From positions 1-64,000 of the forward strand of contig NZ_CP026004.1 in the NCBI RefSeq assembly GCF_003086895.1: a DNA stretch of 64,000 nt, in the 5' to 3' direction. The translations under genes and the position numbers were made by a program. Source of the DNA: Stenotrophomonas sp. ESTM1D_MKCIP4_1 (GTDB taxonomy: Bacteria > Pseudomonadota > Gammaproteobacteria > Xanthomonadales > Xanthomonadaceae). How positions within the stretch are numbered: position 1 is the first letter of the stretch; the number at the start of each line of letters is the position of its first letter. Below, piece by piece: positions 1-64,000 of the stretch. The notes under the pieces are model-generated. The model saw only the letters and a list, made by a program, of their open reading frames with translations. It was not told the DNA's origin and made no database searches.

Positions 1-1332
1 ATGGATGCCTGGTCCCGAAGTCTCGAACGCCTCGAAGCGGAGTTCCCGCCGGAAGACGTTCACACCTGGTTGAAGCCGCTGCAGGCCGATCTGCGCGCGG
101 ACAGCCTGGTGCTGTATGCCCCGAACGCCTTCATCGTCGACCAGGTGCGCGAGCTGTACCTGGCCCGGATCCGCGAGCTGCTGACGCACTTCGCGGGTTT
201 CAGCGACGTTTTCCTTGAAATCGGCTCGCGCCCGCGGCCCTCGGAGGCGCAGAACGCGCCGGTTTCGAGCGCGTCGACGGCAGCGGTGGCCGAACCCCAG
301 GTGCCGTTCGCCGGCAATCTGGACAACCACTACACCTTCGCCAACTTCGTCGAAGGCCGCAGCAACCAGCTGGGTCTGGCCGCTGCCTTCCAGGCGGCGC
401 AGAAGCCAGGCGACCGCGCGCACAATCCGCTGCTGCTGTACGGGGGCACCGGCCTGGGCAAGACCCACCTGATGTTCGCCGCCGGCAATGCCATGCGCCA
501 GGCCAACCCGGGTGCGAAAGTGCTGTACCTGCGCTCGGAGCAGTTCTTCAGCGCGATGATCCGGGCCCTGCAGGAAAAGACCATGGATCAGTTCAAGCGT
601 CAGTTCCAGCAGGTGGACGCGCTGCTGATCGATGACATCCAGTTCTTCGCGGGCAAGGACCGCACCCAGGAAGAGTTTTTCCACACCTTCAACGCGCTGT
701 TCGACGGCAAGCAGCAGATCATCCTGACCTGCGACCGGTACCCGCGCGAAGTCGAGGGCCTGGAAGCGCGCCTGAAGTCGCGGCTTGCCTGGGGCCTGTC
801 AGTCGCGATCGAACCGCCGGACTTCGAGACCCGCGCCGCGATCGTGCTGGCCAAAGCACGAGAACGCGGAGCCGAGATTCCCGATGATGTTGCGTTCCTG
901 ATCGCCAAGAAGATGCGCTCCAACGTGCGCGACCTCGAAGGCGCGCTCAATACCCTGACCGCCCGCGCCAATTTCACCGGCCGTGCGATCACCACTGAAT
1001 TCGCCCAGGAAACCCTGCGCGATCTGCTGCGCGCCCAGCAGCAGGCGATCAGCATTCCCAACATCCAGAAAACCGTGGCCGACTACTACGGGCTGCAGAT
1101 CAAGGATCTGCTGTCCAAGCGCCGGACCCGTTCGCTGGCCCGCCCCCGCCAGGTCGCCATGGCCCTGACCAAGGAACTGACCGAGCACAGCCTGCCCGAG
1201 ATCGGTGATGCCTTTGCCGGTCGCGATCACACCACGGTGCTGCATGCCTGCCGCCAGATCCGCACCCTGATGGAAACCGACGGCAAGCTCCGCGAGGACT
1301 GGGACAAGCTGATCCGGAAGCTGAGCGAATGA
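1..1332 (+). CDS. dnaA: Chromosomal replication initiator DnaA
   Basis: AAA+ ATPase that binds DnaA boxes and melts oriC to start replication. At 443 residues it has the usual length. An N-terminal DnaB-interaction domain (about 1-80) and a variable linker precede the ATPase core with Walker [10 protein letters not shown] at 148-156 and Walker [10 protein letters not shown] at 208-216 (Asp211, Asp212). The C-terminal DNA-binding domain carries the DnaA signature [10 protein letters not shown] at 407-416. The ATG is the first base of the window, so its promoter lies outside. dnaN follows after 275 bases that contain DnaA boxes, as in most bacteria with origins at dnaA. Confidence 0.99.
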
Positions 1333-1607
1333 TGCACGGACGCCGATAAGGCGTCATCGCACAAAACGGTGCAGAATCCGGTAGCAAGCGCGGGATGAGT
1401 TGTGGATAAAAATGGCGTCTGGAATCGCGTCGAATTTATCCACAGCTTTCCCCACCCCCTGGGGGGCGGTAATACAGAGGGTTTCGAGGCTGGAAACTCT
1501 TTCTATTACAAAGACTTAGCGTAGTTTTCCAGCGATTCTGTCTCTACCAGCACCACCAAGCTTTTGATTTTTTCCACATTTTTTAAAGCATAGGGGCACG
1601 GAACCAC
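1333..1607. other. dnaA-dnaN intergenic region with DnaA boxes (oriC candidate)
   Basis: Two perfect DnaA boxes face each other: TGTGGATAA (1401-1409, minus orientation) and TTATCCACA (1436-1444). A one-mismatch box TTTTCCACA lies at 1570-1578, next to an A/T-rich stretch (about 1560-1590) that is unusual in this GC-rich DNA. The dnaN promoter must also lie here. The position next to dnaA and the facing boxes make it an origin candidate, but a second cluster of boxes lies downstream of dnaN, so the unwinding site is not settled by inspection. Confidence 0.65.
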
Positions 1608-2708
1608 ATGCGTTTCACACTGCAGCGCGAAGCCTTTCTCAAGCCGTTGGCACAGGTCGTCAACGTGGTCGAACGCCGCCAGACCCTTCCGGTTCTGGCC
1701 AATTTCCTGGTCCAGGTGCAGAACGGCCAGCTGTCGCTGACCGGTACCGACCTGGAAGTGGAGATGGTGTCGCGGATCGCGGTTGAAGATGCCCAGGACG
1801 GCGAAACCACCATTCCTGCCCGCAAGCTGTTCGAGATCATCCGCGCACTGCCTGACGGCAGCCGGATCACCGTCTCGCAGACCGGCGACAAGATCACCGT
1901 GCAGGCCGGCCGTAGCCGCTTCACCCTGGCCACCCTGCCCTCCAATGACTTCCCGTCGGTTGACGAGGTGGAAGCCACCGAGCGCGTGGCGATCGGCGAA
2001 GCGACCCTGAAGGAACTGATCGAGCGCACCGCGTTCGCGATGGCCCAGCAGGACGTGCGCTATTACCTCAACGGTCTGTTGTTTGACCTGCGCGGTGATG
2101 CCCTGCGTACCGTCGCCACCGACGGCCACCGTCTTGCGCTGTGTGAAACCGACCTGGCCAAGCCCAGCGGTTCCAAGCGCCAGATCATCGTGCCGCGCAA
2201 GGGCGTGACCGAACTGCAGCGCCTGCTCGAAAGCGGCGATCGCGAGATCGAGCTGGAAGTCGGTCGCAGCCATGTCCGCGTCAAGCGCGACGATGTCACG
2301 TTCACCTCGAAGCTGATCGACGGTCGCTTCCCGGATTACGAGGCCGTCATTCCGATTGGTGCCGACCGCGAAGTGAAGGTGGATCGCGAAGCGTTGCGTG
2401 CTTCGCTGCAGCGTGCCGCGATTCTGTCCAACGAGAAGTACCGCGGCATCCGCGTGGAAGTCTCGCCGGGCAACCTGAAGATCAGTGCGCACAACCCGGA
2501 GCAGGAAGAAGCCCAGGAAGAGATCGAGGCCGACACCACCGTCAGCGATCTGGCCATTGGCTTCAACGTGAACTACCTGCTGGATGCCCTGTCCGCCCTG
2601 CGCGACGAGGAAGTCATCATCCAGCTGCGCGATTCCAACTCGTCGGCTCTGGTCCGTGAGTCCAGCAGCGAGAAGTCGCGTCATGTGGTGATGCCGCTGC
2701 GTCTCTGA
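1608..2708 (+). CDS. dnaN: DNA polymerase III subunit beta (sliding clamp)
   Basis: Ring-shaped processivity clamp that tethers DNA polymerase III to DNA and serves as landing pad for many repair and replication proteins. The 366 residues match the family length and cover all three clamp domains. It begins MRFTLQREAFLKPL and ends with the conserved C-terminal segment containing VMPLRL. The ATG at 1608 follows an A/T-rich leader. It sits between dnaA and recF in the classical order, and is followed by a parS site and a strong terminator, so it is probably transcribed apart from recF. Confidence 0.99.
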   Translation: MRFTLQREAFLKPLAQVVNVVERRQTLPVLANFLVQVQNGQLSLTGTDLEVEMVSRIAVEDAQDGETTIPARKLFEIIRALPDGSRITVSQTGDKITVQAGRSRFTLATLPSNDFPSVDEVEATERVAIGEATLKELIERTAFAMAQQDVRYYLNGLLFDLRGDALRTVATDGHRLALCETDLAKPSGSKRQIIVPRKGVTELQRLLESGDREIELEVGRSHVRVKRDDVTFTSKLIDGRFPDYEAVIPIGADREVKVDREALRASLQRAAILSNEKYRGIRVEVSPGNLKISAHNPEQEEAQEEIEADTTVSDLAIGFNVNYLLDALSALRDEEVIIQLRDSNSSALVRESSSEKSRHVVMPLRL

Positions 2709-2717
2709 CATTTGCGC

Positions 2718-2733
2718 TGTTCCACGTGAAACA
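2718..2733 (+). other. parS centromere site (perfect consensus)
   Basis: The 16-mer TGTTCCACGTGAAACA matches the bacterial parS consensus TGTTNCACGTGAAACA at every position. parS is the binding site for ParB, which works with ParA to segregate the origin region, and such sites normally cluster near oriC. It lies 10 bases after the dnaN stop and just before the dnaN terminator. parA and parB themselves are not in this window. Confidence 0.9.
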
Positions 2734-2736
2734 GAA

Positions 2737-2766
2737 AACGCCCGGGAGATCCGGGCGTTTTTTTTT
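2737..2766 (+). terminator. Rho-independent terminator of dnaN
   Basis: The stem AACGCCCGG (2737-2745) pairs with CCGGGCGTT (2751-2759), with a 5-base loop and an uninterrupted run of nine T (2758-2766). Its place 28 bases after the dnaN stop fits termination of dnaN transcripts. Confidence 0.9.
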
Positions 2767-2782
2767 GGTTCCACGTGGAGCA
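2767..2782 (+). other. parS-like site, degenerate
   Basis: GGTTCCACGTGGAGCA matches parS at 13 of 16 positions and keeps the central CCACGTGG. It lies right after the dnaN terminator, 49 bases from the perfect site. It may be a weak ParB site. Confidence 0.5.
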
Positions 2783-3597
2783 TTGATGGGGATTGTGGAA
2801 TCGGAGTTCTGCGCTGCCGATCTGATTACCTGCTTCCTGGATGCCGATTGGTTTCTGACTCGATGGAGGTCTGCCGATCAATCGATTCCAGAAAGTTTTC
2901 AGGAAGTCGATCTGCCCTCTGCTGACGCCACTGTCCACAGCCTGGATTTCCGGCCGTTCGGCCCTGCCCTAGCTTTTAAATCTGGGTATAAATCTAAAGC
3001 ATGGTGGTGATGGTAGGGCCAGATTTCGTGGAGAACAGGGTTATCTGATTGATTTAAAAGCGATTTATACACCTGAAACCCCCTGTATATGAGCCCTCGG
3101 GGCTGGGGGGGAAGCTGTGGATAGTTTTCGTCGGTGCTGAAAGTGGCTTTTTTATCCACAGATTGCCCATGGCTTGTGCATAAGTCATACAGGGTCGCTG
3201 TGGACAGCGTGGAACGCATGGCGTGAATTCTTTGAAATCTGTGGAACGCTCCGGTGCCATGCCCCACAGATTTCAAGAAATCTGTGGGACGCTTCGCCGG
3301 CGCCCGGCTGTCCGACGGCAAACGGTCACCCGCATGTGCCGAGAATTGGGCGAATTCTGGACCCCTGGGCACTGCCTGATGCCGCAGATTTGAAGGAATT
3401 CACGTGTCATCCGCGCGCCTGTTGCTTCGATCAGGCTGTGCCGGACGCCACGTGGAACGCCTTGCTGCGCGAGTGCTGGTCCGCGGCCACTCGCCCCGGT
3501 GGCCGGGCGACGACCGCGACGGCACGCTTGACCGATGCAGTAAGCTGATGGATTCCCCGCCCTGCTACCGCCCCGTGCGGATGGTCTCCCGCGTCCC
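2783..3597. other. Long dnaN-recF intergenic region with second DnaA-box cluster
   Basis: About 815 bases with no convincing gene. DnaA-type boxes: TTATACACC at 3065-3073 (one mismatch), TGTGGATAG at 3116-3124 (one mismatch, minus), TTATCCACA at 3152-3160 (perfect) and TGTGCATAA at 3175-3183 (fits TGTGNATAA, minus). An A/T-rich segment with several TTTAAA/TTTATA steps lies at about 2970-3070, just upstream of the boxes. A perfect hairpin is at 3263-3288. Box density and the A/T-rich flank are as good as between dnaA and dnaN, so part of the origin may lie here. The recF promoter must be near its 3' end. Confidence 0.6.
3263..3288. repeat. Perfect 12-bp-arm hairpin beside the DnaA-box cluster
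   Basis: CCCACAGATTTC (3263-3274) and GAAATCTGTGGG (3277-3288) are perfect inverted repeats around a two-base centre. The same half element GAAATCTGTGG occurs again at about 3234-3244. The arms carry TGTGG/CCACA, the core half of a DnaA box. There is no T-run, so it is not a typical terminator. Confidence 0.6.
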
Positions 3598-4692
3598 ATG
3601 CTGATCCGCCGCCTCGCCTTGAACCAACTGCGCCGCTTCAGCAGCGTGGAACTGTCGCCGCAGCCGGGTTTGAACCTGCTGACCGGCGACAACGGCGCGG
3701 GCAAGACCAGTGTGCTTGAGGCGCTGCACCTGATGGCCTATGGCCGCAGTTTTCGAGGCCGGGTGCGCGACGGTCTGGTCCGGCAGGGTCAGGACGCGCT
3801 TGAAATCTTCGTGGAATGGGACGAGGAGCGGGCCGATCATCCGCCGCACCGTCGAAAGGCCGGCCTTCGCCATAGCGGTCAGGAGTGGAAGGGGCGTCTT
3901 GACGGTGAGGATGTAGCCCAGCTTGGCAACCTCTGCGCGGCATTGGCCGTTGTGACGTTCGAGCCTGGCAGCCATGCGCTGGTCAGTGGCGGTGGGGAAC
4001 CACGCCGTCGCTTCCTCGATTGGGGGCTGTTCCACGTGGAACCAGACTTCCTTTCGCTCTGGCGCCGGTACTCGCGTGCGCTCAAGCAGCGCAATGCCCT
4101 GTTGAAGCAGGGTGGACCGTCGCGGATGCTCGATACTTGGGACCACGAGCTGGCTGAGGCCGGCGAACCGCTCACCAGCCGGCGCCAGCACTACCTGGAA
4201 CGGCTGCAGGAGCGAGCGATCGCCCTGGCTTCGGCGCTGGCGCCGCAACTGGGTATTCAGGGCCTGGACCTCAGTCCCGGCTGGCGCCGGCACGAACTGC
4301 CTTTGGCCGATGCCCTGCTGTTGGCGCGCGAGCGCGACCGTCAAGCTGGCTACACCTCGGTGGGCCCGCACCGGGCGGACTGGAGCGTGGATTTCCACAG
4401 TATTCCGGGCCGCGATGCCCTTTCGCGTGGACAGGCCAAACTGACCGCTCTGGCCTGCCTGCTTGCCCAGGCTGAAGACTATGCCGAGCAGCGCGGGCAA
4501 TGGCCGGTCATTGCACTGGACGACCTTGCGTCGGAACTGGATCGCACCCACCAGGCCCGCGTGCTCGAGCGACTATTGGCCGGACCGGCGCAGATCTTCG
4601 TTACCGCCACCGAAACCCCGGCCGCGCTGTTGGACCTGGCCGATATTGCCCGGTTCCACGTGGAACATGCCCGGATCGTGGCTGTGCCATAG
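3598..4692 (+). CDS. recF: DNA replication and repair protein RecF
   Basis: SMC-like ATPase that with RecO and RecR loads RecA onto gapped DNA at stalled forks. At 364 residues it is the usual length. Walker [10 protein letters not shown] is at 30-38 and the Walker B-like segment ALDDLASEL at 306-314. The ATG at 3598 gives the normal N-terminus [14 protein letters not shown]. gyrB follows after 111 bases. Two parS-like sequences lie inside the gene, at 4028 and 4652. Confidence 0.98.
4028..4043 (+). other. parS-like site inside recF
   Basis: TGTTCCACGTGGAACC matches the parS consensus at 14 of 16 positions. It lies in the coding sequence of recF, where ParB sites are tolerated in other bacteria. 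It is the exact reverse complement of the site at 4652-4667. Confidence 0.55.
4652..4667 (-). other. parS-like site near the end of recF
   Basis: Read on the minus strand this is TGTTCCACGTGGAACC, 14 of 16 to parS and identical to the site at 4028. Together with 2718 and 2767 it makes four sites within 2 kb. Confidence 0.55.
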
Positions 4693-7263
<2,571 letters not shown>

Positions 7264-7277
7264 CGCGCTTCGACCGC

Positions 7278-7305
7278 GGCCGGTACGCAGGAATGCGTGC
7301 CGGCC
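7278..7305 (+). terminator. Probable terminator of gyrB
   Basis: The 12-bp stem GGCCGGTACGCA/TGCGTGCCGGCC has one G-U pair and a 4-base loop, starting 15 bases after the gyrB stop. The T-tract behind it is weak (TTCGCCCTTT), so it may be inefficient. Confidence 0.5.
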
Positions 7306-7330
7306 TTCGCCCTTTGACTGCAGGTAATCG

Positions 7331-8176
7331 ATGTCCGCTTCCGTCCCGGTCTCCGCTCCGCCGCCCGTTCCGCCAGCCTCCGCTGCGCCGCGCCGCGGTT
7401 CACCCGTGGCGGGTTTCTTCATCGATCTGGGTATCGGCGCGGTCGCGCTGTTCGTCCTCAGCCTGGTCAGCGGCTTGGCATGGGGGCTGTATCGCGGCAT
7501 CCAGGTGGGCTACGCCAGCGCGAAAAGCAATGCGGGTGCCCTCGACCCAGCCAGCGTGACCGAAGCACTGGGCACACCGGGTGCCCTGGCACAGGTGCTG
7601 ATGGCGCTGGTTTCCACCGGCGGTGCGGCACTGCTGTTGTACTTCTGGCGGCGGCCGGCCAATGCGGCCGAACGGCAGGCCTCCGCGCAGGCGCTGCGGC
7701 GTCCGTCCACCTGGGGCTGGACCCTGCTGGTGGCCACGCTGATCGTGATCGGCAGCAACGGCATTGCCTTCCTGGCCAAGCAGGCCGGCATTGAACCGGT
7801 GCCCACCAACCTGGCGCTGATGCAGCACGCCATCGAGCGTTTCCCTCTCTTCCTCGTGCTGTTTGCGGTGGTGCTTGCCCCCGCCTACGAAGAACTGCTG
7901 TTCCGCCGCGTCCTGTTCGGGCGCCTGTGGCAGGCCGGCCGTCCTTGGCTGGGCATGGTCCTGAGCAGCCTGGCCTTCGCCCTCATCCATGAAATTCCGG
8001 GTACCAGCGCCAACGGCCCGGCCGAAATCGCCCAGCTGTGGCTGGTCTACGGTGGCATGGGCGCAGCCTTCTGCTGGCTGTACCGGCGCACCGGCACGCT
8101 GTGGGCGGCGATCATCGCCCACGGGCTGAACAATGCGGTGGCCCTGGCCGCGCTGGTGTTCTTCGGGTCAATGTAA
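7331..8176 (+). CDS. CPBP family intramembrane metalloprotease
   Basis: Integral membrane protein of the CAAX-protease and bacteriocin-processing (CPBP/Abi) family, 281 residues. A proline-rich cytoplasmic N-terminus is followed by several hydrophobic segments. The catalytic motifs are present: EExxxR as E187, E188, R192 (YEELLFRRVL), FxxxH ending at H220 (FALIHEIP), and the last motif HGLNN from H264. Substrate unknown. It stands alone between gyrB and an M48 protease gene. The ATG at 7331 is chosen as it precedes the first membrane segment. Confidence 0.88.
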   Translation: MSASVPVSAPPPVPPASAAPRRGSPVAGFFIDLGIGAVALFVLSLVSGLAWGLYRGIQVGYASAKSNAGALDPASVTEALGTPGALAQVLMALVSTGGAALLLYFWRRPANAAERQASAQALRRPSTWGWTLLVATLIVIGSNGIAFLAKQAGIEPVPTNLALMQHAIERFPLFLVLFAVVLAPAYEELLFRRVLFGRLWQAGRPWLGMVLSSLAFALIHEIPGTSANGPAEIAQLWLVYGGMGAAFCWLYRRTGTLWAAIIAHGLNNAVALAALVFFGSM

Positions 8177-8245
8177 GGCTGTGGCCGCTTGACGAAAAAT
8201 TAAGCGAGGCCGGTCCACACTGCCCGCATGAACACGGGGGATTCC

Positions 8246-9052
8246 ATGAAATCACTGCTGCTCGCCCTGCTCATCACCGCACTGCTGAGTGCGTGCGCGA
8301 CCACCACCTCACCGACCGGCCGTCGTCAGGTCATCGGGGGCGTGTCCCAAGCGCAGCTCGACCAGCTGGGCGCGCAGGCGTTCGCGGAAACCAAGCAGAA
8401 GCAGAAGATCAGCACCGACGGCCGCCAGAACGGCTATGTGCAGTGCGTGGTCAATGCACTGGTCGCGCAGTTGCCACCCCAGTACCGTGGCGTACGGTGG
8501 GAGACGGCAGTGTTCGTCGACAAGGAACCCAACGCTTTCGCCCTGCCCGGCGGCAAGGTGGGCGTGAACACCGGCATCTTCACCGTGGCCAAGAACCAGG
8601 ACCAGCTTGCCGCCGTCATCGGCCATGAAATCGGTCACGTGATCGCCCGCCACCACGAAGAGCGCATCACCAAGCAGATGGGTGCGCAGACGGGCCTGGC
8701 CATTGCCAGTGTGATTGCTGGCGTATATGGCGGGGACGCTGGCGCCAGCATGGTCAACCAGTACGGTGGCGCGGGTGCACAGGCCATCATCCTGCTGCCG
8801 GGCTCGCGCACCCAGGAAACCGAGGCCGACCAGATAGGCCAGCGCCTGATGGCCGATGCCGGTTTCAACCCCGAACAGGCCGTCGGCCTGTGGCAGAACA
8901 TGATGGCCGCCAGTGGCAGCCGCAGCCCGCAATGGCTGTCCACCCACCCTGACCCGGCCAACCGGATCCGCGAACTGCAGCGTGATGCCCCCTCTCTGGT
9001 GCCCGTCTACCAGCAGGCCCAGGCGGCCGGCCGGCGGCCAAAGTGTGGGTGA
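8246..9052 (+). CDS. M48 family metalloprotease, lipoprotein
   Basis: Zinc protease of the M48 group (LoiP/YcaL/BepA relatives), likely membrane-anchored in the periplasm and acting in quality control of outer-membrane proteins. The start at 8246 is chosen because GGGGG lies at the right distance and it places a lipobox LLSAC at about 12-16; an in-frame ATG at 8228 would give six more residues. The zinc site is HEIGH at 130-134 with the third ligand Glu193 in ETEAD. Length is 268 residues. Confidence 0.9.
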   Translation: MKSLLLALLITALLSACATTTSPTGRRQVIGGVSQAQLDQLGAQAFAETKQKQKISTDGRQNGYVQCVVNALVAQLPPQYRGVRWETAVFVDKEPNAFALPGGKVGVNTGIFTVAKNQDQLAAVIGHEIGHVIARHHEERITKQMGAQTGLAIASVIAGVYGGDAGASMVNQYGGAGAQAIILLPGSRTQETEADQIGQRLMADAGFNPEQAVGLWQNMMAASGSRSPQWLSTHPDPANRIRELQRDAPSLVPVYQQAQAAGRRPKCG

Positions 9053-9183
9053 GTCCGCAGATTCATGCTGTACTGCAGCACATAAAACGATTTCTCACGC
9101 CATCTGTTTCTGATACGTTTGGCGGCTCAGATTTTTCTGACAGTCCGACTTTGCCGCTGACGGCGGTTCGATCGAGGTGAACG

Positions 9184-10374
9184 ATGATTTTCCGCAACCA
9201 CAAAGCTGTGCTTTCCGTCCTCATCGCGACCGCCCTGACCGGCGCCGTGGTCACCGATGCCTTCGCGCAGTCCTCGCGTTCGTCCGATCGCGGCAACCGC
9301 GGTGGCAAGCAGCAGGCCAAGGCCGAAGTCCTGTTCCCGAATGCCACCCGTGAGGAGCCGAAGGAAAAGGCGTCCTCGAAGATGGGCAAGCAGCTGCAGA
9401 AGCTGATTGACAACTACAACGATCAGAAGTTCCCGGAGACCCTGCAGATTGCAGGCGAAATCCTCGGCAACAGCGCAGCCAACAACTACGACAAGTCGCT
9501 TGCCGCGCAGCTGGCGGCGCAGGCCGCCTACCAGGGCGATGACACTGCCGGTGCCATCGGTTACCTGAAGCAGGCGCTGCAGCTCAATGGCCTGGACAAC
9601 AACGGCCACTTCCAGTCGATGCTGATGCTGGGCCAGCTGCAGCTGCAGGAAGACCAGACCGCCGAAGGCCTGGCCACGCTGGACAAGTACTTCGCCGAGA
9701 GCAAGTCGAACAAGCCGGAAGAGCTGATTGCCAAGGGCCAGGCCCTGTACCAGCTGCAGCGCTACCAGGAAGCGATTCCGGTGCTGCAGCAGGCCATCGC
9801 CGCCTCGCCGGAGCCGAAGGACAACTGGAACCAGCTGCTGATGGCCGCGCTGTCCGAAGCCGGCCAGACCGGTGAAGCGGTCAAGACCGCCGAAGCGCTG
9901 GCGGCCAAGAACCCGAACGACAAGAAGGCGCAGCTGAACCTGGCCAACATGTACATGCAGGCCGACCAGATGCCCAAGGCCGCCGCGGTGATGGACAAGC
10001 TGCGCAGCAGCGGTCAGCTCACCGAAGAGCGCGAGTACAAGCAGCTGTACTCGATCTATGCCAACACCGAGAACAAGGAAAAGGACGTCATCGCGGTCAT
10101 CAACGAAGGGTTGCAGAAGGGCATCCTGAAGCCGGACTACCAGGTTTACCTGGCGCTGGCCCAGTCCTACTACTACTCCGACCAGGTGCCGCAGGCGATC
10201 GAGGCGTGGCAGAAGGCTGCCCCGCTGTCCAAGGACGGTGAGACCTACCTGAACCTGGCACGCGTCCTGCATGCCGAAGGTCGCATCCCGGAGGCCAAGC
10301 AGGCCGCCCAGCAGGCGCTGGCGAAGGGTGTGAAGAACCAGGCGGATGCGAAAAAAATCATCAACCTGAAGTAA
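9184..10374 (+). CDS. Exported tetratricopeptide-repeat protein
   Basis: 396 residues with a signal peptide (cleavage probably after Ala28, AFA-Q) and a helical repeat region from about residue 60 to the end with TPR-like pairs such as GYLKQALQLNGLD and AIPVLQQAIAASPEP. TPR scaffolds bind other proteins; no partner can be named. It lies directly upstream of the tonB operon in the same direction, separated by 143 bases with a hairpin, so a role linked to the TonB system is possible but is inferred only from position. Confidence 0.85.
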   Translation: MIFRNHKAVLSVLIATALTGAVVTDAFAQSSRSSDRGNRGGKQQAKAEVLFPNATREEPKEKASSKMGKQLQKLIDNYNDQKFPETLQIAGEILGNSAANNYDKSLAAQLAAQAAYQGDDTAGAIGYLKQALQLNGLDNNGHFQSMLMLGQLQLQEDQTAEGLATLDKYFAESKSNKPEELIAKGQALYQLQRYQEAIPVLQQAIAASPEPKDNWNQLLMAALSEAGQTGEAVKTAEALAAKNPNDKKAQLNLANMYMQADQMPKAAAVMDKLRSSGQLTEEREYKQLYSIYANTENKEKDVIAVINEGLQKGILKPDYQVYLALAQSYYYSDQVPQAIEAWQKAAPLSKDGETYLNLARVLHAEGRIPEAKQAAQQALAKGVKNQADAKKIINLK

Positions 10375-10386
10375 GTAGGAATAACG

Positions 10387-10423
10387 CCTGAACGCCTGCA
10401 CAGTTGATGCGCAGGCGCTCAGG
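10387..10423 (+). other. Stem-loop between the TPR gene and tonB
   Basis: A 13-bp stem with one mismatch (10387-10399 with 10411-10423) lies 12 bases after the TPR gene stop. It lacks a T-run. It is followed at once by an extended -10 like sequence TGGTATAAG (10426-10434), a candidate tonB promoter. Confidence 0.4.
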
Positions 10424-10517
10424 ATTGGTATAAGCTTGGAGGTTCCTGCGGTGTCATGCACCGCTGATCAGGGATCCCGCCCCCGGGATTCCGGCCCCAC
10501 TATTGAGCTCTTGGCGC

Positions 10518-11186
<669 letters not shown>

Positions 11187-11278
11187 TGCGAGCGGGTGGC
11201 CGCCGGCCACCCCTCCTCCGGTTCGATTGTTTAGCTTAGCTACACCCTTTATCACCACACACAACAAAGGTAAGCGTC

Positions 11279-12040
11279 ATGCTGCAGGAACTTTTCATCG
11301 CCGCTGCTGCCGGGGGCAATCCGTCCAACGCCCTGTCGCAGATGGGCTTCGAGCACCTGATCCACGAAATGACCTCCAAGCCGGGTGATTTCGCCGTTTC
11401 CTGGGTCGTGCTGCTGACCCTGATCGTCATGTCGGCCATGTCCTGGTACTGGACCGTCATCAACATCTTCCGTTCGGTCCGCCTGAAGAGCGCTGCCGAT
11501 CGCGTCGTCAGCCTGTTCTGGGACACCCCGAACGCGCAGGACGCCATCCGTGCGATGGAAGAACAGCCGGCTTCCGAGCCGTTCTCGAAGATCGCCCTGG
11601 ACGCTGCCCAGGCTGCTGCCCACCACCAGCGCGCTGAAGGCGGCGCCACCGGCGGTCTGGGTGAGAACCTGAGCCGTTCGGAGTTCGTCGACCGCGCCCT
11701 GCGCCAGGCCGTGACCCGCGAAAGCAACAAGCTGCAGTCGGGCATGACCCTGCTGGCCACCGTCGGTGCAACTGCTCCGTTCGTCGGTCTGCTGGGTACC
11801 GTGTGGGGCATCTACGGCGCGCTGATCAAGATCGGTGCCACCGGCTCCGCTTCGATCGACGCCGTTGCCGGCCCGGTGGGTGAAGCGCTGATCATGACCG
11901 CCATCGGTCTGTTCGTCGCGATCCCGGCCGTGTTCGCCTTCAACTTCTTCAGCAAGGTCAACAGCGCGACCATCAGCAAGTTCGATACCTTCGCGCACGA
12001 CCTGCACGACTTCTTCGCCACCGGCTCGCGCGTCCGCTGA
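11279..12040 (+). CDS. exbB: TonB-system biopolymer transport protein ExbB
   Basis: Proton-channel subunit of the MotA/TolQ/ExbB family; pentamer around ExbD that energises TonB. 253 residues with one membrane helix near 40-60, a long cytoplasmic loop, and two further helices at about 155-178 and 198-222 containing GATAPFVGLLGTVWGI, the hallmark of the family. It lies 92 bases after tonB and 60 before exbD1. Confidence 0.97.
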   Translation: MLQELFIAAAAGGNPSNALSQMGFEHLIHEMTSKPGDFAVSWVVLLTLIVMSAMSWYWTVINIFRSVRLKSAADRVVSLFWDTPNAQDAIRAMEEQPASEPFSKIALDAAQAAAHHQRAEGGATGGLGENLSRSEFVDRALRQAVTRESNKLQSGMTLLATVGATAPFVGLLGTVWGIYGALIKIGATGSASIDAVAGPVGEALIMTAIGLFVAIPAVFAFNFFSKVNSATISKFDTFAHDLHDFFATGSRVR

Positions 12041-12100
12041 TTGCGGCGCGCGTCACCCCTGGACGAAGCAGTAGTCACCAAGATCTAGACGGAGCCCGTT

Positions 12101-12526
12101 ATGGCTTTCAGTAGTGGTAACAGCGGCGGCCCCATGGCCGACATCAACGTTACGCCCCTCGTGGACGTGATGCTGGTGCTGCTGATCATCTTCATCATCA
12201 CGGCGCCCCTGATGTCCCACAAGGTCAAGGTGGATCTGCCGGAGGCCAACCTGGTCCAGAAGCCGGAGGACGCTGAAAAGCGTTCCGGTCCGATCACCCT
12301 GGCAGTCAAGGAAGACGGCTCGATCTACTGGAACGACGAGGAAATCGACAAGCAGACGCTCGAGTCGCGCTTGGCGACCGCCGCCCAGCAGACCCCGCAG
12401 CCGCCGCTCAACCTGCGTGGTGACCGCACGACCAAGATGCGCGTCATCAACGACCTGACCAAGGTTGCGCAGGAGCAGGGCATGCTGGACGTCGGCTTCG
12501 TCGCGACCAAAGAGAAGGGGCAATAA
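12101..12526 (+). CDS. exbD1: TonB-system transport protein ExbD (first copy)
   Basis: 141 residues. One N-terminal membrane helix (about 21-41) carries the proton-translocating Asp22 in PLVDVMLV; the periplasmic domain follows. It partners ExbB. The N-terminus [20 protein letters not shown] is nearly identical to that of the next gene, while the periplasmic halves differ strongly, so the pair arose by duplication and diverged in the part that faces TonB. Confidence 0.95.
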   Translation: MAFSSGNSGGPMADINVTPLVDVMLVLLIIFIITAPLMSHKVKVDLPEANLVQKPEDAEKRSGPITLAVKEDGSIYWNDEEIDKQTLESRLATAAQQTPQPPLNLRGDRTTKMRVINDLTKVAQEQGMLDVGFVATKEKGQ

Positions 12527-12529
12527 GCC

Positions 12530-12943
12530 ATGGCATTCAGTAGTGGTGGTGGCAAGGGCCCCATGGCAGACATCAACGTCACGCCCCTCGTGGACGTGAT
12601 GCTGGTTCTGCTGATCATCTTCATCGTGACCGCGCCGATCATGACGTACCCGATCGCCGTGGACCTGCCGCAGCGCGTGCTCAACCCACCGCCGCAGCTG
12701 GTCGAACCGCCGCCGCCGATCGAACTCAAGATCGACGCCAGCAACCAGGTCACGTGGAACAACAGCCCGATCGGCACGCACGAGCTGCAGCAGCGGATGG
12801 AGCAGGAGGTCCAGCGTGACCCGACCAACCAGCCCGAACTGCGCATCGATGCAAGCCCGGATTCCGAGTACGACGTGATGGCCAAGGTTCTGGCTGCCGC
12901 GAAGAATGCTCAGATGAAGAAGATCGGCTTCGTGCAGCAGTAA
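12530..12943 (+). CDS. exbD2: TonB-system transport protein ExbD (second copy)
   Basis: 137 residues, starting three bases after the exbD1 stop, so the two are translated together. Asp22 in the membrane helix is kept. The periplasmic part has a proline-rich stretch ([17 protein letters not shown]) absent from exbD1. In Xanthomonas campestris the second ExbD is dispensable for iron uptake but is linked to pectate lyase activity and plant responses, which is of interest given the pectin genes further on in this window. Confidence 0.94.
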
Positions 12944-12981
12944 TACGCAATACCGCAGCACAACAGTCATGACGCGACTGC

Positions 12982-13014
12982 AGACGCCCTTGGAGACAGG
13001 GGCGTCTTTTTTTT
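12982..13014 (+). terminator. Terminator of the tonB operon
   Basis: Stem AGACGCCC (12982-12989) pairs with GGGCGTCT (13000-13007), followed by a run of eight T. It lies about 40 bases after the exbD2 stop. Confidence 0.9.
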
Positions 13015-13018
13015 GCGC

Positions 13019-13109
13019 GGGGTCAGAGCCCTTCCCTGCGGGAAGGGATCCGACCCCGGGTCAGATCCCAGGGGTCGGATCCCTTTCTGCAGGAAAGGGC
13101 TCTGACCCC
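13019..13109. repeat. Palindromic repeat, GGGGTC...GACCCC family, inverted pair
   Basis: Two hairpin units stand head to head: 13019-13056 (GGGGTCAGAGCCC ... GGGATCCGACCCC) and 13071-13109 (GGGGTCGGATCCC ... GGGCTCTGACCCC). The same element is at 36002-36042 and 56469-56509. It has a different core from the GTAG-type elements in this window and so is a separate repeat family. Confidence 0.8.
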
Positions 13110-13141
13110 ATCACCACGCCCGCGCCCGCTATGATCAGCGC

Positions 13142-14602
13142 ATGCTCGCCCTCTTCGATTCGCTGCGCCTCTGGCTCGATGGCATCGCCCACCTGGGAAC
13201 GATCCTCGCCGTGGCCTATCTGCTCTATCTGCTGGCACTGACCGGCTGGATCATGCTGCAGAAGCGCGAGCCGGTGGCCACGCTCAGCTGGATCCTGTCG
13301 CTGGCGCTGCTGCCCTACCTCGGCCTTTTCATCTACTACCTGCTCGGCCCGCAGAAGGTGAAACGGCAGCGCCTGCGTCGCGGTCGCGCACGTTCGGGCA
13401 TGGAGCACTACAGCGATGTCTGCCCGCCCGATGCAGGCTGCACCGAGCTGGCCAAAGTGGCGCAGGCCACCACCGGCCTGGCGCCCAGCAGCGCCACCGA
13501 AGTGACATGGCTGGTGGATGGCGCGGCCACCTATGCCGCACTCCTCGAGGCCATCGCCCAGGCGCGCGACCACGTGCACCTGGAGTACTACATCTTCAAC
13601 CCCGACCACGCCGGTACCGCCCTGCGCGATGCACTGGTCGAGCGCGCCCGGGCGGGGGTGCAGGTACGCCTGCTGCTGGATGCGGTGGGCTCGTCATCCG
13701 TGTCGAAGCGCTTCCTGCAGCCGCTGCTGGATGCCGGTGGCGAGGCCATCTGGTTCCATCCGCGGCAGCTGCTGAAGCCCTTCAAGCGGCCGTGGTTGAA
13801 CCTGCGCACGCACCGCAAGCTGGTCATCATCGACGGCCAGCTGGCCTTCACCGGCGGCATCAACATCACCGACGAGGAAGATGAAAGCCGCAACCCCAAC
13901 GCCTACCGTGACCTGCACATGCGCATCCGTGGCCATGTCGTGCGCAGCCTGCAGTTGGTGTTTGCCGAAGACTGGCTGTATGCCAGCGGCCAGGAACCGT
14001 CGCGCTTCGAGGTCGCGCGGCTGTGGCCGGCAGACATGCCGTTGCGCGGCGACGGCAGCATTGACGCCCAGGTGCTGGTGTCCGGACCTGATTCGGGCTG
14101 GGAAACCATCCATCGCCTGCATGTGGCGGCCATCCAGGAAGCCAACGAGCGGGTCTGGCTGGTCACGCCCTACTTCGTGCCCGGCGAGGCCGCGCGCATG
14201 GCCCTGACCTCGGCGGCACTGGGCGGCTTGGATGTGCGCCTGCTGGTGCCCAAGATGAGTGATTCCTGGTTCGTCACCCAGGCCGCGCGCTCCTACTTCG
14301 ACGAACTGCTGCACGCCGGGGTGAAGATCTACGAGTACGGGCCGCGCATGCTGCACACCAAGGCCTTCATTGCCGACGACGACGTCTGCATCGTCGGCAG
14401 CGCCAACTTCGACCATCGCAGCTTCCGGTTGAACTTCGAGCTGTCGATGATGATCAGCGACCGGGATCGTGTGGCGGAACTGGCCACGCTGCTGCAGGCC
14501 GAGTTCGACAGTGCCACGCGCGTGCAGGATCAGGCCGGGCGCTCGCTGTGGTTGCACCGCCTGCCGGAAGCCTTTGCGCGGCTGGCCTCGCCGCTGCTGT
14601 AA
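13142..14602 (+). CDS. cls: Cardiolipin synthase
   Basis: Inner-membrane phospholipase D superfamily enzyme that makes cardiolipin from phosphatidylglycerol. 486 residues: two N-terminal membrane helices (about 15-75), then two PLD domains, each with an HKD motif: H224-K226-D231 (HRKLVIIDG) and H405-K407-D412 (HTKAFIADD, followed by GSANFDHRS). The length is that of ClsA-type enzymes. The gene stands alone between a repeat and a small membrane-protein gene. Confidence 0.95.
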   Translation: MLALFDSLRLWLDGIAHLGTILAVAYLLYLLALTGWIMLQKREPVATLSWILSLALLPYLGLFIYYLLGPQKVKRQRLRRGRARSGMEHYSDVCPPDAGCTELAKVAQATTGLAPSSATEVTWLVDGAATYAALLEAIAQARDHVHLEYYIFNPDHAGTALRDALVERARAGVQVRLLLDAVGSSSVSKRFLQPLLDAGGEAIWFHPRQLLKPFKRPWLNLRTHRKLVIIDGQLAFTGGINITDEEDESRNPNAYRDLHMRIRGHVVRSLQLVFAEDWLYASGQEPSRFEVARLWPADMPLRGDGSIDAQVLVSGPDSGWETIHRLHVAAIQEANERVWLVTPYFVPGEAARMALTSAALGGLDVRLLVPKMSDSWFVTQAARSYFDELLHAGVKIYEYGPRMLHTKAFIADDDVCIVGSANFDHRSFRLNFELSMMISDRDRVAELATLLQAEFDSATRVQDQAGRSLWLHRLPEAFARLASPLL

Positions 14603-14643
14603 GGCAGCGCTACACTGCGGCCGATGCCTGGGGAGGACTGGAT

Positions 14644-14904
14644 ATGTACTGGCTGTACCTGCTGCTGGCGCTGGGCTGCTTCGCCTTCGCGCTGAAAACC
14701 CCGAACATGGGCCTGATGTCGCTGGCGCTGCTGGTGGCCCTGGGCTTCCTGCTGGCGTGGGTGCGTGGCCGCTACGTGGCCCGCTTCGGCGACCTGCAGC
14801 GCGACCCGACCACCCTCGTCGACGCCGACGAAGTGCGCCGCCTGCGTGAGCAGGCCCGGTCCCAGGCCCATGACGGCACCGTCCCACCCTCTTCCGCCCC
14901 GTAG
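14644..14904 (+). CDS. Small membrane protein, unknown function
   Basis: 86 residues from the ATG at 14644, which has GGGAGGA at good distance. Two hydrophobic segments (about 3-18 and 22-38) are followed by a charged tail. No family recognised. It lies 41 bases after cls and 9 bases before pdxJ, so it is likely cotranscribed with pdxJ. Confidence 0.7.
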   Translation: MYWLYLLLALGCFAFALKTPNMGLMSLALLVALGFLLAWVRGRYVARFGDLQRDPTTLVDADEVRRLREQARSQAHDGTVPPSSAP

Positions 14905-14913
14905 TCCCGTTCC

Positions 14914-15657
14914 ATGACCCAGCTCAGCGTCAACGTCAACAAGATCGCCGTCCTTCGCAACTCGCGTGGCGGTGCCGAACCCGATGTCGTGCGTGCCGCC
15001 CAGGCCTGCCTGGATGCGGGCGCCCACGGCATCACCGTGCACCCGCGGCCGGACCGTCGCCACATCACCGCCGAGGACGTGCTGGCGCTGTCGACCCTGA
15101 CCCGCGCCCGCGGTGTCGAGTTCAACATTGAAGGCAATCCCTTCGCGCCGCCGCGCGAGGGCTATCCGGGCCTGCTGCCGATGTGCGCGCAGACCCGCCC
15201 GGCGCAGGCTACCCTGGTGCCCGATGGCGACGGCCAGATTACCTCCGACCACGGTTTCGACTTCGAGCGCGATGGTGAACGCCTGCGCCCGCTGGTGGCC
15301 GAACTGAAGGCGATGGGCTGCCGGGTCAGCCTGTTCGTGGATGCCGGCAACCCGTTGCTGGAACAGGCGGCCGCCGTTGGCGCCGACCGCATCGAGCTCT
15401 ACACCGGTCCCTATGCCGAAGCCCACGCTGCCGGCGATGCCGCTGCGATGCTGGCGCTGTTCGCCACCGCCGCACGTCGCGCGCAGGCGGCCGGGCTGGG
15501 CGTGAATGCCGGGCATGATCTTTCGCAGGACAACCTGCGCGACTTCCTGGCCGCCGTGCCGGAGGTGCTGGAGGTGTCGATCGGCCATGCGTTGATCGGT
15601 GAGGCCCTCTATGACGGCCTCGACACTACCGTCCGGGGTTACCTGGCCCTGCTGTAA
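14914..15657 (+). CDS. pdxJ: Pyridoxine 5'-phosphate synthase
   Basis: Last step of DXP-dependent vitamin B6 synthesis: condenses 3-amino-2-oxopropyl phosphate with 1-deoxyxylulose 5-phosphate to pyridoxine 5'-phosphate. A 247-residue TIM barrel of normal length. It begins with the typical [17 protein letters not shown], then [14 protein letters not shown] and NIEGNPF, and ends with [11 protein letters not shown]. In many relatives it is next to recO or acpS; here it is not. Confidence 0.97.
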
Positions 15658-15664
15658 CGGCTGA

Positions 15665-15683
15665 CGCCGGGCCTTGCCCGGCG
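15665..15683. repeat. Short hairpin after pdxJ
   Basis: CGCCGGGC (15665-15672) and GCCCGGCG (15676-15683) with a three-base loop, 8 bases after the pdxJ stop. There is no T-run; it may be a REP-like element or a weak terminator. Confidence 0.4.
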
Positions 15684-15900
15684 CCATCAGGACCCATCGC
15701 AGCTGCTGAGACGTCCGTGGCCCATGCTTCCGGCCTGCTGCGGCGTGGGCGCGTGGTCGATCCCGTGGAACCTGTGGATAAGCCTGGGGCCAACGAGGGC
15801 TTGAATCCGCCCCAACGCCTACAGCTACGTGAATCCTGGCCGCTTGCGCCGCCTCTGGTTAGCAATAATACTAATACCTCTGAAATGGCCGGAGGGCGCC

Positions 15901-17013
15901 ATGCAACACCCCCCTCGCAACGCCCAGGCCGCCATCAAGGGCCGCGGTTCCACGTCGCATCTTGCAGGGCGTTTTGAAAGCACCGTCAGTGAGGCTGTCG
16001 ATGACGGCTGGGCCATCGACGAAAGCGAGGAATTCCTCGCCCCGCGCCTGCGCACCGAAGTGCGCGCCGAGACTGCGCGCAGCATCATCAGCCGCAACAA
16101 CTCCCCGGATGTGGGTTTCAGCCAGTCGGTGAATCCCTACCGTGGCTGTGAGCATGGCTGCTCATACTGCTTCGCGCGGCCGTCGCACGCCTACCTGAAT
16201 CTCTCGCCGGGCCTGGATTTCGAGACCAAGCTGTTCGCCAAGACCAATGCGCCGCAACTGCTGCGCAAGGAACTGTCGAAGCCGGGCTATCTGCCGCAGC
16301 CGATCGCACTGGGCATCAACACCGACGCGTACCAGCCGATCGAACGCAAACTGAAACTCACCCGCCAGCTGATCGAAGTGATGCTGGAAACCAGGCACCC
16401 GTTCTCGCTCATCACCAAGAACGCGCTGGTGGAGCGCGACATCGACTTGCTGGCACCGCTGGCGGCCGAGAACCTGGTCAGCGTGCACTTCTCGGTGACC
16501 TCGCTGGACCCGCATCTATCGGCGAAGCTGGAGCCGCGTGCGTCAGCGCCGCACGCCCGGCTGCGTGCCATGAAGCGGCTGCATGCGGCGGGCATTCCGG
16601 TGGGCGTGATGGTGGCGCCGGTGATTCCGTGGATCAATGACAGCGAGCTGGAGGCTGTGCTGGAAGCCGCGCATGACGCCGGAGCCGGCACCGCTGGTTA
16701 CGTGCTGCTGCGCCTGCCGTTGGAAGTCGCGCCGCTGTTCCGCGACTGGCTGGACACGCATCATCCCGACCGCGCTGCACATGTGATGAGCACCATCCAG
16801 CAGCTGCGTGGTGGCAAGGATTACGACAGCCAGTTCGGCACGCGCATGCGTGGCCAGGGCGTGTATGCGGACCTGTTGAACAACCGCTTCAAGCTGGCGC
16901 GCAAGCGTCTCGGGTTCAACGCGCAGAACAGCCATTGGCCGAAGCTGGATTGCAGCCGGTTCCAGAAGCCGTTGCCGCCGCAGAAGGAATCACCGCAGGG
17001 CTCGTTGTTCTGA
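15901..17013 (+). CDS. PA0069-family radical SAM protein
   Basis: Radical S-adenosylmethionine enzyme related to the SplB-like group found in many proteobacteria and actinobacteria, with unknown substrate. 370 residues from the ATG at 15901, which has GGAGGG just upstream; an in-frame ATG at 15829 lacks one. Cluster ligands are C83, C87 and C90 (CEHGCSYC), the canonical CX3CX2C. The C-terminal part (LRGGKDYDSQFGTRMRGQG) is typical of this subgroup. The upstream 240 bases hold a short hairpin and an A/T-rich patch near 15860 that may be its promoter. Confidence 0.88.
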   Translation: MQHPPRNAQAAIKGRGSTSHLAGRFESTVSEAVDDGWAIDESEEFLAPRLRTEVRAETARSIISRNNSPDVGFSQSVNPYRGCEHGCSYCFARPSHAYLNLSPGLDFETKLFAKTNAPQLLRKELSKPGYLPQPIALGINTDAYQPIERKLKLTRQLIEVMLETRHPFSLITKNALVERDIDLLAPLAAENLVSVHFSVTSLDPHLSAKLEPRASAPHARLRAMKRLHAAGIPVGVMVAPVIPWINDSELEAVLEAAHDAGAGTAGYVLLRLPLEVAPLFRDWLDTHHPDRAAHVMSTIQQLRGGKDYDSQFGTRMRGQGVYADLLNNRFKLARKRLGFNAQNSHWPKLDCSRFQKPLPPQKESPQGSLF

Positions 17014-17017
17014 TTCC

Positions 17018-17065
17018 GTAGAGTCGAGCTTGCTCGACTGGGAGAGAAGAGCAGTCGAGCAAGCT
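17018..17065. repeat. SMAG (GTAG) element, right arm interrupted
   Basis: GTAGAGTCGAGCTTGCTCGA starts at 17018 and is followed by the inverted copy CAGTCGAGCAAGCT, which stops at about 17065. The missing end of that arm, CTCGACTCTAC, is found at 17341-17351. Confidence 0.85.
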
Positions 17066-17340
17066 TGTATGTTCCTCCCGGCTCCTACGAGGTATGTAGG
17101 AGCCAGGGTGGAGGGACCGTCAAGCAAGCATCTGCGGAATCGAGCCGACAGACGAGTCGAGCGATCCCCATCCCGCACACGAACGTCGATAAAGGATCGT
17201 ACGGAGCCGTATTCAACATTCTGGCCAGAAAGCTGGCCAGGATTGCGTGGGGTGTATTCAAGAGCGGCAAGGATTTCGATCCAGCCCTGTTGAAGGTGGG
17301 CCAAGCCCGCTTCCAGCAGGCTTGACTGCGAACATAGGAT
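17066..17340 (+). mobile_element. Insertion-sequence remnant inside a SMAG element
   Basis: The segment splits a SMAG arm. In the frame ending at the stop 17323-17325 it encodes a tail containing NILARKLARIAWGVF and then KDFDPALLKVG. This resembles the C-terminus of IS110-family transposases. The upstream half has no transposase similarity that I can see, and the left end holds a 9-bp inverted repeat (GGCTCCTAC 17080-17088, GTAGGAGCC 17096-17104). It is a decayed fragment; the family name is from memory of typical C-termini. Confidence 0.5.
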
Positions 17341-17387
17341 CTCGACTCTACGTAGAGCCAGGAGCAGTCGAGCAAGCTCGACTCTAC
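17341..17387. repeat. SMAG arm remainder and second SMAG unit
   Basis: 17341-17351 completes the arm broken at 17065. A second unit runs from GTAG at 17352 to CTAC at 17384-17387 and abuts the stop codon of the oxygenase gene on the minus strand. Confidence 0.75.
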
Positions 17388-18095
17388 TCATCCGCCAAAG
17401 AGCTTCTGCGCGCTCTGGAACAGGATCCAGCTGGTGGCGATGAACTTGTCGCCACCCTGTGGCCGGTTGCCGCGATGGGTGTGGGTGAACGCGGTCGGCG
17501 CGATCAGCAGGCTGCCGGTGCGCGGTGCGATTTTGCGGCCCTGGAACAGGAACTCGGTCTCGCCTTCCTCGAACCCGTCGTTGAGGTACAGCGTCCACAG
17601 CAGGTGGCGATGCAGGGTCTCGGCCTGCACATCCTTCGGGTACAGCTCGCAGTGCCAGTAGGGGTAACCGCCCTCGCCCGCCGCATACCATTGCAGGTTG
17701 ATGGCACCCGGGCGCAGGCAGGTACGGGCCAGGTCGGCCAGCTGTTCCGGCGCCATGTCGGGGAAATCCTCGGCTGACAGTCGGCGCGGCTGGCCGTTGC
17801 TGTCCTGGATCTGCAACATCAACGGTGCGATCAATGCCTGTGGATAACGGCGTAGATAAGTCTGCAGCCCGGCGAACACAGCCTGTTGCAGCGCGTTGTC
17901 CACATCGCGCCACGCATCCAGCCCGCTGATGCGCAGATCCTTGCTGTGCTTGAGTTCGGGGAACACACCGCTGCCTACCGCACCGGGTTTCAGGCCGTCG
18001 CTGCCGCGCATGCGGGCAACGATGGCGGCGCACACGTCACTGGGGACGGCGTTGTGGATGACTTCGATGAAATCGACCGGACCCGGCTCGTGCAT
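17388..18095 (-). CDS. 2OG-Fe(II) oxygenase superfamily protein
   Basis: Non-haem iron, 2-oxoglutarate-dependent dioxygenase of 235 residues; substrate unknown. A double-stranded beta helix with a His-x-Glu first metal pair (H148, E150 in YWHCELYP, instead of the common HxD) and a distal His in FTHTHRGN (H207). A 2-oxoglutarate-binding basic residue is expected shortly after (K217 is a candidate). It is convergent with the radical SAM gene. It resembles proteins annotated as prolyl 4-hydroxylase-like in xanthomonads. Confidence 0.8.
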   Translation of the reverse strand: MHEPGPVDFIEVIHNAVPSDVCAAIVARMRGSDGLKPGAVGSGVFPELKHSKDLRISGLDAWRDVDNALQQAVFAGLQTYLRRYPQALIAPLMLQIQDSNGQPRRLSAEDFPDMAPEQLADLARTCLRPGAINLQWYAAGEGGYPYWHCELYPKDVQAETLHRHLLWTLYLNDGFEEGETEFLFQGRKIAPRTGSLLIAPTAFTHTHRGNRPQGGDKFIATSWILFQSAQKLFGG

Positions 18096-18203
18096 GCGTG
18101 CAATCCTTCGGCGGCAAGGGCTTGATGGTGCCGTTTGCCGCCGCTGCTGTCACCCCGCGGTCATGTCATCGCATTGCCATGACCGCTGTAGGAATGGCCG
18201 CCC

Positions 18204-19220
18204 TCAAGCGGTCTTCGCGTCATGCTCCTGGTGATAACGCACCGCTTCGGCCACTTCCTCGCGCGAGCCGAGGAACACCGGCACGCGCTGGTGCAGGTGG
18301 TTGGGCTGCATGTCGAGGATGCGTTCGCGGCCGGTCGACGCGGCGCCGCCGGCCTGTTCGACCAGCAGGCCCATCGGGTTGGCTTCGTACATCAGGCGCA
18401 GCTTGCCGGCCTTGTCCGGGTCCTTCTTGTCCCACGGATAGATGAAGATGCCGCCGCGGGTAAGGATGCGGTGCACGTCGGCGACCATGCTGGCGATCCA
18501 GCGCATGTTGAAGTTCTTGCCGCGCGCGCCTTCCTTGCCGGCCAGCAGGTCCTGGACGTAGCCCTGCATCGGCGCTTCCCAATGGCGCTGGTTGGACATG
18601 TTGATGGCGAATTCCTGCGTGGCCGCCGGAATCTGCATATTCTCGGTGGTCAGCACGAACTCGCCGGTTTCGCGGTCCAGGGTGAAGGCGTGGGTGCCGT
18701 GGCCGACGCTCAGCACCAATTGGGTGCTGGGCCCGTAGATGCAGTAGCCGGCGGCAATCTGCTTGCTGCCCGGCTGCAGGAACGCTTCATCGCCTGGCAG
18801 TTCGACGTTGGTCGGGCAGCGCAGCACCGAGAAGATGGTGCCGACGGAGACGTTGACGTCGATGTTGGAGCTGCCATCAAGGGGATCGAACAGCAGCAGG
18901 AAATCACCGCGCGGGTAGATGTCCGGCACCGGCTGGCTGTGGTCCATCTCTTCCGATGCACAGGCGGCGAGGTGGCCGCCCCAGGCGTTGGCTTCCAGCA
19001 GGATCTCGTTGCTGATGACGTCCAGCTTCTTCTGTGCTTCGCCCTGCACGTTGCCGGTGCCGGCTTCGCCCAGCACACCGCCGAGGGCGCCCTTGCTGAC
19101 GGCGATGGAGATGCTGGTGCAGGCGCGGGCGACGACGGCGATCAGTTGGCGCAGGTCGGCATTGATGCGGCCGGCGTGCTGTTCCTGGATCAGGAAGCGG
19201 GTCAACGAAGTACGGGACAT
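18204..19220 (-). CDS. fbp: Fructose-1,6-bisphosphatase class 1
   Basis: Gluconeogenic enzyme that hydrolyses fructose 1,6-bisphosphate to fructose 6-phosphate, using Mg2+. 338 residues, the normal length. The metal-binding segment [20 protein letters not shown] is plain, as are [16 protein letters not shown] and the N-terminal [14 protein letters not shown] single gene with its own promoter. It is expected to be needed for growth on KDPG-derived three-carbon units such as those from the pectin pathway further on. Confidence 0.98.
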
Positions 19221-19346
19221 GAGCGGGCAGGTCTCGGCAGCGGGAAAACGCTTATTGTCGCTGCTGTGCGCGGCGCGCGCGTGATTGGTTTGAGGCGAAA
19301 TCGTTTACAGCGGCGTTGCGCTGTGCGGCGCCTTCCTGTTTTCGAG

Positions 19347-19456
19347 GCGCGCGGGAGGGGGAGGCGATGCAGGACACGCTGCAAGTACGTCCCTGTAAGC
19401 TCGATGGCGCCATCCATGGCGCCAACGGTCCTGCATCGCCTCCCCCTCCCGCGCGC
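19347..19456. repeat. 29-bp perfect inverted repeat with a structured 52-base loop
   Basis: 19347-19375 and 19428-19456 are exact reverse complements (purine-rich GGGAGGGGGAGGCG on one side, pyrimidine-rich on the other). The loop contains two copies of the self-complementary TGGCGCCA (19405-19412 and 19417-19424). There is no T-run. The structure looks like a non-autonomous repeat rather than a terminator. Confidence 0.75.
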
Positions 19457-19507
19457 TTCAGGGTTCGCCGCGAGCGCGGTGGGGGTGACAAAGGCGGAGG
19501 CAGGTGC

Positions 19508-19536
19508 AAAAACAAAGGCGCCTTTCGGCGCCTTTG
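19508..19536 (-). terminator. Terminator of the aminotransferase gene
   Basis: On the minus strand, stem CAAAGGCGCC (19536-19527) pairs with GGCGCCTTTG (19522-19513) around a 4-base loop, followed by a T-run. It lies 24 bases past the stop codon. Confidence 0.85.
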
Positions 19537-19559
19537 TCTCAACACATTGCTGCGTTGCT

Positions 19560-20762
19560 TCAGCCCTTGGCGACGGTGGCCACGGCCTTGGCGACGTATT
19601 CCAGGTTGTTCTGGTTCAGCGCGGCCACGCAGATGCGGCCGGTGCCGACGGCATAGATGCCGAACTCGTCCCGCAGGCGTTCCACCTGCTCGCGGCTCAG
19701 GCCGGAGTAGGAGAACATGCCGGCCTGTTCGTTGATGAAACCGAACTGCGGCGCACCGGCAGCAGCGAGCTTCTCGACCAGGCCCTGGCGCAGGGCGTGG
19801 ATGCGCTCGCGCATTTCGGTCAGTTCCTGCTCCCACATCGCACGCAGGTCCGGGTTGGTCAGCACGCCGGCCACCAGCGCGGCACCGTGGGTGGACGGGC
19901 TGGAGTAGATCGTGCGGATCACACGCTTGACCTGCGACTGCACGGCCTTCGCGTCAGCAGCGGTCGGGGCGACCATCGACAGCGCGCCCACGCGTTCGCC
20001 GTACAGCGAGAACGACTTGGAGTACGAGTTGGCGACGATGAAGCTGTCGATGCCGGCTTCGGCGATGATGCGCACGGCGGCGCCATCCTGCTCGATGCCC
20101 TTGTCGAAGCCCTGGTAGGCCATGTCGATGAAGGGGAACAGCTGCTTGTCCTTCAGGACCTGTGCCACCTGCTTCCACTGGCTGACGGTGAGGTCGGCGC
20201 CCGTGGGGTTGTGGCAGCAGGCGTGCAGCAGCACCACGGTGCCGGCCTGCAGCTTCTGCAGGTCGGCCAGCATGCCGTCGAAATCCACGCCATGGGTGGC
20301 GGCGTCGAAGTAGGTGTATTCGACCACGTCAAAGCCGGCGGCGCCGAACACCGCGCGATGGTTTTCCCAGCTCGGGTTGCTGATCGCGATGGTGGCGTGC
20401 GGCAGCAGCTTCTTCAGCACGTCGGCGCCGACACGCAGCGCACCGCTGCCACCGACGGTCTGTGCGGTGGTGACGCGGCCGGCAGCCAGCAGCGGCGAGT
20501 CCTTGCCGAACACCAGTTCGCGGGTCGCCTGCGTATAGGCAGGCAGGCCGTCGATCGGCAGGTAGCCACGCGGTTTGGCTTCGGTGGCGAGCTGCTGCTC
20601 GATCTGCTTGACGGCGCGAAGCAGCGGAATGCGGCCGCTCTCGTCGTAGTAGATGCCCACACCCAGGTTGACCTTGGTCGGGCGGCTGTCGGCGTTGTAC
20701 GCCTCGGTCAGGCCCAGGATCGGGTCGCCCGGGACCAGTTCCACGTTTGCAAAGAAGGACAC
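19560..20762 (-). CDS. tyrB: Aromatic amino acid aminotransferase (class I, PLP)
   Basis: Cytosolic PLP enzyme that transaminates aromatic amino acids or aspartate with 2-oxoglutarate. I choose the GTG at 20762, giving 400 residues starting MSFFANVELVPGDPILGL, the usual start and length for this family; an upstream ATG would add an atypical basic tail. The PLP lysine is K249 in NSYSKSFSLYGERVG, with N185 in HNPTG and D213 in FIDMAYQG. Aspartate versus aromatic preference cannot be read from the sequence, so the symbol is tentative. It is divergent from a TonB receptor gene. Confidence 0.92.
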   Translation of the reverse strand: MSFFANVELVPGDPILGLTEAYNADSRPTKVNLGVGIYYDESGRIPLLRAVKQIEQQLATEAKPRGYLPIDGLPAYTQATRELVFGKDSPLLAAGRVTTAQTVGGSGALRVGADVLKKLLPHATIAISNPSWENHRAVFGAAGFDVVEYTYFDAATHGVDFDGMLADLQKLQAGTVVLLHACCHNPTGADLTVSQWKQVAQVLKDKQLFPFIDMAYQGFDKGIEQDGAAVRIIAEAGIDSFIVANSYSKSFSLYGERVGALSMVAPTAADAKAVQSQVKRVIRTIYSSPSTHGAALVAGVLTNPDLRAMWEQELTEMRERIHALRQGLVEKLAAAGAPQFGFINEQAGMFSYSGLSREQVERLRDEFGIYAVGTGRICVAALNQNNLEYVAKAVATVAKG

Positions 20763-20930
20763 GGCGGTACTCGTTCTATTTGAGGGGGAGAAGAAGCGCG
20801 GGTCGCGAAGCTGCGGCCGGCGGCCGCAACCGTCCCATCGTAACAAAGCGTGCCACCGGCGCGGCGGCCATCGTCACGCTGCAGCCCGTACCATGGCGTG
20901 TTGTTTCCCCGCCGTGCGTGTAGCTGAACG

Positions 20931-23051
20931 ATGAACGAGCCCCTGGCGCCCCACCGCCTGCCCCTGCTGATCGCCCTGCTGCCGCTGCCGGCACTGGCGC
21001 AGACCGCCGCCCCCGCCCCGCAGCAGTTGCCGACCGTGGAGGTGCAGGCCGCGCGGGTGCAGGGCATCGACCCGTTTGCGCTGCCGGCCAGCCAGGACAC
21101 GGTGTGGGTGGGCGACGACCGCAGCGGACCCGGCGTGCAGGTGTCCGAGGCGCTGGCCGGGGTCCCCGGGGTGCTGGCACGTGACCGACAGAACTACGCG
21201 CAGGACACCCAGCTGTCGATCCGCGGCTTCGGCGCGCGCTCCACCTTCGGTGTGCGCGGCGTACGGGTGCTGATTGATGGCGTGCCCGCCACCATGCCCG
21301 ATGGCCAGGGGCAGCTGTCGCACGCCAGCCTGCTTGGCGCCGAGCGCATCGAGGTGCTGCGCGGCCCGTTCTCCGCCCTGTACGGCAACTCCTCCGGTGG
21401 CGTGCTGCAGGTGTGGAGCGCGCAGGGCCAGGCCGGCGATCCGTGGCGGCTGCGGGTCAATGCCGGGGCCGACAACACCCTCAGCGTCGGCGCGCAGCTG
21501 CGCGGGGCCGGCCCGGTGATCGACTACAACATCGCCGCCAACCACTTCCATACCGATGGCTGGCGCGACCACAGCGAGGCACGGCGTGAATCGCTCAATG
21601 CACGGCTCGGCGCTGAAGTCGGTGGCGGCCGCCTGGAGCTGCTGCTCAATGCCCTTGATGCGCCTGACGCGCAGGACCCGCTGGGCCTGACCCGTGCACA
21701 GGTGGCGGCCGATCCGCGCCAGGCGACGGCAGTGGCCACGCAGTACAACACGCGCAAGTCGGTCCGGCAGCAGCAGGCGGGACTGCGCTGGACGCGCGAA
21801 AGCGGTGCCCAGCGCTGGCAGCTGATGGGCTACACCGGGCAGCGCGCGGTGACCCAGTTCCTGCCGATTCCGCCGACGGCGCAGGCCAACCCGCTGCATG
21901 CCGGCGGGGTGATCGACCTCGACGGCGGCTACGGCGGCCTGGATGCACGTTGGGGCTGGAAGGGCGATCTGGCCGGCCGCCCGCTGGATGTGGTGGCCGG
22001 CATCAGCGCCGACCGCCAGCGCCAGCACCGCACCGGCTACGAGAACTTCGTCGGCAGTACGCTGGGCGTGCGCGGACGCCTGCGCCGCGACCAGATCGAC
22101 ACCGTGCAGAACGTCGACCAGTTCACCCAGGCCTGGTGGCAGTGGAGCCCGCGCTGGTCGCTGCTGGCCGGCGTCCGCCACAGCAGCGTGCGCTTCACCT
22201 CGGACGACCGCTACATCACCGGCAGCAACCCCGACGACAGTGGCCGCCGCCGCTACGAGGCGACCACGCCGGTCGCCGGGGTCAGCTTCGAGGCCACGCC
22301 GCAGTGGCGCCTGCATGCGGCGGTCGGGCGGGGGTTCGAGACGCCTACGTTCAACGAGCTGGGCTACCGCAATGACGGCCAGGCCGGCCTGGCGCTGGAT
22401 CTTTCGGCGGCCCGCAGCCGCAACATCGAGGTCGGAAGCAAGTGGCACGCGCAGAACGGAACCCAGCTCGATGTGAGCGTGTTCCGCGCCGTTACCGAAG
22501 ATGAGCTGGCCGTTGCCAGCAATACCAATGGCCGCAGCACCTACCGCAACATCGGCCGCACCCGCCGACAGGGCGTGGAACTGCAGTACCACCAGCCGCT
22601 GGCCGAGCAGTGGGAACTGCAGCTGGCCTGGACCTGGCTGCAGGCGCAGGTGCGTTCGCCCTACCTGACCTGCGGCGGCAGCGGTTGCCGCGTGCCTGAC
22701 ACCGTGGTGGCCGCCGGCAGCCGCCTGCCGGGCGTGCCACGGCAGCAGGCCTTCGCCCGCCTGCAGTGGTCGCCAGGCGACTGGCAGTGGGCGCTGGAGG
22801 CCAATGCCAGCAGCGACACGGTGGTGAACGATCTGGCCACCGAACGTGCCCCGGGCTACGCCGTCCTCAATCTGGAAGCCGGCCGCCGCTGGACCCTGCC
22901 CGGTGGCGACCTGCGCGCGTTCGCGCGGCTGGACAACCTGCTGGACCAGGCCTACATCGGTTCGGTGATCGTCAACGATGGCAACGGTCGCTTCTACGAA
23001 CCAGGCCCTGACCGCCGCGCCAGCGTGGGCGTGCAGTGGTCCTGGCGCTGA
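20931..23051 (+). CDS. TonB-dependent outer-membrane receptor
   Basis: Beta-barrel receptor of 706 residues with a signal peptide (about 1-24), TonB box region and plug domain (about 30-170; VSEALAGVPGVLARD and LSIRGFGARSTFGVRGVRVLIDG), then a 22-strand barrel. It resembles iron(III)-complex receptors such as the FecA/YncD group, but the ligand is unknown. The C-terminus VGVQWSWR ends in Arg rather than the usual aromatic residue for barrel insertion, though Trp is next to last. A second receptor gene follows in the same direction. Confidence 0.88.
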   Translation: MNEPLAPHRLPLLIALLPLPALAQTAAPAPQQLPTVEVQAARVQGIDPFALPASQDTVWVGDDRSGPGVQVSEALAGVPGVLARDRQNYAQDTQLSIRGFGARSTFGVRGVRVLIDGVPATMPDGQGQLSHASLLGAERIEVLRGPFSALYGNSSGGVLQVWSAQGQAGDPWRLRVNAGADNTLSVGAQLRGAGPVIDYNIAANHFHTDGWRDHSEARRESLNARLGAEVGGGRLELLLNALDAPDAQDPLGLTRAQVAADPRQATAVATQYNTRKSVRQQQAGLRWTRESGAQRWQLMGYTGQRAVTQFLPIPPTAQANPLHAGGVIDLDGGYGGLDARWGWKGDLAGRPLDVVAGISADRQRQHRTGYENFVGSTLGVRGRLRRDQIDTVQNVDQFTQAWWQWSPRWSLLAGVRHSSVRFTSDDRYITGSNPDDSGRRRYEATTPVAGVSFEATPQWRLHAAVGRGFETPTFNELGYRNDGQAGLALDLSAARSRNIEVGSKWHAQNGTQLDVSVFRAVTEDELAVASNTNGRSTYRNIGRTRRQGVELQYHQPLAEQWELQLAWTWLQAQVRSPYLTCGGSGCRVPDTVVAAGSRLPGVPRQQAFARLQWSPGDWQWALEANASSDTVVNDLATERAPGYAVLNLEAGRRWTLPGGDLRAFARLDNLLDQAYIGSVIVNDGNGRFYEPGPDRRASVGVQWSWR

Positions 23052-23127
23052 CCGGTTACGACGCGCGGCGTTACATACGCTTACATCTTCACGAACCGGT
23101 AACGCAGCGGGCGTCGCTATCATGACG

Positions 23128-23150
23128 CAAATGGGAATCGATCCCATTTG
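23128..23150. promoter_or_regulatory. Fur-box-like palindrome upstream of the siderophore receptor
   Basis: A perfect 23-base palindrome with arms CAAATGGGA and TCCCATTTG around ATCGA, 24 bases before the start codon. It resembles Fur boxes (consensus GATAATGATAATCATTATC; xanthomonad boxes often keep AATG.GAATC). Iron-dependent repression of the following gene is inferred. Confidence 0.65.
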
Positions 23151-23173
23151 AATCTCCGATAAGGACTCCCCCT

Positions 23174-25462
23174 GTGACTGCCGATGCCCTCACCCGCGCG
23201 GGCCTGCCGCGCGCTGCCCTGCCGTGTCCGCGTGCCATCGCGCTCGCCATTGCCCTGGCCCTGCCGCTGGCCGCCCAGGCCGATGCCAACCCCACCACAC
23301 TGGATGGACTGGAAGTGACCGCGCGTCGCCAGTCGCAGGCTGACAGCTACACCCTGCCGGTCAGCAAGGCCGCCATCGGCCTGGACCTCAGCCTGCGGCA
23401 GACCCCGCAGTCGGTGACCACGGTGACCCGCCAGCAGATGGACGATCTGCAGATCGAATCGATCGACGACGTGCTGACCAGCACCACCGGCATCACCACC
23501 TATTCGCTGGACAACGCCGGCCGCACCACCTTCCGTGCGCGCGGTTTCGACATCGGCAACTTCAAGGTCGACGGCATGCTGGTCAACGGTGCCAGCAGCT
23601 TCAGCGGTGGCGGTGCCGCGCTGAACATGGACCTGTACGACCATGTGCAGGTGGTACGCGGTGCCAATGGCCTGCTCGGCGGCACCGGCGACCCCTCGGC
23701 CACGGTGTACCTCGAACGCAAGCGGCCGACCCGTGAGTTCGGTGGCGCCGCCGCGCTCACCCTTGGCAGCCATGACAAGCGCCGCCTGATGGGCGACGTG
23801 AATGTTCCGCTGACCGCCGATGGCCGCGTGCGCAGCCGCTTCGTGGTCAGTGCCGAGGACTCCGATACCTTCCGCCAGCGCGAGGACCTGCAGCGCCTGG
23901 GCGGCCTGGCCAGCTTCGAGGCCGATCTGGGTGACGCGACCGTGGTCAACCTGGGCGTGCAGTACGAACGCACCCGCAACGGGGGCGGCTCGTGGGGCAG
24001 CAACGTGCCGATCTGGTGGGCCGACGGCACCCGCACGAACCTGTCGCGCAGCACCAATCCGGCTGCCGACTGGAGCGTGGCCAAGCGTGACAACACCACG
24101 GTGTTCGGCAGTGTGGAACAGGGCCTGGGCGCGGACTGGACGCTTCGCGTGGCGTTCGCCCACGACAGTGGCGAGAGTTACACCAACTACGGTGTGGCCA
24201 AGGTCAACAACGCCGCCCGTGGCCAGGGCTTTGCCGGCTTCTGGAACCCCGATGGCAGCGGTGCCTTCCTCAACGCCATCCACAGCGAATCGGAAACCCG
24301 CCGCGACAACCTGGACATCAGCGTGAGTGGACCGCTGCAGCTGTTCGGCCGCGAGCACCAGCTGATGGCCGGCTTCAATGGCTACCGCAGCGAGATCACC
24401 GACTACACGTTCAGCGCCGCGCTGGGCAACTGCACCATCGCCGGCGTGGCCCCGTGGAGCGGCTGCCAGTACCGCGCGGTCGGCCTGCCGATCGATGACT
24501 GGCGGACCTGGGACGGCAGCTACGCGCCGTTCGAGACGTTCCGTACCCCGGCCCGCAGCAAGACCATCACCCAGAACCTGGGCGGTTACCTGGCCGGTCG
24601 TTTCAGTCTGGCCGAGCCGTTGTCGCTGGTGCTGGGCACCCGCGTGAGCAACTACAAGACCTATACCCAGACCTACACCCAGGCCAATGTGCGTACCCGT
24701 GGCGCGGCCAGCGGCGAACAGCAGGTGGTGACGCCGTATGCCGGCCTGGTGTGGGATTTCGCCAGCAACTACTCGGCCTATGTGAGCTACACCGATGTGT
24801 TCAGCCCGCAGGGCAATGTGCGTGATGCCAACGACACCCTGCTCGACCCGGTGACCGGCAAGAGCTACGAGGCCGGCATCAAGGGCGAATGGGCCGGTGG
24901 CGCACTGAATGCGGCGTTGGCCGTGTTCCGCAACGAACAGAACAACGTGGCCGAGAGCACCGGTGAAGTGCACCCGGATACCGGCTTCACCATCTACCGG
25001 GCGGTGGACGGTGTGAAGTCGAAGGGCGCCGACCTGGAGCTGTCCGGGCGCCTGGCCGAAGGCTGGAACGTGTATGCCGGCTACACCTGGCTGCAGGTGG
25101 ACGGCCTGTCCTACCAGCAGGATCCGCGGCACCTGCTGCGCTTGAACACCGCGTGGACGCTGCCCGGTGCGCTGTCGAAGCTGACCGTGGGTGGTGGCCT
25201 GTCGATGCAGAGCGGCACGGTGATGTCGACCAACCCGGGGCGGCCGCTGGGCGGCGGCAGGTACGACGCCAGCAACCTGCCGATGGGTGGTTACACCCTG
25301 GTCAACCTGATGGCGCGCTACGCCCTGACCGACACCGTGCAGCTGGCGGTGAACGTGAACAACCTGACCGACAAGCTGTACTACAACCAGTACGGCTTCT
25401 ACGACGGGCTGATCTTCGGCGAGCCGCGCACCACGACCTTCAGCATCCGCGCACGCTTCTGA
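23174..25462 (+). CDS. TonB-dependent siderophore receptor
   Basis: 762 residues. The GTG at 23174 has AAGGAC upstream and begins a long signal peptide ending near AAQA-DAN (about residue 35). The plug shows the siderophore receptor pattern PQSVTTVTRQQMDD, GITTYSLDNAGRTTFRARGFD and VQVVRGANGLLGGTGDPSATV, as in FhuE/FpvA-type receptors, and the barrel ends in Phe (SIRARF). It imports a ferric siderophore, ligand unknown. A Fur-like palindrome precedes it and a two-component system follows 64 bases later. Confidence 0.93.
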   Translation: MTADALTRAGLPRAALPCPRAIALAIALALPLAAQADANPTTLDGLEVTARRQSQADSYTLPVSKAAIGLDLSLRQTPQSVTTVTRQQMDDLQIESIDDVLTSTTGITTYSLDNAGRTTFRARGFDIGNFKVDGMLVNGASSFSGGGAALNMDLYDHVQVVRGANGLLGGTGDPSATVYLERKRPTREFGGAAALTLGSHDKRRLMGDVNVPLTADGRVRSRFVVSAEDSDTFRQREDLQRLGGLASFEADLGDATVVNLGVQYERTRNGGGSWGSNVPIWWADGTRTNLSRSTNPAADWSVAKRDNTTVFGSVEQGLGADWTLRVAFAHDSGESYTNYGVAKVNNAARGQGFAGFWNPDGSGAFLNAIHSESETRRDNLDISVSGPLQLFGREHQLMAGFNGYRSEITDYTFSAALGNCTIAGVAPWSGCQYRAVGLPIDDWRTWDGSYAPFETFRTPARSKTITQNLGGYLAGRFSLAEPLSLVLGTRVSNYKTYTQTYTQANVRTRGAASGEQQVVTPYAGLVWDFASNYSAYVSYTDVFSPQGNVRDANDTLLDPVTGKSYEAGIKGEWAGGALNAALAVFRNEQNNVAESTGEVHPDTGFTIYRAVDGVKSKGADLELSGRLAEGWNVYAGYTWLQVDGLSYQQDPRHLLRLNTAWTLPGALSKLTVGGGLSMQSGTVMSTNPGRPLGGGRYDASNLPMGGYTLVNLMARYALTDTVQLAVNVNNLTDKLYYNQYGFYDGLIFGEPRTTTFSIRARF

Positions 25463-25526
25463 CCGTCGCTGCGTGGCACCGGCCTGCGCTCCTGCAGGCC
25501 GGTGCCGCATCTGGGAAGATGCCGCC

Positions 25527-26258
25527 ATGGCAGAACCACGTACCCCCGACGCACGCATCCTGGTGGTCGATGATGATCCGGAGATCGGCACCCTGCTGGC
25601 CCAGTACCTGGGGCAGCACGGCCTGCAGACCGTCGTTGCCGGCGACGGCGACGGCATGCGCGCCGCCCTGGCGGCACAGACCTTCGATGCGGTGGTGCTG
25701 GACCTGATGCTGCCCGGTGAGGATGGGCTGGCGCTGTGCCAGCAGCTGCGCGCACAGACCGCCCTGCCGGTGATCATGCTGACCGCACGTGGCCGCCCGG
25801 CCGACCGCATCCTCGGTCTGGAACGCGGCGCCGATGACTACATGGCCAAGCCGTTCGACCCGCGTGAACTGCTGCTCCGGCTGCGCGCGGTACTGCGGCG
25901 GCAGGCGCCCGTACCGCCACCAGCGGCCGCGGACGTATCGCGGCTGCGCTTCTCCGGCTGGACCCTGGACCCGCGCACCCACCTGCTGCAGGCCGACGAT
26001 GGCCGCCAGCACGTGCTGGGCGAGACGGATTTCAATGCGCTGCAGCTGTTCCTGCGGCATCCCGACGAAGTGCTCGAGCGCGATTTCCTGGTGGAGCAGG
26101 TGTACGGCCGAGACCGCATGCCGAGCGACCGCAGCATCGACATGTGCATCAGCCGGTTGCGGCAGATGCTCGAGCAGGACAGCCGGGCGCCGCTGCTGAT
26201 CCGTACCGTGCGCAACCGGGGCTACTGCCTGGCCGGCCCGGTGCAGGCGGATGACTGA
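25527..26258 (+). CDS. Response regulator, OmpR family
   Basis: 243 residues: receiver domain with phosphoacceptor D59 (VVLDLMLPG) and acidic pocket DDD near the N-terminus, then a winged-helix DNA-binding domain (about 140-240; RDFLVEQVYGRDRMPSDRSI, RTVRNRGYCL). The ATG at 25527 is preceded by GGGAAGAT and gives the normal receiver start. It overlaps the histidine kinase gene by 8 bases, so the two are made together. Target genes are unknown; the adjacent siderophore receptor is one candidate. Confidence 0.93.
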   Translation: MAEPRTPDARILVVDDDPEIGTLLAQYLGQHGLQTVVAGDGDGMRAALAAQTFDAVVLDLMLPGEDGLALCQQLRAQTALPVIMLTARGRPADRILGLERGADDYMAKPFDPRELLLRLRAVLRRQAPVPPPAAADVSRLRFSGWTLDPRTHLLQADDGRQHVLGETDFNALQLFLRHPDEVLERDFLVEQVYGRDRMPSDRSIDMCISRLRQMLEQDSRAPLLIRTVRNRGYCLAGPVQADD

Positions 26259-27645
26259 AACCCGCCTGGGGTGGCCGCGCACGTTGTATGGGCGGCTGGT
26301 ACTGGTGCTGGTGGCGGGCATGCTGCTGGCGCAGCTGTTGACCGGCACGGTCTGGCATGACGCCCGTTACGAGCGGGTGGCCGAGATTCCCGCGCGGCTG
26401 GCTGCCGCGCATGTGGCGCAGACCCTGCGCCTGCTCGAGGTACCCGCCTCACCCCTGGCCGGTGCCGACCCTGCACTGCTGTCGACCGCAGACCTTCGCG
26501 TGCAGGCAGTGGACAATGGTGGCCACGTCCCGCTGAGCGCGCGCGACCGCGCGGTGGAGCAACTGCTGCGGACGTCGCTGGAAGGCGAACTGGGCAGCCC
26601 CCGCGAACTGCACCTGCAGCACCTGCGTCTGTACGATCCGGAGGGGCGCGAAGATGACAACGTGCTCTCGGCGCGCCATGTCGCCGGCCAGTTCCAGCTG
26701 CGCGTGCGCAGCGCGCAGGGGTACTGGCTGCAGTTCGACGTGCGCGAAGGCCAGGCCGGGCTGAAGCTGGAGCCGGCGCACGCACTGAGTGACTATCTGC
26801 TGCGTATCTATGGCCTGCGCACCCTGCTGATCGTCCTGTTGGCCCTGCTGGTGGTGCGCTGGCTGACCCGGCCGCTGACCCGGCTGGGGGCCGCTGCACA
26901 GGCGCTGGGTCGCAACCTGCACGCGCCGCCCCTGCCGCTGGAAGGCCCGCGCGAGGTGCGTCAGGCCGCGCAGGCGTTCAACCAGATGCAGCAGCAGCTG
27001 CAGCAGGCCGCTCGGGGGCGCGAGGAGCTGCTGGCGGCGGTCTCGCATGACCTGCGATCGCCGTTGACCCGGCTGCGCCTGCGTACCGAGCTGCTGGCCG
27101 ATGAAGCCGCACGCACGCGTTGGCGGGCAGATCTGGACGACATGCAGGAGCTGGTCGACTCCATCCTTGATTACAGCAGCGCCACCCAGTTGCGTGGCGA
27201 CCGCGAGCCGATCGACATCGGCGCCCTGCTGCGCACCGTGGCCGAGGACGCGCGCGAGGCAGGCCACGCCGTGCAGGTCCAGGTGGGCCGGATGGATGTG
27301 CCCTACGCCGGCTTCCCTCGCAGCCTGAAACGCGCGCTGGCCAACCTGCTGGACAACGCTGGGCGCTATGGCGGCGGCGCACAGGTCGAGGCGTGGGGGG
27401 ATGCGCAGGCCATCCACATCACGATCGCCGACCAGGGGCCGGGCATACCGGCCGACCAGCGGGAGCGGATGCTGCAGCCCTTCCAGCGGCTGGAAGCTTC
27501 ACGCAGTGCCCGCCATGGCGGCACCGGCCTGGGCCTGAGCATCGCCGTGGCGGTGGTGCAGGCCCATGGGGGACAGCTGGCGCTGGAAGATGGCGCCGAC
27601 GGCGTCGGCCTGCGCGTGCGCATCACCCTGCCGCGCAGCCGGTAG
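26251..27645 (+). CDS. Sensor histidine kinase, EnvZ-like
   Basis: 464-residue inner-membrane kinase for the preceding regulator. N-terminal membrane helix (about 12-32), periplasmic sensor of about 150 residues without a known fold, second helix (about 185-205), HAMP, then the dimerisation helix with H266 in AVSHDLRSPLTRLR, N-box LANLLDNAGRYGGG, and G-boxes DQGPGIP and GGTGLGLSIA. The TAG stop is part of the GTAG head of a SMAG repeat. Confidence 0.93.
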   Translation: MTETRLGWPRTLYGRLVLVLVAGMLLAQLLTGTVWHDARYERVAEIPARLAAAHVAQTLRLLEVPASPLAGADPALLSTADLRVQAVDNGGHVPLSARDRAVEQLLRTSLEGELGSPRELHLQHLRLYDPEGREDDNVLSARHVAGQFQLRVRSAQGYWLQFDVREGQAGLKLEPAHALSDYLLRIYGLRTLLIVLLALLVVRWLTRPLTRLGAAAQALGRNLHAPPLPLEGPREVRQAAQAFNQMQQQLQQAARGREELLAAVSHDLRSPLTRLRLRTELLADEAARTRWRADLDDMQELVDSILDYSSATQLRGDREPIDIGALLRTVAEDAREAGHAVQVQVGRMDVPYAGFPRSLKRALANLLDNAGRYGGGAQVEAWGDAQAIHITIADQGPGIPADQRERMLQPFQRLEASRSARHGGTGLGLSIAVAVVQAHGGQLALEDGADGVGLRVRITLPRSR

Positions 27646-27714
27646 TGCCGGCCGCTGGCCGGCAACACATCATCCGCCCGCATTGCGCGTTTGCCGGCCA
27701 GCGGCCGGCGCTAC
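27642..27714. repeat. SMAG (GTAG) element pair
   Basis: GTAGTGCCGGCCGCTGGCCG starts at 27642, and the inverted copy ends in CTAC at 27711-27714. The TAG of the head is the stop codon of the kinase gene. The core differs from the TCGAGC type, as expected for SMAG subfamilies. Confidence 0.8.
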
Positions 27715-27727
27715 CGTCAAGGGATGT

Positions 27728-28598
<871 letters not shown>

Positions 28599-28697
28599 CA
28601 CCGTCGCCGCGCGCCACCCGGCCTGCACGGGGTCGACACAGCCGTTTCACGGTGGTCGTCAGAAGCTGGCGGCCCCGTTGCAACTCAGGTGCGCGCC

Positions 28698-29627
28698 ATG
28701 GCCCGCCCGATCTGGACCGGCACTCTCTCCTTCGGTCTGCTGAATGTGCCGGTGTCGCTGATGTCCGGCGAACGCAAGGTCGACCTGCAGTTCCGCATGC
28801 TTGATTCGCGCGACCGCAAGCCGATCCGCTTCGAGCGGGTCAATGCGGATACTGGCGAGGAAGTGCCATGGAAGGACATCGTCAAAGCCTACGAGTACGA
28901 CAAAGGCAGCTACGTCGTGCTGGAAGAGGGCGATATCCGCTCGGCCGCACCGGAAAGCCATGAAACGGTGGAGGTGGAAACCTTCGTTGATGCCACCCAG
29001 ATAGATCCGCGCTTCTACGAGAAGCCGTATCTCCTGCTGCCCGGCAAGAAGGCCGAGAAGGGCTACGTGCTGCTGCGCGAGACCCTGCGCGGCACCGGCA
29101 AGGCCGGCATCGCGCGGGTGGTGGTGCGCACCCGTGAGTACCTATGCGCGGTGATGCCGCAGGGGCATGCACTGGTGCTGATGATCCTGCGCTACCCGCA
29201 GGAACTGGTCGATCCGGAGGACTACAAGCTGCCCACCGGCAGCCTGGCCGACTACCGCATCACGGCGAAGGAATCGGCGATGGCCGGGCAGCTGATCGAA
29301 TCGATGGCGGCCGACTGGGACCCATCGCAATACCACGACGAATTCCGCGAGCGCCTGCAGCAGGTGTTGAACAAGCGCATCAAGTCCAAGGGCGGTACCA
29401 CCCAGGTGGAAGAGGAACCGGTGCCGCACGAGGATGCCACCACCAATGTGGTGGACTTCATGGCCCTGCTGCAGAAGAGCCTGGACGCCAACACGCGTAC
29501 GCCGGCGAAGAAGACCGCCGCACGCAAGGCACCGGCGAAGAAGGCAGCAAAGAAGGCCGCGAAGAAGACTGCCAGCAAGGCGGGCAAGGCGACGAAGAAG
29601 GCTGCGCCGCGACGCAAGGCAGGTTGA
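28698..29627 (+). CDS. ku: Non-homologous end-joining protein Ku
   Basis: Homodimeric ring that binds double-strand DNA ends and recruits LigD. 309 residues from the ATG at 28698 (MARPIWTGTLSFGLLNVPV, the typical start). The Ku core spans about 1-250. The tail (about 265-309) is a lysine/alanine-rich extension of the type that contacts DNA in other bacterial Ku proteins. The stop is 3 bases before the ligD start, so the pair is cotranscribed. Confidence 0.97.
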   Translation: MARPIWTGTLSFGLLNVPVSLMSGERKVDLQFRMLDSRDRKPIRFERVNADTGEEVPWKDIVKAYEYDKGSYVVLEEGDIRSAAPESHETVEVETFVDATQIDPRFYEKPYLLLPGKKAEKGYVLLRETLRGTGKAGIARVVVRTREYLCAVMPQGHALVLMILRYPQELVDPEDYKLPTGSLADYRITAKESAMAGQLIESMAADWDPSQYHDEFRERLQQVLNKRIKSKGGTTQVEEEPVPHEDATTNVVDFMALLQKSLDANTRTPAKKTAARKAPAKKAAKKAAKKTASKAGKATKKAAPRRKAG

Positions 29628-29630
29628 GCC

Positions 29631-32093
29631 ATGTCGCTGCACCAGTACCGCCGCAAGCGCCGCCTGGGCGGTGGCAGCGGGCAGACACCGGAACCGGATG
29701 ATGGTCCAGCCGCAGGCAATCCGATGCGGCGCCCGCAGTTCGTCATCCAGCTCCACCACGCCAGCTCGCGACACTACGACTTCCGTCTGGAGATGGACGG
29801 GGTGCTGAAGAGCTGGGCGGTACCCAGGGGTCCCTCGCTGCGCGTGGGCGAAAAGCGCCTGGCGGTGGAAGTGGAGGACCATCCGTTGTCCTACGCCGGC
29901 TTCGAGGGCGACATTCCCGAAGGCCACTATGGCGCCGGCCACGTGCAGGTCTTCGACCATGGCAGCTGGGCCTGCGAAGGTGACCCGCTGCAGGCGCTGG
30001 CCGACGGCAAGATTGATTTCGTACTGCACGGACAGCGCCTGCACGGTGGTTGGAAACTGGTGCGCACCGCCATGAAAGGGCGACAGGTGCAGTGGCTGCT
30101 GATCAAGCGCGACGATGCCGAGGCGCGCGATGCCGAGGCCGATGATCTTCTGGAGCGCGCGATGCGATCCCCCAAGGCAGCAGGAAAGCCGGCGAAGAAA
30201 CGTGCGCCCTCCACGGCACGCAAGGCGGACGCGCGCTGGCATGCGCGCGCGCTGAAACTGGCCGGTGCGCGCGACCATGCTTACCCGCGCGATTTCAGAC
30301 CCCAGCTGACCGACCACCGCGATACCGCGCCCGACGGCGACCGTTGGCTGCACGAGATCAAATGGGATGGCTACCGCCTGCTGGCCGATCTGCACGAGGG
30401 CGAGGTGAAGCTGCGCTCGCGCAATGGCCTGGACTGGACAGCTGACTTTCCCGAAGTCGTGCAGGCCGTTCGTGCGCTGCCGGTACGTGACGCCCGCCTG
30501 GATGGTGAACTGGTGGTGCTCGATGCACAGGGACGCAGTGATTTCGCCGCCCTGCAACGCGTCATCGATGGCAGCTCGAAACAGCCGCTGCGCTACATCG
30601 CTTTCGATCTGCCGGGTGTCGCTGGCGTGGACATCAGCTGCGCGCCGTTGCGTGAACGCAAGGCCCTGCTGAAGGACCTGATCGGGCCGGAGCCAGGCAC
30701 ACTGGCCTTCAGCGAACACGTGGTCGACCACGGCCCGGCAGTGTTTGCCGCCAGTGGTGAGGCTGGCTACGAGGGCATCGTCAGCAAGCAGGTCGATGCG
30801 CCCTACGTGAACGCCCGCGCGCGCAGCTGGGTGAAGGTCAAGCACGAAGACACCGACGAATTCGTCATCGTCGGCCACACCGCGCCCAAGGGCAGCCGCG
30901 TCGGCTTCGGGTCGCTGCTGCTGGCCACGCCCGATGCCGGTGGCCTGCGCTATGTGGGCCGGGTCGGCACCGGCTTCGACGATGAAGGGTTGAAGGCGCT
31001 GACTACCGTCTTGGCGCCCCTGGCCGTGAAAACACCGGTACTGGAACTGCCGGCCCATGTCCCGTTCCGCGCCGCCAGCGTGCGCTGGGTCAGGCCCGTG
31101 GTGGTGGCCGAGGTCGCCTTCCGTGGCTGGGGCAAGGAAGGGCTGCTGCGCCAGGCCAGCTTCAAGCGCCTGCGCAGCGACAAGCAGCAGGAGGACCTGG
31201 GCATGGCACAGGCGCGGGGCAACGATGAAACGGCAGTGGCCATCAGCCATCCCGAACGGGTGGTGTACCCCAGGCAGAAATTCAGCAAGGGCGATGTGGC
31301 TGCGTACTACCGGCAGATGGCGCGCTGGATCCTGCCGGAGATTGCCGGCCGCCCGCTGTCGCTGCTGCGCTGCCCCGATGGGGTCGGCAAGGCCTGCTTC
31401 TTCCAGAAGCACCACGGCTCGGGCCTGGGCGATGCCGTGCACGCGGTGCCGCTGCAGCAGAAAAGCGGGCGCGAGGACTACGTCCATATCGACGATGCGC
31501 GCGGCCTGCTGCAGCTGGTACAGATGAATACATTGGAGCTGCACCCGTGGGGCGCGACGGTGGCCGACCCGGAGCATCCGGACCGCCTGGTGTTCGATCT
31601 GGATCCCGGCGAAGGCGTGAGCTGGGCACAGGTGAAATCGGGCGCGCGCGATGTGCGTGACCGTTTGCTGCAGGTGGGCCTGCAGAGTTTCGTGCGGCTG
31701 TCCGGCGGCAAGGGTGTGCACGTGGTGGTGCCGCTGCAGCCCAAGGCGGACTGGGAACAGGCCAAGGCATTCTGCGAAGCCTTCGCTCAGGCGATGGCAC
31801 TGGAGCAGCCCGACCGTTACGTGGCGACGATGAGCAAGGCCAAGCGCAGCGGTGTCATCTTCATCGACTGGCTGCGCAACACGCGCGGCGCCACCAGCGT
31901 GTGTTCGTGGTCGCTGCGGGCACGCGAAAGTGCCGGCGTGGCGGTGCCATTGCGTTGGGAGGAACTGGCCAGGGTGGGCGCCGCCGATGCGTTTCCGCTG
32001 GCCAAGGCGCTGGCGAGGGCCAAGCGCCTGAAAGGTGATCCTTGGCAAGGGATCGAACGCCTGAAGCAGGTGTTGCCGGCCACCGATTTGTAG
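29631..32093 (+). CDS. ligD: ATP-dependent DNA ligase LigD (multidomain)
   Basis: End-processing and sealing enzyme of bacterial NHEJ, 820 residues. Domain order: 3'-phosphoesterase (about 30-180; HHASSRHYDFRLEMDG), ATP-dependent ligase with the nucleotidyl-acceptor K244 in EIKWDGYR and an OB-fold (to about 510), then the primase-polymerase domain (about 530-815) with the metal pair D656 and D658 in DLDPGEG. This PE-ligase-polymerase order is that of Pseudomonas-type LigD. The TAG stop is supplied by the GTAG head of a SMAG element. Confidence 0.97.
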   Translation: MSLHQYRRKRRLGGGSGQTPEPDDGPAAGNPMRRPQFVIQLHHASSRHYDFRLEMDGVLKSWAVPRGPSLRVGEKRLAVEVEDHPLSYAGFEGDIPEGHYGAGHVQVFDHGSWACEGDPLQALADGKIDFVLHGQRLHGGWKLVRTAMKGRQVQWLLIKRDDAEARDAEADDLLERAMRSPKAAGKPAKKRAPSTARKADARWHARALKLAGARDHAYPRDFRPQLTDHRDTAPDGDRWLHEIKWDGYRLLADLHEGEVKLRSRNGLDWTADFPEVVQAVRALPVRDARLDGELVVLDAQGRSDFAALQRVIDGSSKQPLRYIAFDLPGVAGVDISCAPLRERKALLKDLIGPEPGTLAFSEHVVDHGPAVFAASGEAGYEGIVSKQVDAPYVNARARSWVKVKHEDTDEFVIVGHTAPKGSRVGFGSLLLATPDAGGLRYVGRVGTGFDDEGLKALTTVLAPLAVKTPVLELPAHVPFRAASVRWVRPVVVAEVAFRGWGKEGLLRQASFKRLRSDKQQEDLGMAQARGNDETAVAISHPERVVYPRQKFSKGDVAAYYRQMARWILPEIAGRPLSLLRCPDGVGKACFFQKHHGSGLGDAVHAVPLQQKSGREDYVHIDDARGLLQLVQMNTLELHPWGATVADPEHPDRLVFDLDPGEGVSWAQVKSGARDVRDRLLQVGLQSFVRLSGGKGVHVVVPLQPKADWEQAKAFCEAFAQAMALEQPDRYVATMSKAKRSGVIFIDWLRNTRGATSVCSWSLRARESAGVAVPLRWEELARVGAADAFPLAKALARAKRLKGDPWQGIERLKQVLPATDL

Positions 32094-32158
32094 AGCCGAG
32101 CCTATGCTCGGCTTCCGTGTCCACGATCAGAAGCAGCCGAGCATGGGCTCGGCTCTAC
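32090..32158. repeat. SMAG (GTAG) element pair
   Basis: The head GTAGAGCCGAGCCTATGCTC starts at 32090 and the inverted copy ends with CTAC at 32155-32158. The element lies between ligD and the convergent receptor gene, and may act as a bidirectional transcript stabiliser or terminator. Confidence 0.85.
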
Positions 32159-32197
32159 AGGGAAGGCGGCGCGCGAACACGCCGCCTCCTGCGTCTA

Positions 32198-34999
32198 TCA
32201 GAAATCCGCGCGGATGCCGAAGGTGACGCGGCGCCCGGAGAACTCGTACTGGGTCGGGAAGGCCTTGTCGATCGTATAGCCGCTGGTTTTCTCGTCCAGC
32301 AGGTTGATCGCCTCCAGGTTCAGCTTCCAGGTGTCATTGAGGCGGAAGCCGATCGACGCATCCAGCTGGCCATAGGCATCGCGGTAGACCGGATACATGT
32401 TCAGGTGGATGTACTCGACGTACTTGTCCTTGTAGTTGTACGAGGCGCGCGCGCTGAAGCGGTCGTTCTCGTAGTACAGGGTGAAGTTGTACGCCTTCTC
32501 GGCCAGGCCTTCCGGCGGCGTGGGGATATCCAGGTCCGAGGCACCGGTCAGCGAGTTGTCCAGCTGGGTGTAGTTGGCGTTGATGCCCCAGCCTTCCAGC
32601 GCCGGGTGCAGCATCGACAACGGCAGCTGCGCCACCAGTTCGACGCCGGTCACCTTGTAGGAACCCTCGGCGTTGACCGGCTGGTAGACCTCGAAGTCGT
32701 AGTAGCCGTCCAGAGAGCCGTTGGCGTTGAGCTTTTCCACGTTCGGCACGATGCCGGTCAGCGACTGCCGCACCACGCCGTCGATCTTCTTGGAGAAGTA
32801 GGACGCCGCCAGCAGGCCACCATTCTGCAGGTACTTTTCCAGGCCCACTTCCCACTGCTTGGCGGTGGTCGGCTTCAGTGCCGGGTTGCCGTCCATGAAG
32901 CGGAAGCTGCTCCAGCTCACGGTGCGCCGGTAGGCGATGTCGGTCAGCGACGGACGCATCAGGGTTTCAGAGGCGGCGCCACGCAGCACCAGGCCGTCGG
33001 CGATCTCGGCGGTCATGTTGAAGCTGGGCAGGATCTTGCTGTAATCGCCGCTGCTGGAGATCGGCGTCGGCGTGTAGCCGCTGCTGCCATCGGCATTCTG
33101 CACCGGGTGGAAGCCGGCCGAATCGACGTCGGTGTCGATCGAGCGCACACCCAGGTTGGCGTACACCGGCACGCTGCCGATGTCGAAGTAGAAATCGGCC
33201 ATGGCATACAGCGCCAGGGTCTTCTCCTTCACTTCGTAGTACTGGCCTGGGTCGATCGGGGTTTCATAGCCCGGGTAGCGGAAGGTGGCGCGTGCATAGG
33301 CATTGGAGACCTGCTGCCAGTCCAGATCGCTGGGCCGGTAGGCGCCGCCCGGCGCCAGCTGGCTGATCCACATCGGGTTGCTGTCGGCCAAGGTGCGGGT
33401 GTTCACCCATGCCGTACTGCCGGCCGTCGGGCCCTGGATCTTGCCGCTGCCGAATGCGCGTTCCTTGGTCTTGTCGGTGTAGCGCGCGCCGAACTGCAGT
33501 GCATTCAACGCCGGGAAGAAGGCCAGGTTCATCTGCCGGCGCAGGTCGAGCTGCGCGGCGTACTTGTCATCCTTCACCTGTTCCACTTCGGTTTCGTATG
33601 CCTCGAACAGATACTTGTCCGCCGCGTTGTACATGTCGAAACCGCCGGTGGTGCTCGGCACGGTCTCGCCGCCATTGCCGGTCCAGCGCGTGCGCGACGG
33701 TGCGTAGGCCACGTGCTTGAGGTTGGCGTAGTCCGAATCCTTGCGCGCACCGGAGTAGCCCACCAGCGCATCGATATCCCAGCCGCCCACCTTCCAGTCC
33801 AGCTTGGTGCTGAACTGGCGGTAGTCGGTGTTGGCGTTGCGCTCCTTGCTGAGGATCTCGTGCTGGGTGGCGGTGTAGGCCACGTCCTTCAGCACGGTGA
33901 TGCCGTAGGCGCCCAGGGTGGTGTTGTCGTAGTCGTAGATGCGGTCCAGCGTGCTGCGGCTGGATGCCGAGTAGGCGGCGGCATCGTACTCGTCCTCGTG
34001 CGTGTCATAGCCGCCGAACATCGCATCGAAGCTGAGCGAGAAGGTATCGCTGGGCTTGAACTGCAGCGACGCGGTGGCGCCCCACTGGTCCTGCTCGTTG
34101 AGGTAGACGCGGTCGCCGACCTTGTCCTGGAAGATGATGCGACTGGTCTCGTCCTTGTCCATGCGGTCCTGCACGACGATGCCGGCATGCCGCGCCAGCA
34201 CGGCGGCAGCCTGCGAGCTGCGCGTACCCGATGCTTCCAGGAAGCGGCCCATCGGCCGGAAGTTGATGCCCGAGTTGGAATCGGTGCGGTTGCTGCGCTT
34301 GGCCTTGGAGAAGGACACCAGGCCACCCCAGTCGCCCCAGGTATCGCTGGCGAGGAAGGAGATCTTCGGGTCGATCTTGCCGTTGATCGAGTTGTGCGAG
34401 GCTTCGGCAGAGGCACTGAACTTCGGTTCGGGGAAGTCGAACGGCTTGGCCGTTTCGATGTAGACCGAACCGGCAATGCCGCCCTCTTCGTCGGCGGCGG
34501 TCGGCGACTTCTGCACGGTCACCGTCTGCACCACGTCGGCAGCGAAGATGTCGAACTGCACGTCGCGCCCACCACTGCCCGAGGCGGTGGCGAGGTTGTT
34601 GATGGATACCAGGGTGAACTCGCTGGGCAGGCCCCGCACGCTGACCTTGCTGCCCAGGCCCTTGTTGCGCTCGATGGTCACACCCGGCATGCGCTGCAGC
34701 GCTTCGGCCAGGTTCTGTTCGGGAAAATCGGCGACGTCGGTGGCGACGATCGAATCCGAGAAACCGATGTTGGCGCGCTTGAGGTCGACCGCGCGCTCCA
34801 GGCTCCTGGCATAGCTGCCGGAAACGGTGACGGTGTCCAGCTGCTGCAGCTGCTCACGGGTATCGCCATCGGCGGCTTCTTCCGCCATTGCATCGATGGG
34901 CAGTACGGCCAGGCCGCCGATCAGCACCGCATGCACGGCGCGGGACAAAAGCTTCGCATGGGGGGCCGCAGCAACGGCCTCCCGGATCTGGTGACGCAT
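32198..34999 (-). CDS. TonB-dependent receptor, large carbohydrate-type
   Basis: 933 residues with signal peptide (to about 42), plug domain (ADFPEQNLAEALQRMPGVTIERN, then SVRGLPSEFTLVSINNLA) and a long barrel ending in Phe (TFGIRADF). It belongs to the same subgroup as the two large receptors at 43022 and 46010 (TonB-dependent receptors with the FP.QNLAEALQR pattern, often used for oligosaccharides in Xanthomonadaceae and Caulobacter). No enzyme genes flank it, so the ligand is unknown. Confidence 0.88.
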   Translation of the reverse strand: MRHQIREAVAAAPHAKLLSRAVHAVLIGGLAVLPIDAMAEEAADGDTREQLQQLDTVTVSGSYARSLERAVDLKRANIGFSDSIVATDVADFPEQNLAEALQRMPGVTIERNKGLGSKVSVRGLPSEFTLVSINNLATASGSGGRDVQFDIFAADVVQTVTVQKSPTAADEEGGIAGSVYIETAKPFDFPEPKFSASAEASHNSINGKIDPKISFLASDTWGDWGGLVSFSKAKRSNRTDSNSGINFRPMGRFLEASGTRSSQAAAVLARHAGIVVQDRMDKDETSRIIFQDKVGDRVYLNEQDQWGATASLQFKPSDTFSLSFDAMFGGYDTHEDEYDAAAYSASSRSTLDRIYDYDNTTLGAYGITVLKDVAYTATQHEILSKERNANTDYRQFSTKLDWKVGGWDIDALVGYSGARKDSDYANLKHVAYAPSRTRWTGNGGETVPSTTGGFDMYNAADKYLFEAYETEVEQVKDDKYAAQLDLRRQMNLAFFPALNALQFGARYTDKTKERAFGSGKIQGPTAGSTAWVNTRTLADSNPMWISQLAPGGAYRPSDLDWQQVSNAYARATFRYPGYETPIDPGQYYEVKEKTLALYAMADFYFDIGSVPVYANLGVRSIDTDVDSAGFHPVQNADGSSGYTPTPISSSGDYSKILPSFNMTAEIADGLVLRGAASETLMRPSLTDIAYRRTVSWSSFRFMDGNPALKPTTAKQWEVGLEKYLQNGGLLAASYFSKKIDGVVRQSLTGIVPNVEKLNANGSLDGYYDFEVYQPVNAEGSYKVTGVELVAQLPLSMLHPALEGWGINANYTQLDNSLTGASDLDIPTPPEGLAEKAYNFTLYYENDRFSARASYNYKDKYVEYIHLNMYPVYRDAYGQLDASIGFRLNDTWKLNLEAINLLDEKTSGYTIDKAFPTQYEFSGRRVTFGIRADF

Positions 35000-35117
35000 C
35001 GGATGGTTTCCCGGTTCCCTGTGGTGTCTTACGCCGCGCCTGCCCCTTTATCCGTGGGTGCAGGCCCCTGCGCCGCGTTGCCGACGTTCGGCGGGCACCG
35101 AGCCTAGGGGGGAATTG

Positions 35118-35513
35118 TTAAGCCTGTGTTGCGCTGCGGGAAGGACGACGGCCGAACCACCAGCCGCCGATCAGTTGCACCGGCAGGGAAAGCAGCAGGA
35201 CGATGGCGAACCAGCGCGGGAAGTCGCCGCCCATCACCCACAGTCCATAGCCGCTGCCGACGACCAGCAGCGCCCAGATCGAGGTGCCGTGCGCACGCGG
35301 CCAGCATGGCGCGTAATAGGTCGCGAAGGCGATGCCGGCGATGCCGCCGAGTACGGTGAAGACCAGGTCCCAGCCCAGTTGTGCTTCGCTGCCGGGATGC
35401 AGGCCGAACAGCGACGGCAGCCAGCCGCCGGCACTGCTGACCAGGGCGAGCGCGAGCAGCGCGCCGACCAGGGCGACGACGGACAGGAAAGCAGTCTTAA
35501 GCATCTCGGGCAT
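35118..35513 (-). CDS. Small inner-membrane protein, unknown function
   Basis: 131 residues from the ATG at 35513. Four hydrophobic segments (about 6-25, 40-60, 70-90, 100-120) with few charges between them. No family recognised. A start 14 codons further upstream is possible but reads into sequence next to a SMAG repeat. It lies upstream of, and parallel to, the large receptor gene, 118 bases away. Confidence 0.7.
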   Translation of the reverse strand: MPEMLKTAFLSVVALVGALLALALVSSAGGWLPSLFGLHPGSEAQLGWDLVFTVLGGIAGIAFATYYAPCWPRAHGTSIWALLVVGSGYGLWVMGGDFPRWFAIVLLLSLPVQLIGGWWFGRRPSRSATQA

Positions 35514-35539
35514 GCGCGCATTGTACGGCGCGCGCGACG

Positions 35540-35603
35540 GTAGAGCCGAGCCCATGCTCGGCTGGCGAATGTGGAAAGCCGCCGAGCATGGGCTCGGCTC
35601 TAC
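35540..35603. repeat. SMAG (GTAG) element pair
   Basis: GTAGAGCCGAGCCCATGCTC at 35540 and its inverted copy ending in CTAC at 35600-35603. Arms match perfectly over the GAGCCGAGCCCATGCTCGGCT core. Confidence 0.88.
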
Positions 35604-35609
35604 AGGGGC

Positions 35610-35987
35610 TCAGGCCTTGCCGGCGGCCTGCAGCGCGGCGAATTCCTCATCGCTGAACAGCCGTGAGCGCACCAGGAAGCGCACGCCCTCGCCGTTCTCA
35701 AGCGAGAACATGCCACCACGTCCGGGTACCACGTCGATGATCAGCTGCGTGTGCTTCCAGTACTCGAACTGCGAGGGACTGATGTGGAATGGTGCGCCGC
35801 CGATCTCGCCCAGGCAGACGTCGCGGTCGCCGACGATGAAATCGCCCTGCGCAAAGCACATCGGCGAGGAACCATCGCAGCAGCCACCGGACTGGTGGAA
35901 CAACAACGGCCCATGCCGCGCACGCAGCTTTTCGATCAGCTGCAGCGCCGCGAGCGTGGCGATGACCTGGTGCGGAAGTTCATTCAT
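35610..35987 (-). CDS. DUF779 family protein
   Basis: 125 residues from the ATG at 35987. The N-terminal half holds FHQSGGCCDGSSPMC (C36, C37, C44), a likely metal or redox site. DUF779 genes are commonly next to aldehyde dehydrogenase genes of the AldB/ExaC type, as here; the molecular role is not established. It is the last of three genes of the dehydrogenase group, separated from adhP by a repeat, and may be cotranscribed with it. Confidence 0.88.
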   Translation of the reverse strand: MNELPHQVIATLAALQLIEKLRARHGPLLFHQSGGCCDGSSPMCFAQGDFIVGDRDVCLGEIGGAPFHISPSQFEYWKHTQLIIDVVPGRGGMFSLENGEGVRFLVRSRLFSDEEFAALQAAGKA

Positions 35988-36001
35988 GGTGGCCTCGTTC
36001 G

Positions 36002-36042
36002 GGGGTCGGATCCCTCTGCCGGTGGCAGAGGGATCCGACCCC
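36002..36042. repeat. Palindromic repeat, GGGGTC...GACCCC family
   Basis: GGGGTCGGATCCCTCTGCC with its inverted copy ending GGGATCCGACCCC. It lies between adhP and the DUF779 gene, just before the DUF779 start codon. Confidence 0.8.
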
Positions 36043-36102
36043 TTGCACGGCCGCCGCGCCCGTGGGAGAGGGGGACGGGCGCGGCAGCCATGCGCGGGAG
36101 GG

Positions 36103-37131
36103 TCAGGCAGCGAAGTCCAGGACCACGCGCCCTTCGATGGTGCCGGCATGCATGCGCGCAAACACGTCGTTGATGTTTTCAAGGCGGTCGGTGCTGACCG
36201 TTGCGGCGACCTTGCCTTCGGCAGCGAACTGCAGCGATTCCTGCAGGTCCAGTCGCGTGCCGACGATCGAGCCGCGTACGGTGACGCCGTTGAGCACCAT
36301 ACCGAAGATGTCCAACGGGAAGTTGCCCGGCGGAAGGCCGTTCAACGACACCGTGCCACCCCGGCGGACCATGCCCAGCGCCTGCTCGAACGCCTTGGGT
36401 GATACCGCGGTGACCAGCGCGCCGTGCGCACCGCCGATCTCCTTCTTCAGGAACGCGGCCGGGTCGGTGGTGCGGGCGTTGACGGTGACCTGCGCACCCA
36501 GCCGACGGGCCAATGCCAGCTTGCCATCATCGACGTCGATGGCCGCCACGTTCAGGCCCATCGCCCGTGCGTACTGCACTGCCATGTGGCCCAGGCCGCC
36601 GATGCCGGAAATGGCGACCCAATCACCGGGCTTGGTATCGGTGACCTTCAGGCCCTTGTAGACGGTCACCCCGGCGCAGAGCACCGGCGCGATCTCCACG
36701 AAGCCCACTTCCTTCGGAAGCAGGCCGACATAGTTGGCATCGGCCAGTGCGTACTCGGCGAAGCCGCCGTTGACCGAGTAGCCGGTGTTGCGCTGCGTTT
36801 CGCACAGCGTTTCCCAGCCACCCAGGCAATGTTCGCAATGGCCACACGCCGAGTACAACCAGGGGATGCCGACCCTGTCGCCTTCCTTGACGTGCCCTAT
36901 CCCGCCTCCCACGGCCACGACGTGCCCCACGCCCTCGTGGCCGGGGATGAACGGCGGGTTCGGTTTCACCGGCCAGTCGCCCTCGGCGGCGTGCAGGTCG
37001 GTGTGGCAGACGCCGCAGGCCTCGATTCTGACCAGTACCTCGCCCGCCCCCGGGCGCGGTACCACGACTTCCTCGATGACCAGCGGCTTGCCGAACTCAC
37101 GGACAACGGCGGCCTTCATGGTTCTATTCAT
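36103..37131 (-). CDS. adhP: Zinc-dependent alcohol dehydrogenase AdhP
   Basis: Oxidises primary alcohols such as ethanol to aldehydes with NAD+. 342 residues from the ATG at 37131, which has GGAGAAAA upstream. Catalytic zinc ligands C42 (ACGVCHTD) and H65-E66 (GHEG); structural zinc cysteines C96, C99, C102 and C110; Rossmann glycine motif SGIGGLG. It follows the aldehyde dehydrogenase gene by 75 bases, so the pair would convert alcohol to acid in two steps under one sigma-54 promoter. Confidence 0.95.
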
Positions 37132-37206
37132 GCGGTTTTCTCCGTAGTGCGCTTGCAGACAGGATGGCGCCGGCCTCATGCCCGCGCCTTGATCCCGATC
37201 AATTCT

Positions 37207-38745
<1,539 letters not shown>

Positions 38746-38796
38746 GGTGGGCACTCCTTGGATGGCCCGGACAACCCGTGGCCTTCGCCCCATACC

Positions 38797-38811
38797 GCAA
38801 CGAGCGTGCCA
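38797..38811 (-). promoter_or_regulatory. Sigma-54 promoter of the aldehyde/alcohol dehydrogenase operon
   Basis: Read on the minus strand: TGGCACG-CTCG-TTGC, a perfect match to the -24/-12 consensus with correct spacing. Transcription would start near 38785, about 40 bases before the aldehyde dehydrogenase start codon. The divergent gene encodes a sigma-54-dependent activator with GAFTGA. Confidence 0.88.
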
Positions 38812-38953
38812 ACCCTGCCTGTGCTGCGCCGCGTCACGATGCGCGGCGGCGCGGCTGTTGAAGCCTCCAGCGCAGGATGCGGCGGTGCACCACCGGTCGT
38901 CATCGCAACTGAAGCCGGGATGTGCTTTTAATCGGAACAGTGCCCGCAACAAC

Positions 38954-38970
38954 TGTCGCAGAATGCGACA
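38954..38970. promoter_or_regulatory. Upstream activator site candidate
   Basis: TGTCGCAGAATGCGACA is a perfect 7-bp inverted repeat with a 3-base centre, about 145 bases upstream of the -24/-12 element, the usual place for binding of a sigma-54 activator. It resembles the UAS of AcoR-type regulators. It would also let the activator control its own gene. Confidence 0.7.
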
Positions 38971-38983
38971 CAGGAGTGACAGG

Positions 38984-40870
38984 GTGTCCCAGCCGAGTCT
39001 TCCCGAGCGCGTCGGTGGCGCGCGCCGCGCCTTCTTCGAGCGCGGCGCATCGCCGGCAGGCGCCGTGCCTGACGCCATCCTGCAATCCTGGCGACGCTGC
39101 CAGCGCCAGGGCCTATCGGCGGACGCGCGGCCCGATGTGGCCCCTGTGCCGGAACTGTCGCTGCGTGAACTGCGCCAGCGCCGCGAACGCCTGTGGCGGT
39201 TGGCCCGGCCAGAGCTGGAAGGGCTGGCAGGCTCGTTGTCCAGCAGCGACGGCATCGTGCTGCTCACCGACGAAGAAGGCTGGGTACTGGATGCCGAGGG
39301 CAGCAACAGCTTCCTGGACCGGGCCGGACAGGTCGCCTTGATGCCCGGCGTGCGCTGGGATGAAGGCACGGTGGGCACCAATGCCATCGGCACCGCCATC
39401 GTCGAAGGCCGTGCCCTGCAGGTGCGCGGCGGCGAACACTTCTTCGCGCCGCACGGCATCCTCACCTGTTCGGCCACGCCGATCTTCGATCCGTTCGGCC
39501 AGCGCGTCGGTGTGCTCGACATCTCCGGCGATGCGCGCCATGCCCACCTGCATGCGCTGGCGCTGGGCCGGCAGGCGGTGGACCAGATCGAGCACCGTTA
39601 CTTCGCCGATGGACTGGACGACTGCGAGCTGCTGCACCTGCACGCCCAGCCACTGCTGCTGGGCAGCCCGCGCGAGGCCCTGCTCGGTTTCCGCAATGGC
39701 CGTCTGGTGGCGGCCAACCGGGTCGGGCTGGGCCTGTTCGGGCTGGACCGCCACGACATTGGACGGGCGTCCTATGAGGCGCTGTTCGACCAGCCGCTGT
39801 CGCGCCTGCATGACGACGGCATGTTGCTGGACCGCCAGGGGCGTGCGCTGCATGGCCATGCGGACGGCCGCCGCCGGATGCGCAGCGACAGAGCGGTGGT
39901 CGCCCGTGCACCCCGCCTGACACCTGCGGCCGCCGCCACGGTCGTGCTGGCCGCCCCCGGCACCGTGCTGGCCACGCCGGTACAGCAGCAGCTGCGCCAG
40001 GCCGTGCGGGTGCTCGATGCCGGCTTGCCGGTGCTGGTGCAGGGTGAAACCGGCACCGGCAAGGAAGTGTTCGCACGCGAACTGCATCGCCGTTGCGCGC
40101 GCGCCGGCCAGCCATTGGTGGCAGTGAACTGCGCGGCCCTGCCGGAGGGCCTGATCGAAGCAGAGCTGTTCGGTTACGAAGAAGGCGCGTTTACGGGTGC
40201 GCGCCGGCAGGGCAGTACCGGCCTGCTGCGGCAGGCGCAGGGCGGGGTACTGTTCCTCGACGAGATCGGCGACATGCCGCTGGCCCTGCAGCCGCGCCTG
40301 CTGCGCGTACTGCAGGAACGCGAGCTGTCACCCCTGGGCGGGGGCCGCCCGGTGAAACTGGATTTCGCCCTGGTGTGTGCCAGCCACTGCGATCTGCAGC
40401 AGGCCGTGGCCGAGGGGCGCTTTCGCGCCGATCTGTACTACCGCATCGCCGACCACGTGGTGCACCTGCCGGCCCTGCGCGAGCTGGACGAGCGTGGCGC
40501 GCTGCTGCAGGCGCTGTGGACACCGATCGCACAGGGCCGTGTGTTGCAGGGCGAGGTGCTGGAGGTGCTGCAGCGGCAGCGTTGGCCGGGCAACCTGCGG
40601 CAGCTGCAGGCCTGCCTGCGCACGCTGGTGGCGTTGAGTGAGCCGGGTGAGCAGATCACCGCCGCCCATCTGCCTGCCGAACTGTTGAAGGCGCCGGCGG
40701 CCCCGGTGACCGCCATGAATCCCGTGCAGGGTGGGCTGCGTGACATCGCCGAGGACGTGATGCGCCAGGCCCTGCAGGTTGCCGACGGCAATGTCTCTGC
40801 TGCGGCCAGGCGGCTGGGTATCAGCCGCAGCACGCTGTACCGGCGGCTGGGCCAACCCGCCACGCGCTGA
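38984..40870 (+). CDS. Sigma-54-dependent activator, AcoR-like
   Basis: 628 residues if the GTG at 38984 is used; it has AGGAG 8 bases upstream and lies just after the palindromic UAS, while the ATG at 38963 would lie within that site. N-terminal GAF-type sensor (about 60-200), a second sensor region (to 300), AAA+ domain with Walker A GETGTGKE from about 354 and the sigma-54 contact motif GAFTGA at 401-406, and a Fis-type helix-turn-helix at the C-terminus ([20 protein letters not shown]). Probably activates the divergent dehydrogenase operon. Confidence 0.92.
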
Positions 40871-40987
40871 GCGCGCGACGGGCCTGCATGTTCGACGTCC
40901 GCGATGGGGTGCGCGGGCTTGATGCCTGCGGCGCGTATGCGGATGTGGCGCCTGCGCTGGGGCGCATGGGCTGGATGTCTGCTTTGC

Positions 40988-41081
40988 GTAGAGTCGAGCT
41001 TGCTCGACTGTCGCTGTCTCGTAGAGTCGAGCTTGCTCGATTGGCTCCTCGCGAACAGCAGTCGAGCAAGCTCGACTCTAC
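40988..41081. repeat. SMAG (GTAG) triple element
   Basis: Two direct GTAG units (starting 40988 and 41021) are followed by one inverted unit ending in CTAC at 41078-41081. A direct plus inverted triplet is unusual against the simple pairs elsewhere in the window. Confidence 0.85.
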
Positions 41082-41091
41082 GAGGAGCAGG

Positions 41092-41730
41092 TCAGCCGGC
41101 CAGCACCGCCGCTTCGCGTGCCAGGCGTTCGATGCTGTCCCAGTCGCGCGACTGCATCAGGGCCGCGGTGGTCAGCCACGAACCGCCCACGCACAGCACG
41201 TTGGGCAGGTGCAGGAACTGCGGTGCGGTCTGCGCGCTGATGCCACCGGTCGGGCAGAAGCGCACATCGGCGAACGGGCCGTGCCAGGCCGACAGCAGCG
41301 GCGCGCCGCCGGACTGCACCGCCGGGAAGAACTTGAACGTGTCCAGACCGTGTTCCAGGCCGAGGATCAGCTCGGAGCCGGTCGCCACGCCGGGCAGGTA
41401 AGGCAGGTCGGCATCGCGCGCGGCGGCGTACAGCGTCGGCGTCGCACCCGGCGACACCGCGAAACGCGCACCGGCGGCCTTGGCGGCCTGCATCTGCGCC
41501 GGGGTCAGGACCGTGCCCGCACCCACCACCGCATCCGGCACGGCCTCGACCATGGCCTTGATCGCTTCCAGCGCACGCGGCGTACGCAGAGTGACTTCGA
41601 TCACCGGCAGGCCGCCGCGGAACAGCGCCTGGGCCACCTGCACGGCGTCGTCGACGTCATCGGGGGTGAACACCGGAATCACCGGTGCAAGTTTCAGTAC
41701 CGCACGTACGCGCGGATCAGCGCCGGACAT
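41092..41730 (-). CDS. eda: KDPG aldolase (2-keto-3-deoxy-6-phosphogluconate aldolase)
   Basis: Cleaves KDPG to pyruvate and glyceraldehyde 3-phosphate; last step of the Entner-Doudoroff and hexuronate pathways. 212 residues, normal length. The Schiff-base lysine is K133 in FKFFPAV; E45 and R49 lie in IEVTLRTP. Its start overlaps the end of the kinase gene by 14 bases, so kinase and aldolase are made from one transcript. The pairing with a KDG kinase, not with edd or zwf, points to use of uronic acids. Confidence 0.96.
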   Translation of the reverse strand: MSGADPRVRAVLKLAPVIPVFTPDDVDDAVQVAQALFRGGLPVIEVTLRTPRALEAIKAMVEAVPDAVVGAGTVLTPAQMQAAKAAGARFAVSPGATPTLYAAARDADLPYLPGVATGSELILGLEHGLDTFKFFPAVQSGGAPLLSAWHGPFADVRFCPTGGISAQTAPQFLHLPNVLCVGGSWLTTAALMQSRDWDSIERLAREAAVLAG

Positions 41731-42736
41731 CGAATCGCTCCTCGCCCACCAGGGCCAGTACGTCAGCTTCGCTGACAGGGTTGAAATCGCCGGGGATCGA
41801 GTGCTTCAGCCCCCCGGCGGCCAGGCCGAACCGCACGGTGGCGTCGGCATCGAAGCCGGACAGGATGCCATGCAGGATGCCCGCCGCGAATGCATCACCC
41901 CCGCCGATGCGGTCGACGATGCCCTGCAGCTGGCGCACCGGCGCCTGCGCACGGGTGCCGTCGCGGCCCAGCAGCAGCGCGCCCAGCGCATGGTGGTCCA
42001 CGCTGAGGGTCTGGCGCTGGGTGCAGGCCATCCACTGCAGCTGCGGGAACGCGGCGAATGCCGCTGCGGCCGCTGCCTCGACCTTGTCTACCACGTCGGT
42101 CTGCGCGAAGCGCTGGCCGAGGATGACTTCGATGTCGCGGTAGTCGGCGAAGACGATGTCGGCCTGGGCGAACAGTTCGCGCAGGATGGCCTGCGCATCG
42201 CCGCCCCAGCGCTGCCACAGCTTCGGCCGGAAGTTGCCATCGAAGGACACGCGCACGCCCAGTGCACGTGCCGCGCGCGCCGCCTCCAGCGTGGCCTGGG
42301 CGACGTCGGGGCCCAGTGCCGGGCTGACCCCGGACAGGTGCAGCCACTGTGCGCCCTGCAGCAGCACTGGCCAGTCGTAGTCGGCGGCGGTGCTGCGCGC
42401 GAACGCGGAATCGGCGCGGTCATAGACCACTTCGCTGGCGCGCTGCACCGCGCCGGTGGTCAGGAAATACAGGCCCATGCGGCCCTCGGGATCCTGCCGC
42501 ACGCTGCGCGTATCGACCCCGTGCCGGCGCAGTTCACCCAGCACGTGGGCACCCAGCGCGTTGCCGGCCACAGTGCTGACCATGGCCACCTCGTGTCCAA
42601 GGCAGGACAGCGAGACACCCACGTTCGCCTCCGCCCCGCCCACGTGCACCTGCAGCTGCGGCGACTGCATCAGCAGTTCGCGACCCGGTGCGCCCAGGCG
42701 CAGCAGCAATTCCCCGAAACATACGACACGACCCAT
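41717..42736 (-). CDS. kdgK: 2-keto-3-deoxygluconate kinase (PfkB family)
   Basis: Phosphorylates KDG to KDPG with ATP. 339 residues from the ATG at 42736, with GGGAGCGG upstream. The PfkB fold shows the N-terminal GGAEANVGVSLSCLG and the C-terminal nucleotide signature with catalytic Asp in RIGGGDAFAAGILHG. The PfkB family covers several sugar kinases; KDG is inferred from the overlap with eda and the pectin context. An operator-like repeat lies 76 bases upstream. Confidence 0.9.
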   Translation of the reverse strand: MGRVVCFGELLLRLGAPGRELLMQSPQLQVHVGGAEANVGVSLSCLGHEVAMVSTVAGNALGAHVLGELRRHGVDTRSVRQDPEGRMGLYFLTTGAVQRASEVVYDRADSAFARSTAADYDWPVLLQGAQWLHLSGVSPALGPDVAQATLEAARAARALGVRVSFDGNFRPKLWQRWGGDAQAILRELFAQADIVFADYRDIEVILGQRFAQTDVVDKVEAAAAAAFAAFPQLQWMACTQRQTLSVDHHALGALLLGRDGTRAQAPVRQLQGIVDRIGGGDAFAAGILHGILSGFDADATVRFGLAAGGLKHSIPGDFNPVSEADVLALVGEERFDVRR

Positions 42737-42811
42737 TTCCGCTCCCTTACGCTGGCCGCCAGCAGGTGCTGCTGGGCGGCGTGGAATCGCGCCACGCATC
42801 CGCGCGGCGGT

Positions 42812-42826
42812 TGACCATCGGTGTCA
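42812..42826. promoter_or_regulatory. Operator-like repeat upstream of kdgK-eda
   Basis: TGACCATCGGTGTCA (TGAC-N7-GTCA). It shares 14 of 15 bases with the site at 42959 and 13 of 15 with the one at 45901. Probably bound by a repressor of hexuronate or pectin use. Confidence 0.7.
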
Positions 42827-42909
42827 TATGAAAACCGACCGGCCTTGGACACAGCCTAGCAAACTGTCGGAAGCATTGTCCCGCAAGCGTCTTGGAGACA
42901 TTACAAGTC

Positions 42910-42973
42910 TGTTGCGGTGCAAGATGCCGCCGAGGGAGCGTGCTGCTACCGTCGGCTCTGACCAGCGGTGTCA
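42910..42973 (+). promoter_or_regulatory. Promoter/operator block of the first large receptor
   Basis: This 64-base block aligns without gaps to 45852-45915. Shared parts: GCAAGATGCCG in the left half, the -10-like TGCTAC (TGTTAC in the other copy) at 42944-42949, and the operator TGACCAGCGGTGTCA at 42959-42973. The operator would sit just downstream of the -10, a repressor-blocked position. Confidence 0.65.
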
Positions 42974-43021
42974 TTCCGCTGAAACACTCGCGAGACCAGA
43001 CCTTTGGGAGAGGGGAAAGGC

Positions 43022-45784
43022 ATGCATTCTCGGAACCACGCAAAAAAGACACCGGTTACCTTGCTCGCCATGGCGGTCAGCCTGGCCCTGTCGGCCGGCG
43101 CTGCGGCCCAGCAGCAGAGCGAGGCGCCCAGCGCCACCAACCTGGATACGGTGAATGTCACCGGCTACCGCGCCAGCGTGGAAAAGGCGCTGGACATCAA
43201 GCGCAGCGAATCCGGCGTGGTCGACGCCATCGTGGCCGAGGACATCGGCAAGTTCCCCGACCTGAACCTGGCCGAGTCGCTGCAGCGCATCCCGGGCGTG
43301 GTCATCACCCGTGAAGCCGGCGAAGGCCGCAACATTTCGGTGCGCGGCCTCGGCCCGGACTTCACCCGCGTGCGCATCAACGGCATGGAAGCGCTGACCA
43401 CGGTGGGCGCCGGTGACCAGAGCGGCGGCACCAACCGTGGCCGCGGCTTCGACTTCAATGTGTTTGCTTCGGATCTGTTCTCGCAGCTGATCGTGCGCAA
43501 GACCGCCTCGGCCGACGTGGAAGAAGGCTCGCTGGGCGCCACGGTCGACCTGCGTACCGCACGCCCGTTCGACTACGACGGCTTCACTTTCGCCGCCAGC
43601 GGCCAGGCCAGCTACAACGGCATGGCTGAAAAGGCGGACCCGCGCCTGTCCGCGCTGATCTCCAACACCTTCGCCGATGGCACGTTCGGTGCGCTGCTGT
43701 CGGTGGCCTATTCCGAGCGCCAGGCGCTGGAAGAAGGCTCCAACACTGGTCGTTGGGCCAACGGCCCGAGCAACGGCAATTTCTCCGCGTCCTCGCCGTT
43801 CACTGCCGCGCGTGCCGCCGATGTCTTCCACCCGCGCTTCCCGCGCTACGTGCAGATGGAACACGAACAGAAGCGCCTGGGCGTGACCGGTTCGCTGCAG
43901 TGGAAGCCCAGCGACGCCACCGAGATCTCGCTGGATGCGCTGTACTCGAAGATCGATGCCACCCGCGATGAGCAGTACATCGAGGCCATTTCCTTCAGCC
44001 GCGGCACCAGCACCACGCCGCGCCTGGTGGGCAAGCCGAACACCATCGTCAAGAACGGCGAGATCCGCGACAACGCGCTGCTGTATGGCGAGTTCGACAA
44101 CGTCGACATCCGTACCGAGAACCGCCACGACGAGTGGAGCACCGAGTTCAAGCAGCTCAGCCTGAACGGCCAGCACCGCTTCGGCGATGATTTCACCCTG
44201 TCCGGAAAGGTCGGTATCTCGCGCTCCAAGCACGAGAATCCGGTGCAGACCACCATCATCATGGACAAGTACGATGTTGATGGGTACAGCTACGACTACC
44301 GTGGCAACAGCCGCTTCCCGGTCATCAACTACGGCATCAACCCGACCGATCCCAGCGGCTGGGAACTGGCCGAAATCCGCCTGCGTCCGCAGTATGTGGA
44401 CAACGATTTCGACACGGGGCAGCTCGACTTCAACTGGAACATCAGCCCCGGCTTCCGCCTGAAGGGCGGCGTGCTGGCCAAGGACTACAGCTTCAAGACC
44501 ACCGAACTGCGCCGCGCCAGCGAACTCGCCGTGCCGAACTTCGCCGATGGAACGAAGGTCGTGCCGGTGGATCTGACAACCCAGGCCGGTCTGAAGGGCA
44601 TCCAGGGCAGCCCGTCCAACTGGGTGGTGCCGGATCTGGATGCGATTGCCGAGCAGTTCGACATCTACAGCAACAGCGGCACCTTCGCGGTCGCTCCGCG
44701 CGCCAACAACGTGCGCAGCGTGGAAGAGAAGGACCGCGGCGCCTGGTTGATGGGCGAGTTCTCCACCGACCTGGGCTCGCTGCCGCTGTCGGGCAACTTC
44801 GGTGTGCGTTACGTGCGCACCAAGCAGTCATCCACCGGCCTGTCGACGCTGTCCTCCGGCACGGCCCAGACCACGGTCAGCCGCACCTACGACGACACCC
44901 TGCCCTCGTTCAACCTGGTGGCTGAAGTCACCCCGGACTTCCTGATCCGCCTCGGCGCCGCCAAGGTGATGAGCCGTCCGGGCCTGGGCAGCCTGACCCC
45001 GGGCGCGACCGTGGCCGTGGCCGGTGGTGCACGCACCATCTCCAGCGGCAACCCGACCCTGGACCCGATCCGCGCCACCAACGTCGACCTCGGCTTCGAG
45101 TGGTACTTCGCCGAAGGCGCGATGGCCGGCATCGGCCTGTTCTACAAGGACATCGAGAGCTTCGTGCAGACCACCCGCGAAGTGCGCCCCTTCAGCGACA
45201 GCGGCCTGCCCGAATCGCTGCTGGCCGGTACCGGCGCCTCGGCCAGCGATGACTTCACCTACACCCGCCCGGTCAACACGCCCGGTGGCGAACTGCACGG
45301 CGTGGAAGCGAACTACACCCAGCCCTTCAGCTTCCTGCCCGGCAAGTGGTCGAACCTGGGCGTGCAGTTGAACTACACCTGGGTGGAATCGAAGATCCAG
45401 TACCTGAACTCCGCAGGCCAGCCGGTGATGAAGACCGACCTGACCGGGCTGTCCAAGTCGTCCTGGAACGCGACGCTGTTCTACGAAGGCGAAACCTTCG
45501 CCGCGCGCGTCTCGGCCACCAACCGCGACGACTACCTGACCCAGGCACCGGGCCAGGAAACCGGCTTCAACCTGGATGGCTACCACGGCATGACCGGCAC
45601 GACGGTCATCGATGCCTCCATCCGCTACACGATCAGCAAGCAGCTGGAGCTGAGCCTGGAAGGCATCAACCTGACCAACGAAGCGTCCGACGAGTGGGTG
45701 TACTCGCCGCTGACCGGTCGCCTGCCGCTGCAGTACACCGAAACCGGCCGCCAGTTCCTGCTGGGCGTGCGCTACAAGTTCTGA
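43022..45784 (+). CDS. TonB-dependent receptor, candidate pectin oligomer importer (1)
   Basis: 920 residues from the ATG at 43022, which has GGAGAGGGGAAAG upstream. Signal peptide to about residue 29 (GAAA-QQQ), plug domain with FPDLNLAESLQRIPGV and SVRGLGPDFTRVRINGMEAL, long barrel ending in Phe (GVRYKF). Paralogue of the next gene and of the receptor at 32198. Divergent from kdgK-eda and sharing its operator, it is inferred to import pectin-derived oligogalacturonides; the ligand is not proven. Confidence 0.9.
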   Translation: MHSRNHAKKTPVTLLAMAVSLALSAGAAAQQQSEAPSATNLDTVNVTGYRASVEKALDIKRSESGVVDAIVAEDIGKFPDLNLAESLQRIPGVVITREAGEGRNISVRGLGPDFTRVRINGMEALTTVGAGDQSGGTNRGRGFDFNVFASDLFSQLIVRKTASADVEEGSLGATVDLRTARPFDYDGFTFAASGQASYNGMAEKADPRLSALISNTFADGTFGALLSVAYSERQALEEGSNTGRWANGPSNGNFSASSPFTAARAADVFHPRFPRYVQMEHEQKRLGVTGSLQWKPSDATEISLDALYSKIDATRDEQYIEAISFSRGTSTTPRLVGKPNTIVKNGEIRDNALLYGEFDNVDIRTENRHDEWSTEFKQLSLNGQHRFGDDFTLSGKVGISRSKHENPVQTTIIMDKYDVDGYSYDYRGNSRFPVINYGINPTDPSGWELAEIRLRPQYVDNDFDTGQLDFNWNISPGFRLKGGVLAKDYSFKTTELRRASELAVPNFADGTKVVPVDLTTQAGLKGIQGSPSNWVVPDLDAIAEQFDIYSNSGTFAVAPRANNVRSVEEKDRGAWLMGEFSTDLGSLPLSGNFGVRYVRTKQSSTGLSTLSSGTAQTTVSRTYDDTLPSFNLVAEVTPDFLIRLGAAKVMSRPGLGSLTPGATVAVAGGARTISSGNPTLDPIRATNVDLGFEWYFAEGAMAGIGLFYKDIESFVQTTREVRPFSDSGLPESLLAGTGASASDDFTYTRPVNTPGGELHGVEANYTQPFSFLPGKWSNLGVQLNYTWVESKIQYLNSAGQPVMKTDLTGLSKSSWNATLFYEGETFAARVSATNRDDYLTQAPGQETGFNLDGYHGMTGTTVIDASIRYTISKQLELSLEGINLTNEASDEWVYSPLTGRLPLQYTETGRQFLLGVRYKF

Positions 45785-45851
45785 CCGTCACCGCGGCGGC
45801 GTGGCAGCACGCCGCCGCACCTCCAGTGCAACGAAGCCACGCCGCCGCAGC

Positions 45852-45915
45852 TGCTGCGGCGCAAGATGCCGCGCGCCATGCGCTTTGTTACGTTCACGCG
45901 TGACCCGCGGTGTCA
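45852..45915 (+). promoter_or_regulatory. Promoter/operator block of the second large receptor
   Basis: Second copy of the 64-base block, same spacing as at 42910. It contains GCAAGATGCCG, the -10-like TGTTAC (45886-45891) and the operator TGACCCGCGGTGTCA at 45901-45915. The start codon is 94 bases further on. Confidence 0.65.
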
Positions 45916-46009
45916 GCAAGTCGTTGCACCTGCGTCGTGCCGGAGGAGGCCGGTACGCACGCTACAACGCCTTCGCAACGCTTGAGGACACCCTGGGAGG
46001 GGTTTACAG

Positions 46010-49000
46010 ATGGATTCGTCGCTCGCGCTTCACTGCGGCCGCGCGCCGCTCACCGTGCTCGCCCTGTCGATCGGACTGGTGCTGAGCCACGCTGCCCATG
46101 GGCAGCAGACCCCGGAAGCGGCTGCCGCCGGCTCCGATGCGGTCGACCTGGACAAGGTGGAGGTCAAGGCCACCTATCGCGAAAGCCTGCAGCAGTCGCT
46201 GGACGAAAAGCGCTACAGCGTCGAGCAGGTCGATGCGATCTACGCCGAGGACATCGGCAAGTTTCCCGATCTGAACCTGGCCGAGTCGATGCAGCGCATC
46301 GCCGGTGTCTCCATCGACCGCGAAGGCGGCGAAGGCCAGCAGATTTCCGTGCGCGGCCTCGGCTCGGATTTCACCCGCGTGCGCATCAACGGCCTGGAAG
46401 CCCTGTCCACGGCCGGCAGCGGTACCACCGGCGTCAACCGCAGCCGTGGCTTCGACTTCAACACCTTCGCCTCCGAACTGTTCAGCCGGGTCAAGGTCAA
46501 CAAGACCCAGTCGGCGCAGATGGATGAAGGTTCGCTCGGCGCCACGGTCGACCTGCGCGCGTCGCGGCCGTTCGATTTCGACGGCTTCCAGGCCTCGCTC
46601 AATGGCCAGTATGGCTACAACGAACTGTCGCGCTCGAAGGACCCGCGCGTCTCGGCGCTGCTGAGCAATACCTGGGCCGATGGCCGCTTCGGCGCGCTGA
46701 TGTCGGTGGCGTGGAGCAAGCGCACGATCTTCGAGGAAGGCTACAACCCGGTCCGTTGGGAACACGGCAACTACCGCAACTCCAACCAGGCCAACGCCGC
46801 CAACAACGGTACCTATGGTTTCTGCAGCCCGGCCGGCTATGACCCGCAGACGCCGCGCAACCCGGCTGCCAATGAAACCGCGCAGGGCGTGGGCAGCGCC
46901 GCCAACCAGGCGCGCAGCAACGGCTGGGGCAGCTACGGCATCGACGCGACCCATTGCGGTACCGGCATCGACCGCCCCGAAGCGACGGCCGAAAACATCG
47001 CCGCGTACGAAACCGCCACCAATGCGTGGATCCCCCGCTACCCGCGCTACGTCCGCACCGAGCATGAGATCGAACGACTGGGCGTCACCGGTGCGCTGCA
47101 GTTCCGCTTCAGCCCCGACAGCCTGCTCAACCTGGACCTGATGTACTCGAAGCTGGACAAGGACCAGCGCGAGGACTCCCTTGGCGCCAACCTGCACCGC
47201 ACCGCGCAGTACGGCGGCAAGACCCAGATCGTGGTGCGCGAAGCACAGGTCGACGCGCAGAACCGGCTGGTCTACGGCGTGTTCGACAACGTGGACTTCC
47301 GCACCGAATCGACCGCCATCGAAGAAAGCACCGAGTTCAAGCAGGTCAGCCTGAACTTCGAGCACCGCTTCAACGATGCGGTGCGCCTGGATGCGCTGGT
47401 AGGCCATTCGGCGTCCAGCTTCGAGCGGCCGGTGTTCTCGATGGTCAGCTTCGACAACAGCAATCTGGATGGCTTCGTGCTGGACATGCGCAACGGCGCC
47501 AGCATGCCGTCGATGACCTTCCCCTTCGCGCTGGGGGATGCGGCTTCCTGGCAATGGCTGGGCTACGGCACCGCACCTGTGAATGCCAACGGCACTGCCC
47601 GTGGCGGCAACATCAGCGAAGTGCGTCTGAACCCGCAGTACGTCGACAACCAGTTCGACACCGCCAAGGTCGACCTGACCTTCAACCTCTCGCCCACCTT
47701 CACCCTGCGCGGCGGCCTGGCCTACAAGGACTACGGCATGCGCACGCAGGAGTACCGCAACATCAGCTACGGCCGCATGTCGCAGGCGCTGCCCGACGGC
47801 GTCGGCGTGGGTGATCTGTCCACCACCCTCGATGGCTTCGGCAAGGGGCTGGACGGCAGCACGCCAGGCAGCTGGCTGATCCCCGATTTCAACCGCATTG
47901 CCGAACTGCTGGACATCTACTGCAACTGCAACACCGGCACGCTGGGCGGTGACTACCGCCTGGCCGGGGTCGGCCACTTCGGTGCATCGAACAACAACTT
48001 CGATGTGACCGAAAAGAGCTACGCCAGCTATCTGCAGCTGGATTTCAACACCGAACTGTGGGATCGCCCGTTCCGCGGCAACCTCGGCCTGCGCTACGTG
48101 CGCACCGAGATCGACGCCAGCGGCTATGCGCCGTGCCAGGCCGCCAACAGCAGCGATCTTTCGGCGGCCTGCGAACCGTTCCTGGGCGTGGCCAGCGCCA
48201 CCGCCGATGCCGGCGAACGCCTGCTGGTGGCCACCACCGTCGGCCATCGCTACGACGACTGGCTGCCGTCGCTGAACCTGGCCTGGGACCTCACCGACAG
48301 CGTGGTGCTGCGCTTCGGCGCGGCCAAGACCATGGCCCGCCCGACCCTGTCCAACCTGTCGCCCAGCGTCAGTGGCGGCCCGACCAGCTTCCTTGACGAG
48401 GACCGCTACTACTCGATCAACCTGGGCAACCCGAAGCTGGATCCGTTCCGTTCCACCAACTACGACCTGAGCGCGGAGTGGTACTTCCAGGAAGGTGCGC
48501 TGTTGTCGGCGGCGGTGTTCTACAAGGACATCGAAACCTACGTGCAGCGTACCCGCCTGCTGACCACCTGGGGCGACATGGGCTATTCGCTGGACCTGCT
48601 GCCGGCCGGCTTCAGCCCCAACACGCTGTTCAACGTGCAGAGCTACTTCAACACGCCCGGTGGCCCGTTGAAGGGCTATGAGCTGACCTACCAGCAGCCC
48701 TTCAGCTTCCTGCCCGGGTTCTGGAAGAACTTCGGCATCCAGCTGAACTACACCCACGTCGACTCGAAGATCAAATACCTCTTCAGCTCCGGCAGTGGCG
48801 ACACCATCGTCACCACCTACACCGAGAACGACCTGCTGAACCTGTCGCCGAACTCGTACAACGCCACCCTGTACTACGACGACGGCCGCTTCAGCGCACG
48901 CGTGTCGACCAGCTACCGCGATGCCTACATCAACCAGATCCTGACCCAGGAAAGCGTCTGGGACCTGGACGGCAACCAGTACGCCACCGCCGACGTGACC

Positions 49001-49192
49001 GGAAAGTACAGCGTGGAAAACGTGGATTTCAACATGTCCTGGAAGTTCAACAAGCAGCTGACCGTCAGCTTCGAGGCGATCAACCTGCTGGACAGCGCCG
49101 ACGAACGCTACGTCGATTCCGCGCTGTCCCTGCCCGACCGCTATACCCACACCGGTCGCCAGTACTACCTGGGGCTGCGCTACAAGTTCTGA
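46010..49192 (+). CDS. TonB-dependent receptor, candidate pectin oligomer importer (2)
   Basis: 1060 residues; signal peptide to about residue 29 (AHG-QQT). Plug: FPDLNLAESMQRIAGVSIDRE and SVRGLGSDFTRVRINGLEAL, very close to the preceding receptor. The barrel is about 140 residues longer, with an inserted loop rich in Asn/Ala (about 250-340). It ends in Phe (GLRYKF). Tandem receptors of this kind in xanthomonads serve plant polysaccharide uptake. The unknown 1272-residue exported protein follows 75 bases later and is probably cotranscribed. Confidence 0.9.
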   Translation: MDSSLALHCGRAPLTVLALSIGLVLSHAAHGQQTPEAAAAGSDAVDLDKVEVKATYRESLQQSLDEKRYSVEQVDAIYAEDIGKFPDLNLAESMQRIAGVSIDREGGEGQQISVRGLGSDFTRVRINGLEALSTAGSGTTGVNRSRGFDFNTFASELFSRVKVNKTQSAQMDEGSLGATVDLRASRPFDFDGFQASLNGQYGYNELSRSKDPRVSALLSNTWADGRFGALMSVAWSKRTIFEEGYNPVRWEHGNYRNSNQANAANNGTYGFCSPAGYDPQTPRNPAANETAQGVGSAANQARSNGWGSYGIDATHCGTGIDRPEATAENIAAYETATNAWIPRYPRYVRTEHEIERLGVTGALQFRFSPDSLLNLDLMYSKLDKDQREDSLGANLHRTAQYGGKTQIVVREAQVDAQNRLVYGVFDNVDFRTESTAIEESTEFKQVSLNFEHRFNDAVRLDALVGHSASSFERPVFSMVSFDNSNLDGFVLDMRNGASMPSMTFPFALGDAASWQWLGYGTAPVNANGTARGGNISEVRLNPQYVDNQFDTAKVDLTFNLSPTFTLRGGLAYKDYGMRTQEYRNISYGRMSQALPDGVGVGDLSTTLDGFGKGLDGSTPGSWLIPDFNRIAELLDIYCNCNTGTLGGDYRLAGVGHFGASNNNFDVTEKSYASYLQLDFNTELWDRPFRGNLGLRYVRTEIDASGYAPCQAANSSDLSAACEPFLGVASATADAGERLLVATTVGHRYDDWLPSLNLAWDLTDSVVLRFGAAKTMARPTLSNLSPSVSGGPTSFLDEDRYYSINLGNPKLDPFRSTNYDLSAEWYFQEGALLSAAVFYKDIETYVQRTRLLTTWGDMGYSLDLLPAGFSPNTLFNVQSYFNTPGGPLKGYELTYQQPFSFLPGFWKNFGIQLNYTHVDSKIKYLFSSGSGDTIVTTYTENDLLNLSPNSYNATLYYDDGRFSARVSTSYRDAYINQILTQESVWDLDGNQYATADVTGKYSVENVDFNMSWKFNKQLTVSFEAINLLDSADERYVDSALSLPDRYTHTGRQYYLGLRYKF

Positions 49193-49267
49193 GCGCACGC
49201 CCTGCCCTGCTGTACCGCACCGCCGCCATGCCGCTGCACCGTCGAATGCTGCTGAAAGGAAGGTTCC

Positions 49268-52200
49268 ATGCAACGTACCGCTTCTGTCCTGCCCCGCCCG
49301 CGTCGCCGCCTGCTGGTGGCCGCGCTGTCGATGGCCGCCGCGCTGCCCGCGCTGGCTGCACCCTCGCCGACGCTGCTGTTCCACGTTGACGCCAACCAGG
49401 GACTGACCGCCATCACGGCGCAGGGCGAAGCGGTGCCGAACTTCCGCGACAAGGCGGCGGTGGTTGATGACGGTGCACGCGGCAAGGCCATCCAGTGGGA
49501 AGACGATGGTGTGCTGGCCTGGGATGCACCGGGCAACATCCTGGCCCAGCGCGGCACCCTGGCCTTCGACTGGCGGCCGCGCTATGCGGTGGGCGAAGCG
49601 CCGTTCGTGATCTTCCGCGTCGGCTATGCCGACCACAGCAGCTGGGACATGGCGTGGCTGCGCATCGACTGGAACGGCCACGGTTTCGATGCCTTCGTCA
49701 CCGATGCCAACCTGGCACGTACCCGTGTGTCGTTCCGCATGGACACGCCGCCGCGGCCGGACCAGTGGCTGCACCTGGCCTTTGCCTGGGACGAGGACCA
49801 GGGCGTGCGCCTGTCCGTCGATGGCCGCGAAGTGGCGCGCGCGCAGGCCACCGGTGATTACGATGCGGCGCTGGACCAGCTCGGCCTGGCCGGGCGGGTG
49901 ATGGCGCCCTACCAGGTGCAGAGCCGCTACAACTTCCTGCGCGGCAGCGATTTCCAGCACATCCGCGTGTACGACCGCATGCTGGATGGGCCTGCGGTAC
50001 AGGCACTGGCAGGCGGCAGGGCTCCGGCCAGTGCAGTGGCCCCGGCCACCGACGAGCGCGCCTGGCGTCATCGTTTCGGCTGGGAAGGCGCGGCACCGCC
50101 GGCCCTGGCATCGGCTGGCACGCGCATCCGCAAGATCGAGTTCGCCGACACCCGCGACCTGAAGGCGTGGATGTGGAAGGCCACCGATGGTATCGCCGAA
50201 ACCACCTGGCCCGGCGTCTACAACCGCTCGCGCCTGCCCGGACGCAACGATTACTTCCAGCTGCCCGACTGGAACACCTATGTGGAAAGCGGCCAGCACC
50301 TGGACCTGAGCCTGCCGGCCGGCGAGACGGTGAACCGCATGGAGATCCGTGGTGCGGCCTTCGGCACCCTGGCGCACGGGCCCGATGCCGCGCACGCCAC
50401 CCAGGTGCTGGCCACCCGCCCGCGCGGGGTGGTACGCAGCGTGCAGGACATTCCAGCGCAGCAGGGCGGCGTGCTGCGTTTCAGCAATGTCGAACAGGAA
50501 ACGCCGATCCAGGAGATCTGGGCCTACAACGTGAGCGAAGGCGCCGAGCCGGAGGGCACGGTGAAGCAGACCTACGTGATCGACAGCCAGGCGCTGCCCG
50601 ACTACACCAACCTCGATGCACTGCGGCAGTACATAGAGGGCCGCTTCCCGGCCGCCGAGCGCAGCACGGTGATGGCCCTGCCCAAGGGCGCAGGCTCGCG
50701 CCGCCGTGGCGCCGACAGCCTGCCCGCGCAGCCGCGGCCGATCGTGCACGTGCTGATTCCTTCAGGCGTGGGCGACGCACCGGCCAACCAGCCGTTGATC
50801 CGCAGCTGGGCCTACAGCTGGGAGAACATGCATGACGGCCTGGATGGTGTGGCCATCGACCTTCCCGCGCTGGACCTGCCGGCCACGCACGATGGCCTGA
50901 TCCCGCTGAACATCCGCATCAAGGATCCTATCTGGCCGGCACGCGACATGATCGATGTCTCGGTGTCGGTGCAGCCGGGGCAGAAGCGCACGCTGTGGCT
51001 GGATCTGCGCGACCGCATCCTTACCCCGGACAGCCTGTGGCTGAGCATCGCCTCGGCCGCGCCGGGCTTCGACGCCGCCGCGCTGGACGGCGCGCAGATC
51101 CGCCTGGTGTTCAAGCCACGCGCCGACGCGCTGAAGGAACACGTCGCCGACCGCTTCAACCAGGTGCGCGACAACTGGGGTTTCCTGGTGGAAGAGCACA
51201 CCACCTCCAAGCGCCAGCGCCTGTATGCGCGCGTGTATGCCGACCTCAGCGACCTGCTGCGGGTGGACCCGGACCACGAGCTGGGCCGCCTGTACTGGAA
51301 CTACATCAGCTACAACAGCCAGGGCCGCCCGCCCTATACCGCACCTGCCGTGCCCAAGGGCGTGCCGGCGTGGGCGTTCAACCAGGTGCAGGACCTGGCC
51401 CAGGTGCGGCAGTTCGTCGACTGGTGGATCGACGAGCGCCAGGTGGCCTATGGCGATTTCGGTGGCGGCATCTCCGATGATTCCGACCTGACCCAGCAGT
51501 GGCCGGGCCTGGCGCTGATGGGTGTGCAGCCGGATCGGCTGAAGGCTTCGCTGACCGCCTTGTCCGATGCGGTGTACCGCAATGGCATGTTCAGCAACGG
51601 CCTGAGCACCATCGAGACCGACGAGCTGCATTCCTACGAGGAAGGCATCAACACCAACAGCGCCATGCTCTACCTCAACTGGGGCGACCCGCTGACGCTG
51701 GAGCGCCTGATGGAAACGGTGAAGGCCTTCGACGAGCGCATCATCCTGCGCAACCCGCAGGGCAACCTGCTGTTTTCCAGCAACTGGTTCGGCGGCAACA
51801 AGGTCTACCGCGAGCCGAACTGGCAGTGGCAGAAGCCTTACTCCTTCCCGGTGCTGCACCCGGCGTTCCTGCTGGGCCAGTACAACGCCGATCCGACCGG
51901 CCGCAAGCTGGTGATCGGCCTGGCCGACGGCTACCTGGCCCATGCGGGCACCGATGAGAAGGGCCGCTTCACTCTGCCCAACGAAATCAACTGGGCCACC
52001 GGCGCCACCCGCGGCGGCGAGTTGAACAACGGTTCGGGCAGCGGCGACATCATGCATACGTTCTGGGCCGCGTGGCGCTGGACCGGCGATGCGAAGTACC
52101 TGCAGGCGCTGGACTATCGTGTGGCGCGTGGCGGGCCAGGCGCGCTGGCCAACCTGGGCGAGAACTATGTCGAAGTGCTTGGCAGGCAGCAGGACTGGTA

Positions 52201-53086
52201 CCCGACCCTGACCGCCGAGGCCGATGCCGGAAAGACCGGCTTCGCCAGCCTGATGGCCTGGCAGGCCAGCGGCGATACGAAGTACATCGATGCGCTGCAC
52301 GCCGATGGCCGGCAGGCCAAGGTGCAGCGCGCCTACATGAACACCGAAGGCCACTGGTGGTCCGACCGCGTGGAAGCGCCCAGCGAGTTCCTGCAGCGTG
52401 CCCGCCTGGGCGGCATCGCGCTGAAGCGCAACCAGAGCTGGCCCGGTCATACCGTCAGCTGGCGTTTCGACCGCGATGGCGCCGCCGAACAGGTGGCCCT
52501 GCTGGTGCACGCGCCCTCGCGCGAACGCTTCACCGTCACCAGCTACAACCTGGGTGCCCGCGCGATCGGTGCCGACATGACCGGCTGGAATGTGGCCAGC
52601 GGCACCTGGCGCGTGCGCAGCGGCGTGGATGCCGATGGTGATGGCCGGATCGACGGCACACCGGCCGAACGCACCGTGCAGCTGGAAACCAGCGTGTCGG
52701 TGCCGATGCAGTTCCGCCCGGGGCGTACCGAGGTGTTCGAGTTCGAGCGCATCGCGGCCGGTAGCCCGGTGGAGACCCGTGCGGACCTGGGCATCGGCCG
52801 CGGCGATGTGCGTGTGGACGGGCGCCAGGTGCATGTGACCGTGCACAGCCTGGGCCACGCCGGCAGTGGCGTGGGCGTGGCCGTGCTGGAAGACGCGCGT
52901 GGCCGCGAGCTTGCCCGCACCGAAGTGCCGGCCATGGCCGCACCGAGCGATCTGCAGCCGAAGACGGTGGGGGTGTCGCTGCCACTGCCGGCCGGTGACC
53001 GCAGCGGACTGCGCGTGCGCGTGGCGCTGGCCGACGGCGGTGAGGAAGTGACCCGGTTGAACAACGTGGCCGACGTGCCGCGTTGA
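49268..53086 (+). CDS. Very large exported protein with LamG-like N-terminus, family unknown
   Basis: 1272 residues. Signal peptide (cleavage near Ala31). Residues 35-245 read as a LamG/concanavalin-like jelly roll (AKGKAIQWEDDG-type start, WLHLAFAWDEDQGVRLSVDG). About 270-480 may be a carbohydrate-binding beta domain. About 600-1060 is helical and rich in Trp/Tyr with acidic clusters, such as GDFGGGISDDSD (about 730-741) and ETDELHSYEEG (about 783), as in alpha/alpha-toroid lyases and glycosidases. About 1165-1272 looks like a CARDB-type beta domain. Context suggests a pectin or rhamnogalacturonan enzyme; no catalytic family is recognised. Confidence 0.85.
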   Translation: MQRTASVLPRPRRRLLVAALSMAAALPALAAPSPTLLFHVDANQGLTAITAQGEAVPNFRDKAAVVDDGARGKAIQWEDDGVLAWDAPGNILAQRGTLAFDWRPRYAVGEAPFVIFRVGYADHSSWDMAWLRIDWNGHGFDAFVTDANLARTRVSFRMDTPPRPDQWLHLAFAWDEDQGVRLSVDGREVARAQATGDYDAALDQLGLAGRVMAPYQVQSRYNFLRGSDFQHIRVYDRMLDGPAVQALAGGRAPASAVAPATDERAWRHRFGWEGAAPPALASAGTRIRKIEFADTRDLKAWMWKATDGIAETTWPGVYNRSRLPGRNDYFQLPDWNTYVESGQHLDLSLPAGETVNRMEIRGAAFGTLAHGPDAAHATQVLATRPRGVVRSVQDIPAQQGGVLRFSNVEQETPIQEIWAYNVSEGAEPEGTVKQTYVIDSQALPDYTNLDALRQYIEGRFPAAERSTVMALPKGAGSRRRGADSLPAQPRPIVHVLIPSGVGDAPANQPLIRSWAYSWENMHDGLDGVAIDLPALDLPATHDGLIPLNIRIKDPIWPARDMIDVSVSVQPGQKRTLWLDLRDRILTPDSLWLSIASAAPGFDAAALDGAQIRLVFKPRADALKEHVADRFNQVRDNWGFLVEEHTTSKRQRLYARVYADLSDLLRVDPDHELGRLYWNYISYNSQGRPPYTAPAVPKGVPAWAFNQVQDLAQVRQFVDWWIDERQVAYGDFGGGISDDSDLTQQWPGLALMGVQPDRLKASLTALSDAVYRNGMFSNGLSTIETDELHSYEEGINTNSAMLYLNWGDPLTLERLMETVKAFDERIILRNPQGNLLFSSNWFGGNKVYREPNWQWQKPYSFPVLHPAFLLGQYNADPTGRKLVIGLADGYLAHAGTDEKGRFTLPNEINWATGATRGGELNNGSGSGDIMHTFWAAWRWTGDAKYLQALDYRVARGGPGALANLGENYVEVLGRQQDWYPTLTAEADAGKTGFASLMAWQASGDTKYIDALHADGRQAKVQRAYMNTEGHWWSDRVEAPSEFLQRARLGGIALKRNQSWPGHTVSWRFDRDGAAEQVALLVHAPSRERFTVTSYNLGARAIGADMTGWNVASGTWRVRSGVDADGDGRIDGTPAERTVQLETSVSVPMQFRPGRTEVFEFERIAAGSPVETRADLGIGRGDVRVDGRQVHVTVHSLGHAGSGVGVAVLEDARGRELARTEVPAMAAPSDLQPKTVGVSLPLPAGDRSGLRVRVALADGGEEVTRLNNVADVPR

Positions 53087-53119
53087 GGGCGCTGCGTGCG
53101 CGCCATCGCCCTGGCTTCC

Positions 53120-53186
53120 GTAGCGTCGAGCTTGCTCGACTGCTCGTTGCATAGCGCAAACAGCAGTCGAGCAAGCTCGACGCTAC
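53120..53186. repeat. SMAG (GTAG) element pair
   Basis: GTAGCGTCGAGCTTGCTCGA at 53120 with the inverted copy ending CTAC at 53183-53186, just after the 1272-residue gene. The two genes on each side are convergent. Confidence 0.87.
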
Positions 53187-53235
53187 CAGGAGCTCAGCGC
53201 ACACATGCCGCGTTGATGGGCGCCCGCATCACCGC

Positions 53236-53259
53236 GTAGCGCCGGGCCACACCCGGCGG
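53236..53259. repeat. Single SMAG-like unit
   Basis: GTAGCGCCGGGCCACACCCG at 53236 starts a single GTAG-headed hairpin, not paired with an inverted copy. It lies at the 3' end of the cupin gene. Confidence 0.5.
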
Positions 53260-53266
53260 GACGCGG

Positions 53267-53854
53267 TCACGCCGCGTCGGTCTCCATCAGCTTCACCCGG
53301 CGCTGGTACCAACCATCGCCCTGCGGGTCGAACACCGCACTGCGTTCCATCACGCCCTGGTACACGTGCACCGACACCGCCACGTCCACCTCGCTGGCGT
53401 TGCGCAGCGTGTGGTACTCGTGCGGCGGGATCAGGCTGCCGGCACTGCCGCGGTAGCCGTACAGCGCTTCCTGCGCGGCGAAGCGGTGGCGTTCACCACG
53501 ACGCTCCAGCAGCGCGTACGGGGTGACGATCAGTTCCCCCTGCCAGACGCCTTCCACGCACCACATCGCATCGTGGTCATGCAGCGGCGTGCCCTGCCCC
53601 GGCCCCCAGCACATGGCAATGACGCTGTAGCCCAGCGTCGGGCTGCGGTGCAGTTCGCGGCGGGCGTAATGACCGTCCACCGGGCGACGCACGCACGGCG
53701 GCAGCTCGATGAGTGGATCGATGATGGCTTCGCGCAGCACCTTCTGCAGGGCCTGGGTGATCAGTGGCGGATCGGCCAGGCAGACCGCGCCGTCGATGGC
53801 CGCCAGCAGGCGTTCCCGGCCCGTGAACGGCAGTGATGTGAATGTCGCTCCCAT
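53267..53854 (-). CDS. Cupin protein of the cysteine dioxygenase-like family
   Basis: 195 residues with a double-stranded beta-helix core: first metal motif in TPLHDHDAMWCVEG and second histidine in PPHEYHTLRN. This is the pattern of thiol dioxygenases related to cysteine dioxygenase, which use a three-histidine iron site. A sugar-isomerase-type cupin is a second option given the pectin neighbours, but the HDH motif favours the first. It stands 119 bases downstream of the SGNH gene and may be its own unit. Confidence 0.75.
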   Translation of the reverse strand: MGATFTSLPFTGRERLLAAIDGAVCLADPPLITQALQKVLREAIIDPLIELPPCVRRPVDGHYARRELHRSPTLGYSVIAMCWGPGQGTPLHDHDAMWCVEGVWQGELIVTPYALLERRGERHRFAAQEALYGYRGSAGSLIPPHEYHTLRNASEVDVAVSVHVYQGVMERSAVFDPQGDGWYQRRVKLMETDAA

Positions 53855-53973
53855 GAGGGCCAGTCTAGGCGAGCGGGGTTAACAGAATGTTTGCAGACCC
53901 TCTTGCGGTCAAAATCGAGCTGATTGCGACAAAATTCGACGTAAATCGCAGCATTTGCGCGACGATTGCGACG

Positions 53974-54831
53974 TCATGGCAGCAGCACTGCACGCAGTTC
54001 CGGCACCTCGCGGGCCAGTTCGGTCGCCACCAGAGTGGCGAACACCTGTGCACCTGCGTCACCCAGGTGGGTGTAATCAAAGGCCCGCTTGGCCTGTCCC
54101 ATCGGTTCCAGCGCTGCGTTCTGTGCCGCTGCCGTGGCGCCGGCCTGTACCGGGCTGGCGCCAACCGTGGTGCCGTCCAATGCGCTGGCCACCTGCGCCT
54201 GGGTGGCCAGCGCCTGCGCCAGCTGCATCGCCGGCACCGGCCCCAGCGCCTGTACCAGCGCGCGGCTGCGCGCGTGCAGATCGACCAGCGGTACCCGTAG
54301 TTCGCGCGCTACCGTGCGCACGCTGTCGGCCCACGGTGCGAGGTCATCCACCAGGGCGCCATCAACGAACTGGCGGCGGGTCAGTGGCGTCAGCAGCACC
54401 GGCTTCGCACCGGCCGCACGCACCTGCTGCACGTAGCGGCGCAGGTTGTCGGGGAACTCATGCTGCAGGTCGGTCGAGCGCCCCGGCTTGCCCGGCTGGT
54501 CGTTGTGGCCGAACTGGATCAGCACCCAGGTGGCGGCATAGCCCGGTGTGCGCATCTCCGCCTCGACCAGCGCCCACGAGCCCTCGGCGCGGTAGTTGTA
54601 CGTGCTGCGCCCACCGCGCGCCAGGTTCAGGCAGGCGGCGAACGAGGTCACGTGGTCGGCGCAGAAGCGCGGCCCCCAGCCGCCCTGCACGGCGGTGGTG
54701 GAATCGCCTACCAGCACGATCTTGCTGGCGCGGATCGGCGTGGGTGCAGGACGATCGCTGATGGAAGGATCAACCGTGGCGTGCGCGGCGCCGGCCACGG
54801 TCAGTGCAAGCAGGACAGGCAGCAGGCGCAT
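53974..54831 (-). CDS. SGNH hydrolase, rhamnogalacturonan acetylesterase-like
   Basis: 285 residues from the ATG at 54831, with signal peptide (to about 17, AHA). SGNH blocks: nucleophile S44 in VGDSTT, oxyanion region GGRST, N110 in FGHNDQP, and the C-terminal Asp/His pair in DYTHLG. This matches the RGAE/YesT group (CE12) that removes acetyl groups from rhamnogalacturonan in the periplasm or outside. It follows the type B carboxylesterase gene with one base between them; last of a three-esterase operon. Confidence 0.9.
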   Translation of the reverse strand: MRLLPVLLALTVAGAAHATVDPSISDRPAPTPIRASKIVLVGDSTTAVQGGWGPRFCADHVTSFAACLNLARGGRSTYNYRAEGSWALVEAEMRTPGYAATWVLIQFGHNDQPGKPGRSTDLQHEFPDNLRRYVQQVRAAGAKPVLLTPLTRRQFVDGALVDDLAPWADSVRTVARELRVPLVDLHARSRALVQALGPVPAMQLAQALATQAQVASALDGTTVGASPVQAGATAAAQNAALEPMGQAKRAFDYTHLGDAGAQVFATLVATELAREVPELRAVLLP

Positions 54832-54832
54832 C

Positions 54833-56458
54833 TCAGGCGGTACCTCGTTGCAGGAAGGGAACGCGCTGGTAGAGCTCACGCTCACCGCCGCGCGGGTCGT
54901 CGGCGGCGCGGCTGCGCACGTCGAACAGCATCGTGCGGCGCTGCGGCAGGGTGTATGGCGCCCACTCCGCCAGCCCGCCGTGGTTGGGATCGCCGTGGCG
55001 GGCGAAGGCGATCAACGCATCGCTCATGACGGCCGCCACGGCGCGTGCCGCCTCGCCGCCCCCGGTGCGCGCCGTGGGCAGGCCGGCGTTGTCGAACACC
55101 AGCGGAATATCCAGGGTATGGAAGGCGCGCAGGCGCCCATCGTCCACCGGCGAAGGCCAGTCGAGCTGGTAGGCCCAGGTGGGTGCTGCCGTGGCGGGCT
55201 GCCGCGCGCGCGCTTCCAGCTCTTCCACTGCACCGCGCCAGGATCGCCCGGCCGTGGTGGCCGCGAAAAATACCTCCGATGGCGTGTAGTGCGGATACAG
55301 CCGACGGTAGTGCTCGATCACCACCGACGGCAGCAGGTCAACGAACTGCTGTTTTTCCAGTTGTGCCGGCAGGGTGGTCCAGTCCAGCGCGAAGTTGGCG
55401 GGGTCGTTGCCGAGGAACGCCCGGGTTTCATCGTGGGTGTTGCCGATCACCATCGGGATGGCTGCTGACTGTGCAGGGGCCTGTGGCCAGAACGGATGTA
55501 CCGGCAGTACGACTTCGTCCAGCACCGGCCCGAAGTACAGCGCGGTGTCCTCCACCCGCGAGGGATCGCGGGCGCGGGTGGCCGCCAGCAGGTCGGCCAT
55601 GGGCAGGCGCAGCAGCGTGGCCAGGTCCGGTGCACGAACGGCGTCCATCGCCACCGCCGCACGCTGTGCCGCCGCGCGCGGGCCGGCGGCGGTGACCTGC
55701 TGACCGCTCATCGTCCATGCGCGCTGGAACAGGCCGCGTGCCGCCGGCATCGCCATCAGCGTGGCGATCTTGGCGCCGCCGCCGGACTGGCCGAACACGG
55801 TGATGTTGCCGGGATCGCCGCCGAACGTTGCGGCATGTTCGCGCACCCATTGCAGCGCCTGCACCAGGTCCAGCTGGCCGACATTGCCGGACATCGCATA
55901 GCGCGGGTCACCCAGCGCGCCCAGGTACAGATAGCCGAAGGTGTTCAAACGGTGGTTGAGGGTGACCACCACCACATCGCCGCGCCGGCACAGCGCGCCG
56001 CCGTCGTAGAGCGGATCGCTGCCGGAGCCGTTGTTGAAGCCGCCGCCGTGGATGTAGACCAGCACCGGCCGGCGCGCACGCGCATCCAGTGCCGGCGTCC
56101 ATACGTTGAGGAACAGGCAGTCCTCGCTGCCGGGCCCCTCCGCCCCGCCCTGCGGTGCGGCGGCGCCATGGTCCAGCGCGTCGGCGATCCCGTGCCAAGG
56201 GGCCTCGCGCCGCGGTGGCTGGAAACGGTAGCCGGCTGTATCCGCGCCATAGCGCAGTCCACGGAACACCAGCACGCCCTGTTCGCGCTGGCCGCGCACG
56301 CGACCACCGCGGACCCGCGCCAGCACCTGGGTGTCATCGCGCGGCCCGGGGGCCGCCAGCGCCGAGGGCAGAGCCGCCACGGTGGCCGTGGCCAGTGCCC
56401 AGCGCGCGCTGTCGCGCAGGAAGCGGCGGCGCTGCAGATCGTCCGGCGCAGCGTTCAT
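54833..56458 (-). CDS. Carboxylesterase type B, exported
   Basis: 541 residues of the carboxylesterase/cholinesterase family. The N-terminus has a Tat-like RRRFLRD followed by a hydrophobic stretch and APA-type cleavage region. Catalytic Ser in FGQSGGG; the oxyanion hole is in HGGGF; the Glu/Asp and His are further on (FGNDPANF region and ARHGDPNH). The start codon overlaps the stop of the upstream esterase as ATGA. Probably removes acetyl, methyl or feruloyl esters from pectin; the substrate is inferred from context. Confidence 0.9.
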   Translation of the reverse strand: MNAAPDDLQRRRFLRDSARWALATATVAALPSALAAPGPRDDTQVLARVRGGRVRGQREQGVLVFRGLRYGADTAGYRFQPPRREAPWHGIADALDHGAAAPQGGAEGPGSEDCLFLNVWTPALDARARRPVLVYIHGGGFNNGSGSDPLYDGGALCRRGDVVVVTLNHRLNTFGYLYLGALGDPRYAMSGNVGQLDLVQALQWVREHAATFGGDPGNITVFGQSGGGAKIATLMAMPAARGLFQRAWTMSGQQVTAAGPRAAAQRAAVAMDAVRAPDLATLLRLPMADLLAATRARDPSRVEDTALYFGPVLDEVVLPVHPFWPQAPAQSAAIPMVIGNTHDETRAFLGNDPANFALDWTTLPAQLEKQQFVDLLPSVVIEHYRRLYPHYTPSEVFFAATTAGRSWRGAVEELEARARQPATAAPTWAYQLDWPSPVDDGRLRAFHTLDIPLVFDNAGLPTARTGGGEAARAVAAVMSDALIAFARHGDPNHGGLAEWAPYTLPQRRTMLFDVRSRAADDPRGGERELYQRVPFLQRGTA

Positions 56459-57495
56459 CGGCTACCCTGGGGTCGGATCCCCTCTCCACCGGAGAGGGGC
56501 TCTGACCCCATCTCCGCCCCCTTCTCCTTAGCCGCCAGCCACGCCTCCGCCAGCAGCGGCCACAGCGCCAGCGTAGAACCCGCCGGCACGCGCATGCCGA
56601 AGCCATGCCCGCCGTGGGCGAACAGATGCAGTTCGTGCTCGACCCCGGCGTCGGCCAGGGCCGCTGCCATCCGTTCGCTGTTGTGCACGCTCACCACGCG
56701 GTCATCGTTGGCGTGCACCAGCAGCGTCGGCGGCATGTCCGCGCGTACCTGCTGCTGCATCGAATACTGTGCTGCCAGCGCCGGGTCCGGATGGTCGCCG
56801 AGCAGCCGCCCGCGTGAGCCGCTGTGCGCATGCGCGCCCATGTCGATGACCGGATAGACCAGCACCGCGCGCGCCGGGCGTGCACTCAGGCGGTCGATGC
56901 TGTCGCGCGCCGGGTACACCTGCGCATCGAAGCCGGTGGCCAACCGCGCGGCCACATGGCCGCCCGCGGAAAAGCCCATCACCGATACGCTGTCGGCATC
57001 CAGGCCGCGCCGTGCAGCCTGGTCGCGCACGACCCGCAGCGCGCGCTGGGCATCGGCCAGCGCCGCCTGGCGGTCGCGGCCGGGCTGCGGCAGGCGGTAG
57101 CGCAGCACGAACAGGGTGTAGCCGGCACGGTCCACCCATTCCGGCAACAGTGCACTGTCTTCCTTGTCGATCACCACGCGCTGGTAGCCACCACCGGGAA
57201 TCACCAGCAGGGCGCGCCCGTTCGGCTGCGCCGGTACATGCACCAGCAGATAGGGCGCATCGATCTGGTCGACATAGCGGTCAGGGTGGGCCGGGTCACG
57301 GCTGCGCTCGACCACCCGTGCCGGCCGTGCCGGGCCCTGCTCGCCGGGGACCTGGCCGGCGGGCCACAGGGCGATCTGCTCGCCGGCCAACTCCTGCCCG
57401 GGGCGTTCGTTGTCGCGCAGCGGCGCGGCGGGGGAGATCAGCGGCAGGGCCAGCAACAGCCCGGACAACAACAGCACGACAGGACGCAGACGCAT
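56455..57495 (-). CDS. Exported alpha/beta hydrolase (acetyl esterase-like)
   Basis: 346 residues from the ATG at 57495, with signal peptide (to about 24). Oxyanion motif IPGGGYQ, nucleophile in GFSAGGH, acid in HANDDRVV and His in HGGHGFGM, as in BD-FAE/acetylxylan-type esterases. First gene of the minus-strand esterase operon. Its last ~18 residues (from MGSEPL) are encoded by a palindromic repeat that has entered the 3' end of the gene, so the native protein probably ended earlier. Confidence 0.9.
   Translation of the reverse strand: MRLRPVVLLLSGLLLALPLISPAAPLRDNERPGQELAGEQIALWPAGQVPGEQGPARPARVVERSRDPAHPDRYVDQIDAPYLLVHVPAQPNGRALLVIPGGGYQRVVIDKEDSALLPEWVDRAGYTLFVLRYRLPQPGRDRQAALADAQRALRVVRDQAARRGLDADSVSVMGFSAGGHVAARLATGFDAQVYPARDSIDRLSARPARAVLVYPVIDMGAHAHSGSRGRLLGDHPDPALAAQYSMQQQVRADMPPTLLVHANDDRVVSVHNSERMAAALADAGVEHELHLFAHGGHGFGMRVPAGSTLALWPLLAEAWLAAKEKGAEMGSEPLSGGEGIRPQGSR
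56469..56509. repeat. Palindromic repeat, GGGGTC...GACCCC family, inside a coding end
   Basis: GGGGTCGGATCCCCTCTCC and the inverted copy ending GGGGCTCTGACCCC. It lies wholly within the last codons of the alpha/beta hydrolase gene, 11 bases before the carboxylesterase start. Confidence 0.8.
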
Positions 57496-57577
57496 GGCAG
57501 GCAACGGCTCCGACAGGACGGGGACAGGGTGCCCGGTGCATCCGGTGGCAGCACGTGATGCGCTGCGGCTTGCACGA

Positions 57578-57593
57578 TGACACCGGTTTACCA
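57578..57593. promoter_or_regulatory. Candidate operator between the divergent esterase and TRAP operons
   Basis: TGACACCGGTTTACCA. Its TGACACCG is the exact reverse complement of the CGGTGTCA half of the three sites at 42812, 42959 and 45901; the other half differs. It lies in the 156-base divergent promoter region. Confidence 0.45.
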
Positions 57594-57651
57594 TATACAC
57601 CTCCTGCAGACGCTGTCGATGGGCAGTGCAACAAACACAGGGAGACCGTTC

Positions 57652-58479
57652 TTGAGCAACGAACACGGCACACATGGGCAGACGCCGCCGCCGGACGATG
57701 CGGCCGCGATCGCCCAGGCCTTCACCACCGCCCGCCGCGCCGGGCAGTCACTGGCCGCATTCCCGGGCGACATCCCGGACACCCTGGTCGCCGCCTACCA
57801 GGTGCAGGACCTGGCGATCGCTGCCTGGGATGACCAGGTGGTCGGCTGGAAGGTGGGGTACATCGCCGCCGAGCGCCGTGACGTGTCCGCGGATGACCGC
57901 CTGCTGGGCCCGGTTTTTTCCCGTCAGCTGAAAAATGCTACCGGTGGAACAACCGACATTCCGGTGTTCGTCGGCGGCTTTGCCGCGGTCGAAGCGGAGT
58001 ACGTGCTGGAGCTGTTGGAGGACGCTCCCGCCGGACAACTGCACTGGTCGCCGGAACAGGCCGAGGCCCTGCCCGCACGCCTGTACATCGGCGTGGAAGT
58101 GGCCAGCAGCCCGCTGGCCACCATCAACGAACTCGGTCCACGCGTGGTGGTGTCCGACTTCGGCAACAACAACGGCCTGGTGCTGGGGCCGGAGATCGTC
58201 GACTGGACCGCACGCGATGAAACCTCGCTGCGCGCCGAGACGCTGATCGAAGGCGAAGTGGTCGGCACCGGCGGCGCCACCCGCCTGCCCGGCGGCCTGC
58301 GCGCTGCGTACGCCTTCGCGCTGTCCCGTTCGGCCCTGCGTGGCCGGCCGTTGCGCAAGGGCGACCTGATCGCGACCGGCAACGCCACCGGTATCCATGA
58401 CATCACCGCCGGGCAGACCGCGCTGGTGCGTTTCGCCGGCTTCGGCGACATTGCCTGCCGGGCCGTGCCAGCGGGATGA
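57652..58479 (+). CDS. 2-keto-4-pentenoate hydratase-like enzyme
   Basis: 275 residues of the MhpD/fumarylacetoacetase-related family, which hydrate or decarboxylate 2-oxo acids with Mg2+ or Mn2+. The TTG at 57652 is chosen as it follows GGGAG at 8 bases; the ATG at 57619 has no such site. Motifs: metal-ligand Glu pair in AAVEAEYVLEL, and VGWKVGY near residue 65. In aromatic pathways it is next to other meta-cleavage genes, which are absent here. It is first in an operon with a TRAP transporter and pectinases, so its substrate may be a sugar-derived keto acid. Confidence 0.85.
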   Translation: MSNEHGTHGQTPPPDDAAAIAQAFTTARRAGQSLAAFPGDIPDTLVAAYQVQDLAIAAWDDQVVGWKVGYIAAERRDVSADDRLLGPVFSRQLKNATGGTTDIPVFVGGFAAVEAEYVLELLEDAPAGQLHWSPEQAEALPARLYIGVEVASSPLATINELGPRVVVSDFGNNNGLVLGPEIVDWTARDETSLRAETLIEGEVVGTGGATRLPGGLRAAYAFALSRSALRGRPLRKGDLIATGNATGIHDITAGQTALVRFAGFGDIACRAVPAG

Positions 58480-58519
58480 CCGCGGGCCTGCCCTGGTGAA
58501 CACGCGCGGGAGGGCGCAG

Positions 58520-59521
58520 ATGATCACACGACGTAACTTCCTGGCCGGTGGCGCTGCTGCCCTGGCCACGCCCATGCTCGCGGCCTGTGGCCGTGGGCCG
58601 GCCGCTGGCGTGGACGGCGGCACGCTGCTGACCGCCACCGACGTGCACGTGGCCGACTACCCCACCGTGACCGCGGTGAAGTGGATCGGCGAAACGCTGG
58701 AGCGCGAGACCAATGGCCGCCTGCGCCTGCGCCAGTACCACTCGGGCCAGCTGGGCCGCGAATCGGAAGCGATCGACATGGCCCGCTTCGGTGCCATCGA
58801 CATCACCCGCGTCTATGCCGGTGCGCTGAACAACGCTTTCCCGCTGACCCAGGCGCTGTGCCTGCCCTACGTATTCAAATCGGTGGCGCACCAGCGCGCC
58901 GCACTGGATGAGGGCGTGGCCGAGTCGGTCCTGCGGGGCTTCGAGAGCCGCGATCTGGTCGGCCTGGCGATCTACGATTCCGGCGCGCGCTGCTTCTACA
59001 ACACCAAGCATCCCATCGTTGCGCCAAAAGACCTGCACGGTCTGAAGCTGCGCGTGGCCTCGTCGGACATCTTCATCCAGCTGATGCGCCTGCTTGGCGC
59101 CAACCCGACGCCGATGTCGCTGGGCGATACGTTCTCGGGCATGGAAACGCACATGATCGACGGTGCCGAGAACAACATGCGCAGCTTCCACTCCAGCCGT
59201 CATTTCGAGGCTGCGCATTACTGGTCGCAGAGCGATCACTCCTATGCGCCCGACGTGCTGCTGATGTCGCGCGCCAGCTTTGAACGGCTCAGGCCCGATG
59301 ACCGCCAGCTGCTGCTGCACACCGCCCGTGCTTCGGTGAAGGTGATGCGCGAGCACTGGGACGCCTCGGAAAGCGCCGCGCGCCGTGCCGTGCTCGATCT
59401 CGGGGTGAAAGCAAACGAAGTGGACATGCCCGCCTTCCGCGCCGCGGCCCAGCCGCTGCTGAAGCAGTACCTGCAACAGCCGGATATCGCCGCGCTGGTT
59501 GATCGCATCCGCGCTGCCTGA
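58520..59521 (+). CDS. dctP: TRAP transporter solute-binding protein
   Basis: Periplasmic binding protein for an acidic substrate, 333 residues from the ATG at 58520 with GGGAGGG upstream. The N-terminus has a twin-arginine motif TRRNFLAGG and then a lipobox-like LAAC at about 17-20, so it may be a lipidated Tat substrate. DctP features: GQLGRESEAIDMARFGAID, and DLHGLKLRV containing the carboxylate-binding Arg. Together with dctQ and dctM it forms a complete TRAP system; hexuronates or unsaturated oligogalacturonides are likely substrates here. Confidence 0.93.
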   Translation: MITRRNFLAGGAAALATPMLAACGRGPAAGVDGGTLLTATDVHVADYPTVTAVKWIGETLERETNGRLRLRQYHSGQLGRESEAIDMARFGAIDITRVYAGALNNAFPLTQALCLPYVFKSVAHQRAALDEGVAESVLRGFESRDLVGLAIYDSGARCFYNTKHPIVAPKDLHGLKLRVASSDIFIQLMRLLGANPTPMSLGDTFSGMETHMIDGAENNMRSFHSSRHFEAAHYWSQSDHSYAPDVLLMSRASFERLRPDDRQLLLHTARASVKVMREHWDASESAARRAVLDLGVKANEVDMPAFRAAAQPLLKQYLQQPDIAALVDRIRAA

Positions 59522-59531
59522 GGACCCTGCC

Positions 59532-60062
59532 ATGACCGAGACGACGACGCCCGCCGCCGGGCCTGGACAGCGCCTGCTGGACCGCATTGCCGACATCGCC
59601 ATCTACTGTGCCGTCGCCGCCCTGCTGGGGCTGGTGGTGGTGCAGGGCTGGCAGGTGTTCGCCCGCTATGTCATCAACGATTCGCCCAGCTGGACCGAGC
59701 CGGTCACCCTGCTGCTGCTGGCCACGGCGATGAGCCTGGGTGCGGCCTGCGGCGTGCACACCAACCGACACTTCGGCTTCTTCCTGCTGCATGCGTACAT
59801 GAGGGCCGGCCTGCGCCGCGCCGTGGACGTCCTCATCCAGCTGGTCGTGGCCGTGCTGGGCGGTTTCATCGCCTTCTGGTCGGCCGACCTGCTGCTGGAC
59901 GGGCTGGACATCAAGGCTGCCGGTGCGCTGCTGCCGCAGAGCATCAACTACCTGCCGCTGGCTGTGGGCGGTGCGCTGATGGTGCTGTTCGCATTGAACC
60001 GTGCGTGGAAAGCGCTGCAGGCCAGCGACGCTGGCAGCGAAGACGCTGAAGGAGATCGTTGA
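59532..60062 (+). CDS. dctQ: TRAP transporter small permease
   Basis: 176 residues with four membrane helices and the DctQ pattern QVFARYVINDSPSWTEPV. It couples the binding protein to the large permease. It starts 10 bases after dctP and ends 3 bases before dctM. Confidence 0.95.
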   Translation: MTETTTPAAGPGQRLLDRIADIAIYCAVAALLGLVVVQGWQVFARYVINDSPSWTEPVTLLLLATAMSLGAACGVHTNRHFGFFLLHAYMRAGLRRAVDVLIQLVVAVLGGFIAFWSADLLLDGLDIKAAGALLPQSINYLPLAVGGALMVLFALNRAWKALQASDAGSEDAEGDR

Positions 60063-60065
60063 CCC

Positions 60066-61349
60066 ATGGGCATCACCATTCTGTTCGCTGTATTCGGCGT
60101 GCTGCTGCTGCTCGGCGTGCCGGTCGCCTACGCGCTGGCCGCCGCCGCGCTGGCCACCCTGCTCTATCTGGACATTCCTACCATCGTACTGGTGCAGCAG
60201 ATCTCGGCCGGTACCGGCTCAGCCTCGCTGATCGCCATTCCACTGTTCATCTTTGCCGGCGAGATCATGATGCGCGGCGGCATCTCCGAACGCCTGATCG
60301 CTTTGGCCTCGTCGCTGGTCGGCCGCCTTCGCGGCGGTCTCGGCCAGGTCTCGATCCTGTCCTCGCTGTTCTTCGGCGGTGTGTCCGGCTCGGCCATCGC
60401 CGACGTCTCGGCGGTCGGCGGCACGATGATCCCGCAGATGGTCAAGCGCGGTTATGACCGCGATTTCGCCGTCAACGTCAGCATCACCGCCGCGCTGGTG
60501 GCGCTGCTGGTGCCGCCCTCGCACAACCTGATCCTGTTCTCGGCCGCGGCCGGCGGCGGCCTGTCCATCGCCGATCTGTTCGCCGCAGGCATCGTGCCGG
60601 CACTGCTGATGACCGTCGCTCTGATGCTGACCGGCTATGCCGTGGCGCGCCGCCGCGGCTACGGCGTGGAAGTGTTCCCCGGCTGGCGCGCGGTGCTGCT
60701 GCGCATCGTCTCCGCCCTGCCCGGCCTGGGCCTGGTGGCGCTGATCTTCGTCGGCATCCGTGCCGGCATCTTCACTGCAGTGGAAAGTGCGGCCATTGCC
60801 GTGGTCTACGCCCTGCTGGTGACCACGGTGCTGTACCGGCAGCTGCGCTGGCGCGAGTTCTTCGACACGGTCATCCATGCCGCGCGCAGCACTGGCGTGA
60901 TCCTGTTCGTCATCGCCACCGCGGCGGTGTTCGGCTGGCTGCTGGCCTACCTGCAGGTGCCCACGGCTGCAGTGGACTTCCTGCAGTCCTTCGCGCACAG
61001 CCAGTTCATGGTGCTGCTGATGATCGTGGTGATGCTGCTGCTGCTGGGCACGTTCATGGATCTGGCGCCGATGATCCTGATCTGCACGCCGATCTTCCTG
61101 CCCGTGGCGAAGGCCTACGGCATCGATCCGATCCACTTCGGCCTGGTGCTGGTGCTGACCGGCGGCCTCGGCCTGGTGACGCCGCCGGTAGGCTCGGTGC
61201 TGTTCATCGGTACCTCCATCGGCAAGATCACCGTGGGCCAGAGCATGCGCACCATCTGGCCGTTCTGGTTCGCCGCGCTGGCGGTGCTGCTGATCGTCAC
61301 CTTCTTCCCGCAGCTGTCGCTGTGGCTGCCGGCTGCGCTGCGCGCGTGA
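60066..61349 (+). CDS. dctM: TRAP transporter large permease
   Basis: 427 residues, about 12 membrane helices, sodium-coupled uptake subunit. Typical segments are FIFAGEIMMRGGISERLI, SGSAIADVSAVGGTMIP and the C-terminal TGGLGLVTPPVGSVLF. The stop overlaps the pectate lyase start (TGATG), which indicates translational coupling of transport and pectin cleavage. Confidence 0.97.
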   Translation: MGITILFAVFGVLLLLGVPVAYALAAAALATLLYLDIPTIVLVQQISAGTGSASLIAIPLFIFAGEIMMRGGISERLIALASSLVGRLRGGLGQVSILSSLFFGGVSGSAIADVSAVGGTMIPQMVKRGYDRDFAVNVSITAALVALLVPPSHNLILFSAAAGGGLSIADLFAAGIVPALLMTVALMLTGYAVARRRGYGVEVFPGWRAVLLRIVSALPGLGLVALIFVGIRAGIFTAVESAAIAVVYALLVTTVLYRQLRWREFFDTVIHAARSTGVILFVIATAAVFGWLLAYLQVPTAAVDFLQSFAHSQFMVLLMIVVMLLLLGTFMDLAPMILICTPIFLPVAKAYGIDPIHFGLVLVLTGGLGLVTPPVGSVLFIGTSIGKITVGQSMRTIWPFWFAALAVLLIVTFFPQLSLWLPAALRA

Positions 61350-62500
61350 TGCGGCGTCGCGCGCTGCCGCTGCTGCTGGGACTGTGCACGGCCGCCACGG
61401 CGGCCGATGCCGCGCCGCCGCTGGATCCTGCCATCCCGGCCATTCCGGTGGGCAGCTTCAATGACGGTGTGAACCACTGGCGCAGCGGCCATGCGGACGG
61501 CTACGCGCGGCTGCAGCCCCGGCAGTACCGGCAGATCGCCGACAACCTGCTGTTGCTGCAGCGCCACTCCGGTGGCTGGCCGGTGAACCAGGATCCGCTG
61601 CGGATACTGGATGCCGCCGCCCGCGAGGCCGCACGCAAGGCCCAGGACGAGCCCGGCGGCAGCTTCGACAACCGCACCACCTACACCCAGGTGGATTACC
61701 TGGCGGAAGCCTTCACCCGCAGCAGGGATATGCGCTACCGCGATGCTGCCCTGCGGGGGCTGGATTTCATCCTCGACCAGCAGATCGCACCCTGTGGCGG
61801 TTGGCCGCATTCGGTACCGGCGCGCACCGACTACCACGACCGCATCACCTTCGCCGATGACGTGACCAGCGGCGTACTGGCTACCCTGCGCCAGGTGCAG
61901 GTCGCACCGCGCTTCGCCTTTGTCGATGCGGCGCGCCGCGCGCGCGTGGCCACGGCGGTGCAGCGCGGCGATGCCTGCCTGCTGCGACTGCAGGTGCGCC
62001 AGCAGGGGCAACCGACGATCTGGGCCGGCCAGTACGATGCCACCACCCTGCAGCCGGCACCCGGACGCAGGTTTGAACTGGCCGCGCTGGTGACCGACGA
62101 AAGCGTGGACGTGGTGCGTTACCTGATGTCCATTCCCGATCCCTCGCCCCAGACCGTGCAGGCCATCGAAGGCGCACTGGCGTGGTTCCAGGCCAATGCC
62201 CTGCATGGCCTGCGCCTGCAGACCTTTGGCGCTCCGGCCGAGCAGTTCGCCCACCACCGCAGCACGGTGGACCGCCGCCTGCTGGCAGACCCTTCCGCAC
62301 CGCTGTTGTGGGGCCGCTTCCACGACCTGGCCGACAACAGCGTGGTGCTGGCCAACCGCCAGGGCGAACGCCTGCAGAGCTACGACCAGGTCGGCCGCGA
62401 GCGCCGCACCGGCTACCACTGGTACGGCACCTGGCCCCAGGCCCTGCTCGACCGCGACGCGCCGGCCTGGCGCGCGCGTACCGGGCATCTCGCCCCCTGA
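61349..62500 (+). CDS. pelA: Pectate lyase, PL10 type
   Basis: Exported lyase that cleaves de-esterified polygalacturonate by beta-elimination with Ca2+. 383 residues from the ATG at 61349; signal peptide to about 21 (ADA-APP). PL10 alpha-toroid features: GGWPVNQD, SFDNRTTYTQVDYLAEAF, CGGWPHSVPARTDYHDRITFADD (Asp and Arg residues around the active site), and the C-terminal YHWYGTWPQ. It overlaps the dctM stop. Gene symbol by family; the name in this organism may differ. Confidence 0.9.
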   Translation: MRRRALPLLLGLCTAATAADAAPPLDPAIPAIPVGSFNDGVNHWRSGHADGYARLQPRQYRQIADNLLLLQRHSGGWPVNQDPLRILDAAAREAARKAQDEPGGSFDNRTTYTQVDYLAEAFTRSRDMRYRDAALRGLDFILDQQIAPCGGWPHSVPARTDYHDRITFADDVTSGVLATLRQVQVAPRFAFVDAARRARVATAVQRGDACLLRLQVRQQGQPTIWAGQYDATTLQPAPGRRFELAALVTDESVDVVRYLMSIPDPSPQTVQAIEGALAWFQANALHGLRLQTFGAPAEQFAHHRSTVDRRLLADPSAPLLWGRFHDLADNSVVLANRQGERLQSYDQVGRERRTGYHWYGTWPQALLDRDAPAWRARTGHLAP

Positions 62501-62528
62501 ATCCGCATCCGCACCACGGAGGACTCCG

Positions 62529-64000
62529 ATGCTGTCCAGCACCGCCCTGAAATCCCTGTTGGCCGCCACCCTGCTGCTGGCCGTGCCCGCCCTTGCCTGC
62601 GCGCAGGTACAGGCGCCTTCCACGGCGTGGAAGCGCGGCATCGAGAACCAGCGCCAGGCCGACCTGGGCGATGGCACCTTCCTGAACCCGGTGTTCGCCG
62701 GTGACCGGCCCGACCCGTCGGTCCTGAAGGACGGCCAGGACTACTACCTCACCCTGTCCTCGTTCGATGCCTACCCCGGCCTGCCGATCTGGCATTCACG
62801 CGACCTGGTGAACTGGCAGCCGCTGGGCCATGCGATCACCCGGAACGTGGGCGCGATCTGGGCGCCGGACATCGTCAAGCACCAGGGCCGTTACTACATC
62901 TACTTCCCGGCCCGCACCGGCGAACACCGCAGCAACTTCGTGGTCTGGGCCGACAGCATCAAGGGCCCCTGGAGCGAGCCGATCGACATCGGCCTGGGCG
63001 GCTACATCGACCCCGGCCACGCCGTGGGCGAGGACGGCAAGCGCTACCTGTTCCTCAGCGGTGGCGACTACGTGCAGCTGGCCGACGATGGCCTGAGCGT
63101 GGTCGGCACCCCGAAGCACGTCTACGACGGCTGGAAGTACCCGCAAAGCTGGGATGTGGAGGCCTATGCGCAGGAAGGCCCGAAGATCCACTTCCGCGAT
63201 GGCTGGTACTACATGACCACCGCCGTAGGCGGCACCGCCGGACCGCCGACCGGGCACATGGTGATCACCGCACGCTCGCGCTCGATCCACGGGCCATGGG
63301 TGAACGCACCCAACAACCCGATCATGCGCACGCAGTCGGCCGCCGAGCCGTGGTGGTCGCGCGGCCATGCCACGGTGATCGAAGGCACCGACGGGCGCTG
63401 GTGGATGATGTACCACGGCTACGAGAACGGGTACTGGACGCTGGGCCGGCAGGCGCTGCTGGAGCCGATCGAGTGGACCGACGATGGCTGGTTCGTGGCC
63501 AAGGGCGGCGACCTCGGCCAGCCGCTGCGCAAGCCGTCCGGGGAATCGGTGGGCACCCACGGCATGGCCCTGTCCGATGATTTCCGCGGCAAGGCGCTCG
63601 GCCCGCAGTGGTCGTTCTTCAACCCGGCCCAGGATGAATACCGGCGGCTGGGCTTCAGCGGCCAGGGGCTGGTGCTGCAGGGCAAGGGCCAGACCCCGCG
63701 CGACAGCTCGCCGCTGACCGCCATCGCCGGCGACAAGGCCTACCAGTTCGAGGTGGAGATGGATGTCGCACCGGGCGCGGTCGGCGGCGCCCTGCTGTTC
63801 TACAGCGACCGCCTGTACGTGGGCGTGGGCAGCAACGGCGAGAAGTTCATCATGCACCGCTATGGCGAGGAACGCCCCACCCGCTTGGCGCCCAGCGCAA
63901 AGGGCGGCAAGCTGTGGCTGCGGGTGACCAACAACCGGCACATCGTCACCTTCCATTCCAGCACCGATGGCCAGCGCTGGGAAAAGTACCCGGTTCAGAT
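62529..64000 (+). CDS. Glycoside hydrolase family 43, partial (runs off the window)
   Basis: 490 codons are visible without a stop. Signal peptide to about 25 (ACA-QVQ). Five-bladed propeller residues of GH43: base D62 in RPDPSVL, pKa modulator D161 in YIDPGHAV and acid E216 in EGPKI. From about residue 360 a second beta-sandwich domain follows (DDFRGKALGPQWSFFNP), as in arabinofuranosidases/xylosidases with a concanavalin-like C-terminus. It likely trims arabinan or galactan side chains of pectin. It starts 28 bases after the lyase gene, same operon. Confidence 0.9.
   Translation, partial: MLSSTALKSLLAATLLLAVPALACAQVQAPSTAWKRGIENQRQADLGDGTFLNPVFAGDRPDPSVLKDGQDYYLTLSSFDAYPGLPIWHSRDLVNWQPLGHAITRNVGAIWAPDIVKHQGRYYIYFPARTGEHRSNFVVWADSIKGPWSEPIDIGLGGYIDPGHAVGEDGKRYLFLSGGDYVQLADDGLSVVGTPKHVYDGWKYPQSWDVEAYAQEGPKIHFRDGWYYMTTAVGGTAGPPTGHMVITARSRSIHGPWVNAPNNPIMRTQSAAEPWWSRGHATVIEGTDGRWWMMYHGYENGYWTLGRQALLEPIEWTDDGWFVAKGGDLGQPLRKPSGESVGTHGMALSDDFRGKALGPQWSFFNPAQDEYRRLGFSGQGLVLQGKGQTPRDSSPLTAIAGDKAYQFEVEMDVAPGAVGGALLFYSDRLYVGVGSNGEKFIMHRYGEERPTRLAPSAKGGKLWLRVTNNRHIVTFHSSTDGQRWEKYPVQ

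Follow-up and report, generated by a model that had tools for sequence, protein, structure and literature searches.

A predicted LacI-family pectin regulon and its 15-bp operators in Stenotrophomonas

Genes of the pectin locus

The window, meaning the whole 64,000-bp stretch of Stenotrophomonas DNA that was analysed, lies at the start of its contig, and window coordinates are therefore contig coordinates. The 2-keto-3-deoxygluconate kinase gene kdgK (41717..42736, minus strand) belongs to the PfkB family, and in NCBIfam its best rows, every one under its cut-off, were for KDG/KDGal kinases or for a fusion that includes one. The KDPG/KHG aldolase gene eda (41092..41730, minus strand) was assigned by a profile match. 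Since the two genes overlap by 14 bp, they probably form one unit. TonB-dependent receptor 1 (43022..45784, plus strand, 920 aa) and TonB-dependent receptor 2 (46010..49192, plus strand, 1060 aa) both match TIGR01782 and belong to the TonB-Xanth-Caul subfamily; at these lengths the word "giant", which the preliminary description had applied to them, was an overstatement. The gene for a LamG protein of 1272 aa (49268..53086, plus strand) follows 75 bp behind receptor 2 and is probably in one unit with it. This protein is a candidate pectin-acting enzyme. A sequence search of solved structures returned no relative for it, only a chance-level row, and a fold comparison placed residues 462-852 of its model near the (alpha/alpha) toroids, with the top rows tied and no family claimed.

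Farther along the contig lie a PaeX-like pectin acetylesterase gene (56455..57495, minus strand, under the NCBIfam cut-off), an FAH/2-keto-4-pentenoate-hydratase-like gene (57619..58479, plus strand, a weak family call), the TRAP transporter genes DctP, DctQ, and DctM (58520..61349, plus strand, profile matches), a pectate lyase gene (61349..62500, plus strand, TIGR02474 and PF09492), and a GH43 gene (62532..64000, plus strand, profile match) that continues to contig position 64121. Beyond the window, the same strand carries a lacI regulator gene (64160-65218, 352 aa, LacI family), kduI (65392-66240), and kduD (66321-67076), so that lacI adjoins kduI/kduD behind the TRAP-transporter, pectate-lyase, and GH43 genes. 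The locus thus joins a TonB receptor and a regulator with degrading enzymes and an inner-membrane transporter, which is the make-up of a CUT (carbohydrate utilisation) locus.

Candidate operators and their conservation

Three predicted operators were located on the plus strand: A (TGACCATCGGTGTCA, 42812..42826) before the minus-strand unit kdgK-eda, B (TGACCAGCGGTGTCA, 42959..42973) before receptor 1, and C (TGACCCGCGGTGTCA, 45901..45915) before receptor 2. The preliminary description had reported these three 15-bp sites, their differences at only two central positions, and their placement upstream of separate units, and all of this was borne out, with the differences falling at positions 6 and 7. 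The gaps to the ATG codons are 75 bp from A to kdgK (42736), 48 bp from B to receptor 1 (43022), and 94 bp from C to receptor 2 (46010). The shared frame TGAC-N7-GTCA is present as well, but is weak evidence by itself, since the bare frame, expected 1.01 times, has 4 matches in the window, a number reached in 2 of 100 shuffles. The match outside A-C, at 11415, has nothing else in common with them and was set aside as chance. In the whole 4,475,880-bp genome, the full pattern TGRCYNNCGGTGTCA has three forward matches and no reverse match (reversed control 0/0), and the three are A, B, and C. The expectation that an exact scan would mark other pectin genes failed, as there is no exact match beyond A-C. 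Allowing two mismatches (TGACNNNCGGTGTCA, whole genome) gave no excess, with 237 forward and 206 reverse matches against 194 and 217 for the controls.

Promoter elements at A-D were named by eye from comparison of relatives. B starts 6 bp after an extended -10-like TGC-TACCGT (42944-42952), and C starts 6 bp after TGT-TACGTT (45886-45894), a geometry equal to that of B. In relatives, TAGAAT abuts A on the kdgK strand at 18 of 25 loci (a count by eye in which a few genomes appear twice), so that A would lie over the start of kdgK transcription; at this position, the genome of the window reads TCATAT. A scan of 42700-43060 for sigma-70 consensus boxes found none. A second shared element lies on the plus strand upstream of B (TGCGGTGCAAGATG, 42913..42926) and, at the same 46-bp distance, upstream of C (TGCGGCGCAAGATG, 45855..45868). 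Its exact pattern has three copies in the genome, all inside the predicted pectin regulon. Of 27 plus-strand copies of GCAARATG in 24 loci, 20 stand no more than 80 bp upstream of an operator; no candidate factor emerged for GCAARATG.

Two further predicted operators are on the minus strand. D (TGGTAAACCGGTGTCA, 57578..57593) separates paeX, the first gene to its left, from the plus-strand run that begins with the FAH-like gene to its right and continues through the TRAP, pectate-lyase, and GH43 genes to lacI; in relatives it is flanked by TTGNCA-like and TATACA boxes. E (65306-65319, beyond the window) lies between lacI and kduI and is of the TGGTAACC form in this genome. Both share the right half CCGGTGTCA with A-C and have a different left half.

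Conservation was counted by locus for the 8-mer CGGTGTCA in 24 loci, the frameshifted L076 being counted once. Against a chance expectation of 0.044 per 300 bp, the 8-mer was found within 300 bp upstream of receptor 1 (23/23), kdgK (23/23), the FAH-like gene (10/10), paeX (5/5), and kduI (2/2); L032, with just 104 bp upstream, stands outside the count of 23/23 and has the site there. It precedes receptor 2 in 10 of 12 loci, nine of these being proper sites, and receptor 2 is without a site of its own in three Xanthomonas loci (L033, L040, L085). Within the same distance it was absent from DctP (0/10), DctQ (0/8), DctM (0/6), COE (0/9), and eda (0/5), and present before the LamG gene in 1 of 18 loci. 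In the genus sample, TGRCYNNCGGTGTCA occurred in 48 of 61 genomes, six of which had isolated matches only (G005, G007, G028, G035, G045, G060). As the reversed control also gave one or two matches in nine genus genomes, single matches in the genus are not evidence. Across the family, a 16-base pattern was present in 204 of 395 genomes, with control matches in 2. The idea that the sites are chance similarities, which could appeal to the frequency of the bare frame and the missing two-mismatch excess, is refuted to near certainty by this conservation, by the site before receptor 1 in every locus counted, and by the genome-wide uniqueness of the full pattern to A-C. Judged from sequence conservation, A-C are real sites before pectin uptake and breakdown genes, kept throughout a bacterial family, and are predicted to be operators.

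The probable LacI-family regulator and the operator shape

The regulator had been described as absent from the window, which is correct, as lacI starts 160 bp past its end. It had also been proposed to be a single protein of LacI or GntR type that answers to a pectin breakdown product; the single regulator, its LacI type, and a pectin regulon are supported, and the GntR part is not, as the locus has no GntR gene. The protein consists of an N-terminal LacI HTH followed by a periplasmic-binding-protein-like effector domain (Peripla_BP_3), with scores of 66.8 bits for PF00356 (cut-off 27) and 120.6 bits for PF13377 (cut-off 26.5), and falls outside the IclR family (HTH_IclR 13.2 bits, cut-off 22). 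The sites at kdgK-eda and kduI-kduD put the KDG kinase, the aldolase, and the KDG-forming steps into the predicted regulon, as in the LacI-type KdgR group of hexuronate/KDG regulators. The recognition helix SKKTVSR is unchanged in the orthologous LacI of relatives and absent from four paralogs, those with the helix recovered. In loci L051 and L087, lacI adjoins receptor 1.

Among 198 family genomes, all 73 that bear the operator have this LacI, and the operator occurs in none of the 117 without it. Within the genus, the A/B pair was present in 42 of 43 genomes with a LacI of 87-100%, in 0 of 15 with the 72-74% form, and in 0 of 3 without an ortholog. This co-occurrence is confounded, since lacI, the operators, and the pectin genes come and go together as a single locus. 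The 15 genomes with the 72-74% form (two loci inspected) keep LacI without the pair, and G088 and G217 have LacI beside kdgK and no CGGTGTCA in the 19 kb taken. In the loci inspected, some lineages have lost the targets and kept the repressor, which leads one to ask what such an orphan repressor now does.

Two single cases were also looked at. G055 has a LacI of 93% and no strict A/B pair; it carries sites with one or two mismatches before a different TonB receptor, and was on that account rejected as an exception. Its GGTAGCCGGTGTCA is a true D site. The GGTAGCCGGTGTCA of L163, from a genome without the locus (G032) and the one such instance inspected, lies within a flavodoxin/reductase-type coding sequence (by eye) and was taken as chance.

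Outside the Xanthomonadaceae, the perfect, even, 16-bp palindrome ATGACACCGGTGTCAT stands before receptor 1 in three Phenylobacterium orthologs. Of the 21 non-Xanthomonadaceae loci examined, 16 have related sites, 3 have the palindrome itself, and 5 lack any such site in the 450 bp next to receptor 1. The palindromes at orthologous loci are LacI-type, even, and have a CG centre, and in some alpha relatives the palindrome equals two copies of the shared half. Xanthomonadaceae sites retain the right half and have the left half shifted by one base, and the left halves differ between A-C, D, and E. In A-D, the conserved G is one base farther from the centre than expected from the LacI code as given in the accessible part of PMC2978694. 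The preferred reading of the 15-bp site is a LacI operator whose left half contains an extra base; that some Phenylobacterium orthologs carry ATGACACCGGTGTCAT favours LacI over GntR. The TGAC-N7-GTCA symmetry is probably a by-product of the extra base in an even palindrome, not an ancestral symmetry.

A GntR-family or other non-LacI regulator encoded elsewhere could bind all the sites, and the odd-numbered outer TGAC/GTCA symmetry and the 12 GntR-domain matches in the genome, 8 of them over the cut-off, would suit it. We consider this very improbable, as all of these matches lie at 571 kb or beyond, none being found near contig 40-70 kb in the genome profile search, the palindromic form has the LacI CG centre, and LacI tracks the operator over the 198 genomes. 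It is also unlikely, though less so, that two regulators are at work, LacI on the TGGTAA(A)CCGGTGTCA sites (D, E) only and another factor on the TGACCANCGGTGTCA sites (A-C). The different left halves fit such a division, as does the restriction of each class to its own promoters in the window's genome. However, CGGTGTCA is common to both classes, all but one of the 42 genus genomes that carry the A/B pair also have sites of the D/E type (the exception, G016, is a draft of about 830 contigs), and the palindrome of some alpha relatives joins two copies of the shared half. Sites of the A-C class also occur between lacI and kduI in G103 and G135 (TGACCACCGGTGTCA) and in G191 (TGACTACCGGTGTCA), which argues for the same regulator on both classes.

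The sequence evidence makes it highly probable that a single LacI-family repressor, encoded at 64160-65218 and similar to KdgR in its function, uses A-E as operators and represses the pectin regulon. For binding and repression themselves, we infer the following course. Without pectin, the repressor would occupy and shut the core promoters of kduI-kduD, of both TonB receptors, of kdgK-eda, and of the divergent paeX and TRAP-pectate lyase-GH43-lacI units. A pectin breakdown product, most likely KDG or the keto-uronate one step earlier, would build up and bind the periplasmic-binding-protein-like domain, and the repressor would be released, so that uptake, depolymerisation, and the DKI-KDG-KDPG route would be switched on together. 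The lacI gene would itself be under operator D within its own operon, and A and B, 14 turns apart, would possibly be looped, shutting the divergent promoters jointly.

Operator spacing and known systems

The A-B distance equals 14 helical turns, and same-facing pairs such as A/B have roughly helical spacings of 102-187 bp. For 14 spacings, R was 0.72, and when periods from 8 to 14 bp were scanned freely, 10.50 came out as the best (p about 6e-4); overall, the best helical period is 10.5-10.6 bp, and one spacing per genus gave R 0.81 (p 4e-4). The set, compiled by hand, comprised pairs of the same orientation under 250 bp apart. It left out opposite-facing pairs and those separated by 442 and 445 bp, and it included the L062 pair, one site of which has two mismatches; the pairs of some genomes entered on orientation and distance, whatever their place relative to kdgK and receptor 1, and some genomes have two pairs. 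Adding two new spacings lowered R to 0.64 (p 0.0018). Among the matches listed, the out-of-sample spacings of 102 and 128 bp are 0.21 and 0.27 turn off and neutral. In some relatives, pairs before receptor 1 are 31-34 bp apart, about three turns.

These spacings suggest that A and B may be bridged in a loop, by which both divergent promoters would be shut at once. The alignment to E. coli LacI covers residues 2-320 only, with 13 residues left over; the tetramer helix of E. coli LacI presumably lies past this range. Any loop would have to be GalR-like because the protein has no room for a lac-type C-terminal tetramerisation helix. There is close to an even chance that no loop forms, with the regulator correctly named, A and B acting separately on two divergent promoters, and the spacing due to ancestry and chance: every site is on its own core promoter, the species are related, the two out-of-sample spacings are neutral, and the tetramer helix is absent. 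The 10.5-bp period from the free scan, the value with one spacing per genus, and the three-turn pairs before receptor 1 count against this. Our fuller proposal, which is tentative and which we would place below even, is that an orthologous LacI with an unchanged helix exchanged the even palindrome of 14-16 bp seen in Caulobacterales for a fixed, asymmetric 15-bp operator in Xanthomonadaceae, where it clamps the divergent kdgK/receptor promoters in a whole-turn loop whose length lineages have altered in steps of roughly a single turn (102 to 187 bp).

The best reading of the locus is a circuit of known type for sensing pectin, in which the operator shape is unusual and looping of the DNA is hinted at. 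Enterobacterial KdgR is a KDG-responsive protein of the IclR family; the logic here would be the same, a KDG-type signal over pectin genes, whereas the protein family is LacI. TGACACCGGTGTCA was not found in the literature searched, and in searches on LacI control of pectin genes in Caulobacter, Stenotrophomonas, or Xanthomonas no title or abstract opening describes this regulon, although a RegPrecise prediction is possible. With this analysis, the pectin systems of Stenotrophomonas, Xanthomonas, and their relatives have a proposed regulator, with its operator and regulon, that can be put to the test; in these systems, a polygalacturonate-induced TonB receptor was reported earlier, with no regulator named in the accessible part of the source (PMC1790865). 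In that report, X. campestris XCC0120-XCC0122 encode a TonB receptor, then a pectinesterase and a pectate lyase, are induced by polygalacturonate, and have no operator named in the same part; the X. arboricola locus L033 has the same receptor 2-pectinesterase-pectate-lyase order, from which XCC0120 would be orthologous to receptor 2.

According to the portion available of a survey of the LacI family (PMC4052901), its members combine an HTH with a sugar-binding domain and act as local sugar regulators, with even, CG-centred palindromic operators mostly 30-140 bp upstream, and glucuronate/galacturonate control is exerted by ExuR, KdgR, UxaR, and UxuR. Here, the same domains would control a sugar-acid pathway. 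Non-canonical odd palindromes are given there for 4% of regulators, the minority type to which A-C, at 15 bp and with one half shifted by a base, correspond. Tandem sites in the survey have helical spacings with peaks at 22 and 32 bp, whereas A-B type pairs are 102-187 bp apart.

A close likeness to the possible loop is E. coli gal, where, in the part of PMC4693257 available, GalR, which loops as dimers, acts with HU on two operators separated by a whole number of turns; the natural loop is 113 bp, spacings of 103, 113, 123, and 133 bp repress, and loops extend up to 19 turns. Unlike the gal repressosome, the pair described here spans the divergent promoters of different units, the case for looping being its spacing only. 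The data set, drawn from many species, bears on a repressor's tolerance of operator symmetry altered by one base and on whether operator pairs drift by whole DNA turns; loop-length changes of about one turn, if true, would be a natural version of the gal phasing experiment.

Putative operator sites and the neighbouring lacI gene

Sites A (42812–42826), B (42959–42973) and C (45901–45915), all on the plus strand, were found in the window as the preliminary description had reported them, and each precedes a separate unit, namely kdgK-eda, the TonB receptor gene at 43022–45784 (receptor 1), and the TonB receptor gene at 46010–49192 (receptor 2). The bare frame TGAC-N7-GTCA showed a modest excess in the window (4 matches vs. 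1.01 expected). Across the genome, a single contig of 4,475,880 bp of which the window is the first 64 kb, the motif TGRCYNNCGGTGTCA gave three forward and no reverse matches, and the reversed-pattern control gave none on either strand. A genome scan with this motif had been expected to mark other pectin genes; its three matches were sites A–C themselves, no further genes were marked, and at two mismatches there was no excess above control. Sites A–C are more than chance, and the original observation is sound.

A scan of contig positions 1–74999 with CCGGTGTCA yielded two exact matches, both on the minus strand: site D (57578–57593, TGGTAAACCGGTGTCA), which separates the FAH/TRAP/lyase/lacI unit from the divergently oriented paeX unit, and site E (65306–65319, TGGTAACCGGTGTCA), located before kduI. 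The pattern GGTAN{1,2}CCGGTGTCA matched only D and E in the genome, with one control match. Since D and E differ from A–C except for the common right half CGGTGTCA, the regulon has two site classes.

The regulator had been placed outside the window, which is correct: among seven LacI-domain matches in the genome, one (64220–64357) falls in a lacI gene (64160–65218) that begins 160 bp past the window end, behind a GH43 gene and followed by kduI (NF002091) and kduD (TIGR01832). The products of kduI, kduD, kdgK, and eda lead from 4-deoxy-5-keto-uronate via KDG and KDPG to pyruvate and glyceraldehyde 3-phosphate, the substrate of this route being supplied by pectate lyase. A pectate lyase of TIGR02474 is encoded in the same locus as sites A–D, along with PaeX-like and other esterases, an FAH-like gene, a TRAP transporter, and a GH43 enzyme. 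Genes for an alcohol dehydrogenase, an aldehyde dehydrogenase, and a sigma-54 activator (36103–40870) adjoin eda; operators of the A–E type were found upstream of them in 0/4, 0/2, and 0/2 relatives' loci, respectively, and they probably form a separate unit.

Conservation and co-occurrence in relatives

From 80 loci with receptor-1 relatives, 24 were taken (Xanthomonadaceae-type plus one gammaproteobacterial MAG), and CGGTGTCA within 300 bp upstream of each gene was counted by locus, with a chance expectation of 0.044 per 300 bp. It was present upstream of receptor 1 and kdgK, which share an intergenic region, in 23/23 loci each, of FAH in 10/10, of paeX (region common with FAH) in 5/5, of kduI in 2/2, and of receptor 2 in 10/12, nine of these being proper sites and that of the X. 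arboricola locus L033 not. Most loci had none within the same distance of the inner genes: DctP (0/10), DctQ (0/8), DctM (0/6), COE (0/9), eda (0/5), lacI (0/3), kduD (0/2), the LamG gene (49268–53086 in the window; 1/18), GH43 (1/4), CDO (1/5), and GDSL (1/2). One record, titled Bacillus subtilis strain SK7B5, holds a Stenotrophomonas-type locus with an 81% identical receptor and is presumably a mislabelled or contaminated assembly.

Among 61 genomes sampled from the genus, LacI was present at 87–100% identity in 43 and as a 72–74% version in 15; the ortholog was missing in three, among them G012, which has only a 42% paralog. By manual count, the A/B pair occurred in 42 of the 43 genomes, the sole exception (G055) having sites with one or two mismatches, and in 0/15 and 0/3 of the other two groups. 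D/E-type sites (GGTAAACC or GGTAACC) were found in 41 of the 42 genomes with the pair and in none of the remaining 19. When 198 family genomes were compared by hand, LacI (E ≤ 1e-95) was present in 81; the operator TGRCYANCGGTGTCAT occurred in 73, every one of which also had LacI. Eight had LacI without the strict operator: in G087, G099, and G160, FAH and kduI are preceded by CGGTGTCA sites whose left halves differ (as is receptor 1 in G087 and G160); in G088 and G217, lacI adjoins kdgK and no site was found in the 19 kb taken; G006, G040, and G233 have LacI of the 72–74% type, whose locus was inspected in G005 and G037. This co-occurrence alone is not proof, because the regulator, its targets, and the sites move together as a single locus.

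The 72–74% version (e.g., L181, 15438–16493; L182, 14380–15420) adjoins eda, and its DNA-binding domain, as seen in L181, is nearly identical to that of the LacI encoded at 64160–65218. Neither kdgK, the two receptors, the TRAP transporter, kduI/kduD, nor the operators were found in the 20 kb covered at two loci, which would make this version an orphan regulator. A second LacI copy, 53–55% identical, occurs in two genomes (G148:C18:214560–215703 and G194:C1:1652644–1653787), where a TGACTACCGGTGTCAT site precedes it by about 100 bp; it is possibly a duplicated regulator under the same operator.

Form of the operator

Of the 80 loci, 21 lying outside Xanthomonadaceae were selected; within 450 bp before receptor 1, a related half-site was present in 16 of them and none in L052, L057, L066, L077, and L078. 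Three Phenylobacterium MAG loci (L049, L053, L089) carry the perfect 16-bp palindrome ATGACACCGGTGTCAT, and site pairs 31–32 bp apart occur upstream of receptor 1 in L049, L050, L051, and L089. L051 and L087 have a lacI homolog directly adjoining receptor 1, and L050 and L075 have one in its neighbourhood; these homologs have the recognition helix SKKTVSR in common with the LacI encoded at 64160–65218. Paralog helices in the window's genome read SLKTVSR, SIKTVSR, SVATVSR, and SQPTVSR, two of the seven not being recovered by the pattern.

The L046 site TGACCACCGGTGTCA equals ATGACACCGGTGTCAT plus one C in the left half. For the Xanthomonadaceae 15-mer, the best reading is a form of the palindrome lengthened by one base, and we infer that the change ran from palindrome to 15-mer. 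Between lacI and kduI, TGACCACCGGTGTCA stands in G103 and G135 and TGACTACCGGTGTCA in G191; thus, this promoter bears either class depending on the species, which argues for one regulator. In a survey of LacI regulons, 1251 of 1303 regulators have even palindromes (PMC4052901), so the Xanthomonadaceae form is unusual, not unprecedented.

Predicted promoter architecture and comparison with known systems

Promoter positions were predicted by comparing relatives. An extended −10-like TGN-TANNNT precedes the start of B and of C by 6 bp, A lies directly behind TAGAAT on the kdgK strand in 18/25 relatives' loci (TCATAT in the window's genome), D stands in relatives between a TTGNCA-like box and TATACA, and E overlaps ATGACA-17-TAGAAT; each site would block its own promoter. 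A second element, TGCGGYGCAARATG, has exactly three genome matches, each in a regulon promoter (B, 42913–42926; C, 45855–45868; E, 65294–65307 of the contig). It stands 46 bp upstream of the first operator base at both B and C, and it may represent an activator site or else a −35 region of unusual form.

Of the 42 genus genomes carrying the pair, 40 had an A–B spacing of 146–147 bp, and the other two had 136 and 157 bp; same-facing pairs elsewhere in the family lay 112–187 bp apart, kdgK/receptor-1 identity being checked for part of them. For 14 genus-level spacings, a free 8–14 bp scan gave a best period of 10.50 (R 0.72; p about 6e-4 vs. ±5 bp jitter), and eight clusters gave R 0.81. A larger sample, with the operator in 204/395 genomes, added at least two further spacings (102 and 128 bp), off by 0.21 and 0.27 turn, and pooling with these gave R 0.64 (p =.0018). 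The LacI here leaves no space for a tetramer helix of the lac type. We consider looping between A and B about equally likely to occur or not.

The mechanism is most likely LacI-type negative control of the pectin regulon by the neighbouring regulator. In three Xanthomonas loci, receptor 2 has no site of its own; its transcription there may start at the promoter of receptor 1. In the X. arboricola locus L033, receptor 2 is followed by a pectinesterase gene (PF01095) and then by a pectate-lyase-like gene with 39% identity to the pectate lyase gene of the window. This order matches the XCC0120–0122 locus, whose receptor gene is reported to be induced by polygalacturonate (PMC1790865); from gene order alone, the genes would be orthologous. 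GalR loops function with operators 103, 113, 123, or 133 bp apart and over as many as 19 turns (PMC4693257); A–B-type spacings fall in the same range. Novel in this regulon are the 15-bp operator with its displaced half and the possibly looped divergent promoter pair, the kind itself being known.
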